From Warburgia ugandensis (lineage: Eukaryota; Streptophyta; Magnoliopsida; Canellales; Canellaceae), in NCBI GenBank assembly GCA_035236585.1, contig CP141128.1, positions 34,020,684 to 34,084,683 on the forward strand: a stretch of 64,000 bases of DNA, written 5' to 3'. The notes beneath the pieces were generated by a model. That model did no database searches, was not told where the DNA came from, and saw nothing but the letters and a program-made list of their open reading frames with translations. A program made the translations under genes and the position numbers. Below are positions 1-64,000 of the stretch, piece by piece; the stretch's first letter is position 1; every line of letters starts with the position of its first letter.

Positions 1-768
1 CTCCCACCAGAAAACCCTCCTTTACGGGAGTTTAATATTTTTGGAAAAATTCCACTTTTGCCTATGCAGAATAATTGAAATTACATTTGATGCCCTAAGA
101 CTGTTATTATTCCAATTTATCTTATTCTTGTTTTGAGTAATCCATGTTTTGTGTTATTTCATTACTGTTTACTTTAATTAACGGTTCTAGGTTAATGATG
201 GAAAATCTTTGATTTCTTGTTTATTTAATTCTGAATTTCAATTAAATTTTTTGGCATGTTTTTAGGATCGTTTCTAGTGTAATTAATGTTCTTGATCTTT
301 ATTTTGGATTCTGAGAATAGATCTAAGCCGTTGAATCTTAATTTCACTAATTTGATTAGATCTCTAAATATTTGAAGAATCTGACAAATTCATCCGTCAG
401 ATCACTAATCTAAGGCATATTGAATATAGTTATGGAGTCAATCAAGGTTTTTCATGCCAGAGGTGAGGAATTTGAATAGTAATAAAGCTAGGAAATTAGT
501 TTTTCTTAATTTCTTCTAGTTTTAGTTTTAATTAGGATTTTATTGTTTCTTTTTATGTTATTCTTGAAATTAAACTTCTGAAATTTCATTGGCAAGCTAA
601 ATCTAAAGTTTGAATTTTTTTCTATTAATTTTTGTCAATTAAATTTGAATTCTAAATAATTAAATTTTATTAAAAACTCTAAAATTCTAAAGCGAGTCCC
701 TTTGGGATCGACCCATATGTGCATAGCTATACTACGATAGCCCTTGCACTTGCGAAAAACATCAACGT
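1..768 (+). mobile_element. LTR tail, Athila/Tat-like Ty3 element (fragment)
   Basis: This is AT-rich sequence without a credible reading frame. Near 690-757 it has the phrase pattern 'gagtccctttgggatcgacc' followed by 'actacgatagcccttgcac' and 'ttgcg', which I recognise as the usual 3' end of Athila/Tat-type plant Ty3 LTRs. The LTR would start left of the window. No primer-binding site follows; the sequence passes within about 30 bp into a different LTR. Assignment rests on remembered motif style, so the family is tentative. A fossil fragment only. Confidence 0.4.
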
Positions 769-799
769 CCTAAGGAAAAATGTAAAACTAATGTCTTTG

Positions 800-3700
800 G
801 AAGTTCCTATGAATGGACTATGAACTTCCAGACTCAATTTAGGAGTCATATGAACTCCAAATTGAGATCAGAAAGAAGTTATGGAAAGCTTACAACCTCT
901 AGTTTCTTATGAAATGATAAAATGGAGAAAATATCTTATACTTTCTGTATTTAGGAAATAAGTTTCCAATTTCCAAGATCTGAGGTGATTAGATCTTGAA
1001 AATCTATTTTAATAATGATATACTATTGAAATAAAGTGATATCTATAGTTTATTTGGACATATTTGAGATATATTAAGGGATCTACCCGTTATGGTGGAA
1101 AAACCCCAAAAATACAAAGGGACCCACTTAATCAATGAGATCAAGTGAGATCAGATCCTTGGGCTGGATTGAATAAATGTTAATATGATGAAATCCAAGG
1201 AGATCATGGATTGAAGATGACAAAAACAAAGAAATATGATCTTTGGACCTTAATGAAGAAAAACCCCTAAATGTAATTAAAACCCTTGATTAAAAGGAAA
1301 AGATCTAAGATCTAATGGTTGGATCATAAGTAATGGTTTCAGAAAATATTAATGTAATTAGTTTCATTTTCTATAAATTGATAGTAGCATTTTAAATGTG
1401 ATTTATGTTATAAAGCATGCTAGTGCAACTTTTAGACTTTAGCATGATATGTGATTAGATTGTTATAATACATTGCTATATTTAATTATCTTAGGGGCAT
1501 GTTAGTGTGATTTTATGCAAGTGTAACTTAGGACCAAGTTAGAATAATTTTATGCCATTGTAACTTAGGACCATGCTAGGATTTCATATAAGATTATACT
1601 ATAGTATGAGATTGTACCTTAGGACCATGTTAGTTTAAATTGAGTTATTAAGGTATATTATTTGAAAATCATGCTAGTGCAATTTTAAGTACCTTGTATT
1701 ATTATCATTAAGTTGTTCAATTATGTAGTTTTATGCTTTGAATTTATAATTCATTTATGGTTAAATTTCATTAGTAGATCTACTTATTATGAGATAAAGA
1801 GCATAAAACACCAAAAATGAAATCTAATAAGAAAGTAGAGTTTCATAACACAAATAAGAGTGGATTATTTTGGACTTAATTAGTAAGGGCTATAGTTAGT
1901 AGGAAAATATAAGGATTATCAAATCCATGGCCCAAACTAGGAGAATAATAAACCCCATGAATGACATTGTAAATGTTCATGGACTTAATTTGAAATTAAT
2001 TAGAAAGGGTACTTAGGGTAAACATGCTTATAGGAACCTTATGAAATGTTGAGCTAAGGTCACTCCAGTGAATGCTGAACATAGTGGTTAAGGGGGTTAT
2101 CTAGTAGAACCTCGCTCTTCCCCTACCTTCCGTTGACGTATGTGAGGTCTAAATGCCTCCTTACATGAGGATTGAAGTAACCACCTTGTGTTCACCCATT
2201 CAGCTAGTATGCCTTAGCCAATTGGAAATAAGAGGAGCAGTCTAGACTAAGGCTGAAATAAATTACCTTCAACCAGTAAAACATTAACTAGTTGAATGAT
2301 AATAATTAGAGCATAAAAGGTCAGTAAATTATCTAACCCTAATATAAACTGTAAGTAAGATAAGGATGATCAAACGAGGTCCATTAGATCTTGAATGATC
2401 AAGAGCAATAAGAATAAGAATATTTGTACGATATCTAGTATACATGTTTATTAGTATGCATGTTATAGATCAAATCTAGTTCATTAGATTAGATAATCCA
2501 AGACCTCGATCAAAGATGATTCAAGGAAGAAAACCAAGATAATCATCCTTAGGGATGATCCAATAACTGAACATGGATCAAAGAAGAACTAGATGATAAA
2601 AGATATAGGACCTTGATCTTTATCAACAAGTGTAGATTGTCAATCAAAGGATCTATGAAAGATCAAGATCAAGGAGATGGACACACAAAGACTTAGAGAT
2701 AGAAAATACTTAGATAGGAATGATTTAAAGATCATTCTAAATATCAGATGTAGTGATCAATAGGATTGTTCATAATGTATATATATTGACAGTATATACG
2801 GATGTACAGATTACATACATCAATCAGGATCATGGAAGATCTGGGAAAAGGGATCACTACTTGAAGGTAGGAGGATTTGATGAATTCATTTACATGGGAT
2901 GTACATGATTGAACTCAAGACCTTATGTTGACAAGAGTAATGCTAATACTTGTATTAAATCCCCTACAACCCTTATGATCCAACTAAACACATATAAAAT
3001 AGTTAAGGACTATACTCTAAGTGAATAGGAAACTAGAAGATATTTCAAGCCTAAGTAAATAGACAGATTGTCTAATATGTATCAAATCTATTTTACATGT
3101 AAGATTGGAGGCTTGTGATTTTGTTTTAAAAGGAATAAGCCTAGGGGGATGCTATGCTAGAGAAGCTATGAGGGTTTGGGCACCTGCTTCTTGAAATTTG
3201 ATGATTTGATGATACCTTGCCCTATGAGAGGCTAAAAGTCGGGTGGGGCAATTATGGGAAGGCCACCACTGTGAAAGTCCTATCATCCCATATGGGTAGT
3301 GACATAATATTTTCCACCGTGGTATCAATGGTGAACAGGGCAGTTATCCGAGTGCGCTAGTATGGATCAGACTGTAGCCTGGTAGCCCTTTGATTATTTT
3401 GCACTATGATGCATATGAGAGTACGCATAGTGAAATGCCTTATGTTTTAGCATAATGAAATGCTAGGTAATTGTATATTACCAATATTTCCCAAGAAGGG
3501 AAATTCCCAGTGTAGGATTAGCTGAAATACTAAATTCTCATAATGGAAAGAATTGATTAGCTTAGTTAGGAATGATATTTGACTACTTTCATAAATTTAA
3601 TTGATTTACCCATGTATAGTATGTATCTATATGGATGTACATATATTACAAAGTAAAGAGTAGAGACATGAATATGTTTAGGGATAACAGGATTATGAAG

Positions 3701-4214
3701 TATTAGAATTATATTGTCAATTGTTATGCTTCTTGAATCCCCTGCCAATCATTGCTTGCTGAGATATTGTAAATGTTCTAATATCTCAAATACAGGGAAG
3801 GAGAGTTAGGAGCTCAAGACGATAGAAGACTTGAAGAGAATAATCTTCAAGGTATACCCCTTGAAGACATGTTTTTTGCTTTGTTTGAGAGTATTGTATT
3901 GTAATGAGAGTTTCATTGTAAATAAGCTTTAGGTTTTGGATTATGTAATTTGGACAAGTATTGTAATGGATTTGACTGTACTGTGAACCACTGGATGGAT
4001 TCTAAAATTTAATAAAAGTATATTCCTTTAATGAAATTTTATCTTGTATAAAGTTCTACTTATGTTATGTATGAAGTGGTGACTTGGGTTTTACAAAACA
4101 AGTTCTAAAGAAAAGAATTTCTGCTACTTTGTTTTGTAAAATTTTTTTACTATTAAGGGCCCTACCTTTCAAAAATATATTACGAAACGTGTTACAAAAA
4201 CTCAGGTCGTCACA
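800..4214 (+). mobile_element. Partial long LTR of the Tekay-like chromovirus type
   Basis: From about 800 this aligns throughout with the 3' three quarters of the LTRs at 38186-42849 and 47494-58747. Shared landmarks are the 'gaacttccag' block near 830, the GATC-rich tract at 2340-2760, the 'cctccttacatgagg' block near 2150, the 'ggctaaaagtcgggtggggc' block near 3230, the TGAG/CTCA hairpin at 3760-3788, the 'gtgaaccactggatgg' box near 3984 and an AATAAAA signal near 4010. It ends with 'gtcgtcaca' and then satellite 1 begins. Over a 185-bp stretch near 1600-1790 it differs from the middle LTR by roughly 12% by eye, so it is an older copy or a sister subfamily. No internal region is attached. 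Confidence 0.8.
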
Positions 4215-5944
4215 AGAACAAAGTGAAATCACTTGGAGTTTTGCAATATTTGAAAACATAATGTCTAAACTTTTCATGCCATTCGTTGATCCCTAGCACA
4301 ATATCCATACATACTAAATGCTAAGAAGTGCTAAGGGACATTGACAAAACAAAACATGTCTATGGAAGTCAATAGGAACAAAGTCAAATCACTTCATCTT
4401 GGGAAGTTTCCAAACACAATGTCTAGATCTATCAAGCCATTGCATTATCCTTAACACAATGCCTAAACATGTTAAGCACTAAGAATTCCCATGTGACAAT
4501 GTTAAAACAATACATATCCTTGGAAGCCCATAAGCACAAAGTGAAATCATTTCTTAACTTAGGAAGTTCATAAACACAACTTCTAAACTATTCAAATAGT
4601 TAGATGATCCTTGTCACAATGTCTAAACATGCTAATTGTAAGGAAGTCCTATAGTACAATGTTAAAATATTACATGTCCTTGACAGTCCCTAAGCACATA
4701 GTCAAATCACTTTGAGTGTTGGGATTTTCTTAAACACAATGTCTAAAGTTTTCAAGCCATTAGATGATCATTGGGACAATGTCCAGGTGCCTTAAGTTCA
4801 AGGAATCCTAAACAGTGTCTAAAATTTCCAACTATTGGATAATCCTTAGCACAATGTATGAACACTGTAAGGAGTGGGAAGTGCCAAGTTACAATTCCAA
4901 AATAGCACATGTCCTTGGATATCCCTAGGTACAAAGTCAAATCATTGTAAGTCCATGGATGTTTCCAAAATCATGGATAAAATTTTCAAGCCATTGGATG
5001 ATCTTTGGTGGAATATATGGCACATTAAGAACTAGGAAGCCCCATGGTAAAATGTTAAAGCATTACATGTCCTTGAAAAATCTCTAGGCACATAGTCAGA
5101 TCACTCTAACTTTGGGATGTTTTCAAACACAATGTATAAACTTTTCAAGCCGTTCAATGATCGATGGAACAATTTATGAGCGCTATAAGTGCTACAAGGA
5201 CCCAAGGCATAATACCAATACATTACATGTCCTTGGATGTCCCTAGGCACTAGTCAAATTACTTTTATCCTATGATGTTCTTAAACACAATGTCAAAACT
5301 TTTTAAGCCATTGCATGATCCATGGTACAATGTCAAGGCAATTTAAGTGCTAGGTAGTCCCAAGGAACAATGCTAAAATAGTACGTGTCCTTAGATGTCC
5401 ATGGGAAGAAAATCTAATCACTTCGAGTACTGAATGTTCCCAAACACAATGACTAAACTTTTCAACCATTAGATGATCCTTGGCCCAATGTCTGTGCATG
5501 CTAAGCACTAGGAAGACCCAATGCAGAATGTGAAAACATTACATGTCGTGGGAAGTCCTTAGGCACAAAATAAAATCATTTTAAGATTTGGAAAATTTTC
5601 AAACATAATTTTTAAAATTTCTAGCGGTTAGATGATCCAGAATAATGAACAATCACATTATGGCTCTCAAGTCCCAAGGCACAATGTGAAAACATTACTT
5701 GTCCCTAGAAGTGCCTAAGCACAAAGTCGAGTAACTTCAAGTCTTGAGAAGTTCTTGATTAAAAATTTTAAAGCCATTGTATGATCCCTAGCACAATGTT
5801 AAACCACATTAAGGGCTTGGAAGTCCCATATCACAATGTCAGAACATTAAACATCAATGGAAGTCCTTAGGCACAAACTCAAATCCAATTATCCTACAAA
5901 GTTCCTAAAGACAATGTCTAAACTTTTCAAGCAGTTGTATGATC
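4215..5944. repeat. Satellite 1, left segment (~160-bp monomers)
   Basis: About eleven diverged tandem copies. The anchor 'tgatccttggcacaatgtc' recurs with variants near 4288, 4606, 4765, 4998, 5157, 5316, 5475, 5781 and 5938, that is every ~156-160 bp. Each monomer contains further 'cacaatgtc'-like cores at ~40-bp steps. The segment's last monomers match the last monomers of the higher-order block ending near 16348 ('aaatccaattatcc', then 'acttttcaag', then 'tatgatc'), so it was continuous with 14176 onward before the LTR element went in. Short open frames here run across repeat boundaries and are not genes. Confidence 0.9.
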
Positions 5945-6248
5945 TATAACAATCCCAAAATTTCACTATTCCATGATCAAGTTATGAGTTTTCAAGGGGT
6001 ATATATTTTTTATAAAAGTATAATTTAGAACTAAACCTGAAACCATTAGATAGTGCTCAGAAAATGGAACTCAATGAGCCAAACAATGCTGAAAACAGAG
6101 CTCGTATGAAGAATTTATGGGCATTTCAAGTCAAGGGCAATATGGTAATTAAAAGAAAAAAAAAAACAAAGCATACAACTTAACGAGTGGCGGCCAAATT
6201 GATATTGGCACCCTCCCTCATGTTGTAAACCTGACGAAATGTCGGGTC

Positions 6249-6270
6249 TGCTCTCTCTCTCTCTCTCTCC
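6249..6270 (+). repeat. (CT)n microsatellite
   Basis: A short CT run in the pyrimidine-rich leader-like part of the LTR. Pyrimidine-rich tracts downstream of the promoter are also seen in the other LTRs of this window. Confidence 0.9.
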
Positions 6271-6539
6271 TCTGACCAGTGCAAAACCTAAGGCTTTTGC
6301 CTTGCTCGGATCTTCCATTAGCACGATGAGCTTCCCCTTGCTTGAATCTCCCACCGGCGAGTTTCCTTGCACTTCCCACTACTTCTTTCTCCACAAATCT
6401 GGCCGACCACTGATCGTGCTTAGAAAACCCCTTCTCTCCCTTTCTTCCATTTGCAATTTTCATTCCAGTCAACCATCGAAAAATGACGCCTAGCTAACCA
6501 CCTCTGTCGCTCTCATATTTCTCTTCCCCACCTCCGGCC

Positions 6540-7370
6540 AACACTGCCTGATGTGGCATCTTGAGTTCAACTCATTGATGATACCCAACCATGGGGCCTA
6601 TTCCCAGATCTCCTTCCCTATGTCTCCGATCTCTTTTCCCTTGGTCAGAAACCCCTTTCCGGTAGGTTTCCCAGCATTGGATCTCTCCGACGTAGCCTGA
6701 TCCAGTTGACCACCAAATGTCCTCTCTCACTTTTTGTCACTCTAATTGCCTCAGTGCCTTCCTACTTGGTGCAGTGCTCTTACAGTTATTGATGAAGAAG
6801 AGGGTTACAGAGGAGAAACCAAATTGCTCTTTGGAGGTACCAACTATCCAAACCCTTGATTTCTTATTTCCTTGCAATTGCTTTCGTATTCTTATTCTAT
6901 TTCTAGTTTTGATTCGTTTTTGCTAGAATTGAGATATAGAAATCATCAGATCTATTGAATTCTAGGGTTTTATGTGTGGAAAAGTACTTGATCTTTTAAA
7001 ATCTAGGGATTTTGCTTTGCAAGAAGGGCATTTCCTTGCTGCATCTACGAGAAATTGATCAGCATATTCGCAAAGCATTGTTACAGATCTTTTCTTTGCC
7101 TGATTGTAATGTTTGAGTTGTTCATATCTTTCCAACAACCTAATTTCCAGCTTCTTTAGATTTTGTAGCTTGAGATCTCCCCATGCTCTTTACATTCCTG
7201 TTTGTTTCCTATTAGTTTTAGTTGTGATTTCTCTTTCTTCTATTGGAATTTCAGGGTCATTGTGTTATTGGCATATCTTCTTGTTTTTGCCTGGAAATAG
7301 GCTGTTCAGTGGAATTCTTTGATTTGCCCCTAGAACTTGAAGCCTTTGTTTTTGTTAGTAGACTAGAACC
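6540..7370 (+). other. Captured UTR/intron-like sequence upstream of the PPR fragment
   Basis: No conserved reading frame. It includes 'ctagggttttatgtgtgg' and long T-rich stretches of the kind seen in introns in plant 5' untranslated regions, and a possible acceptor near 7250 ('tttcag'). The same sequence, roughly 93% identical by eye, is at about 10500-11332 in the other LTR. It runs directly into the PPR fragment, so I infer that it came from the same host gene. If introns are really present, the capture involved genomic DNA or an unspliced transcript. Confidence in the intron reading is low. Confidence 0.4.
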
Positions 7371-8234
7371 ATGTCTTCCACTATAACTCGCCGAATGCCT
7401 ACATAGCATGGTATTTATAGCAGCAATTTTGGGTCCTCGTTCAATACATAGAACAATAGCAACACACCATCAATGCTACTAATAATGCTCTGTCAACTAG
7501 TAATAGTTCTTATCCCTTTCATAGTAGACCTTGATATGGTGTTATGGTCATCAATGATCGGTGGGTATGTTTAGAATGGAAGGAATGAAGAAGCTTTAAA
7601 CTTATATGGCAGAATGGAGAGTCAGGGTCTTTTACCTAATGAGGTAACAATGGCTAGTATTCTTAAAGCTTGTTCTAGCCTTGCAGCTCTAGAACAAGGG
7701 AGGCAAATTCATGCTCGTATGGTCAAATATGGACTTGGTTTAGAAGTCTGGGTCAGCAATGCTCCAACAACTATGTATGCAACATGTGAGAACATCACTG
7801 ACAGCAGCACCATCTATAGAAAAATGCCTAGTAGGGATATTGTTACCTAGAATTCAATGATATATGGTCTGTCTCACAATGGGCATGGTAGCAAAGATTT
7901 AGAACTTTTTGATGAGATGTAGTTAGAAGGCGCAAAGTCAGATTCTATCACATTTGTTAACATTCTTTCTGCTTATAGTCATATGGGCTTGGTCGATAGA
8001 GGTTTGTCATACTTCAAGTCAATGCTCAATGATCATGGAATAGTTTCGAAGATTGTTCACTATGCTTGTAAGGTTGATGTTCTAAGTAGAGATGAGAAAC
8101 TTGAGGAAGCTAAGGATTTCATTGAATCTACCCCTATGGATCATGCCGTATTTTGTAGCTATTTGTGCTCCACAAGGATTACTTCAAACACATTCTTAGT
8201 TGTGCGAGGATATCAAGAATCTGGAGAAGAGTAG
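7371..8234 (+). pseudogene. PPR protein gene fragment (PLS class), copy in 5' LTR
   Basis: Begins at a possible original start (ATG at 7371, reading MSSTITRR) and continues as a recognisable PLS-class pentatricopeptide protein. The clearest stretch is 7614-7850, with LPNEVTMASILKACSSLAAL, EQGRQIHARMVKYG and the end MPSRDIV. Another is 7983-8130, with MGLVDRG.SYFKSML, HYACKVDVLSR and LEEAKDFIES. These are the usual 35-residue PPR/L/S phrases; such proteins bind organellar RNA and act in editing, splicing or stability. Only part of a normal PPR protein is represented, the frame is interrupted in several places, and no C-terminal E/DYW domain is convincing. It sits wholly inside an LTR and is duplicated in the other LTR, so it is a passenger rather than a working gene. 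Confidence 0.85.
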
Positions 8235-9469
8235 CTGGCCCTCTTTGAAGTCATTATTCCTTTTGAGGTTGTGGTCCACGATATTTCCATGCTCTGACTC
8301 TCGCCACATTGTCATGACACGTGCAATCCTTTTGATGTATTGACGCTCACGGGGTCGATCATGAAGGAGAGGGTGATTAAAGCTAGTGGAATCCAACGAA
8401 CATGTCACGTGATGTAGGTTGACATTTAAGACCGCATGTCTAAATAATAAGATGCATGTTCTAACATGATCTTATTTCTGATTATATGCGTGATATTTGA
8501 TATGCTTTAAATTGAAATGATAAAATAATGTTAATTAAAAGAATTGCGTGTTATAATTGAGGCTTATGACATATACATCATGTATGAGAATTTGAAAATT
8601 ATGTTTATGGTGCATGGGTACCTTATCAATTTTGATGATGTATGAGTCTAGGTTTATAGGATACATCCTTGGTGGGTAGTCACCAAATAAGTGAGAATGT
8701 TATGCTTATTATGAAATATATGAATAGGTGAATGGGCTGCTATTATGATTATCTTACATCTGGGCATGGAGGCCTGAGAGTTTAGTTTTGGACAGGCATA
8801 TGCCTGGGGATGCTATGCTAGGAGAGTTATGAGGGTTTGTCCACCCGCTCTCCTAAATTTATGATATGATGGATACCTTGCCCTAGGTATGGCTAAAAGT
8901 CAAGTAGGGCAATTATGGGAAGGGCCTACTATGAAAGTCGTGTCTCCCCATTTGGACATTGACATTGTTTTTCTGCCATGGTATCAACAGCATATAGAGG
9001 CACACATCCAGGCTTGCTGTTATGGATTAGTGTTGTGATGCATAGTAGTCCTCATGTTTGGTGCACTATGGTGTTTATATTAGGGCATTATGAGATGTCT
9101 TATATTGTTTTTCTAGCAGTGGCTGGAGGATTGTGGACCCCGTATAGGGAGGGGCATGAGGATTATACTGATATAGCGCTAAAGAATGGATGAGTATGAA
9201 CCCCACATGATGAGGGGTATGATTTTGAAACCCAATATAGTCTGGAAATGCAAATTAGATGATATTGATTATATTCATAATTTTGTATGTCTTTTAACAA
9301 TTTTCATATATGTGTACGTATACTATATGTATATGATTGAGTGCATAGTTTTATATAAGTTTCATATGGGTGTATGAATGGGTAGAATTGTTATGCAGAG
9401 TATGGTTAACAAAATTGGATTAGTTTATATTGATAATAAATAATATTTAAAGATGTTTGATAAATCAAC

Positions 9470-9605
9470 GGATTACTTATAAGTATGAAACATGTAGATA
9501 TCGATAATTATGAAACATGTTAATAATCGATTTATCAATGGATTGTTAATGAATATGAAACATGTCGATATCTGGTTTATAAATTGATTATTGAAATGTC
9601 AAACA
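9470..9605 (+). repeat. Short repeat cluster around 'tatgaaacatgt'
   Basis: The 12-mer tatgaaacatgt occurs at about 9484, 9509 and 9554, mixed with 'gatatc' and 'aatcgattt' variants. The same cluster is in the other LTR near 13540-13620. It is part of the LTR; role unknown. Confidence 0.7.
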
Positions 9606-10135
9606 TATAGTAAATCCAATTCAATATAATTGCTATGAAAGTGAATATTTTAATTACTATGGAACAATTAATGTATCTTAAGATTTAGCATGCTTCTTAA
9701 ACTCCCCTACCAAACATAGCTTGCAGTGATATTGTAAGGGTTTTATGTTTACAATATCTCAGTTACAAATGGACAGGAGAAGATGTACACAAGAAGAGGA
9801 ATCTAGCAACCATACTTCTACGCTCAGGTATACATTTTTTTATAGCTTTTGTATTGTATAGTTTGTCATTTAAATTGTAATATTGGACATTTACTATAAT
9901 GGTTATAGGGACTGTGTAAGTGAACCACTGGATGGGTCCTATTTTTAAGAAATGCATGTCTATCTTCTACCAAAACTATATATAGGTATAGTGTTAGCAT
10001 GAAGGTGACATCCGAGTTCTTGGAAAAATGAATTTCAAAGTAAAATCTTCTGCAGTTTTGAATTTTAAAAATTTAGAGTGGCCACCTTTTGAAAATAAAT
10101 GCAAAAATTTTTCATGGAAAACCCGAGGTGTCACA

Positions 10136-10499
10136 GTTTGTATCAGAGTAGTTCATCTAGTCACTAGCAGCCCTTTATGTCTAATAAAAAGATTACAATT
10201 TAAATATAGGTTAGGATCTCGTGAGTTGATGTAGAATTACGATCGAATTAGTTGAGTATTAGAATGAGTAAGTATATTTAGAGTACAAAGGAATAGTAAA
10301 CGATGAGGAGATGTACTTAGTAAGACAACTAGGATAATGATTTGAGAAATTAGTATTCCACTATTGAGAATAGTGAACCAAAGAATAAAGTAGTAGAGAT
10401 AGTTAAGTGAGTGCGATAGAATCTCCTTTTTATCTATAAGGTGCCCAAATACCATAACTTATAGTAGTGCAAAATGCTCCTACTCAGGTTTAAATAGAA
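10136..10499 (+). mobile_element. Internal remnant with primer-binding-like site
   Basis: Starts right after the LTR end 'gtgtcaca'. Positions 10138-10149 (ttgtatcagagt) resemble the initiator-methionine tRNA primer site TGGTATCAGAGC, followed by 'tcatctagtcac' as in the chromoviruses at 33540 and 42850. The rest, AT-rich and featureless to me, has no gag, protease, RT or integrase similarity. The element is therefore incomplete. Confidence 0.75.
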
Positions 10500-13400
10500 A
10501 TGATGTGGCTGCTTGAGCACGGCTCACCGATGACACCTAACCCTGGTGCTTGTTCCGTGATCTCCTTCCCCGTGTCTCCGATCTCTTTTCCCATGGTCAA
10601 AAACCACATTCTGGGTAGGTTTCCCAACATCGGATCTCTTCGATCTCTCTAACGTAGCCTAATCCAGTCGACCATGCAAATGTCCTCTCTCACTTATGGT
10701 TACTCTGATTGCCTCAGCGCCTTCCTACCTGGTGTAGTGCTCTTACAGTTTTTTACGAAGAAGAGGGTAACAGAGGTGAAACCGAATTGCTCTTTGGAGG
10801 TATCTACTGTCCAAACCCTTAATTTCTTATTTCCTTGCAATTGTTTTCATATTCGTAGTCTATTTCCAGTTTTGATTAATTTTTGCTAGAATTGAGATTT
10901 AGAAATCATCGAATCTATTGAATTCTAGGGCTTTATGTGTGGAAAAGTACTTGATCTTTTAAAATCTAGGGATTTTTCTTGCAAGAAGGGCATTTCCCTT
11001 CTGGATCTACGAGAAATTAATCAGTATATTCACAAAGCATTGTTATAGATCTTTTCTTTGCCTGATTGCAATCTTTGAGTTGTTCATATCTTTCCAACAA
11101 CCTAATTTCCAACTTCTTTTGATTTCGTAGCTTGAGATCTCCCCATGCTCTTTACCTTCCTGTTTGTTTCCTATCAGTTTCAATTGTGATTTCTCTTTCT
11201 TTTATTGGAATTTTAGGGTCATTGTGTTATTGGCATATCTTCTTGTTTCTGCCTGGAAATAGGCTGTTCACTGGAATTCTTTGATCTGCCTCTGGAACTT
11301 GAAGCCTTTGTTTTTGTTAGTAGACCAGAACCATGTCTTTCACTATAACTCGCTGAATGCCTTCACTGCATGGTAGCTATAGCAGGAATTTTGGGTCCTT
11401 GTTCAATAGACAGAACAATATCAACACACCATCAATGCTACATGGTGGCTTCTTTCAAGAGGAGAAAATCCTCAGCTTTGGCATGGGAAGATAGTAATGG
11501 TAGTATCAGCAGTTGGACATGACTAATAATGCTCTGTCAACTAGTAATAGTTCTTATCCCTTTCATACAGGACCCTAATATGGTGTTATGGTCATCGATG
11601 ATCAGTGGGTATGTGTAGAATGGAGAGATTGAAGAAGCTTTAAACTTATATGGCAGAATGGAGAGTGAGGGTCTTTTACCTAATGAGGTAACAATGACTA
11701 GTATTCTCAGAGCTTGTTCTACCCTTGTAGCTCTGGAACAAGGGAGGCAAATCCATGCTCGTATGGCCAAATATGGACTTGGTTTAGATGTCTAGGTCAG
11801 TAGTGCTCCAACAACTATGTATGTAACATGTGGGAACCTGAATGACAGCAGCACCATCTTTAGAAGAATGCCTAGTAGGGATATTGTTTCCTAGAAATCA
11901 ATGATATCTGGTCTATCTCACAATGGGCATGGTAGCAAAGCTTTAGAACTTTTTGATGAGATGTAGTTAGAATGCACAAAGTTAGATTATGTCACATTTG
12001 TTAACATTCTATCTGCTTCTAGCCATATGGGCTTGGTCCATAGAGGTTGGTCATACTTCAAGTCAATGCTCGATGATCATGGAATAGTTTCTAAGATTGA
12101 TCACTATGCTTGTAAGGTTGTTGTTCTAAGTCAAGATGGGAAACTTGAGGAAGCTAAGGATTTCATTGAATCTGCCCCTGTGGATCATGGCATGTGTTTA
12201 TGCCTTATTTTATAGCTATTTGTGCCCTACAGGGATTACTTCAAATACATTCTTAGTTGTGCGAGGATATCAAGATTTATGAGAAGAGTAGTTGGCCCTC
12301 TTTGAAGTCATTATTCCTTTTGAGGTTGTGGTCCATGATATTTCCATGCTCTGACTCCCGCCACATTGTCATGACACTTGCAATCCTTTTGATGTATTGA
12401 AGCTCATGGGGTTGATCATGAAGGAGAGGGCGATTAAAGCTAGTGGAATCCAATGAACACATCACATGAGGTAGGTGGACATTTAAGACAGCATGTCTAA
12501 ATAATAAGATGCATGTTCTAACTTGATCTTATTTCTTATTATATGATTGATATTCGATATGCTTTAAATTGAAATGATAAAATAATGTTACTTAAAAGAA
12601 TTGCATGTTATAATTGAGGCTTATGACTTGTACATCATGTATGTGAATTTGAAATTTATGTTTATGGTACATGGGTACCTTGTCAGTATTGATGATGTAT
12701 GAGTCTAGGTTTATAGGTTACATCCTTGGTGGGTTATTACCAAATAAGTGAAGACGTTATGCTTGTTATGAAATATATGAACAGGCTAATTGCTAGTTAT
12801 TATCATTATCTTACATCTGGGCATGGAGTCCTGAGAGTTTAGTTTTGGACAGGCATATGCCTGGGGATGCTATGCTAGGAGAGTTATGAGGGCTTGGCCA
12901 CCCGCTCTCCAAAATTTATGATATGATGGATCCTTGCCCTAGGTATGGCTAAAAGTCAGGTAGGGCAATTATGGGAAGGCCCTACTATGAATGTCCTATC
13001 TCCCCATTTGGATAGTGACATTGTTTTTCCGTCGTGGTATCAACAGTATATGGAGGCACACATCCAGGCTCGCTGTTATGGATTAGTATTGCGATGCATA
13101 GTAGTCCTTATGTTTGATGGACTATGGTGCTTTTATTAGTGTATTAGGAGATGTCTTATATTGTTTTTCTAGCAGTGGCTGGAGGATTGTGGACCCTGTA
13201 TAGGGAGGGGCATGAGGATTATATTGATATACCAGTAAAGAATGGATGAGTATGAACCCCGCATGATGAGGGGTATGATTCTGAAACCCAGTATAGTTTA
13301 GAATTGTAAATTAGATGATATTGATTATATTCATAATTTTGTATGTCTTTTAACAATTTTCATAGATGTGTACATATACTATATGTATATGATTGAGGGC

Positions 13401-14175
13401 ATAGTTTCATATGGTTGTATGAATGGGTAGAACTGTTATGCAGAGTATGGTTAACATAATTGGATTAGTTTATATAGATAGCAAATAATACTGATCAAAG
13501 ATGTTTGATAAATCAACTGATTGCTTATAAGTATGAAACTTGTATATATCAATAATTATGAAACATGTTAATAATCATTTTATCAATGGATTGTTAATGA
13601 ATATGAAACATGTAGATATCTAGTTTATAGATTGATTATTGAAATGTGAAACCTACGGTAAATCCAATTCAATATAACTGCTGTAAAGGTAAATATTTTA
13701 ATTACTGTGGAATAATTAATGTATCTTAAGATTTATCATGCTTCTTAAACTCCCCTACCAAGCGTAGCTTGCTGGGATATTATAAATGTTTACAATATCT
13801 CAGATATAGATAGACAGGAGAAGATGTACATATGAAGTGGAATCTAGCATCCATAGTTATGCACTCAGGTATACATTTTATTACAGCTTTTTTATTGTGT
13901 AGTTAGTCATTTAAATTGTAATATTGTACATTTACTATAATGTTTCTAGGGTCTGTGTAAGTGAACCACTGGATGGGTCCTGTTTTTAAGAAATGCATGT
14001 CTATCTTCCACAAAAACTACATATAGGTATAGTGTGAGCATGAAGGTGACATCTAGGTTCTTGGAAAAATGAATTTCAAAGTGAAATCTTCTGCAGTTAT
14101 GAATTTTAAAAATTTGGAGTGGCAGCCTTTTGAAAATAAATGTGAAAATTTTCATGAAAAACTCAGGGTGTTACA
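10500..14175 (+). repeat. 3' LTR of the PPR-carrying element (partial)
   Basis: Aligns with about 6548-10135 of the 5' LTR from the 'tctccgatctcttttccc' region (near 10575) to the final 'gtgttaca' at 14175. It includes the captured gene fragment, the 'gcctggggatgctatgct' block near 12860, a hairpin near 13772-13802 and the 'gtgaaccactggatggg' box near 13962. It carries about 85 bp near 11440-11525 that the 5' copy does not have. The sequence matching the first ~600 bp of the 5' LTR is not represented. Followed by the TGATC target copy and satellite 1. Confidence 0.85.
11333..12215 (+). pseudogene. PPR protein gene fragment (PLS class), copy in 3' LTR
   Basis: Second copy of the fragment at 7371-8234, from the ATG at 11333 (MSFTITR). 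The PPR phrases are again clear: LPNEVTM and EQGRQIHARM.KYGLGL near 11650-11790, then MGLVHRGWSYFKSMLDDHG, HYACKVVVLSQDGKLEEA and KDFIESAPVDHG in 12027-12190. It is interrupted in several places. Where the copies differ, this one sometimes looks closer to a normal PPR sequence (for example DGKLEEAKDFIESAPVDHG). Presence in both LTRs means the fragment was already in the parental LTR when this copy was reverse-transcribed. Confidence 0.85.
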
Positions 14176-16348
14176 TGATCCTTGACATAATCTCTGAGCA
14201 CGTTAAGCACTAGAACATGCCATGGTGCAAAGTGGAAAGCATTACTCGATTCTTGAAAAAATCTTGGCACAAAGTTAAATTGCTTTGAGTCCTAAGATGT
14301 TCCCAAACAAAAATGTCCAAAATTTTCAAACCACTGGACTATCCTTGGCACAATGTCCAGAAAATTTAAGTGCTAGGAATTCCCAGGCCCCAATGTCAAA
14401 ATGATGCATGCCTTAGGAAGTCGTTAGGCACAAAGTGAAGGCGATGTGAGTGCTGGGAGGTTCCAAACATTGCATCTAAACCTTTCAAGCCATTTGATGG
14501 TCATTGGCACAATGCTTGAGAACTTTAAGTGGTGGGAACCACAAGGCACAATGCCAAAACACTACATGTCCTTGGATGTCCCTAAGCACAAATTCAAATT
14601 ACTTTTGTGTCTAAGGATGTTCTAAAACTCAATGTCTAAACTTTTCAAGGCATTGGATGATTCTTGGAGCAATGTCTGAGCACTATTGGGCTAGCAAATC
14701 TCAAAGTACAATGCCAAAACATAACAAGTACTTGGATGTCTCAAGGCACAAAGTCAAATTACTTTGAGACCACAATGTTCCATAATAACACAATCATTAA
14801 ATTTTCAAGCCAGTGAATGATCCTTGGCACAATCTTCAAGCAATTTAAGTACAAGGCAGCCCCAAGGCACAATGAATAAATAGTGCATGCCCTTAAATGT
14901 TCAAGGAACAATGTCAAATCAGTGCAAAGTCAAAGGACAAATATCACTAGGAAGTTCTGAGTTGGAATGTCAAACATTACATTTTCATGGATGTCCTTCG
15001 GCACAAAGTCGAATCAATTTGAGTCGTTGGAAGTTCATAAACACATTGTCTATACATTTCAAGCCGCTGGAAGATCCTTGGCATAATGTTTGGCTACCTA
15101 AATTGTTGGGAAGTCCTAAGACACAATGCCAAAACATTCATCCTGTTGAATGTGCCTAGGATGAAAATAAAAACCATACTTGTTCTTGGAAGTCTCTAGG
15201 CACAAAGTCAAATCACATTGAGTCCTAAGATGTTCCCCAATGGAGAAGTCTAAACTTTTCAAGCTGTTCGATGATCTTTGCCACTATCTCTAGGAAATTT
15301 AAATTCTCAAAAGCCCCAATACACAATGTTAAAACAATAGTTGTCCTTGGAAGTCCCTAGCCAAAAAGTGAAATAATTTCAAGTCATGGGAAGTTCTCAA
15401 ATGCAGCGTGTAAACTTTTCCAACTACTGAATGATCCTTGGCACAATGCCTAAGCATGCGAAGCACTTGAAAGTTCCATGGTACAAGGTAAAAAATTTAC
15501 ATGTCCTTGGATGCCCCAAGGTAAAAAGTCCAATTACTTCGATTCCTAGGTTGTTCCAAAAAAGAAATTCCTAAACGTTTCAAGCCACCAGATAATCCTT
15601 TTGACACAATGTCTGAGCACTTTAAGCTTTTGAAAGTCACATCACAATGTCAAACATAACATGTGTGCAAAAGTCCATGGACACAAAAGTCAAATCACTT
15701 CGAGTCATGGAAAGTACCCAATTCTCAATGTCTATACTTTTCAAGGGAGGGGATGATCCTTGCCACAATGTTCAAGTTGGTTAAATGCTGGGATGTCCTA
15801 TGACACAATGTCAAAATAATGCATTTCCCTTGATGTTCCCAAACACAACGTCTAAACCTTTTAAGCATTGGACAATCCTTAACACAATGTCATAACATGT
15901 TAAGAGTTGGGAAACTCCTGAGTCACAATGTCAAAACATTACATGTTATTGGATATCCCTAGGCATGAAGTCAAATTACTTAGAGTCCTAGCATGTTACC
16001 AAACATAATGTCGAAACCTTCCAAGTTGTTGGATGATCCTTGGTGCAATGTTCAATAATGTTAAGCATTTGGAAGTCCCAAGGCCTAGTATGAAAACATT
16101 ACAGATCATTGGAAGTCCCTTGGCACAAAGTTGAATCACTTCGAGTCTTGGGAAGTTGCCAAACAAAATGTCTAAAGTTTTCAAGCCATTAGATGATCCT
16201 TGGCACAATGTTTGGGCACAAAACAATCCGAAGTCCCATGGCATAATGCCAAAATAGTCCTGTTCAAGGATGTCCCTATGCCCAAAGACAAATCCAATTA
16301 TCTTGCAATGTTCTCAAACACAACATCTAAACTTGTCAAGAAACTATA
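14176..16348. repeat. Satellite 1 higher-order block A (~2,173 bp)
   Basis: Bounded by the marker 'tgatccttgacataatctct' at 14176 and its variant at 16349. Contains variant monomers in order: 'actttgagaccacaatgttc' (~14760), 'ggagaagtctaaac' (~15243), 'ggaggggatgatccttg' (~15745) and 'aggcctagtatgaaaac' (~16081). Confidence 0.8.
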
Positions 16349-17908
16349 TGATCATTGACATAATCTCTGAGCACGTTAAGCACTAGAAAATCCCATGGTA
16401 CAAAGTAAATAGCATTACTTGATCCTTGGAAAAAACCTTGGCACAAAGTCAAATTGCTTTGAGCCCTGAGATGTTCCCAAACAAAAATGTCCAAAATTTT
16501 TAAGCCACTGGATGATCCTTGGCACAATGAGGCAATTTAAGTGCAAGGAAGTCCAAAGCCTCTATGTCAAAATGGTACATGCCTTAGGAAGTCGCTAGGC
16601 ACAAAGTGAAAGCATTGTGAGTCCTAGGAGGTTCCCAAACACTGCATCAAAACTTTTCAAGCCATTTGACAATCATTGGAACAATGCTTGAGCACTTTAA
16701 GTGGTGGGAAACTACTAGGAACAATGCCAAAACATTGCATGTCCCTGGATATCCCTAAGCACAAAGTCAAATCACATCGAGTCCTTGGATGTTCCCAAAG
16801 GGAGAAGTCTAAACTTTTCAAGCTATTATATGATCTTTGCCATTATGTCTAGGCAATTTAAATTCTCAAAAGTCCCAAGGCACAATGTTAAAACAATACT
16901 TGTCCTTGGAAGGCCCTAGTCAGAAAGTGAAATCATTTCAAGTCATGGGAAGTTCTCAAACGCAATGTCTAAGCTTTTCCAACTATTGAATGATCCTTGG
17001 CACAATGCCTAAGCATGCGAAGCACTTGAAAGTTCCATGGTACAAGGTAAAAACATTACATGTCCTTGGATGCCCCGAGGTAAAAAGTCCAATCACTTCG
17101 GGTCTTAGGATGTTCTAAAAAAAAAAATTTAAATGTTTCAAGCCGTCAGATAATCCTTTTGACACAATGTCCAAGCACTTTAAGCTTTCGAAAGTCACAT
17201 CACAATGTCAAAACATAAAATGTCCATAGAAGTCCTTGGACACAAAAGTCAAATCACTTTGAGTCTTGGAAAGTACCCAAATCTCAATGTCTATACTTTT
17301 CAAGGGAGTGGATGATCCTTGCCACAATCTTTGAGCAGGTTAAATAATGGGATGTCTTATGACACAATGTCAAAATAATGCATTTCCCTTGATGTTCTGA
17401 AACACAACATCTAAACCTTTTAAGCCATTGGACAATCCTTGACACAATTCCATAGCACGTTAGGAGTTGGGAAACTCCTGAGTCACAATGTCAAAACATT
17501 ACGTGTTCTTGGATATCCCTAAGCATGAGGTCAAATTACTTTGAGTCCTAGCATGTTCCCAAACGTATTGTCTAAACCTTTCAAGCTATTGGATGATCCT
17601 TGGTGCAATGTCCAATAATGTTAAGCACTGGGAAGTCCCAAGGCCTAGTGTGAAAACATTACAGGTCATTAGAAGTCCCTAAGCACAAAGTTGAGTCACT
17701 TCAAGTCCCGGGAAGTTGCCAGACACAATGTCTAAAGTTTTCATGCCATTAGATAATCCTTGGCACAATGCTTGGACACTAAACGATGTGAAGTCCCATG
17801 GCATAATGCCATAACATTCCTGTTCAAGGATGTCCCAAGACCTAAAGTCAATTATAGTTATCCAGGAAAGTTCCCAAACACAATGTCTAAACTTTTCAAG
17901 TAGCTGTA
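16349..17908. repeat. Satellite 1 higher-order block B (~1,560 bp, shorter)
   Basis: Same monomer order as block A, but four monomers or so are absent: sequence matching about 14575 in block A passes directly into sequence matching about 15190 ('gggagaagtctaaac' near 16800). The shortening is close to a whole number of monomers, as expected from unequal exchange in register. Confidence 0.75.
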
Positions 17909-20295
17909 TGATCCTTGACATAATCTCTATGCACGTTTAGCACTAGAAAGTCCAATGGCACAATGTAAAAAACATTAGTTGATCCTTGAAAAACTTTGGC
18001 ACAAAGTCAAACTGCTTTAAGTCCTGAAATGTTTCCAAAAAAAATGTCCAAAATTTTCAAGCCACTGGATGATCCTTGGCACAATGTCAAGGAAATTTAA
18101 GTGTTGGGAAGTCCCAAGCCGCAATGTCAAAATGATACATGCCTTAGGAAATCACTGAGCACAAAGTAAAAGTGTTGCGAGTCTTGGGAGGTTCCCAAAC
18201 ACTGCATCTAAACTTTTCAAGCCATTTGGAGGTCAATGGCATAATGCTTGAGCACTTTAAGTGGTGGGAAACCGCAAGCCACAATGCCAAAACACTACAT
18301 GTCCTTAGATGTCCCTAAGCACAAATTCAAATCACTTTGAGTCGAAGGATGTTCCCAAATGCAATGTCTAAACATTTCAAGGCATTGGATGATTCATGGC
18401 ACAATGTCTGAGCACTATTGTGCTGACAAATCTCAAAGTATAGTGCCAAAACATAACATGTACTTGCATGCCCTGAGGCACAAAGTCAAATTACTTCCAG
18501 ACTGCAATGTTCCATAATAACACAATCACTAAATTTTCAAGCCAGTGAATGATCCTTGGCACAATGTTCAAGCAATTTAAGTACAAGGAAGTCCCAAGGC
18601 ACAATGCATAAACAATGCATGTCCTTAAATGTTCGAGGAACAATGTGAAATCAATTCATGTCTTCAAAATTTTTCAAACACAGTGTCTAAAATTTTCAAC
18701 TCGTTAGACAATCCTTGGAACAATGTTCAAGCCCGTTGGGCATTAGGAAGTCTCGAGTCACAATGTGAAAACATTACATGCTCAACGAAGTCCTTAGGCA
18801 CAAAGCCAAATTTCTTAGAATCCTGGGATGTTCCCAAACACAATTTCCAAGCTTTTTTGGATGATCCTTAGTGCAAAGTCAAAGGATAAATAGCATTGGG
18901 AAGTTTTGACGTAGTATGTCAAACATTACTTGTTCTTGGATGTCCTTCAGCATGAAGTCGAATCACTTTGAGTCCTTGGAAGCTCAGAAACACATTGTCT
19001 AAACATTTCAAGTTGTTTGAAGATCCTTGGCATAATGTTTGGCCACTTAAATTGTTAGGAAGTCTAAAGACACAATGCCAAAACATTCATCATGTTGAAT
19101 GTCCCTAGGAGGAAAATAAAAACCTTACTTGTTCTTGGAAGTCCCTAGGCACAAAGTCAAATCACATCGAGTCCTGGGATGTTACTAAATGGAGAAGTCT
19201 AAACTTTTCAAGCTGTTGGATGATCTTTGCCACTATCTGTAGGCAATTTAAATTCTCAAAAGTCCCAAGGCACAATGTTAAAACAATAGTTGTCCTTGGA
19301 AGTCCCTAGCCAGAAAGTGAAATCATTTCAAGTCATGGGAAGTTCTCACTTGCAACTTGTAAACTTTTCCAACTATTGAATGATCCTTGGCACAATGCTT
19401 AAGCTTGTGAAGCACTTGAAAGTTCCATGGTACAAGGTCAAAACATTATACGTCCTTTGATGCCTTGAGGTATAAAGTCCAATCGCTTCAATTCTTAGGA
19501 TGTTCCAAAAAAAAAAAATTCTAAATGTTTCAAGCCATCAGATAATCCTTCTGACACAATGTCCAAGCACTTTAAGCTTTCGAAAGTCACATCACAATGT
19601 CAAAACATACATGTTCGTAGAAGTCCCTAGACACAAAAGCCAAATCACTTCGACTCTTGGAAGGTACCCAAATCTCAATGTCTATACTTTTCAAGGGAGT
19701 GGATCATCCTTGCCACATTGTTTGAGCAGGTTAAATGCTGGGATGTCCTACGACACAATGTCAAAATAATGCATTTCCTTGATGTTCCCAAACACAATGT
19801 CTAAACCTTTTAAGCATTGGACAATCCTTGACACAATGCCATAGCACATTAGGAGTTGGGAAACTCCTGAGTCATAATGTCAAAACATTACATGTTCTTG
19901 GATATCCCTAGGCACAAAGTCAAATTACTTTGAGTCCTAGCATGTTCCCAAAAGTAATGTCCAAACCTTTCAAGTTGTTGGATGATCCTTGGTGCAATGT
20001 CCAATAATGTTAAGCACTGGGAAGTCCCAGGGCCTAGTGTGAAAACACTACATATCATTGGTAGTCCCTTGGCATAAAGTTGAATCACTTAGTCCTGGGA
20101 AGTTGCCAGACACAATGTCTAAAGTTTTCAAGCCATTGGATGTTCCTTGGCACAATGTTTGGACACTAAACGATGCGAAGTCCCTTGGCATAAATCCAAA
20201 TCACTCCTATTCAAGGATGTGCATAGGCCCAAAGTCAAATCCAATTATCCTGCATAGTTTCGAAACAAAACATCTAAACTTTTCAAGTAGTTGTA
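17909..20295. repeat. Satellite 1 higher-order block C (~2,387 bp)
   Basis: Same order as block A, with 'actgcaatgttccataataac' near 18500, 'ggagaagtctaaac' near 19192, 'gggagtggatcatccttgcc' near 19694 and 'gggcctagtgtgaaaac' near 20030. It holds one or two monomers more than block A near 18620-18880. Confidence 0.75.
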
Positions 20296-22365
20296 TCATC
20301 CTTGACATAATGGCTAAGCACATTAACCACTAGAAAGTCCCATGGAACAAAGTATAATGCATTACTTGATCCTTGAAAAAGCCTTGGCACAAAGTCAAAT
20401 TGCTTTGAGTCCTAAGATGTTCCCAAACAAAAATGTCCAAAATTTTCAATCCGTTGGACATTTCTTAGCACAATTTCCAGCCAATTTAAGTGCTGGGAAG
20501 TCCCAAGCCCCAATGTCAGAATGATACATGCCTTAGGAAGTCGCTAGGTGCAAAGTGAAAGCTTTGCGAGTCATGGGAGGTTCCCAAACATTGCGTATAA
20601 ACTTTTCAAGCCATTTGATGGTCAGTGGCACAATGCTTGAGAACTTTAAGTGTGGGAAACAGCAAGGCACAATGCCAAAACACTTCATCTCCTTGGATGT
20701 CCCTAAGCATAAAGTCAAATCACTTTGTCTCTAAGGATGTTCCCAAACGCAATGTCTAAACTTTTTAAGGCATTGGATGATTCTTGGGGCAATGTCTTAG
20801 CACTATTGGGCTAGTAAATGTCAAAGTACAATTCCAAAACATAACATGTACTTGCATGCCCTGAGGCACAAAGTCAAATTACTTCCAGACTGCAATGTTC
20901 CATAATAACACAATCACTGCATTTTCAAGCCAGTGAATGATCCTTGGAACAATGTTCAAGCGATTTAGGTACAAGGCAGTCCCAAGGCACAATGCATAAA
21001 TAGTGCATGTCCTTAAATGTTCGAAACAATGTCAAATCAATTTGTGTCTTCAGAAATTTTCAAACATAGTGTTTAAAATTTTCAACTCCGTGGACAATCC
21101 ATGGAACAATGTTCAAGCTAGTTGGGTGCTAGGAAGTCTCGAGTCACAATGTGAAAACATTACATGCTCAACAAAGTCCCTAGGCAGAAAGTCAAATTAC
21201 TTACAATCCTGGGACATTCCCAAACACAATTTCCAAACTTTTTTGGATGATACTTACTGCAAAGTCAAAGGACAAATAGCACTAGGAAGTTCTGAGGTAG
21301 AATATCAAACATTACATGTTCTTGGATGTCCTTCAGCACAAAGTTGAATCACTTTGAGTCATTGGAAGTTCATAAACACATTATCTAAACATTTCAAGCT
21401 ATTGTAAGATCCTTGGCATAACGTTCAAGCACTTAAATTGTTGGGAAGTTACGACAATGTTAGAACATTAAATTTCCATGGAAGTCCCCTAGGCACAATG
21501 TCAAATATCTTCACGTCCTGGGAGGTTTCCAAACACAATGTGTAAACTTTTTTTGCCATTGGATGATCCTTGGCACAACGTCTGAGCACGTTAATCCCAA
21601 GGATGTCCGAAGTCACAATGTCAAAAATTTACATGTCCTTGGAAGTTCCTTGTTACAATACCAAATGACTTTGAGTGCTGTAAAGTTCCTAAATAAAATG
21701 TCTAAATTTTTCAACCTTAGTGCATTGTTAAATTACAGTATGGGAAGTAAAAAGTCAAATTACTAAGACCCCTAGATGACCCTTGGCACAAATAATGTCT
21801 AAAATTTTCATGCCTTTGTATGACCCTTGGCACAATGTTTAGGGAATTTAAATTCTAGGAAGTCCCAAGCCACAATGTCAAAACAATACATAACCTTTAA
21901 AATTCCTGGGCACAAAGTCAAATCACTTCGAGTACTAGGAAGTCCTCAAAGACAACATCTAAACTTTTCAAGCTATTAGATGATCCTTGGAAAAATGTTT
22001 GAACACGTTAAGTGTTGGGAAGTCCCATGGAACAAGTCCAAATATTACATGTCCTTGTAAGTCTATAGGCAAAAAGTAAAATGGCTTCGAGTCCTGGGAT
22101 GTTTCCAAACATAATGTCTAAACTTTTCAAGCCGTTACATTGTCCTTGCCTTGGGAACTTTAAATGTTGGAAAGACCCTAGGAATAATGCCCAAACATTA
22201 CATCCCTATTAATGTTCCTAGACACAAAGTCACATCACTTGGATTCATGGGAAGTTCCAAAACATACATTTAAAACCACTGAATGATCATTGGTGCAATA
22301 TCTGATCATGTTAATCACTGGAAAGACCAATGACATGATATAAAAACATTACATGTCTTTGAAAC
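20296..22365. repeat. Satellite 1 higher-order block D, decaying
   Basis: Starts like blocks A and C ('actgcaatgttccataataac' near 20888, 'caacaaagtccctagg' near 21168), but after about 21600 the monomers no longer follow the block order. This is the usual appearance of an array edge. Confidence 0.65.
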
Positions 22366-22425
22366 TGTAGCAACCTTGGTTCTTAAAACACTTTTCATGT
22401 TTATATGTAAAAGGTGGAGCTCCAA

Positions 22426-22470
<45 letters not shown>

Positions 22471-23596
22471 AGACAGTGAAAAACATTTTCTTAGAAATTC
22501 ATTTCTAAAAAGCCTGATGACACTTTTACTCTCATACTATACATAAATATATAGTTTGTTTATAAAATAGAACTTCATTTATTGAAAATAGGACCCATCC
22601 ATTGGTTCACTTACACAACCCTGATAAATATTATATTAAATATCTAAAGTCCATAATCCAAATAATTAGCTACACAATATAAGATTTGAAATAAGAATGT
22701 ATACTCGATAATAGTATGGTTGCTGGTATCCTTGTAGAGTATCCATCTTCTCCTATCCATCTGTATCTGAGATATTGTAAACATTCAAACATTTACAATA
22801 TCTCAGCAAGCTATGCTTGGTCGGGGATTTAAGAAGCATATGAAACATAAAATATGATTATAATCCAATAATTCATTGATAATTCAAATATCCATATTCA
22901 TCATTTTTCATCTAAATGAAGTCATCTAATTTCATGAACCATACTCTCTATAGCAAGTCTACATGTAATTTCTCATGTGAAAACTTCTATGAAAGTACTC
23001 CCTCAAGAATTCATAAATATATACATAATTATACCATGCACATCAAAATTGTTAAAAATCATACAAAATTATTAATGTAGTCAAGAATAGTCTCATAATA
23101 TCTATTGCCAGATTGTATTGAGTCCAATATCCATACCTCTCACCTTATGGGGTCAATAATCATCCAACCTCTGCTGGTATAAATAACAATCGACATCCAT
23201 ACCCCTCACTATACAGGGTTCATCATCATTCATCTGCCACTGGTCAGAAAATAACATAATATCACATATCGGTAATGAGCTCATACTAGGCATATCATCA
23301 TGCTACCTCATAAGACATATCATAATATCAGCACATCAGCACCATAGTGTGTAAAATATGACTATTATGCTACATTATCATCCACACTAGCGTGCTTGGA
23401 TGACTACATATATACTCCACTAATACCGTGGTGAAAAATACACACTATCCATGTTTGTATGGGAAGACATGGTTATCACAGTGGTGCCCTTCCCATAATT
23501 ACCCCATTAAACGTTTAGCCTCTCTTTGTGCATGGCATCCACATATCATCAATTTGGGGTAAGCAAGTGGCCAACCCTCATACTCCCCTAGGAAAG
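22366..23596 (-). mobile_element. Old minus-strand LTR, 3' part (PPR-element family without PPR)
   Basis: Read on the minus strand this ends 'ggttgctaca' at 22366, directly against satellite 1. It matches the end of the LTR at 5945-10135: 'aggacccatccattggttcac' near 22590, the hairpin at 22768-22805, 'gcaagctatgcttgg' near 22805 and, near 23500-23580, the 'ccccattaaacgtttagcc' and 'ggccaaccctcatactcccct' blocks. It is interrupted at 23597 by a solo LTR and resumes at 26987. Fossil LTR. Confidence 0.8.
22429..22469 (+). repeat. A41 homopolymer
   Basis: 41 consecutive A bases inside the minus-strand LTR (poly-T in the LTR's own sense). The related LTR end near 10090 has no such run, so it is a local expansion or an assembly artefact rather than a poly-A tail; no target duplication brackets it. 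Confidence 0.9.
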
Positions 23597-25454
23597 TGTA
23601 ATGACCCTAGTTTTTAAATTCTATTTTAGAGGATCATAAATTAATTTTGATAAACATAAATGGGAGAATCTTTATATTTAGGTTGCACTGAATTGGCCTT
23701 TTGAAAGATATCAAATTGGACACCAATGCCTCTATAATTGGATAGTACTCAAAAAGATCATTCAAACGACACCAAATTTGCAGAAATTGAAGTTTGGATG
23801 GAAGAGATATGAGGAGTTAAAGATTAAGGATAATTTTGAAAAAAAAAAGGAGAAGGGCTTAAACATAGGGGCCATATTTGATACGAGCACCCCCCCACCC
23901 CATGCCACTTAAGGAAACCCGACATAATCATCAAGTCTGCCTTCCAAAGTTGACAGAAAAGTAAAAAAAAAAAAAGTGGAAGAAGAAAACCCACGAGAGT
24001 GGAGAAGAAGAGAAGAGGAAAGGAGAGGAGAGTGGGAGCTAGGTTCCCATGCTTGGAAAACCCACCACACCAAAGAAAAAGGGAAGATTAGGGTTTTAAG
24101 GCATAGGAGTTTACAAGTGTCGCTTGAGAAGACGACGACGTGGATCTTCTATCCGAGCTAACCAATCTCCTGTGCATGTGAGCACGAACCAAAGTCCTAA
24201 GCTCTTAGAACAATTCGTGCTCGGATGAATGCTAGATGGAAGAGGAGATTGTCACATGCCTAGTTTTGGAGGGTTTGACAATGGATCTGAGCCAATCCAG
24301 CTCATTCTAAAGGGAGAAAAACACAAAAAGATGTCTCGGAGGTAGGATCTATGATACCCACCTCTTTGATTGTGTTATTTTGCTAAAATCCATGCATTTT
24401 TAACATCGATCTATATTTATGGATGATCCAACCGTCCAATCCCTAATCCAAGCTTAGGGATAGGTAACTTAGGACCTAATGTAACATGGATCATACAAAA
24501 ATTTCAAATCTAGGCTGAAAACCAATTGGACAATCTCAGCCATCCAATTAGGTATGTCTTACACAATAACTTCATGATGTCTGATCAATGATCAGATACC
24601 ACATATGAGTTCTAGAGCATTGAAATTGCTAGGATATGGCACAAATTGGAAAATTTAGATTGAAAATGATCAAAAAACCTAAACCGTCTGATTGGAGAGT
24701 AGAGTAATAAGGACTTGGCCATTTCTAATTGGTGATCATATGCCACCATTGTGTATGCTAACCTTTATTAAGTCAAGAAACTCAGAAAATTTAAAACAAG
24801 GCTACTGAATAGTGAAAATAAGTTGTAATCGCTTAAGAAGAATGATAGATAGCCAATCTAGGGCCAATGGTATGGATTGGAAATCCAGTAACCATTGGTC
24901 ATTCAAATAGCTATCAATCAATAGCTAATAGAATGCCCTCAGTATAGTAATAAGCATTGTCACTTTGCCTTGTGCCGAATAGTGCCAGGAGCTAACTTAG
25001 AGAAAACTTCCATAGTAGGGAAGCTAAGAGAAATCCTAGATTGTATAGCTGAATGTGTGTTTATATTATTACAGAGGTGTGACTAATCAAGAGCACGTAT
25101 ACGAACTAAATAAATTATTGCGTTAGTGAACCTGAAGATCTCCATTTGAGGTAGGTGGAATTAAGGTTGCCATGTTTTTTAGTATAATTGTATTTTGAAT
25201 TGAAGTTAAATATGTATGATGTGTTTTGAATAAGAATTTAAATATTTATGTAAAGATGCATGTTATTTACTGTTTACCTTGTAAAGAAGGTCTACAAGAC
25301 TATTTTGTCATACTTGGGTATGTGATTACCTATAATTGTCTATGTTCTTTGCTAATTTATATCAAATGATATTAATAAAGTATGAGGACTTGTTTTGAGC
25401 ATTTGTCATGAGATTTTATTGTAAAAGACTCTAATTTATGTGATCCCAGATATA

Positions 25455-25965
25455 GTTAAAATCATATGACTTATGTAAGTCGGATTGGCCCATGTATAGT
25501 CTGTATTATATTGATACAGTTAAAATCAGGCAACCTGCGAGAGTTGGTCTGGGCCCGTTTATACATTTTGTTTTGTTGATATTGTTAAAATTAGGAGACT
25601 TATGAGAGTTGGTCTTGGCCCGTTTATATGTTTTGTTCTATTATATGATTAAAATTAGGCAACTCTTGAGAGTTGGTCCTGGTCCATATATAGACTATGT
25701 TATGTTGATATAATTAAAATCAGGCAACTCAAAATAGTTGGTCCTGGCCCGTGTGTACATTTTCCGTTATTGATACAGTTAAAATCAGGCAACTCATGAG
25801 AGTTGGTTTGGTCTTCTATAGACTGTGATTCACATATACAATTAAAATCAGGTGACTTGTGAGAGTTGGTTCTGGCCCATTACAAATACTGATTTATCAT
25901 TAAGATTAAAATCAGGCAACTTGTCAATATTGACTTGGCTTGTGTTGAGTTATATGACTGACAAC
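25455..25965 (+). repeat. 64-bp tandem repeat, 8 copies
   Basis: The phrase 'ttaaaatcaggcaact' begins copies at 25455, 25519, 25584, 25648, 25712, 25778, 25842 and 25904, spacing 62-66 bp. Each copy also has 'gagagttggtcctggcccg'. It lies inside the solo LTR; internal LTR arrays of this kind can alter promoter or enhancer strength, but that is inference. Confidence 0.9.
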
Positions 25966-25972
25966 AGGTAAT

Positions 25973-26115
25973 TGTGAAATGGCTCGTAAGAGCGAAGACA
26001 GGTGTTAGATGAATGTGAAATGGCTTCTAAGAGTGAAGACTAGTGTCAGGTAATGTGAAATGACTCGTAAGAGTGAAGACTAGTATAAGGAAATGTAAAA
26101 TGACTTGTAAGTTTG
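25973..26115 (+). repeat. ~40-bp tandem repeat, 3-4 copies
   Basis: Copies start at 25973, 26014, 26054 and 26094 with 'tgtgaaatgrctcgtaagag' followed by 'gaagac'. Directly follows the 64-bp array within the same LTR. Confidence 0.85.
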
Positions 26116-26346
26116 ATATGTGATTTCATACTTTGCATTTCAAGGAATGTGATTTAGGACTGATGCATCGATATTCTTCATTTGTAGCATGCTTTTATGA
26201 TCTTTATAAATGCTGAACTATTTCAAGTTAAATGATAATTGAATAGTAGTTGCATAATTCATCATGGACAAATTGATTTATATAGAATTATCATGATTTT
26301 GTTTATATAAAATTGTCATATTCCACCTACACAAGCGATTGCTTAC

Positions 26347-26376
26347 TGAGGCATTACTTTGGTTTGCAATGCCTCA
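26347..26376 (+). other. LTR hairpin, variant stem (TGAGGCATT/AATGCCTCA)
   Basis: Inverted repeat TGAGGCATT...AATGCCTCA, followed by 'gatacagagaa' exactly as in the other LTRs. Against the common stem TGAGATATTG/CAATATCTCA, two stem pairs are changed on both sides (A-T to G-C and T-A to C-G). Confidence 0.75.
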
Positions 26377-26986
26377 GATACAGAGAATAGTAGTTGGTTT
26401 AGCATGTTGACAATATCTCAGAACAAAGGATTCCCAAGCAATAGGAATGGTTTACTAACAGGAGTGTGCCAACAGAAGCTTTTGACTAGAACAGGTAACA
26501 AATGGGTTATGCTTGATGTTATTTTATCATAAATGAGAAAGAGACTGCAATGTATGTAATTATGGGAGTTATGATAATGTATATGACTGGGCTATGATGT
26601 GGAAGTTCTGGGTGTGTATTTTGTTAAAGTAATTTGTCTTTACTTTGTTTGGTGTATGAAAAGGAGACAAAGTCTCCAATGATGTTTTAAAAATTGTCAA
26701 TGAATGTTTATCAAGTATTTCACAGTGACATGTTCTAAATGTCATATGTCTAAAAAACAGAAGAAACTCTACCAAATTTTCAATAGAAATGAGCACTCAT
26801 TTCACTAAGAATCCTTGTTTTGAGAACAGGAAAATGACACTTGGGGTTTTTCAAGGTTAATTTAAAAGAAAAGATTATTTTTCTGTTGTTTGGTCTTTAA
26901 AACAATTTTTATTAGAGATAAAGCTCACTATGTCAATGTCTTTTGTATTTAAAAAGTATTTTGAAAACCCGATTCCTCATAGAAAG

Positions 26987-28344
26987 TATCCCCAAGCCTA
27001 TGGCTATCGAAAACAAAACTCTCATGCCTTCGTGCTTGGATGTAAAATAATAATACTAGCAGGCAATTTTCCTGTCCACATATAAATTCATAATAAATAA
27101 TGTCAACATCCTCACTTAATGGGTGAACACACCAAGGATGTAATTTATCAATCCAAATTAACAATTCAATAGATCATGAAATTGGTACCCATGTACCAAG
27201 AATATATAATTTCAAGAGATACAAATAATATAAATTTAGATCACTCCATTTAGCTAATGTTCACACAATTATAAGCATAAGATCAATACATCATTGTAAT
27301 GAACTCATTACACATCCTAAACATTTAACGAATGCTAATTTGCCATTTATTCTATATAATGAACAATTTAAATTCTATCAAGGTCATAGTATTAAGTAAG
27401 ATTGTATTTAGAACACATATCTTGCAACTTAGAACATGCATTCTTACAATTCCACCTCTCTCGTAATGAGTAGCCAATCCCTTTAACACTGTATTTCTTT
27501 TTGTCAGTGAAATCTTGTATATCTGTCAGCACATGTAATACATGGTTATCATCTCTCTTTTAGTAATACATTTGTTTTATTTTATTCTTGATCATCATAA
27601 ATTTAGATGATCTTATACTTGATCTTTTCTGATCTTAGTGATATTTCCTTATGGTTTGTCTGATTATTTAATTTTAACCGTTGCTCATCAAATTCTAGTC
27701 TCGATCAATAGTTAACTCTTACATTTGGTTAGATCTTACATACTATTTATTTGTAAATTTGATGGTTAGATCATCTTTTAATCAATTAGATTAAGGTAGA
27801 TCTAGCCATTAACTTGATCAAATGATCCCATCAACAATTCAATTTGTCATAATTATACTATATTATAGTATTTCAATTACTTTATTATAGATCTAAAATT
27901 TATGTATCGATCTGATGGCCAGATCTAACTCTGATCAGCCAGATCTATGATCCTAGTCTTAATTAGTATTTTAGATCACCAATTTTAGCATATTTATAGG
28001 ATCTAATCATCCAAATTGTCTTAATACACTACTACCTAGTTGATCATTTATGAGGATCTAATCCATCTAAGTGATTCTTATAATTTCTAGGTTTTGATCA
28101 ACCTAAATTGCTCTTTGATCCTAGATTTAATTATATTATTTGGTTTATGTCGTTAATACGAATCCAACGGGCTTTTGTTTACCACAAATTGGGCTTGTAT
28201 GGCCCTCTAAATTTTAAATTTTATGTTTTAGGTCTTTTTAAACCATTTTTTTTTTAACTTCTAGATCAAAATGCATCAAGATGGGGTCATCGAGATGCAC
28301 TAGAGTAGAACACATTCTCCAAGACATTCCAGTGCATCTCGGTC
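26987..28344 (-). mobile_element. Old minus-strand LTR, continuation
   Basis: Continues the LTR interrupted at 23597. 26987-27230 matches the reverse complement of about 8570-8830 (for example 'caccaaggatgtaa' near 27130 and 'ggtacccatgtacc' near 27184). From about 27480 it departs from the PPR-bearing LTR and instead carries GATC-rich sequence that is also found, diverged, at 58748-59340. The right limit is not clear; no TGTAACA-type terminus is visible before the solo LTR at 28350, so this boundary is a guess. Confidence 0.6.
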
Positions 28345-28589
28345 TTCAGTGTAATGACCCCGAATTTTTGTAAATTATTAAGGAAAATTAATAAAGTTTG
28401 AATTTTTAGAAATTCTAGGCTGGAATATTAGGTTATTGAAAATTCTCTTTTTAAAGAGATTATATTATGCTCAGTGCATTATTGCTGGTAGTGGAGATTG
28501 TAGTGGGAATGGCGAATGCATTAGTAATTAAAAATTCTAAAGTAATAAAATATCTTATCAAAAGAAATGATAAAAAATTAAAATTTGGC

Positions 28590-28597
28590 TATAAATA
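28590..28597 (+). promoter_or_regulatory. TATA box of LTR (TATAAATA)
   Basis: TATAAATA about 240 bp into the LTR, preceded by 'aaatttggc' and followed ~90 bp later by a C/T-rich leader ('ctccccaaactctcttttcc'). The same layout is kept in the minus-strand sibling at 52718-52725 and in the chromovirus LTRs (38751, 48112). Predicted RNA polymerase II promoter of the element. Confidence 0.65.
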
Positions 28598-30375
28598 TGC
28601 CCCAAATATTTCCAAAAATTTTCACAATCTTAACCACGAAATTTCCAAATCTTCCTGGAATTTTAGCCCCAAATTCCCCTTCATCCCTCCCCAAACTCTC
28701 TTTTCCTTATTTCTCTCTCCTCTTTCTAATTGGAACAAGAGACCTAAATTCAATTAGGCACTCCGTTCCAGTAAGAATCTCATCAATTTCACCATCCATA
28801 ACATCCTATACTATAGTATATACAAAAATCCCAAATCAATTTCAAGATCCAATGGTTCCAACAACAGAAAATCACAAAAAGGTGGACAATCGGGCTATAT
28901 TATCATCAACTAGTAATTCTCTCAAATTGGGCATCAATTATATTGTTTTTCTCTAATCAAGTAGGTGGAACTACTTCCCATACATATTTATTATGGTTTA
29001 GTGTAATTTTTATTTTTCTGTAATTTAATTTGAATGAAAAATGGTAAAAATAAAGTAAATACAACAGCCTTCAATTTATGGTAAAAATAAAGCAAATTAT
29101 CTAACCCTAATAAAAATAGTAAGTGAGATAAGGATGATCAAACAAGATGAGATATTGTATGATAAAAAACAATAAGGAAAAAGAAACATCAATGTAAATT
29201 AGATTGTTGTGTATGATATAGATAGTACTTGTATAGATGATATTAAACCCATGGATATATGATATTCAAGGAAGAAAGATTCAGATCATCCTACATAAGG
29301 ATGATTAAATACCATGTAGTATGTACCCTTGATTAGAAAAATGAAATTATACATATGATTTGATAGATATATGTTGATCAAGACTATGGCAGATTTTAAG
29401 GAGTAAGAATACCTTATTGAGGTAGGTAGATTATTAAGAATGCCTTTACATGAAGATACATGTCTAATACATGATCTTATGTTTTGAAGTATTGACATAT
29501 ATGATACCAATATATTAAGGTAAATACCTCAAATTGAAATATGATCCAACCAAATGATGAGAAAAATAAGTATTAAATGGTTAAGTTGAGAATTGAGAAC
29601 AACCCCAAGTGAATAGGAAAGTAGAAAATGTTCCAGTCCTAGATAAACAGACAGATAGTCTGATATGTATAAGTATTATTTTGCATACAAGCTTGGAGGC
29701 TTGTGGTTTTGTTTTAAACAGGCATAGGCTTGGGGATGCTATGCTAGGAGAGTTAAGAGGGTTTGGCCACCCACTCTCTGAAACTTGATGATATTGAGTA
29801 CCAAGCGTAAGAAAGGCTAAAAGTCGGGTGGGGCATTTATGGGAAGGCCACCATTGTGACAGCCATGGTCCTCCCATATGGACATGGATATTGTAATTTC
29901 CACTGAGAATGGTATAAGTGGATTATTGAACAGTTATCCGGGCACACTGTACGGATTAGACTGCAAGCATAGTAGTCCTTGATTATTTTGCATTATGATG
30001 CATATGAAATTGGCATAGTGAAATGCCTTAAGGGATGGCATGATGAAATGCCAGGTAATTGTATATTACCAATATTTTTCCCAAGAAGGAAAATTCCCTG
30101 TATAATAACTAGCTGAGATACAAATTTCTTATAATGAAAGGAGTTGATAAGCTTTATATAGAAATGATTCTTGATTATTTTTACATTTTTAACGGATTTG
30201 CCCTTATACAACATGTATGTATAAAGGTGAACACAAATGACAAGGAAATGAGATGTCCTTATAACTAATAGTTATTAATGAATGTGTTTATGATAGAACG
30301 AATTATGGGATACTTGAATATTGAGATTATACTGTCAATAACTTACATTCTTATCCCCTACTAAGCATAGCTTGC

Positions 30376-30413
30376 TGAGATATTGTAAATGTTTGAATGT
30401 TTACAATATCTCA
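30376..30413 (+). other. LTR hairpin, common stem (TGAGATATTG/CAATATCTCA)
   Basis: TGAGATATTGTAAA, a loop around TTCGAA-like sequence, then TTTACAATATCTCA: arms of about 14 bp, centred about 420 bp before the LTR end. The same element is at 3760-3788, 9725-9761, 13772-13802, 22768-22805 (minus), 33105-33133, 42415-42443, 49297-49333 (minus) and 58313-58341. Confidence 0.85.
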
Positions 30414-30812
30414 GATACAGAGAAGGAGACTTAGGAGCTCAAGACTTGAAGAACAATTGAAGAATAAGTAATCAGGATATATCCCTTGAAATATTGAATT
30501 AGAACATGTATTGAATTTTGAACTTTGTAATTTGGATTGTATATTTGGACAAGTATTGAAAGGATACAATGGGCTATGTACTGTGAACCACTAAATGGAT
30601 CTTGAAGTTTAATAAAAGAATATTCCTTCAATGGAATTTTATCTTATACAAAATTTTACTTATGTACGTATGAGGTGGTGACTTAGGTTTTACAAAACAA
30701 ATTCTAAAGAAAAGAACTTTTGTTGCTTTGGTTTGCGAAATTTTTTTACTCTAAGGGCCCTATCTTTACAAAATGTATTATAAAATGTGTTATAAAAACC
30801 CGGGTCGCCACT

Positions 30813-30968
30813 TTCAGAGCGCACTATTAGTGCATCATGGTCCCCAGAAGGCATCGACATTTTTGTCGGTACACAACAGCACCTGCACATTTGCACATGC
30901 ATGAGGATGCACCAAACAGCTACATCCATTAGCAAATTACATCCTGGTCACCGATCAAGCCAATCGGG
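30813..30968. other. Unassigned spacer left of the chromovirus complex
   Basis: About 150 bp, less AT-rich than its surroundings ('gcacctgcacatttgcacatg'), without a reading frame. Before the TTCAG insertion it was continuous with the sequence ending at 28344. Its composition recalls the GC-richer leader zones inside these LTRs (for example 56690-56960), so it may belong to the old minus-strand LTR; I could not align it. Confidence 0.4.
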
Positions 30969-33539
30969 ATGAGATTATACCTTAAGTCCATGTTAGTTTA
31001 AATTGAGTTATTAAGGTATATTAGTTGGAAATCATGTTACAGTAATTTTAAGTACCTTGTCTCATTATCATTAAATGTTAAATTATGTAGTTTTATGCTT
31101 TGAATTTATAATTCATTTATGGTTAAATGATATTAGTAGATCTACTTGTTATGAGATAAAGAGCATAAAACATCAAAAATGTATTCTAATGAGAAAGTAG
31201 AGTTTCATGATACAAATAACAATCGAGTACTTTGGACTTAATTAGTAAGGGCTATAGTTGGTAGGACAATATAAGGATTATCAAATCCTTGGCCCAAACT
31301 AGGAGAAGAATAATAAACCCCATGAATGACATTATAAATAATCATAGCCTTAATTAAAATCCATTAGAAAGAGTATTTAGGGTAAACATGCTTATAGGAA
31401 CCTTATGAAAGGTTGAGCTATGGTCATTCTAGTGAATGATGAACATAGTGGTTAAGGGGGTTATCTAATAGAGCCTCGCTCTTCCCCTACCTTCCGTTGA
31501 CGTTTGTGAGGTCTAAACGCCTCCTTACATGAGGATTGAAGTAACCACTTTGTTTTCACCCATTCAGCTAGTAAGCCTTAGCCAATTGGAAATAAGAGGA
31601 GCAGTGTAGATTTAGGCTTGAATAAGCTACCTTCAACCAGCACATTAACTGGTTGAATAATAATAATAGAAGCATAAAAGGTTAGTAGATTACCTAACCC
31701 TAATAAAAACAGTAAGTAAGATAAGGATGATCAAACAAGATCCATTAGATCTTGGATGATCAAGAACAATAAGAATAAGAATACAATGTTGTACTTAGTA
31801 TGCATGTTTATTAGTTTGCTTGTTATAGTTCAATAGATTAGGTAATCCAAACCCTTGATCAAAGATGATTCAAGGAAGAAAACCAAGATCATCCTCCATA
31901 AGGATGATCTAATAACTGAACTTAGACAAAGAAGAAATAGATGATAGAAGATCTAGGACCTTAATCTTTATCAACATGTGTAGATTGTCAATCAATGGAT
32001 CTATGAAAGATCAAGATCAAGGAGATGGACATACAAAGACTTAGAGATAGAAAAATACTTAGATATGAATGATCTAAAGATCATTCTAAACATCAGATCT
32101 AGTGATCAATAGGATGGTTCATAATTTATATATTGACAATACGTATGGATGTACAGATCATATACATTAGTCTAGATCAAGGAAGATTTGGGGAAAAGAG
32201 ATCAATCCTTAAAGGTAGGAGGATTTGATGAATGCATTTACATGAGATATACATAATTGTACTCATAATCTTATGTTGACAAGAATAATGTTAATACTTG
32301 CATTAAATCTCTTGAAAACCTTATGATCCAACCAAACACATACAAGAAGGTTAAGGACTAGACTATAAGTGAATAGAGAACTAGAAAATATTTCAGCCCT
32401 AAGTAAACAGACATATGGTCTGATATATATAAAATCTATTTTACATACAAGCTTGGAGGCTTGTGAGTTTGTTTTAATAACCATAAGCCTATGGGAATGC
32501 TATTTCTAGAGGAGTTATGAGGGTTTGGCCACCCGCTCCGTGAAATTTGATGCTATGATGATACCTTGCCCAATGAGAGGTTAAAAGTCGAGTAGTGGCA
32601 ATTATGGGAAGGCCACCACTGTGAAAGTCTTGCCCCCAATACGGGCAGTGACATAATATTTTCCACCGTCGTATCAGTGGTGAACAGGGCAGTTATCCAA
32701 GCACGCTAGTACGGATCAGACTATAGCATAGCAACCTTTCTGATTATTTTGCACTATGATGCATATGAGAATAGGCATAGTGAAATGCCTTATGTTGCAG
32801 CATACTGAAATGCTAGGTAATTGTATATTACCAATATTTCCCAAGAAGGAAAATTCCCAATATAAGATTAGCTGAAATACTAAATTGTCAAAATGAAGAG
32901 AATTGATCAGCTTAGTTGGGAATGATATTTGACTATTTTCACAAATTTAACTAGTTTACCCATGAAGGGTATGTATGTATGTATGTATATAGATATACAT
33001 AACTTACAAAGTAAAGAGTATGCTTAAGGATAATGATATTATCAAGTATTGGAATTACCTTGTCAGTTATTATGTTCTTGAATCCCCTACCAAGCATTGC
33101 TTGCTGAGATATTGTAAATGTTGTAATATCTCAGATACAAGGAAGGAGAGTTAGGAGCTGAAGATGATAGAAGACTTGAAGAGAATAATCTTCAAGGTAT
33201 ACCCTTGAAGACATGTATTTTTCTTTGTTGAGAGTTTTATTGTATGGTGAGCTTGAGTTTTGGATTATGTAATTTGGATAAGTACTGTAATAGATTTGGC
33301 TATACTGTGAACCACTGGATGGATCTTGGAATTTAATAAAAGTATATTCCTTCAATGGAATTTTATTTTGTACACAAATTGTACTTATGTTATGTATGAA
33401 GTGGTGACTTGGGTTTTCAAAACAAGTTCTAAAGAGAAGAATTTCTGTTGCTTTGTTTTGCGAAAAAAATTTACACTCGTAAGGGCCATGCCTTTCAAAA
33501 TACTTTACAAATCATGTTACAAAAACCCGGGTCATCACA
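30969..33539 (+). repeat. Partial 5' LTR of chromovirus complex
   Basis: From 'tgagattatacc' onward it aligns with about 40286-42849 of the middle LTR, with roughly 3% difference over 185 bp by eye. It ends 'gtcatcaca' at 33539, one base before the primer site. Contains the GATCATCC hairpin (31887-31909), the 'gtcg.gt.gtggcaattatgg' block near 32588, the TGAG/CTCA hairpin (33105-33133) and AATAAAA near 33336. Only the 3' part of the LTR is present. Confidence 0.85.
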
Positions 33540-33541
33540 GT

Positions 33542-33553
33542 TAGTATCAGAGC
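33542..33553 (+). other. Primer-binding site A (tRNA-iMet)
   Basis: tagtatcagagc, two bases after the LTR end 'tcatcaca'. Matches the initiator-methionine tRNA primer site TGGTATCAGAGC closely; copy B at 42852 has the standard form. Confidence 0.85.
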
Positions 33554-33669
33554 GATTCATCCAGTCACAGTACAGTACAAATATGTCCAAAGGAGAGATT
33601 ATAATCCAAGTCTAGATTAAGATAGAAGTAGTTGTATAGAGGACTGATAGAATTTTGTTTTATGAGCAG

Positions 33670-34780
33670 ATGCCACCAAAGAGAGTCACAAGGCAGACAG
33701 CTCAAAATACTCCAGAAGACAATATGGAGAGGGTAACCATGAGTAATATGGAAGAGATGATGACAAGGATGTTAAGGAACCTCCTTCCTCACCTACAACA
33801 ACCCCAAGGTTCATCACCTCCTATAGAAATACCAAGTACGCAGGCTCAGGCTCAGCCTGAGGTGAGACATACTACACCAACACCACCACCAGCTACTCCC
33901 ATACTAGGACAAGGGAAATCTTCCCTTGTACCAGGTGAAGAAGTTGGAAAATCCCCATTAGCATTAGAAAAAGTTGACAAAATGATGGAGAGATTTCAAA
34001 AGAGGACTACAATGTATGATGGCAAGGGTGAATCTGAAAAGGCTGAAAAATGGATATATGAAGTTGAAAAGACTTTTAGTGCACTACATACTCCTTCAGA
34101 GTTAAAAGTGAACTTTGCCACATACTTATTCTAACATGAAACTGCATTTTGGTGGAGATCAGCTAACAACACCTTCTTCTCGAATTCTGAAGATACTACA
34201 TGGGAGGAATTTAAGGAAGTATTCAACCATAGATATTTTCCTTTTCATGTACAACAAAGGAAGTTGATAGAGTTTTTGGACCTAAAGTAAGGGAATATGT
34301 CAGTGGTGGACTATGATAACAAGTTCACACAACTAAGGAGATTCACGACTCATGTGTGTGACACTGAAACACACACCGTGGATCGATTCATTGAAGGGCT
34401 ACACCCAGGGCTGAAAATAAAGGTGCTGGGTACTAAACCCACTACCTTGACAGACTGTGTGGAAATGGCCTCCAAGTTTGAAGATGAGTACAAAAAGGGT
34501 CAAATTACTAAGTTTAGCAGAGGAGGAAACAATAACCCAAGGCCTTTCTAGAAGAATAAATGACCTTGGAATAATTTTAAGCCTCAAAGAAATCAAAAGA
34601 ACAATGCACCAAGGCCAAATAGACAGCCATGTCTTAGATGTAGAAAATTTCACCAAGGCAATATCTGCCCATGACCTATACAACAACAACTACAATGATT
34701 TTCAATCAAGTGCCACAATTGTGGGGAGTATGGACATGTCGCCACCTACTGTACCAAACCATTGGCAGTCAGGGAAACAA
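33670..34780 (+). mobile_element. gag region A
   Basis: Starts at the ATG of MPPKRVTRQTAQ. Contains 'MMERFQKRTTMYDGKG' and the capsid-like phrase 'VDRFIEGLHPGLKIKVLG', typical of the retrotransposon gag domain, and ends with a CX2CX4HX4C zinc knuckle (KCHNCGEYGHVA) at about 34711-34752. Gag forms the particle that packages the element RNA. Broken. Confidence 0.85.
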
Positions 34781-35340
34781 ATCTAGAAATTGCTCCTCGA
34801 CACCAAGGAAGGGTCTTCACCATCACTGACGGCCAAGCTAGACCATCCAATGCGATAATTGAAGGTACACTACTTGTAGCAGACAACTATGCCAAAGTAC
34901 TGTTTGATTCTAGATCTACGCATTCCTTTATATCTTGTGAATTTGCATCTAGTATACAACTATCAGTGAAAAGCTTGTGATTTGATCTAGATGTAACAAC
35001 TCTAGTTGGAAAAACAGTTAAACTACAAGAATACTTGCATAATGTACCTCTAGAAGCATTGGGCAAAAGAATGGACATAGACCTCATTTTATTGAACATG
35101 GAGGATTTTGACATGATATTGGGTATGGACTGGTTAGCAAAATACTGGGTAGTTATGGACTGTCACAAGAAGAAACTCACATTTAGTATACCAGGGGAGG
35201 AAGTATTAATACTGTATGCAAAACACAATGACTTAGATAAATCCATCATCTCAGCTATGAAGGCAGTCAAACATATGCCCAAGGGGTGTCAGGCATTTCT
35301 AGCAACAGTGGTTTCGTTAGATGTTGAATAGCCCAGGATA
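34780..35340 (+). mobile_element. Protease region A
   Basis: Retropepsin-like segment between gag and RT, with the strand pattern 'AKVLFDS' followed by 'STHSFIS' near 34890-34935, and downstream 'LILLNMEDFDMILGMDWL', the usual second half of Ty3 proteases, near 35050-35140. Broken. Confidence 0.75.
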
Positions 35341-35349
35341 ACAAAAATT

Positions 35350-36250
35350 GAAGTGGTCAGGGATTTCCAAGATGTTTTTCCTGAAGAACTACTAGGTTTA
35401 CCCCCGCACCGAGAAATTGAGTTTACCATTGAAGTAATTCCTGGTACAACTCCAATTTCTAAAGCACCTTATAGGATGGCCCCAGCATTGTTGAAAGAGT
35501 TAAAAGGACAATTGCAAGAATTGTTAGAAAAAGGGTTTGTTAGACCAAGTAGTTCACCGTGGGGAGCACCAATAATATTTGTGAAGAAGAAGGATGGGTC
35601 AATGAGATTATGCATCGATTATAGAATGTTGAACAGTGTCATGGTGAAAAATAGGTATCCCTTACCTCGCATTGATGATCTCTTTGATCAACTCCAATCT
35701 GCTAAGGTATTTTCTAAAATTGAACTTAGATCAAGATATCATCAATTGCGTATTAAGGATGAAGACATACCCAAGTCATCATTCAGAACTTGATATGGGA
35801 ATTACGAGTTTCTAGTCATGTCTTTTGGGCTGACCAATGCACCTGCAGTGTTTATGGATCTCATGAATAGAATCATTCAGGAATTCTTAGACAAATTCGT
35901 AATTGTATTTATTGATGATATACTAATTTACTCTACGAGTATGGAAGAACATCAAGAACACTTACAAATTGTACTAAATACCCTCAGACTTCATAAACTG
36001 TTTGGTAAATTTAGTAAGTGTGAATTCTGGTTAGAGAAGGTCAAATTTTTAGGTCATGTAATTTCCAAGAATGGAGTAGAAGTGGACCCCACCAAGATTG
36101 AAGCAGTATTGAATTGGGAGAAACCTAAAACAGTAACAGAAATACATAGTTTTCTTGGACTAGTAGGAGACTACCATAGATTCATTCAAGGGTTCTCTCT
36201 TCTAGCTCTTCCTATGACTTCCTTAACAAGAAAGGGGGTACAATTCACTT
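35350..36250 (+). mobile_element. Reverse transcriptase region A
   Basis: Ty3 RT motifs in order: [16 protein letters not shown] and [11 protein letters not shown] near 35380-35480, [15 protein letters not shown] near 35580-35625, [12 protein letters not shown] near 35660, [11 protein letters not shown] near 35820 and the catalytic FIDDILIYS near 35908-35935, then FSKCEFW and FLGHVIS of the thumb. Broken. Confidence 0.9.
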
Positions 36251-36309
36251 AGTCAGACGAATGTGAAAATAGTTTTCAAGAGTTAAAGAAGAGGTTAACT
36301 ACAGCACCA

Positions 36310-36700
36310 ATATTGACTTTGCTAGCTGGGAGTGGGGGATATGAAATATACTGTGATGCTTCAGGCAAAGGGATAGGAGGTGTGTTGATGCAAAATGGGA
36401 AGGTCATTGCTTATGCATCTAGACAATTGAAGAAACATCAAATAAATTACCCAGTACATGACCTAGAATTGGCAGCTGTAGTTTTTGCGTTGAAAATTTG
36501 GAGACATTATTTGTGTGGAGAAAAATTCAATGTATTTACAGATCATAAGAGTCTCAAATAAATCTACACTCAGGCTTATTTGAATATGAGATAAAGAAGA
36601 TGGATAGAGTATATCAAAGACTACGATTATGCCATCCAATACCATCTTGGAAAGGCAAATGTAGTAGCTGATGCATTAAGTAGACAATCAAGAGCTCTAC
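36310..36700 (+). mobile_element. RNase H region A
   Basis: [15 protein letters not shown] near 36349-36390, [19 protein letters not shown], and the TDHKSL motif near 36538, followed by the connection 'KANVVADALSRQ' near 36652-36690. Typical Ty3 RNase H with its acidic residues. Part of a broken element. Confidence 0.85.
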
Positions 36701-36779
36701 TCACAAACATCACAATTAAATCAGCTTTTATAGAACGAGTCCTTAAAGCCCAAGAAGAAGATACAACAACTCAAGTATT

Positions 36780-37930
36780 GTGTGAAAAGAAAGGATTTGT
36801 TAAGGGTACAGATGGGGGCATACGTTTTCAGGAGAGATTGGTGGTTCCTTCAAATAAATGTTTGAGAAAGGAATTGATACAAGAAGCCCATCAGTCAAAT
36901 TTTTCCATACACCCTGGAGGTACAAAGATGTATCAAGATTTAAAAAGAAACTTTTGGTGGGAAGGCATGAAGAGAGAAATAGGAGAATTTGTGGCTAAAT
37001 GTCTAAATTGTCAACAAGTAAAGGCTGAACACCAAAGACCAGCTAGAATGTTACAAACATTGGAACTTCCAGAATGGAAATGGGACAATATCACTGTGCA
37101 TTTTGTAGTGGGATTGCCAAGGACAAGGGCAGGCCATGACATGATTTGGGTGGTTGTAGATAGGCTAACAAAGTCAGCACATTTCCTTCCAATTAGACAA
37201 AACCAATCAGTTGACAGTCTGGCTAAGTTATTCATCAAAGAAATAGTATGACTTCACGAGATTCCACTATCCATTATCTTGGATAGGGATGGAAGATTTA
37301 CTTCGAGATGTTGAAAGAGTGTGCAACAAGCTTTGGGAACCTCACTTAAACTCAGTACAGCATTTCACCCTCAAACAGATGGTCAATTAGAAGGGACTAT
37401 TCAAACCTTAGAAGATATGTTGAGGGCATGTGCATTAGATTAGAAAGGGAGTTGGGATGAACATCTTCCTTTGGTAGAATTTGCATATAACAACAGTTTT
37501 CAGGCAAGTATTGGTATGACACCATATGAAGCATTGTATGGACGGCGATGTCGATTACCAACTTGTTGGAGTGAAGTTGGAGAAAGAAAGCTGATAAAGT
37601 TAGAACTAGTGGAACAATGTGTAGACAAGGTCAAATTGATACAGAAGAGGTTATTAACAGCACACAGTCAACAAAAGAGTTACACAGATAAAAGACGTAG
37701 AAACCTGGAATTTGATGTGGGGGAGCACGTATTTCTAAAGGTATCACCTGTCAAAGGAGTAATGAGGTTTGGAAGCAAAGGAAAACTTAGTCCTAGATTC
37801 ATTGGTCCATTTGAAATCTTAGAAAGAGTTGGTCGAGTGGCCTACAAATTAGCCTTACCACCTAAACTCTCAAAAATACATAGTGTCTTTCATGTGTCTA
37901 TGCTAAGGAAATACCTCCAAGACGACACTC
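36780..37930 (+). mobile_element. Integrase region A
   Basis: HHCC zinc finger near 36885-37015 (EAHQSNFSIHPG ... CLNCQQVK), catalytic-core phrases WKWDNITV.F near 37075, LDRDGRFTS near 37280-37305 and a QTDGQ segment near 37375, then GPFEILERVG.VAYKL and HVSMLRKYL of the GPF/Y module near 37805-37915. Broken. Confidence 0.85.
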
Positions 37931-37989
37931 ATGTACTTCAAAGGGTGCCAGAAGAGCTAAAGCCTGACCTAACCTTCGAAGAGAAGGCA

Positions 37990-38136
37990 ATGCGAATTCT
38001 GGATCACAAGGAACAGAAGTTAAGAACTAAAAGCATTCCATTAGTCGAAGTCCTATGGCAACATCACTCTGCTGAGGAAGACATGTGGGAAACGGAAGTA
38101 GAAATGAGGAAGACATACCCTAGTTTGTTTGAGTAA
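37990..38136 (+). mobile_element. Chromodomain A
   Basis: RILDHKEQKLRTKSIPLVEV followed by LWQHHSAEEDMWETEVEMR and SLFE. This is the C-terminal chromodomain of plant chromovirus integrases, which tethers integration to marked heterochromatin. Type II pattern as in Tekay rather than the CR motif of centromeric CRM elements, by my reading. Confidence 0.8.
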
Positions 38137-38172
38137 GTATTGTATTACAAATTTCGAGGACGAAATGATTTT

Positions 38173-38184
38173 AAGGGAGGAAGA
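38173..38184 (+). other. Polypurine tract A
   Basis: aagggaggaaga directly before the LTR start TGTAATAACCC. It primes plus-strand synthesis. The matching tract for region B is aaggggggaaga at 47481-47492. Confidence 0.85.
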
Positions 38185-38750
38185 TTGTAATAACCCAATT
38201 TTTGTAATTGATTGAGAAAAATCAATAAAGTTTGAGTTTCAGATATTTTGGGCTGAAATATTAGGGTTATTTAGAATATACTTTTTATAGTACAATCAAA
38301 TAATAAGACATGTAAAATTGAAATTAAACTTAGCAAACCCTTTAAAATGACTATAAGCACGACAAATTCTGAATTCGGACGAAAAATCCTTAAGTTTCTT
38401 CATTTCTTAGATAAAAGGGTAAAATAGTAATTTTACCAAAAATTCAAAACATGAGAAATCAAAATTTAGAATATACTAAGAAATACGAATCCAATGCCAC
38501 TAAGTACACTAAAATCTGAGATCATGGGAATAAAACCCAAAATTTTATACATAAATGGCAAAACGGTCTTTTTACACCATGTGGGGCCCACAAGGGACCC
38601 AAAAATGAATCTTATGAGCAGCCGACATGAAGTCATGGGTCAACAAACACTAGCTGATCTTGGGGAAGAAAAATGGAGCATGGGAGACTTTCATGCTATT
38701 TAATAATAAAAAATTAAATATTATAATCATGAAAAAAAGACTCAAATGCC

Positions 38751-38758
38751 TATAAATA
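38751..38758 (+). promoter_or_regulatory. TATA box (TATAAATA) of shared LTR
   Basis: TATAAATA 565 bp into the LTR, followed by 'caatcccaaaaaccctcc' and a pyrimidine-rich leader. The same box lies at 48112-48119 in the 3' LTR. With the AATAAAA signal ~3.9 kb downstream, the predicted R region would be unusually long, unless the leader is spliced. Confidence 0.6.
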
Positions 38759-39359
38759 CAATCCCAAAAACCCTCCAAAAATGCTCATAAAATCTGCACA
38801 AAATTTTCTTCACTCTCCCTGAAAAATTAGACCTGGATCCCTCCCCAAAACCCCAAAATTTTCCAAAGATATCTTTCTTTTTAATTTCTTTTTCTTTTTA
38901 GATTGGAACAAGAGACCTAAAATCAATTAGGCGCTCTATTTCATATCGGATTTCATGAATTTCACCGTACAAAACTTCCCACCATATCCATTCTACAAAA
39001 CCCCCAAAGCAATTTCAAGATCCAACAATTCAAACAATGGGAATTTGCAAGAAAGGTGCATCTTAGGCCATATCTTCATCAACAAGGTATTCTTTTTTAA
39101 ACTGCGCATATAACCAAGGTTTTTTCTCCAATCAGGTAGGTGGGAATACTTTCTATAGATGTTTAATACTAGTTTATATAATTTTTAGTTTATTGTAATT
39201 TATTTTGATGATAAAAAAGTTAAAAATAAAGTAATAACAGAACCCTTAATTCATGATTATAGAGTGCTCAGATAAAATTTTTGACTGCACCAATAGATCT
39301 AGAAGGGTCCAAAACCCTTAGGGTAGAATTTTCACAATGATCAGAGAAGGTTTGGTCCC

Positions 39360-39560
39360 TCAATTGAGAAGGGATTGATTGGACGGTCCAAACGGACTGT
39401 CTGATCTCCCGATCAGACGGACGACATCCCGCACGCGTCCATGGATGCCCCGTGAGGGCGCTTCCACATTTCATCGAAGCGGACGCGCCCGACGAACCGA
39501 ATGCGTTTCGTCTGACTAATCTAGGCCATCCATTCGTTGGGCCCAGAAAAAATCCAGGCC
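39360..39560 (+). other. GC- and CpG-richer zone in LTR
   Basis: Includes 'cggacgacatcccgcacgcg' and 'gcggacgcgcccgacgaacc' in otherwise AT-rich LTR. Its counterpart at 48720-48895 is where a solo LTR inserted. No reading frame of note. Confidence 0.6.
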
Positions 39561-41203
39561 CTATGAAGGACTGTGAACTTCCAGATCCAATTTCGGAGTC
39601 ATCTGAATTCCAAATTAAGATCGGAAAGAAGCTATGGAAAGCTTAAAACCTCTATTTTATGATGAAATGATAAAATGGACATAATATTCAGTAAACTTTT
39701 TGTATTAAAGAAACAAATTTCTAATTACCTAGATCTTCAAGATCTGAGATGATCAGATCTTGAAAATATGTTTTACTAATGATATACTATTGAAATAAAG
39801 TGATATCTATGGTTTATTTGAAAATATATGAGATATATTAAGGGATCTACCCATTATGGTAGAAAACCCCTAAAAATACAAAGGGACCCACTTGATCAAT
39901 GAGATCATGTGTGATCAGATCCTTGGGATGGATAAAACGAATGTTGATATAATGAAATCCAAGAAATCATGGATGGATTATGACAAAAATGGATCAATAT
40001 GGTCTTTGGACCTTAATAAAGAAAATCCCCTAAATATAACTAATACCCTTAATCAAAGGAAAAGATCTAAGATCTAATGGTTGGATGATAAGTAAAGGTT
40101 TCTAAAAATGTTAATGTAATTAGTTTCATTTTATATAATAGCATGCTAGTATAACATTTAGAATTTAGCATGATATGTGATTTCATTGTTGCAAGATTTA
40201 ATTATCTTAGGGGCACTTTTGTATGATTTCATGCCATTCTAACCTAGGACAATGCTAGAATTTAATATAAGTTTATACTAAAGTATGAGATTATACCTTA
40301 AGTCCATGTTAGTTTAAATTGAGTTATTAAGGTATATAAGTTGGAAATCATGTTAGAGTAATTTTAAGTACCTTGTCTCATTATCATTAAATGTTAAATT
40401 ATGTAGTTTTATGCTTTGAATTTATAATTCATTTATGGTTAATTGTTATTAGTAGATCTATTTGTTATGAGATAAAGAGCATAAAACATAAAAAATGTAT
40501 TCTAATGAGAAAGTAGAGTTTCATGACACAAATAAGAATGGAGTACTTTGGACTTAATTAGTAAGGGCTATAGTTAGTAGGACAATATAAGGATTATCAA
40601 ATCCTTGGCCCAAACTAGGAGAGGAATAATAAACCCCATGAATGACATTATAAATATTCATGGACTTAATTAAAATCCATTAGAATGAGTATTTAGGGTA
40701 AACATGCTTATAGGAACCTTATGAAAGGTTGAGCTATGGTCATTCTAGTGAATGATGAACATAGTGGTTAAGGAGGTTATCTAATAGAGCCTCACCCTTC
40801 CCCTCCCTTCCGTTGACATTTGTGAGGCCTAAATGACTCCTTACATGAAGATTGAAGTAACCACTTTGTGTTCACCCATTCAGCTAGTAAGCCTTAGCCA
40901 ATTGGAAATAAGATGAGCAGTCTAGATTTAGGCTTGAATAAGTTACCTTCAACCAGCACATTAACTGGTTGAATAATAATAACAAGAGCATAAAAGGTTA
41001 GTAAATTACCTAACCCTAATAAAAATAGTAAGTAAGATAAGGATGATCAAACAAGATCCATTAGATCTTGGATGATCAAGAACAATAAGAATAAGAATAC
41101 TAAATTGTACTTAGTATGCATGTTTATTAGTATGCTTTATTATAGTTCATTAGATTAGATAATCCAAACCCTTGATCAAAGATAATTCAAGGAAGAAAAC
41201 CAA

Positions 41204-41226
41204 GATCATCCCCCATAGGGATGATC
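41204..41226 (+). other. Second LTR hairpin (GATCATCCC/GGGATGATC)
   Basis: Nine-bp arms around a 5-nt loop (CCATA), about 1.65 kb before the LTR end. Counterparts: 31887-31909 (GATCATCCT/AGGATGATC), 54996-55018 (GATCATCCT/GGGATGATC, a T-G pair), 29284-29306, 50410-50432 (minus LTR) and, less perfect, 2538-2560. The ninth pair is T-A, C-G or T-G. Confidence 0.75.
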
Positions 41227-42414
41227 CAATAACTGAACTTAGATCAAAGAAGAACTAGATGACAAATGATCTAAGACCTTGATCTTTATCAACATGGGTC
41301 TATTGTCAATCAATGGATCTATGAAAGATCAAGATTAAGGAAATGGACACGCAAAGACTTAAAGATAGAAAAATACTTGGATATGAATGATCCAAAGATC
41401 ATTCTAAACATCAGATCTAGTGATCAATAGGATGGTTCATAATTTATATATTGACAATACGTATGGATGTACAGATCATATACATTAGTCAGGATCATGG
41501 AAAATTTGGGGACAAGAGATCAATCCTTAAAGGTAGGAGGATTTGATGAATGCATTTACATGAGATATACATGATTGTACTCATGATCTTATGTTGACAA
41601 GAATAATGTTAATACTTGTATTAAATCTCTTGAAAACCTTATGATCCAACCAAACACATATAAGATGGTTAAGGACTAAACTATAAGTCAATAGGGAACT
41701 AGAAAATATTTCAACCCCTATGTAAACAGACATATGGTCAGATATATATAAAATCTATTTTACATACAAGCTTGGAGGCTTGTGAGTTTGTTTTAATAGG
41801 CATAAGCCTAGGGGAATGCTATTGCTAGAGGAGTTACGAGGGTTTGGCCACCCGCTCTGTGAAATTTGATGATATGATGATACCTTGCCCAATGAGAAGC
41901 TAAAAGTCGGGTGGTGGCAATGATGGGAAGGCCACCACTGTGAAAATCTTGCCCCCCCATACGGGCAGTGGAATAATATTTTCCACCGTGGTATCAGTTG
42001 TGAACAAGGCAGTTATCTGAGCACGCTAGTACGGATCAGACTGCAGCATAGCAACCTTTCTGATTATTTTGCACTATGATGCATATGAGAATAGGCATAG
42101 TGAAATGCCTTATGTTGCAGCATAATGAAATGCTAGGTAATTGTATATTACCAATATTTCCCAAGGAAAATTCCCAATATAAGATTAGCTGAAATACTAA
42201 ATTGTCAAAATGAAGAGAATTGATCAGCTTAGTTGGGAATGATATTTGACTATTTTCACAAATTTAACTAGTTTACCCATGAAGGGTATGTATGTATATA
42301 GATATACATAACTTACAAAGTAAAGAGTATGTTTAAGGATAATGAGATTATGAAGTATTGGAATTACCTTATCAATTATTATGCTTTTTGAATTCTCTAC
42401 CAAGCATTGCTTGC

Positions 42415-42443
42415 TGAGATATTGTAAATTTTGCAATATCTCA
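42415..42443 (+). other. LTR hairpin, common stem, in shared LTR
   Basis: TGAGATATTG, loop 'taaattttg', CAATATCTCA. Preceded by 'ctaccaagcattgcttgc' and followed by 'gatacaggga'. Starts 434 bp before the LTR 3' end. Confidence 0.85.
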
Positions 42444-42851
42444 GATACAGGGAAGGAGAGTTAGGAGCTGAAGACGATAAAAGACATGAAGAGAATAATC
42501 TTCAAGGTATACCCTTGAAGACATGTATTTTTCTTTGTTGAGAGTTTTATTGTATGGTGAGCTTGAGTTTTGGATTATGTAATTTGGACAAGTACTGTAA
42601 TAGATTTGGCTATACTGTGAACCACTGGATGGATCCTGGAATTTAATAAAAGAATATTCCTTCAATGGAATTTTATTTTGTACACAAATTGTACTTATGT
42701 TATGTATGAAGTGGTGACTTGGGTTTTCAAAATAAGTTCTAAAGAAAAGAATTTCCACTGCTTTGTTTTGTGAAAAACTTTTACACTCATAAGGGCCCTG
42801 CCTTTCAAAATACTTTACAAATCATGTTACAAAAACTCGGGTCATCACAGT

Positions 42852-42863
42852 TGGTATCAGAGC
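42852..42863 (+). other. Primer-binding site B (tRNA-iMet)
   Basis: TGGTATCAGAGC, identical to the standard plant LTR-retrotransposon primer site complementary to the 3' end of initiator-Met tRNA, two bases after the LTR. Confidence 0.95.
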
Positions 42864-42979
42864 GATTCATCCAGTCACAGTATAGTACAAATATGTCCAA
42901 AGGAGAGATTATAATCCAAGTCTAGATTAAGATAGAAGTAGTTATATAGAGGACTGATAGAATTTTGGTTTATGAGCAG

Positions 42980-44070
42980 ATGCCACCAAAGAGAGTCACA
43001 AGGGAGACAGTTCAAAATACTCTGGACGACAATATGGAGAGAGTAACCGTGAGTAATATGGAAGAAATGATGACAAGGATGTTAAAGAACCTCCTTCCTC
43101 ACCTACAACAAACCCAAGGTTCATCACCTCCTGTAGAAATACCAAGTACGTAGGCTCAGGCTTAGCCTGAGGTGAGACATGCTACACCACCACTAGCTGC
43201 TCCCACACTAGGACAAGGACAATCTTCCCTTGTACCAAGTGAAGAAGTTGGAAAATCCCCATTAGCACTAGAAAAAGTTGACAAAATGATGGAGAGATTT
43301 CAAAAGAGGACTACAATGTATGATGGCAAGGGTGAAGCTGAAAAGGCTGAAGAATGGATATATGAAGTTGAAAAGACATTTAGTGCACTACGTACTCCTT
43401 CAGAGTTGAAGGTGAAATTTGCCACATACTTATTCAAACAAGAAGTTGCATTTTGGTAGAGATCAGCTAACGACACCTTCTTCTCAAATTCTGAAGATAC
43501 TACATAGGAAGAATTTCAGGAAGTATTCAACCATAGATATTTTCCTTCTCATGTACAACAAAGGAAGTTGATAGAGTTTTTAGACCTAAAGCAAGGGAAT
43601 ATGTCGGTGGTGGACTATGATAACAAGTTCACACAACTAAGGAGATTCACGACTCATGTGTGTGACACTGAAACACACACCGTGGATCGATTCATTGAAG
43701 GGCTACACCCAAGGCTGAAAATAAAGGTGCTAGGTACTAAACCCACTACCTTGGCAGACTATGTGGAAATGGCCTCCAAGTTTGAAAATGAGTACAAAAA
43801 GGGTCAAATTACCAAGTTTAGTGGAAGACGAAACAATAACCCAAGGCCTTTCTAAAAGACTAAAAGACCTTAGAACAATTTTAAGCCTCAAAGAAATCAA
43901 AAGAACAATGCACCAAGGCCAAATAGACAGCCATGGCCAAGATGTAGAAAATTTCACCAAGGTAATATCTGCCCACGACCTATACAACAGCAACCACAAC
44001 GATTTCCAATCAAGTGCCACAATTGTGGGGAGTATGGACATGTCGCCGCCCACTGTATCAAACCGTTGGT
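42980..44070 (+). mobile_element. gag region B
   Basis: From the ATG of MPPKRVTRETVQ. Contains 'MMERFQKRTTMYDGKGEAEK', 'FLDLKQGNMSVVDYDNKFTQ' and 'DRFIEGLHPRLKIKVLG', then a zinc knuckle (KCHNCGEYGHVAAHC) at about 44015-44056. Broken. Confidence 0.85.
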
Positions 44071-44079
44071 AGTTGGGAA

Positions 44080-44640
44080 AGCAAAACTAGAAACTGCTCC
44101 TCGACACTAAGGAAGGGTCTTCGTCGTCACTGACGGCCAAGCTGGACCATCCAATGCGGTAATTGAAGGTACACTAGTTGTAGCAGACAATTATGCCAAA
44201 GTACTGTTTGATTCTGGATCTACGCATTCCGTTATATCTTGTGAATTTGCATATAGTATACAACTATCAGTGAAAAACTTGGGATTTGAACTAGATGTAA
44301 CAACTCCAGTTGGAAAAACAGTTAAAATACAAGAATACTTATGCAATGTACCTCTAGAAGTATTGGGCAAAAGAATGGACATAGACCTCATTTTATTGAA
44401 CATGGAGGATTTTGACATCATACTGGGTATGGACTGGTTAACAAAATACTGGGTAGTTATAGATTGTCATAAGAAGAAACTCACATTTAGTATACTAGGG
44501 GAGAAAGTATTAATACTGTATGAGAAACACAATGACTTAGGCAAATCCATCATCTCAGCTATGAGGGCAGTCAAGCATATGTCCAAGGGGTGTCAGGCAT
44601 TTCTAGCAGCAGTGGTTTCCTTAGATGTTGAACAGCCCAG
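44080..44640 (+). mobile_element. Protease region B
   Basis: Retropepsin motif LFDSGSTHS at about 44204-44230, then LILLNMEDFDIILGMDWL near 44385-44440. Cleaves the polyprotein in an active element; here part of a fossil. Confidence 0.8.
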
Positions 44641-44654
44641 GATAACAGAAATTG

Positions 44655-45540
44655 AAGTGGTCAGGGATTTCCAAGATGTTTTTCCTGAAGAACTACCAGG
44701 GTTACCCCCACACCGAGAAATTGAATTTTTCATTGAAGTAATTCCTGGTACAACTCCAATTTCTAAAGCACCTTATAGGATGGCCCCAGCAAAGTTGAAA
44801 GAGTAAAAAGCACAATTGCAAGAATTGTTAGAAAAAGGGTTTGTTAGACCAAGTAGTTCACCATGGGGAGCGAGCACCAGTAATATTTGTGAAGAAGAAT
44901 GATGGGTCAATGAGATTATGCATCCATTATCGAATGTTGAACAGTGTCACGGTGAAAAATAGGTATCCCTTACCTGGCATTGATGATCTCTTTGATCAAC
45001 TCCAATCTGCTAAGGTCTTTTCTAAAATTGACCTTAGATGAGGATATCATCAATTACATATTAAGTATGAAGACATACCGAAGTCAGCATTCAGAACTCA
45101 ATATGGGCATTACAAGTTTCTAGTCATGTCTTTTGGGCTGACCAATGCACCAGCAGTGTTTATGGATTTGATGAATAGAATCTTCAAAGAAGTTTTGGAT
45201 AAATTTGTGATTGTATTTATCGATGATTTACTGATTTACTCTACCAGTATCAAAGAACATAAAGAACACTTACGAATCATACTAAATACCCTCAGAACAC
45301 ATAAACTATTTGGTAAATTTAGTAAGTGTGAATTCTGGTTGGAGAAGGTCAAATTTTTAGGTCATGTAATTTCCAAGAATGGAGTAGAAGTGGACCCCAC
45401 CAAGATTGAAGCAGTAATGAATTGGGAGAAACCTAAAACAGTAACAGAAATACGTAGTTTTCTTGGACTAGCAGGATACTACTATAGATTCATTCAAGGG
45501 TTCTCTCGTCTAGCTCTTCCTATGACTTCCTTGACAAGAA
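44655..45540 (+). mobile_element. Reverse transcriptase region B
   Basis: [20 protein letters not shown] near 44680, [12 protein letters not shown] near 44970, [19 protein letters not shown] near 45129 and the catalytic FIDDLLIYS at about 45216-45242, followed by [19 protein letters not shown] and [13 protein letters not shown]. Clear Ty3-type RT. Broken. Confidence 0.9.
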
Positions 45541-45629
45541 AGGGGCTACAAATCACTTGGTCAGAAGAATGTGAAAATAGTTTTCAAGAGCTAAAGAAGA
45601 GGTTAACTACAACACTAATATTGACTTTG

Positions 45630-46010
45630 CTAGCTGGGAGTGGGGGATATGAAATATACTGTGATGCTTCAGGCAAAGGGTTAGGAGGTGTGTTGATGCA
45701 AAATGGGAAGGTCATTGCTTATGCTTCTAGACAATTGAAGAAACATGAAATAAATTACCCAATACATGGCCTAAAATTGGCAGCTGTAGTTTTTGCATTG
45801 AAAATTTGGAGACATTATTTGTATGGAGAAAAATTCAATGTATTTACAGATAATAAGAGTCTCAAATACATCTTCACTCAGGCTGATTTGAATATGAGAC
45901 AAAGAAGATGGATAGAGTATATCAAAGACTACGATTTTGCCATCCTACACCATCCTGGAAAGGCAAATGTAATAGCTGATGCATTAAGTAGACAACTAAG
46001 AGCTCTACTC
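45630..46010 (+). mobile_element. RNase H region B
   Basis: [19 protein letters not shown] near 45655, [32 protein letters not shown] and [15 protein letters not shown] near 45847, then [16 protein letters not shown] near 45950. Lies in frame with the end of RT over a long stretch. Confidence 0.85.
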
Positions 46011-46084
46011 ACAAACATCACAATTAAATCAGCTTTTGTAGAAAGAGTCCTTAAAGCCCAAGAACAAGATACAACAACTCAGGA

Positions 46085-47230
46085 ATTGTGTGAAAAGAAA
46101 GAATTTGTTAAGGGTACAGATGGGGGCATACGTTTTCAGGAGAGATTGGTGGTTCCTTCAAATAAATGTCTGAGAAAGGAATTGATACAAGAAGCCCATC
46201 AATCAATGTTTTCTATACACCTTGAAGGTACAAAGATGTATGAAGATTTAAAAAGAAACTTTTGGTGGGAAGGCATGAAGAGAGAAATAGGAGAATTTGT
46301 GGCTAAATGTCTAAATTGTCAACAAGTAAAGGCTGAACAGCAAAGACCAGCTGGAATGTTACAAACATTGGAACTTCCAGAATGGAAATGGGACAATATC
46401 ACTATGGATTTTGTAGTGGGATTGCCAAGGACCTGGGCAGGCCGTGACATGATTTGAGTGGTTATAGATAGGCTAACAAAGTCAGCACATGTCCTTCCAA
46501 TTAGACAAAACCAATTAGTTGATAGTCTGGCTAAGTTATACATCAAAGAAATAGAAAGACTTCATGGGATTCCACTATCCATTATCTTAGATAGGGATGG
46601 AAGATTTACTTCGAGATGTTGGAAGAGTGTACAACAAGCCTTGGGAACCTCACTTAAACTCAGTATAGCATTTCACCCTCAAACAGATGGCCAATCAGAA
46701 AGGACTATTCAAACCTTAGAAGATATGTTGAGAGCATGTGCATTAGATTGGAAAGGGAGTTGGGATGAACATCTTCGTTTGGTAGAACTTGCATATAACA
46801 ATAGTTTTCAAGCAAGTATTAGTATGGCACCATATGAAGCATTGTCTGGACGGCCATGTCGATCACCAACCTATTGGTGTAAAGTTGGAGAAAGAAAGCT
46901 GGTAAAGTTAGAACTAGTGGAACAATGTGCAGACAAGGTCAGATTGATACAGAAGAGGTTGTTAACAGCACACAGTCGACAAAAGAGTTACGCAGATAAA
47001 AGACGTAGAAACCTGGAATTTGATGTGGGGGAGAACGTATTTCTAAAGGTATCACCTGTCAAAGGAGTAATGAGGTTTGGAAGCAAAGGAAAACTTAGTC
47101 CTAGAGTCATTGGTCCATTTGAAATCTTAGAAAGAGTTGGTCTAGTGGCCTACAAATTAGCCTTACCACCCCAACTCTCAGAAATACATGGTGTCTTTCA
47201 TGTGTCTATGCTAAGGAAATACCTCCAAGA
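46085..47230 (+). mobile_element. Integrase region B
   Basis: Zinc finger with the [13 protein letters not shown] histidines near 46190-46225 and CLNCQQVK near 46309; core phrases [15 protein letters not shown] near 46385, LDRDGRFTSRCWKSVQQALG near 46587, FHPQTDGQSERTIQTLEDML near 46672-46730; then GPFEILERVGLVAYKLALP near 47113. The D, D and E positions of the catalytic triad are visible. Broken element. Confidence 0.9.
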
Positions 47231-47297
47231 CGACACTCATGTACTTCAAAGGGTGCCAGAAGAGCTAAAGCCTAACCTAACCTTCAAAGAGAAGGCA

Positions 47298-47444
47298 ATA
47301 CATATTCTGGATCGCAAGGAACAGAAGTTAAGAACTAAAAGCATTCCATTAGTCGAAGTCCTATGGCAACATCACTTTGTTGAGGAGGCCACGTGGGAAA
47401 CGGAAGTAGAAATGAGGAAGACCCACCCTAGTTTGTTTGAGTAA
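47298..47444 (+). mobile_element. Chromodomain B
   Basis: HILDRKEQKLRTKSIPLVEV, LWQHHFVEEATWETEVEMRK, then SLFE and the end of the pol frame about 50 bp before the LTR. The aromatic and acidic pattern is the chromovirus chromodomain. Confidence 0.85.
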
Positions 47445-48895
47445 GTGTTGTATTACAAATTTCGAGGACAAAATTATTATAAGGGGGGAAGATTGTAATA
47501 ACCACAATTTTTGTAATTGATTGAGAAAAATCAATAAATTTTGAGTTTCAGATATTTCGGGCTGAAATATTAGGGTTATTTAGAATATACTTTTCATAAA
47601 AGTATAATCAAATAATAAGACATGTAAAATTGAAATTAAACTTAGCAAACCCTTCAAAATGACTATAGGCATGACAAATTCTGAATTTGGATGAAAAATC
47701 CTTAAGTTTCTTCATTTCTTGGACAAAAGGGTAAAATAGTAATTTTACCCAAAAATCAAAATCTCCCAAAAATCAAAACATGCGACATCAAAATTTAGAA
47801 TGTACTGAGAAATACAAATCCAATGCCACTAAGTACACTAAAATCCGAGATCATGGGAATAAAACTCAAAATTGTATACATATATGGCAAAATGGTCTTT
47901 TTACACCATGTGGGGCCCACATGAGGTCCACAAGGGACCCAAAAATGAATCTTATGAGTAGCCCATGTGAATTCATGGGTCAAAAAACACCAGATGATCT
48001 TGGGGATAAAAAATGGTGCATGGGGAAGAAAAAATGGAGCATGGGAGACTTCCACGCCATTTAATAATAAAAAATTAAATATTATAATCATGAAAAAAAG
48101 ACCAAAATGCCTATAAATATAACCCCAAAAGCCCTCCAAAAATGCTCATAAAATACTCACGAAATTTTCTTCACTCTCGCTGAAAAATTAGACCTAGCTC
48201 CCTCCCCAAAAACCCAAAATTTTCAAAAGATATCTTTCTTTTTAATTTCTTTTTCTTTTTTGATTAGAACAAGAGGCCTAAAATCAATTAGGCACACTGT
48301 TCCAGATCTGATTTTATTAATTTTACTGTCCAAAACTTCCCACCATATCTATTCTACAAAACCCCCAAAGCAATTTCAAGATCCAATGCTTCAAACAATG
48401 GGAATTTGCAGGAAAGGTGGATCTTAGGCCATATCTTTATCAACAAGGTATTCTTTTTAAATTGGGCATATAACCAAGGTTTTTTCTCCAATCAGGTAGG
48501 TGGGAATACTTTTTATAGATGTTTAATACTGGTTTATGTAATTTTTAGTTTACTGTAATTTATTTTGATGATAAACAAGGTAAAAATAAAGTAATAACAG
48601 AAACCTTAATTCAAGATTATAGAGTGCTCAGATCAAAATTTTGACTACACCAATAGATCCAGAAGGATCCAAAGCCCCTAGGGTAGAATTTTCACAATGA
48701 TCAGAGAAGGTTTGGTCCCTCAATTGAGAAGGGATTGATTGGATGGTCCAAACGGACTGTCCAATCTCCCGATCGGACAGATGATGTCCCGTGCGCGTCC
48801 ATGGATGCCCTGTGAGGGTGCTTCCGCATTTCATTGAAGCGGACGCGCCCGACGAAATGAACGCGTTTTGCCCAACTAATCTGGGCCGTGCGTTC

Positions 48896-51800
48896 TGTGG
48901 CGACCTAGGTTTTTATAACACATTTTATAATACATTTTGTAAAGATAGGGCCCTTAGAGTAAAAATTTTTCGCAAACCAAAGCAGCGGAAATTCTTTTCT
49001 TTCGAATTTGTTTTGTAAAACCTAAGTCACCACTTCATACATAACATAAGTAGAATTTTGTATAAGATAAAATTCCATTGAAGGAATATACTTTTATTAA
49101 ACTTCAGAATCCATCCAGTGGTTCCGCAAGACATGACCTTCATTGTATCCTTACAATACTTGTCCAAATATATAATCCAAATTACAAAGTTCAAAATTCA
49201 ATACATGTTCTAATACAATGTTTCGAGGGATATACCCTGATTACTTATTCTTCAATTGTTCTTCAAGTCTTGAGCTCCTAAGTCTCCTTCTTATACGAGA
49301 TATTGTAAACATTCGAACATTTACAATATCTCAGCAAGCTATGCTTGGTAGGGGATAAGAATGTAAGTGATTGACAGTATAATCTCAATATTCAAGTATC
49401 CCATAATTCGTTCTATCATAAACACATTCATTAATAACTATTAATTATAAGGACATCTCATTTCCTTGTCATTTGTGTTCACCTTTATACATACATATTG
49501 TATAAGGACAAATCCATTAAAAATGTAAAAATAATCAAGCATCATTTCTATACAAAGCTGATCAACTCTTTTCATTATAAGAGATTTGTATTTCAGCTAG
49601 ATTACTATACGGGAATTTCCCTTCTTGGGAAAAATATTGGTAATATACAATTACCTGACATTTCATCATGTCATCCCTTAAGGCATTTCACTATGCCAAT
49701 TTCATATGCATCATAGTGCAAAATAATCAAGGACTACTATGCTTGCCGATCCGATCCATCTGACACGCCGGATAACTGTTCTCAATAATCCACTTATACC
49801 ATTCTCGGTGGAAATTACAATATCCATGTCCATATGGGAGGACCATGGTCATCACGGTGGTGGCCTTCCCATAATTGCCCCACCCGACTTTTAGCCTTTC
49901 TTAGGCTTGGTATTCAATATCATCAAGTTTCAGAGAGTGGGTGGCCAAACCCTCTTAACTCTCCTAGCATAGCATCCCCAGGCTTATGCCTGTTTAAAAA
50001 CAAAACCCCAAGCCTCCAAGCTTGTATGTAAAATAATACTTATACATATCGAGACTATTTGTCTCTGTTTATCTAGGACTGGAATATTTTCTACTTTCCT
50101 ATTCACTTAGGGTTGTTCTCAATTCTCAACTTGACCATTTAATACTTATTTTCCTCATCATTTGGTTGGATCATATTTTAATTTGAGGTATTTACCTTAA
50201 TATATTGGTATCATACATGTCAATACTTCAAAACATAAGATCATGTATTAGACATGTATCTTCATGTAAAGGCATTCTTAATAATCCACCTACCTCACTA
50301 AGGTATTCTTACTCCTTGAAATCTGCCATAGTCTCGATCAACATATATCTGTCAAAACATATATATAATGTCAATTTTCTAATCAAGGGTACATACTACA
50401 TGGTCTTTTGATCATCCTTATGTAGGATGATCTGAATCTTTCTTCCTTGAATATCCTATATCCATGGGTTTAATATCATCTATACAAATACTATCTATAT
50501 CATACATAACAATCTAATTTACCTAGATGTTTCTTTTTCCTTATTGTTTTTGATCATACAAGATCTCATCTTGTTTGATCATCCTTATCTCACTTACTAT
50601 TTTTATTAGGGTTAGATAATTTGCTATCTTTTTATGTTCTTATTATTATTCAACCAAGCTTAGTGTCTTACTTGGTTGAAGATAATTTATTTCTTCCTAT
50701 CACTAGACAACTCCTCCTTATTTCAGGATGACCGGTACTTACCAGTTAAAGTCTGCTCAAAAAGTGGTTAATACAACCCTCATGTAAGGAGGCGTTTAGA
50801 CCTTTCTTACGTCAATGGGAGGTGAGGGAAAAGCACTTGGCTCTTGTATACCCCTATAACCACAATGTTCGAGTCCACTTTGAGTGGTACTAGCTCAACC
50901 TTTGACAAGGTTCCTATGAGCTCTTTACCTTAAGTCCCTTCTCTAATTGATTTTAATTAATTTCCATGGATATGCACAATGTCATCCATGGATGTTCATT
51001 ATTTTCCTATTTTGGGCCAAGGAAATGATAAATCATTCCTTATATTGTCCTACTAACTATAGCCCTTACTAAGTCAAAATCATTCATTCATCTTAGTTGT
51101 CCATGAATTTCTATATTTCATTAGTTTACATTTTTGGTGATTTATGCTCCTTATATCTTAACAATTACTTAACAATTGAATTAAATATGACAATAAGTAA
51201 ATCATCAACTTGAAAGCATAAATCAAATATAAATTTAACAACTAAGTACTAACATTCTTCCTACGAATATAACTTAAGCTAGTGAAATAAAACTAACATG
51301 ATCCTAAGATAATCAAATCTACTAAAAAATTACTCATTTAGGGCATATCATACTAAAATTTAAAGATTACACTATCATGCTTTCTAACTTAGAACATACA
51401 TCACATTTACACTTCTATATCCAATAAAAGACAATTAAAACTTAAAACATAAATCACATTTAAACTTATATATCCAATAAAAGACAATTAAACTAATTTT
51501 ATTAAGATTATTATAAACCTTTAAATATGATCCAACCATTAGATCTTAGGTGTTTTCCTTTAGATTAAGGGTTTTAATTAACTTTAGGGCTTTTAATCCA
51601 TTAAGATCCAAAAATCATATCCACATGATTTTGTCACATTTCATCCATGATCTAACTGGATTCCATCATCATATCACCCCTTTAATCCATCCCAAGGATG
51701 CGATCATACTTGATCTCATTGATCAAGTGGGTCCCTTTGTATATTTTTATTTTTATTTTAGGGTTTTTCTACCATAAAGGGTAGATCCCTTATTTTATCC

Positions 51801-53300
51801 AAGATCTGTCCAAATTAACCATAGATATTACTTTATTATATTATTATATCATCACTAAAATAAATTTCCAAGATCTGATCACCTCAGATCTTGAAGATCT
51901 TAGAAATTGGACACTTATTTAGAAAAATACAGAAAAATACAGAAATAAATTTTAGAAATATTATGACTTCATTAGAAACTAGACATTACAAGCTTTCCAT
52001 AGCTTCTTTCTGATCTCAATTTGGAGTTCATATGACTCCACAATCTTAAATTGAAGTTTTCACCATTCCTAGGGTCTAGATTTGATCTGGGCCCACCAGA
52101 ATTAATCTCTCTCAATTGAGGGTCCAAACCTTGTTAGATTTTCTTGAAAATTGTATCCTAGGGGTTTTTTGACCCTCCTGGATTGATTGGAAAGCTCAGA
52201 ATTTCAATCTGAGCTCTCTATCACCATAATTTGAAGGGGCTGGTATTTACTTTATTTTTACCATTTTTCATTCAAATTAAATTACAGAAAAATAAAAATT
52301 ATACTAAAACATAATAAATATGAATGGGAAGTAATTCCACCTACCTGATTGGAGAAAAACAATATAATTGATGCCCAATTTGAGAGAATTACCGGTTGAT
52401 GATAATATAGCCCGATTATCCACCTTTTTGTGATTTTCTGTTGTTGGAACCGTTGGATCTTGAAATTGATTTGGGGATTTTGTATATACTGTAGTATAGG
52501 ATGTTATGGACGGTGGAATTGATGAGATTCTTCCTGGAACGGAGTGCCTAATTGAATTTAGGTCTCTTGTTCCAATTAGAAAGAGGAGAGAGAAATAAGG
52601 AAAAGAGAGTTTGGGGAGGGATGAAGGGGAATTTGGGGCTGAAATTCCAGGAAGGTTTGGAAATTTCGTGGTTAAGGTTGTGAAAATTTTTGGAAATTTT
52701 TGGGACATATTTATAGCCAAATTTGAATTTTTTATCATTTCTTTTGATAAGATATTTTATTACTTTAGAATTTTTAATTACTAATGCATTCTCCACTCCC
52801 ACTACAATCTCCACTACTATCTCCACTACCAGCAATAATGCATTGAGAAATTATTGGTGCTTCTAGAAACTTGGCCCACTTTGTGGGCCCCACTTTTTAT
52901 GTGAAAAGACCTTTTTGCCCTTTTTAACTCTAAAATTGGAGAATAATAGGCAATATTTGTCCGAACTCAGAATCGAGCGTACTTAGTGGCGTTGGAATCG
53001 TATTTCTAAGTACTTCATGAATATTGAGGTCTTATTTCTTGGATATGGGATATGGGTAAAATTACCATTTTACCCCCAAATGGAAAAATTAAGGAATTTT
53101 CATTTTAACTCAGAATTGAACGTACTTAATGTTGTTACGATCAGTTTTCCAAGTACATCCATAATTTTTATTTTTTAATTTATAATATAATCTCTATAAA
53201 AAGAGAATTTTCAATAACCTAATATTCCAGCCCAGAATTTCTAAAAATTCAAACTTTATTAATTTTCCTTAATAATTTACAAAAATTCGGGGTCATTACA
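48896..53300 (-). mobile_element. Solo LTR (4,405 bp), TGTAATGACCCCG family
   Basis: On the minus strand it starts TGTAATGACCCCGAATTTTT at 53300 and ends 'taggtcgccaca' at 48896. Flanks are CGTTC (48891-48895) and AGTTC (53301-53305), a 5-bp target duplication with one later change. The uninterrupted target in the sister LTR reads 'cattcgttgggcccag' near 39531, which fits. It contains a TATA box (52718-52725), a long C/T-rich leader, the second hairpin (50410-50432) and the TGAG/CTCA hairpin (49297-49333). No internal region. It is the long form of the solo LTR at 28350-30812. Confidence 0.9.
52718..52725 (-). promoter_or_regulatory. TATA box (TATAAATA) of minus-strand solo LTR
   Basis: Reads TATAAATA on the minus strand, ~575 bp from the LTR start; the same distance as in the chromovirus LTR at 38751 (565 bp). 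Confidence 0.6.
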
Positions 53301-55951
53301 AGTTCCTTGGGCCCAGATCAAATCAAGGCCATATGAAGGACTGTGAACTTCCAGATCCAATTCGGAGTCATCTGAACTCCAAATTAAGATCAGAAAGAAG
53401 CTATAGAAAGCTTAAAACCTCTATTTTCTGATGAAATGATAAAATGGACTTAATATCTAGTAAAACTTTCTGTATTAAAGAAACAAGTTTCTAATTACTT
53501 AGATCTTCAAGATCTGAGATTATCAGATCTTGAAAATATGTTTTACTAATGCTATACTATTGAAATAAAGTGAGATCAATGGTTTATTTGGACATATATG
53601 AGATATATTAAGGGATCTACCCATTATGGTAGAAAACCCCTAAAAATACAAAGGGACCCACTTGATCAATGAGATCAAGTGTGATCAGATCCTTGGGTTG
53701 GATAAAATGAATGTTGATATAATGAAATCTAAGAAATCATGGATGGATTATGAGAAAAATGGTTTAATATGATTTTTGGACCTTAATAAAGAAAATCCCC
53801 TAAATATAACTAATACCCTTAATCAAAGGAAAAGATCTAAGATCTAATGGTTGGATGATAAGTAAAGGTTTCTAAAAATGTTAATGTAATTAGTTTCATT
53901 TTATATAATAGCATTTTAAATATGATTATGTTATAAAGCAAGTTAGTATAGCATTTAGACTTTAGCATGATATGTGATTTCATTGTTGCTAGATTTAATT
54001 ATCTTAGGGGCACTTTAGTATGATTTCATGTCATTCTAACTTAGGACAATGCTAGAATTTAATATAAGTTTATACTATAGTATGAGATTATACCTTAAGT
54101 TCATGTTAGTTTAAATTGAGTTATTAAGGTATATTAGTTGGAAATCATGTTAGAGTAATTTTAAGTACCTTGTCTCATTATCATTAAATGTTAAATTATG
54201 TAGTTTTATGCTTTGAATTTGTAATTCATTTATGGTTAAATATTATTAGTAGATCTACTTGTTATGAGATAAAGAGTATAAAACATCAAAAATGTATTCT
54301 AATGAGAAAGTAGAGTTTCATGACACAAATAATAATGGAGTACTTTGGACCTAATTCCTAAGGGCTATAATTAGCAGGACAATATAAGGATTATCAAATC
54401 CTTGGCCCAAACTAGGAGAAGAATAATAAACCCCATGAATGACATTATAAATATTCATGGCCTTAATTAAAATCCATTAGAAAGAGTATTTAGGGTAAAC
54501 ATGCTTATAGGAACGTTATGAAAGGTTGAGCTATGGTCATTCTAGTGAATGATGAACATAGTGGTTAAGGGGGTTATCTAATAGAGCCTCGCTCTTCCCC
54601 TACCTTCTGTTGACGTTTGTGAGGTCTAAATGCCTCCTTACATGAGGATTGAAGTAACCACTTTGTGTTCACCCATTCAGCTAGTAAGCCTTAGCCAATT
54701 GGAAATAAGAGTAGTCCAGATTTAGGCTTGAATAAGTTACCTTCAACCAGCACATTAACTGGTTGAATAATAATAATAAGAGCATAAATGGTTATAAATT
54801 ACCTAACCCTAATAAAAATAGTAAGTAAGATAAGGATGATCAAACAAGATCCATTAGATCTTGGATGATCAAGAACAATAAGAATAAGAATACTATATTG
54901 TACTTAGTATGCATGTTTATTAGTATGCTTATTATAGTTCATTATATTAGATAATCCAAACCCTTGATCAAAGATGATTCAAGGAAGAAAACCAAGATCA
55001 TCCTCTATAGGGATGATCCAATAACTGAACTTAGATTAAAGAAGAACTAGATGACAGAAGATCTAGGACCTTGATCTTTATCAACATGTGTAGATAGTCA
55101 ATCAATGGATCTATGAAAGATCAAGATCAAGGCTGCTCCTCTTATTTCCAATTGGCCCAAACATGATTTCAGCCCTAAGTTAATAGATATATGGTATTGT
55201 AAGAGGAACAATCTAGATTTAGGCTTGAATAAGTTACCATCTTAATCAAACACATATAAGATGGTTACGGACTAAACTATAAGTCAATAGGGAACTAGAA
55301 AATATTTCAGCCCTAAGTAAACAGATATATGGTCTGATATATATAAAATCTATTTTACATACAAGCTTGGAGGCTTGTGAGTTTGTTTTCATGGGCATAA
55401 GCCTAGGGGAATGCTATTGCTAGAGGAGTTATGAGGGTTTGGCCACCCGCTCCTTGAAATTTGATGATATGATGATACCCTGCCCAATGAGAGGCTAAAA
55501 GTCGGGTGGTGGCAATCATGGGAAGGTCACCACTATGAAAGTCTTGCCCCCCCATACGGGCAGTGTCACGACCCGGGTTTTCTCATGCATTTTTAAATGC
55601 AATATGTAATTCCTGTGGCAATGCATCCCTATTTGAAAACCATTTTATAAAAACCATGCAATGCAGCGGAAAATCTTTAGTTTTAAACTCATTTTGAAAA
55701 CCCCGAGTGTCATTTACTTTCACAACAACCAAAGTAGTTTGTGAAAAACTTTAGAAATCATAAGTGTTTTCCCAGGTCTATCCAGTCATAGCTCACAACC
55801 CAACTGTAAATAAATACAAATACATATCCAAAGGGTAGAGTGTTTACTTACATGTATGATTGTCTCCTTTGTTTATTCACTTGCTTGTAGCACTAACATA
55901 GGTGTCCTCTACTCATGGGTGGAACTATCTTGAAAAATGTTAAGGATAGGG

Positions 55952-55970
55952 TGAGTATATATTATACTCA
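55952..55970 (-). other. LTR hairpin, third stem variant (TGAGTATA/TATACTCA)
   Basis: Eight-bp arms around a 3-nt loop, about 390-405 bp before the LTR 3' end, preceded on the minus strand by 'ctcctac' as in the other LTRs ('cccctacc'). The TGAG and CTCA ends are kept while the middle of the stem differs on both sides. Confidence 0.75.
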
Positions 55971-56659
55971 GTAGGAGTCTATCACTACTAGTTTTACAAT
56001 GCATGCTATGTTTAAAATCATATGCTCTTTAAAACATGTGCATGTTCGAACAATCATGGTCAATATCAATATTAAAAACCATTGTCGAATTGGAATACTG
56101 ACGAATTAAAGAAGTAGCATAATCCAAGTCGAAAGTATCATATATCATAAACATAATGATATGCATAAGATGCTCAACTGAATCCAACTCATGGATATCT
56201 GGTATGGTATGGTCGACCAACCTCATATCATGCAATATGCAATTGTTTGCAAAACATGTCTATCCATAATGTATTAAATCATATGCATGCTGAATTCATT
56301 TATATGCTAAACAAGCCATAAAATAAGTCATGCTAAACAAGTTATATAATTTATACTTAAAACATGCATTCAAAACAATCATGGCTCTTTTTAAAAAGTC
56401 TAGTAGCGATAGAGCACCTACTTCAAAGTCTCCTGGAGTCGCGTCCTTTATCACTCAACCCATCCCTGGGTCTCATTTATAAACTCCTAGGTATGAATGA
56501 ATACAAGGAGTCCTTATTAATTTCAATCTATTTAGACATTGATTGTTAGATTTGCCTTTTAGGGTCCATGGGTCCTTGCTTAATTCATTGTCAAGCTGGG
56601 TCCTATGATGTGGATCTACTATCGCATGGCTAACTCTGTAAATTGTCCTCTAATCCTAT

Positions 56660-57430
56660 CTTTAAAGTCTCATTAGGTCTGCGTGTCCCAGTTCTCAGGA
56701 CACCCATGCATCCTGGTTGGACCGCGACCGCCTCACATGCGTGCGCACCCAAAGGCCATGCCAGGGACTGTATTTTGCACATGCACATGCATGCTCAAGT
56801 GACATGCTATGATGCACATCATCGCACGGACGCACCTTGTAGCATGGCGCGTCTCAACTCCCAGGGCACCCTGTGCGTCCTGGTCGAGCCATGACTCGTG
56901 CTCCATGTTGCGCGCGTACCCGAAGGCCGCACCTGGGACAGTGTACGCACTGTCATACAGCTAGAACCCATGCTAGGGACCCAGTCCCAGGCGTAGGTGG
57001 AGCATGGCATCCCTGGGATGCTTGGTTCGTGCAAAGCCAGTTGGAACTAGCTGGGTTGTTTTCCAGTCAGGAAATTTGGCTGGAAAAACCAGCTGGAAAC
57101 ACTAGGTTCAGCATGGTTCTAGCCTGAAAGGGGAAGAACCAAGAGAAAGGGAAGAACAGGCTTACCTGGGCAGCTTGAGGATGCCTATCGCCGGTGGTAG
57201 AGCCCATTCCGGTTCTGAAACCCTTTGTCACCGAAAAAAACTCGATGAAGGTGGAAACCCCATTGCCAAGACTGGAAAAAAGAGAGGGTCATGGGGAAAA
57301 TGGCAATGGCCGGCCTAACTTGGGCCTGGCCGTTGCCGAAAAATGCAGAGGGAACTGGGTTGAGACAGGTTTCTGATTTTTGCTGAAAACCCCAGTCCCA
57401 AAATCGCCAGAAACCGTGTTTTCGTGAGGG
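56660..57430 (-). other. GC/CpG-rich leader zone of solo LTR
   Basis: Contains 'gcgcgcgtacccgaaggccg', repeated phrases of the type 'ccagttctcaggacacccatg' / 'caactcccagggcaccctgt' (near 56688 and 56850, about 160 bp apart) and 'ggccggcctaa'. Much more GC-rich than the rest of the window. The overlapping open frames (56643-57127, 57185-57577) lack any recognisable domain and I take them as composition effects. Confidence 0.6.
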
Positions 57431-57441
57431 GGGAGATGGGG

Positions 57442-57449
57442 CTTTTATA
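57442..57449 (-). promoter_or_regulatory. TATA box (TATAAAAG) of solo LTR
   Basis: On the minus strand 'cccctctataaaagccccat', about 410 bp from the LTR start, followed by a C-rich leader ('ctcccccctcacg'). A convincing RNA polymerase II promoter core. Confidence 0.7.
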
Positions 57450-58747
57450 GAGGGGAGAAGGTGGTGCCCCTCAATGGCACTGCCGCCATTTCCCCTGGTG
57501 TGTTCTGGAGAAATTGGGAGAAAAAGGGTTTCTGGAGAAGTCTGGAGGTGGAAGACAACAGGTGGTGCCGTTATCAAAATGGCCCCTTGCGTTTTTCATC
57601 TTTTTCGTTTTTCTGTTTAAATTACAAAACTGCCCATGATCTTTAAACGGCCGTAACTTCTTCATACGAACTCCGTTTTCGGCAGTGTTTGAGGAGTTGG
57701 ATTCCATTTTTCAAGTAGAATCTAATGGTACTAAGTTTCCTCACAAATTTCTTTGTTTACTATTTTAAATAAAGTGAAACATTTAACTCAGTTCATTTCC
57801 TATAGAATGTCCAATTTTATTTTATTTTTTAAATAGCCTAAATTGCTCGGGTATTACAGGCAGTGACATAATATTTTCCACCATGGTATCAGTGGTGAAC
57901 AGGACAGTTATCCAAGCGCGCTAGTACGGATCAAACTGCAGCATAGCAACCTTTCTGATTATTTTGCACTGGGATGCATATGAGAATAGGCATAGTGAAA
58001 TGCCTTATGTTGTAGCATAATGAAATGCTAGGTAATTGTATATTACCAATATTTCCCAAGAAGGAAAATTTCTAGTATAAAATTAGTTGAAATACTAAAT
58101 TCTTAAAATGAAGAGAATTGATCAGCTTAGTTGGGAATGATATTTGACTATTTTCACAAATTTAACTGGTTTACCCATGAAGGGTATGTATGTATATAGA
58201 TATACATAACTTACAAAGTAAAGAGTATGTTTAAAGATAATGAGATTATGAAGTATTGGAATTACCTTGTCAATTATTATGCTTCTTGAATCCCCTACCA
58301 AGCATTGCTTGCTGAGATATTGTAATTGTTGCAATATCTCATATACAGGGAAGGAGAGTTAGGAGCTGAAGACGATAGAAGACTTGAGGAGAATAATCTT
58401 CAAGGTGTACCCTTGAAGACATGTATTTTTCTTTGTTGAGAGTTTTATTGTATAGTGAGCTTGAGTTTTCAATTATGTAATTTGGACAAGTACTGTAATA
58501 GATTTGGCTGTACTGTGAACCACTAGATGGATCCTGGAATTTCATAAAAGTATATTCCTTCAATGGAATTTTATTTTGTACACAAATTGTACTTATGTTA
58601 TGTATGAAGTGGTGACTTGGGTATTCAAAACAAGTTCTAAAAAAAAGAATTTTTGTTGCTTTGTTTTGCGAAAAAATTTTACACTCATAAGGGCCCTGCC
58701 TTTCAAAATACTTTACAAATCATGTTACAAAAACTCGGGTCGTCACA

Positions 58748-59451
58748 TGATCATCATAATTTTAGCTGATCTTGTATTTGTCTTTCTGTGATCATATCTA
58801 TCCTCTTTTAGGATTTGTCTGATCATTTCATTATGACCCTTGATTAAAATGTAGGGGTCAAGATTTCTTTGTATTCCTTAATCCTAACTAATCTATCTCT
58901 CTTAGATCATTTTTCTTATATATAACAATTGATCTATAAATTTGACTATTGGATTGGCTCCTAATCTATTAGATCTTAAGTTTCTAAACTATTTTCTAAT
59001 CTTAATTCTTCATTTACATCTCATTAATCTTTGATCATTTCTTAAGTTAATGATCTTCATATTTATAGATTTTTTTATATTTTTTCTACATCTTTGATCA
59101 CTTCATGGCTGTTTATCAAAATCAATGGTTTAAATCTTATATCTTCTAATTTTCATTGATCTTAGTTTCATCTAAGATCCATTTCATTTTTCAAAGTATG
59201 ATCTATTAATCTTAAATCTCCCCTTGATCATCCTTGATCATCATGATCTTTCATTTGATGTTCCTTGATCAAAATCATCTTACTTAATGGCTAGTCTTGA
59301 TCCTTGAAGCCTTTGAATGTTAATTTATGGTCTACATCACTTGTTATGTCTTGATCTTGACTACTTTATATATATATATATATATATTTGACTACTGCTT
59401 ACCAGCTAGGTTCTACTCAAAAAGTGGTTGATATAGTCCTCATGTTAGGAG
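58748..59451 (-). mobile_element. Minus-strand LTR remnant
   Basis: Directly after the chromovirus LTR end. 58748-58990 is a diverged match of 27580-27800 ('gatcatcataa', 'gatttgtctgatcattt'), and 59398-59451 ('gcttaccagctagg', 'ctcaaaaagtggttgatat', 'cctcatgttaggagg') matches 50733-50790 in the minus-strand solo LTR. It is therefore a piece of a related LTR read on the minus strand. GATC is very frequent. Passes abruptly into satellite 2 at about 59452. Confidence 0.65.
59367..59387. repeat. (TA)n microsatellite
   Basis: About ten TA units inside the LTR remnant. Confidence 0.9.
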
Positions 59452-60117
59452 GCATGGGACTTCAAAGTCAGGGCTATTTCATTAATTAAAAGTGAAAAAG
59501 AAAATATATAAACCTCAGGGGGCCATTTCGATAATGCTGGGGTTCGTTGGTGTAACAACCTAAAATTTTTTCTACTCCATGATTAGGTTAGGAGTTATTA
59601 GGAAGTATATCTTTTAATAGCATAATAATTTTGAATTAAAACTGAAACCATTAGATAGTACTCAGAAAATGGAATCCAACGAGCCAAGGAATGCTGAAAA
59701 TAGAGTTCGTATGAAGGTGTTATGGGACTTCAAAGTCAGGGCTATGTCATTAATTAAAAGTGCAAAAAAAGATATAGAAAGCTCAGGCGGCCACTTCTAT
59801 AATGGTGGTGCTCGCTAGTGTAATAATCTTAAAATTTTACTATTCCATGATTAGGTTATGAGTTTTTAAGAAGTAGATCTTTTAATAGCTTAATAATCTT
59901 GAATTAAAACTGAAACCATTAGATAGTACTCAAAAAATGGAAGCCTACAAGCCATGGAATGCTGAAAATAGAGTCCATATGAAGAAGTTATGGGACTTCA
60001 AAGTAAGGGCTATTTCATCAATTAAAAGGAAAAAAACACAAAAACCTCAGGGGCCAATTTTACTATTCCATGACCAGGATATGAGGTTTCAAGAAGTATA
60101 TCTTTTAATAGGAAAAT

Positions 60118-61244
60118 AATTTGGAACTAAAGGTGAAACCATTAGATAATACCCAGAAAATAGAATCCAACGAGACAAAGAACTATGAAAATAGAGTCCG
60201 TATGGAGAAGTTATGAGACGCCAAAGTTAGGGATATTTTACTAATTGAAAGTTAAAAAAGAAACGACATAGAAACCTCATGGGGCAATTCGTATATTGGC
60301 AAGGCTCACTGCTGTAACAACCTTAAAATTTTACTATTCCATGATCAGGTTATGAGAATATAAGAAGTATATCTTCTAATAGCATAATAATTTTGAATTA
60401 CAACTGAAACCATTAGATAGTAATCAAAAAATGGAATCCTATGAGCCAAGGACCGCTGAAAATAGAGTCCGTATGAAGGTGTTATGTGACTTCAAATTCG
60501 GAGCTGTTTCATTAATTAAAACTAAAAAAACGCATAGAAACCTTTGGGGGCAATTTTTATAGTGGCAGGGCTCGCTGGTATAACAATCTTAAAATTTTAC
60601 TATTCCATGACCAGGTGATGAGCTTTCAAGAAGTATCTCTTTTAGTAGATAAATAATTTGAAACTATAACTAGAACAGTTAGATAGTACTCAGAAAATGG
60701 AATTCAAGGAGCCAAAGAACGAGAAAAATACAATCCTTTTGAAAAGTTATGGGACTTCAATGTTTGGGCAATTTTGATAATTAAAAGTTAAAAAAAGAAA
60801 ACATGGAAACCTCACGGGGCCATTTTACTAATGGTGGGGCTCGCTGGTCTAACAATCTTAAAATTTTACTATTCCATGATCAGGTCATGAGCTTTCAAGA
60901 AGTATTTCTTTTAGTAGATAAATAATTTGGGAGTATAACTAAAACAGTTAGATATTACTAGGAAAAAGCAATTCAAGGAGCCAAAGAAAGAGGAAAATAG
61001 AGTCCGTTTGAAGAAGTCATGGAATTTCAATGTCTGGGCAATTTCGATAATTAAAAGTTAAAAAATGAAAACATGGAAATCTCAGGGGGCCATTTGGCTA
61101 ATGGCGAGGCCTGCTAGTGTAACAATCTTAAAATTATACTATTTCATGATTACATTATGAGGTTTCAAGAGGTATATCTTTTAAAAGGAAAATAATTTGG
61201 AACAGAAGCTGAAACCATTAGTAATAGTCAGAAAATGGAATTGA
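60118..61244 (+). repeat. Satellite 2 higher-order copy 1
   Basis: Matches 62874-64000 at a constant offset of 2,756 bp with only scattered differences, far closer than neighbouring monomers match each other. It contains four consecutive variant monomers, e.g. those with 'gagacgccaaagttaggg' and 'gcaatttttatagtggcagg'. Confidence 0.88.
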
Positions 61245-62873
61245 ACAAGCCAAGGAACGCTGAAAATAGAGTCTATATGAAGAAGTTATGCGATGTCAAA
61301 ATTAGGGATATTTTGATAATTAAAATTTTAAATAAAACATAGAAACCTCATTGGGCAATTTTGGTAATGGCGGGACTCGCTAGTACAACAACTTTAAAAT
61401 TTTACTATTCCATGATTAGGTTATGTGATTTTAAGACGTATATCTTTTAATAGGATAATAATTTGTAACCAAAACTAAAACCATTGGATAGTACTCACGA
61501 AATGGAATCCAAGGAGCCAAAGAATGTGAAAAATAGAGTCCGTTTGAGGAAGTCATAGCACTTCAATGTTAGGGCCATTTCGGTAAGTAAAAGTTAAAAA
61601 AAAAAACATGGAAACTTCATGGGGCCATTTTGCTAATGGTGGGGCTCGCTGGGGTAACAATTTTAAAATTATACTATTCCATGATCAGTTTATGAGTTTT
61701 CAAGAAGTATATCTTTTAATAGCAAAATAATTTGGAACTAAACCTAAAACAATTAGATAGTATTCAAAAATTGGAATTCAATGAGCCAAGGAACATACAG
61801 ACCTCATGGGGCCATTTTGATGATTGCGAGGTTCACTGGTGTAAGTACCCTAAAATTTTACTATTCCATGATTAGGTTATGAGTATTTAAGAAGTATATC
61901 TTTTAATAGCATAATAATTTCGAATTAAGACTGAACCATTAGATAGTACTCAGAAATGGAGTCCAATGAGGCAATGAAAGCTGAAAATAGAGTCCATATG
62001 GAGAAGTCATGGGACTTCAAATTTAGGGCTATTTCATTAATTAAAAGTGAAAAATAAAATATATAAACCTCAGGGGGCCATTTCGATAATGGTGGGGTTC
62101 GTTGGTTTAACAACCTTAAAATTTTACTATTCCATGATCAGGTTAGGAGTTATTAAGAAGTATATCTTTTAATAGCATAATAATTTTGAATTAAAACTGA
62201 AACCATTAGATAGTGCTCAGAAAATGGAATCCAACGAGCCAAGGAAGACTGAGCATACAGTTCGTATGAAGGAGTTATGGGCTTAGGCATCCATTTTGAT
62301 AATGGTGAGGTTGCTGGTGTAACAACCTTACAATATTACTATTCTATGATTGGGTTATTAGAATTTAAGAAGTATATCTTTTAATAGCATAATTATTTCA
62401 AATTAAAGCTGAAATAATTAGATAGTACTCAGAAAATGGATTCCAACGAGCCAAGGAACGCCGAAAATAGAGTTTGTATGAAGGCGTTATGGGCTTAGGC
62501 GGCCATTTCGATAATGGCGGAGGTGCAGGTGGAACAATCTTAATTTTTTACTATTCCATGACCAGGTCACAAGCATTCAAATAGTACATCTTTTGGTAGA
62601 TAAATAATTCGAAATTATAACTAAAACCATTAGATAGTACTCAAAAAATTAAAATCAAGGCGCCACAAAATGAAAAAATAGTGTCCGTTTGAAGAAGTTG
62701 TGGGACTTCAATGTTAGGGCAGTTTCAATAATTAAAAGTTAAAAAAAGAAAACATGGAAACCTCAGGGGGCCATTTTGCTAATGGCGTGGCTCACTGGTG
62801 TAAAAATCCAAAAATCCTACTATTTCACGATCAGGTTATGAGTTTTCAAGAAGTATATCTTTTAATGGAAAAA

Positions 62874-64000
62874 TAATTCAGAATTAAAGCTAAAACCATT
62901 AGATAATACTCAGAAAATGGAATCCAATGAGCCAAAGAACTCTGAAAATAGAGTCCGTATGGAGAAGTTATGAGACGCCAAAGTTGGGGATATTTTACTA
63001 ATTGAAAGTTAAAAAAGAAATGACATAGAAACCTCATGGGGCAATTCCTATATTGGCAAGGCTCACTGCTGTAACAACCTTAAAATTTTACTATTCCATG
63101 ATCAGGTTATGAGAATATAAGAAGTATATCTTCTAATAGCATAATAATTTTGAATTACAACTGAAACCATTAGATAGTAATCAAAAAATGGAATCCTATG
63201 AGCCAAGGACCGCTGTAAATAGAGTCCGTATGAAGGTGTTATGTGACTTCAAATTCAAAGCTGTTTCATTAATTAAACTAAAAAAACGCATAGAAACCTT
63301 TGGGGGCAATTTTTATAGTGGCAGGGCTCGCTGGTATAACAATCCTAAAATTTTACTATTCCATGACCAGGTGATGAGCTTTCAAGAAGTATCTCTTTTA
63401 GTAGATAAGTATTTTGAAACTATAACTAGAACAGTTAGATAGTACTCAGAAAATGGAATTCAAGGAGCCAAAGAATGGGAAAAATACAATCCTTTTGAAA
63501 AGTTATGGGACTTCAATGTTTGGGCAATTTTGATAATTAAAAGTTAAAAAAAGAAAACATGGAAACCCCAGGGGGCCATTTTACTAATGGTGGGGCTCGC
63601 TGGTCTAACAATCTTAAAATTTTACTATTCCATGATCAGGTCATGAGCTTTCAAGAAGTATTTCTTTTAGTAGTTAAATAATTTGGGAGTATAACTAAAA
63701 CAGTTAGATAGTACTAAGAAAAAGCAATTCAAGGAGCCAAAGAAAGAGGAAAATAGAGTCCGTTTGAAGAAGTTATGGAATTTCAATGTCTGGGCAACTT
63801 CGATAATTAAAAGTTAAAAAATGAAAACATGGAAATCTCAGGGGGCCATTTTGCTAATGGCGAGGCCTGCTAGTTTAACAATCTTAAAATTATACTATTT
63901 CATGATTACATTATGAGTTTTCAAGAGGTATATCTTTTAAAAGGAAAATAATTTGGAACAGAAGCTGAAACCATTAGTAATAGTCAGAAAATGGAATTGA
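62874..64000 (+). repeat. Satellite 2 higher-order copy 2 (cut by window end)
   Basis: Second copy of 60118-61244, ending at the window edge with 'gaaaatggaattga' as at 61231-61244. The repeat unit is thus ten to eleven monomers and probably continues beyond the window. Confidence 0.88.

Follow-up and report, generated by a model that had tools for sequence, protein, structure and literature searches.

The 8,231-bp LTR element at positions 5945–14175, which is set in a ~160-bp satellite, carries in both of its LTRs a fragment of a PPR gene fused to a fragment of the ribosome-assembly gene NOP14. We consider it likely that an LTR retrotransposon left this relic after its LTR had acquired the fused PPR–NOP14 scrap by template switching, probably at a point downstream of its promoter. 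Plant LTR elements are well known to capture genes, usually in their internal region, and such captures are normally looked for between the two LTRs. A chimera of two genes within the LTR itself is an unusual variant of this process. A capture in this position is doubled at each insertion, can outlive the rest of the element as solo LTRs, and will probably be masked as a repeat. It also records the mechanism, in that the positions of the promoter and the primer site, the orientation of the pieces, and their junctions constrain the step of reverse transcription at which they entered.

The features of the element are summarized below, with positions counted in the window, i.e., the whole 64-kb stretch of DNA that was analyzed. 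The empty site is clean: the joined flanks gave an unbroken alignment to three places in the satellite (81–84%, 145–150 bp). The 5′ LTR starts with TA rather than TG, and the satellite relatives start with TGTAACA or TATAACA; both LTRs end in CA. The 3′ LTR has lost its first ~600 bp, including its start (the counterpart of 5945–6548 is absent), so the LTR length is that of the 5′ copy alone, and the place of the polypurine tract before the 3′ LTR is gone along with this segment. The primer-binding-site-like sequence at 10136, which we take to be of the initiator Met tRNA type, has a counterpart at 42850, after an LTR that ends at 42849, with which GTTTGTATCAGAG shares 12 of 13 bases. The junction of the LTR and the primer site (10118–10217) also aligned with 33522–33623 of another element (72% over 103). 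At the other end of the LTR, positions 78–268, within the U3-like segment, match a solo LTR on the minus strand (55564–57858), and 5945–6171 matches a 269-bp satellite at 59431–64000. No retroelement Pfam match, and thus no gag-pol domain, was obtained in the six frames of 10136–14175; this copy is a defective and decayed plant-type LTR retrotransposon. For known structured RNAs, Rfam gave no match at the gathering score within the 64-kb window.

Features of the LTR element and of the captured gene fragments
Feature	Positions	Strand	Remarks
Target-site duplication TGATC, left	5940–5944	.	In ~160-bp satellite; empty-site alignment
5′ LTR	5945–10135	+	4,191 bp; first bases TATAACA, last bases TGTCACA
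U3-like segment	5945–6212	+	Matches to solo LTR and 269-bp satellite
Intron-like stretch (inferred)	6837–7254	+	418 bp; T-rich (43%); GT...AG ends kept in both LTRs
PPR gene fragment, 5′ LTR	7521–8142	+	In-frame stops at 7572, 7848, 7920
NOP14 gene fragment, 5′ LTR	8143–8337	+	PF04147, 46.4 bits (cut-off 34.9); stop at 8197
Primer-binding-site-like GTTTGTATCAGAGTA	10136–10150	+	Directly after 5′ LTR
Internal-region remnant	10136–10500	+	~365 bp
3′ LTR, 5′-truncated	10501–14175	+	3,675 bp; last bases TGTTACA
PPR gene fragment, 3′ LTR	11565–12199	+	In-frame stops at 11616, 11793, 11892, 11964
NOP14 gene fragment, 3′ LTR	12200–12394	+	PF04147, 45.8 bits; stop at 12254
Target-site duplication TGATC, right	14176–14180	.	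5 bp

The preliminary description had placed host PPR sequence inside both LTRs of a single insertion, and this is borne out by PF13041, which matched both copies (1.1e-22 and 3e-23 in Pfam with stops read through; 2.5e-19 and 7.9e-20 with stops as X). A solved PPR chain also aligns over 11580–12188 of the 3′ LTR. The limits previously given (7371–8234 and 11333–12215) were too wide, and the homology covers about 7521–8142 and 11565–12199, outer limits that were drawn by eye and that give the PPR piece a length of ~620–635 bp. The piece in the 5′ LTR is 13 bp shorter at its 3′ end than its counterpart in the 3′ LTR, and 82 bp just upstream of the piece are present in the 3′ LTR and absent from the 5′ LTR. 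A scan of viral_contigs for relatives of the PPR piece returned nine pattern matches, none of which was confirmed. The capture had been described as that of a single gene, which overlooked the adjoining NOP14 fragment (PF04147, E 2.4e-12 and 3.7e-12 in the two LTRs). In both LTRs, ~195 bp of NOP14 adjoin the PPR piece without a gap and in the same sense, and both pieces lie in the sense orientation of the element. Against solved structures, the NOP14 piece gave a single match, to Nucleolar protein 14 (7mq8), at E 0.47; given this weak match, its identification rests on Pfam. A search for further host genes upstream (6213–7520) gave no Pfam match up to E 1 in the six frames of the 5′ LTR or up to E 10 in those of 10136–14175. 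Four weak hits elsewhere, all below their cut-offs, were taken as chance: DUF7295 at the same antisense place in both LTRs (E 0.036 and 0.033), and Cas6_I-A (0.12) and KN17_SH3 (0.21) in 10136–14175.

The two LTRs have diverged by ~9%. As direct repeats, 6549–10135 and 10501–14175 were 88.7% identical over 942 columns and 90.1% over 2,674, and the LTR–LTR identity was 90.9% over 3,566 gap-free columns. The K2P distance was 0.098 overall, 0.094 in the PPR piece, and 0.076 in the NOP14 piece, and these similar values point to one history for the LTR and both fragments. Differences of the C/T type affected 46 of 89 CG, 55 of 160 CHG, and 89 of 1,079 CHH sites. The fusion has four in-frame stops in the 5′ LTR and five in the 3′ LTR; four are common to both, one is private, and all can be read as C-to-T or G-to-A changes in a CHG context. 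If the copies had decayed independently at the observed CHG rate, sharing of four of the five stops would have a probability of about 8e-4. Since the scrap is found in both LTRs and its stops are shared, we infer that it was present, and already decaying, in the parental LTR, and the earlier view that the capture preceded the insertion thus holds. Between the two LTRs, dN was 0.090 and dS 0.103 for the PPR piece; for the NOP14 piece, dN was 0.057 and dS 0.157, a ratio below 1 that is based on few changes (14 differences). The in-frame stops and the PPR dN/dS rule out a coding function, so that, by these sequence criteria, the fused scrap is without present coding function.

Within the window, the LTR core recurs in at least four other LTRs. 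For one of these regions, on the minus strand, the preliminary description had claimed membership in the same family and absence of the captured piece (22366 to about 28344). The absence is confirmed, as 22366–28349 gave no DNA match to the piece and no Pfam match in six frames. Membership is not demonstrable: the shared parts are only 60–76% identical, so this LTR, which is interrupted by ~3.4 kb of unrelated DNA (23592–26975), is a relative and not clearly one of the same family. In the four other LTR regions, no Pfam match to E 1 was found in 21 frames (three of six frames for the solo LTR). TATA-like boxes occur at LTR positions 241, 410, and 566 in three other LTRs, picked as the most promoter-like of several matches in each LTR (E3, 3; solo LTR, 6; E2, 9), and the captured fragments lie at LTR positions about 1577–2393. 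Because these boxes are near the LTR start, they weakly suggest that the scrap lies in the transcribed leader (R/U5), a position proposed earlier that thereby gains some indirect support. The TATA-like matches of the element itself in its first 3 kb are at positions 56 and 67 alone, and the scan found none in 6200–6548.

The most likely route is that an ancestral element gained the scrap in R/U5. Starting at the primer site, reverse transcriptase would have been copying U5 and R (synthesis of minus-strand strong-stop DNA) when it changed template to a packaged NOP14 mRNA, next to a PPR mRNA, and finally returned. Because the R/U5 stretch becomes both LTRs, each daughter would have received two doses of the scrap. 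The fused LTR would then have been propagated. After its insertion in the satellite, the present copy would have been stripped of its coding region and of the first part of its 3′ LTR, and would have decayed in a methylated state. The scrap is most likely passenger DNA from template switching, without present function. The sense orientation of both fragments is as mRNA copying would give. PPR genes are mostly intronless, however, and a single exon may account for the NOP14 piece, so the mRNA origin is only putative; if the intron-like stretch is part of a donor gene, it would argue for an origin at the DNA level. We only tentatively suggest a whole lineage with an R/U5 leader rebuilt from two host mRNAs by strong-stop template switching. 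If such a lineage exists, every daughter would carry two sense PPR–NOP14 exon fusions, and host exons would spread as LTR sequence, also in solo LTRs, hidden from annotation that masks LTRs.

Capture at the DNA level, in which a Helitron, a Pack-MULE, or end-joining filler with PPR and NOP14 sequence entered an LTR in a master copy before coming to lie in both LTRs, is conceivable, although we think it rather unlikely. Helitrons and Pack-MULEs typically fuse several genes, and intron-like DNA lies upstream of the fragments. In maize, 1,194 gene-fragment captures by Helitrons were reported, and under the conditions of the same survey no LTR element was seen to carry two or more nuclear genes (PMC2774510); multi-gene LTR elements are nevertheless described elsewhere, namely Bs1 (PMC13317346) and GmaRetroS15 (PMC4717578). 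Two weak inverted repeats span the piece, one between 7498–7524 and 9633–9659 (27 nt, 70%) and another between 7516–7530 and 8923–8937 (15 nt, 93%). However, the right arms of both lie in sequence common to other LTRs and are thus native LTR sequence, so these repeats are no sign of an insert; short inverted pairs of this kind number 11 within the 4.3 kb. On neither strand of the 5′ LTR did the scan, as set, find a Helitron-type 3′ end (CTRRT plus hairpin), and instead of long terminal inverted repeats of the Pack-MULE type bracketing the fragments, only short weak pairs (14–27 nt) were found. Decay could have erased the ends of a real DNA transposon, and such a vehicle is therefore kept as a rival to template switching.

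It is improbable that the fragment has been retained for small RNAs acting in trans on PPR and NOP14 genes. The sense orientation and leader position would place the scrap in the RNA of the element, and unique small RNAs have been assigned to 85 of 672 captured genes in rice and, in sorghum, to 812 of 1,343 (PMC3726574); against this stand the ~9% divergence and heavy decay of the copies, a PPR dN about equal to dS, the four and five stops, and the location of a defective copy in satellite DNA. Least credible by far is a segmental or tandem duplication of the PPR copies unrelated to the LTRs, one contrary case named in the preliminary description. Although the copies are only ~365 bp apart and the leftmost 600 bp are unrepeated, this reading is contradicted by the 5-bp duplication TGATC at the outer ends, with the satellite restored at the empty site, by the primer-site sequence directly after the first copy, by the LTR-type ends, and by the recurrence of the LTR core elsewhere in the window.

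In the literature searched, we found no LTR that contains fragments of two protein genes. The captured pieces of Bs1 of maize form part of its internal region, unlike here, where they lie inside the LTR and in both LTRs. As in the present element, several host-gene fragments (three genes) are reported in this one plant LTR element (PMC13317346). GmaRetroS15, a TRIM of soybean, is likewise described as carrying pieces from three host genes, but in the internal region, and the gene-bearing TRIMs of that survey are given as having 5-bp duplications and exons only (PMC4717578). Host-derived sequence within the LTRs, and hence in both, is described for the TRIMs Cassandra, Helenus, and Ajax (PMC4717578; PMC10886601); there, it is 5S rRNA or tRNA in short elements, whereas the LTR described here is 4.2 kb long and holds pieces of two protein-coding genes. 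In pepper, retroduplicated NLR genes are reported in LTR elements, sometimes two or three together (PMC5664825), and host genes captured by LTR elements are also described in rice and sorghum, where PPR is one of the frequent captured domains, though under-represented (PMC3726574). As presented, these surveys count captures over the whole element, whereas here the capture is placed within the LTR. The intact-element annotation in pepper is stated to use a maximum LTR length of 2,000 (PMC5664825), and annotation of this type would therefore miss the present element. Parallels to the proposed mechanism are BARE-2/Wis-2 and Veju, for which foreign sequence gained by abnormal template switching is described, in BARE-2 within the LTR (PMC13317346; PMC1950507); the donor was another retroelement for BARE-2 and an unknown sequence for Veju, whereas here the donors are host genes.

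The preliminary description had placed an LTR retrotransposon at 5945–14175, with the same host PPR-gene fragment inside both LTRs, and this was upheld by direct repeats, by TGATC at the outer ends, and by a Pfam PPR match in each LTR. Self-comparison of the window gave the direct repeats as 6549–10135 and 10501–14175, and the five bases TGATC occupy both 5940–5944 and 14176–14180. When the element was excised in silico, its flanks matched three satellite places unbroken (81–84% over 145–150 bp). The sequence GTTTGTATCAGAG lies immediately 3' of 10135 and agrees at 12 of 13 bases with the site at 42850, just past another LTR; in addition, the junction at 10118–10217 is similar to the LTR/leader junction of that other LTR's family at 33522–33623 (72% over 103 columns). 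The extent of the 5' LTR was set from these two likenesses and the outer ends. About 600 bp are missing from the start of the 3' LTR, along with nearly the whole internal region, of which 365 bp remain; no retroelement domain was found in this remnant by six-frame Pfam search.

Both LTRs were scanned with Pfam in six frames, with stops kept as X. PPR (PF13041) was detected in one frame of each LTR (2.5e-19 and 7.9e-20), and NOP14 (PF04147), a second gene that the preliminary description had overlooked, in a different frame just downstream (46.4 and 45.8 bits; cut-off, 34.9 bits), matching 65 residues at profile positions 521–585. At the junction in the 3' LTR, the PPR reading ends ESAPVDHGMCL and NOP14 starts MPYFIAICA within a few bases. 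The top solved-structure matches of the PPR piece were a synthetic PPR-DYW protein and PLS9-PPR, so the donor was probably of the PLS class; the piece presumably resembles At2g33680. Four LTR regions elsewhere in the window served as a background control, and no Pfam match was obtained up to E 1 in their 21 frames (six frames each of 38186–42849, the minus-strand LTR at 22366–28349 and 28350–30812, and the three sense frames only of the solo LTR, here taken as 55574–57860). The 5' LTR is without 82 bp present in the 3' LTR (7477 vs. 11440–11521) and 13 bp at the PPR–NOP14 junction (8142 vs. 12187–12199), possibly small deletions.

Features of the element and of neighbouring LTR regions (window positions)
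Feature	Position	Orientation	Remarks
5' LTR of the element	5945–10135		4,191 bp
3' LTR of the element	10501–14175		
PPR piece	about 7521–8142 (5' LTR); about 11565–12199 (3' LTR)	element sense	PF13041
NOP14 piece	8143–8337 (5' LTR); 12200–12394 (3' LTR)	element sense	PF04147
Solo LTR, probable	28350–30812		TTCAG flanks; TATA box at position 241
Tandem array, LTR part	30969–33539		
Tandem array, internal	33540–38185		
Tandem array, LTR	38186–42849		4.66 kb
Tandem array, internal	42850–47493		
Tandem array, LTR part	from 47494		
Solo LTR	55564–57858	minus	GGCAG both sides; LTR position 410 bears a clear TATA box

Gene capture by plant LTR elements is common; for a chimera of two protein genes in both LTRs, no match was found in the literature searched. 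In maize, 425 LTR elements with captures, from at least 189 capture events, were reported; under the conditions of that survey, none of the elements held more than a single nuclear gene (PMC2774510). Multi-gene captures are described for Bs1 (PMC13317346) and for GmaRetroS15 (PMC4717578), and two or three genes within single elements are mentioned for pepper (PMC5664825); in GmaRetroS15 the pieces are in the internal region. Cassandra, Helenus, and Ajax carry host RNA genes inside their LTRs (PMC4717578; PMC10886601), whereas the LTRs described here hold protein-gene pieces. The fusion-bearing element is known here from a single decayed copy.

Plant-type TATA boxes were found close to the start of three other LTRs (positions 241, 410, and 566; hand-picked; the scan gave several further TATA-like matches per LTR). 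The PPR and NOP14 fragments are at LTR positions about 1577–2393 and therefore would probably lie downstream of the transcription start, in R/U5. LTR positions 78–268 match the solo-LTR stretch upstream of its TATA box (71%). Counting against the R/U5 placement, the TATA scan gave no match at 6200–6548, and the element's own matches are only at positions 56 and 67. Upstream of the fragments, a T-rich stretch of 418 bp (6837–7254 and its 3' LTR counterpart) retains AG/GT...AG/GG ends in both LTRs; it may be a leader intron, which, if true, would be of interest.

Reverse transcription begins with the R/U5 part of the genomic RNA, and what is copied there ends up in both LTRs. If reverse transcription switched to host mRNAs during this copying, sense fragments with a tight junction in both LTRs would be produced, which matches the pattern observed. 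The PPR and NOP14 pieces share the element's sense orientation, which a review describes as usual for transduced gene sequences (PMC7264820). An identical end state would be expected if a master copy had received an insertion in its 5' LTR at the DNA level; against such an insertion, a scan of the 5' LTR found no Helitron end, and the two weak inverted repeats spanning the piece terminate in native LTR sequence, although in both cases decay could conceal the real ends.

The K2P distance between the LTR copies was 0.094 for PPR, 0.076 for NOP14, and 0.097 for the 3' rest of the LTR, much the same divergence, as expected of one LTR pair; it was 0.111 upstream of PPR and 0.098 for the whole. With a rate of 1.3e-8 substitutions per site per year, as applied in PMC5664825, the whole-LTR value gives an age of about 3.8 million years, which is probably too high because the C/T-type differences are concentrated at CG (46/89) and CHG (55/160) sites, compared with 89/1,079 at CHH sites; this excess is a mark of methylated DNA. 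The pieces contain five in-frame stops, each readable as a single CHG-context change, of which four are common to both LTRs (7572, 7848, 7920, and 8197) and one is private to the 3' LTR (11793). Under independent decay at the observed CHG rate, the probability of at least four of five being shared is about 8e-4, a value that presumes ancestral Q or W codons, which fits PPR repeats. Therefore, the PPR–NOP14 fragment was probably already broken in the parental LTR. Between the copies, the PPR piece shows no constraint (dN 0.090, dS 0.103; 12 and 40 changes), and the 14 changes in the NOP14 piece (dN 0.057, dS 0.157) are too few to judge it.

Several neighbouring repeats were also recorded. The solo LTR on the minus strand is nested in another LTR. 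The region 30969–48895 is a tandem array of another element, with an 8.6-kb unit repeated at 92.9%, and its second copy has protease, reverse transcriptase, RNase H, and integrase zinc-binding domains. The minus-strand LTR is interrupted by about 3.4 kb of unrelated DNA (23592–26975), which falls in the core common to several LTRs of the window and contains a 65-bp tandem repeat (25449–25922); no target-site duplication was evident around it. A 269-bp satellite at the right end of the window (59431–64000) shares homology with U3 of the LTR, its first ~270 bases (5945–6212), at 72–82% in the blastn-aligned parts. The homology spans nearly the full monomer in the three monomers aligned, and the satellite is apparently made of promoter-side LTR sequence, or vice versa.
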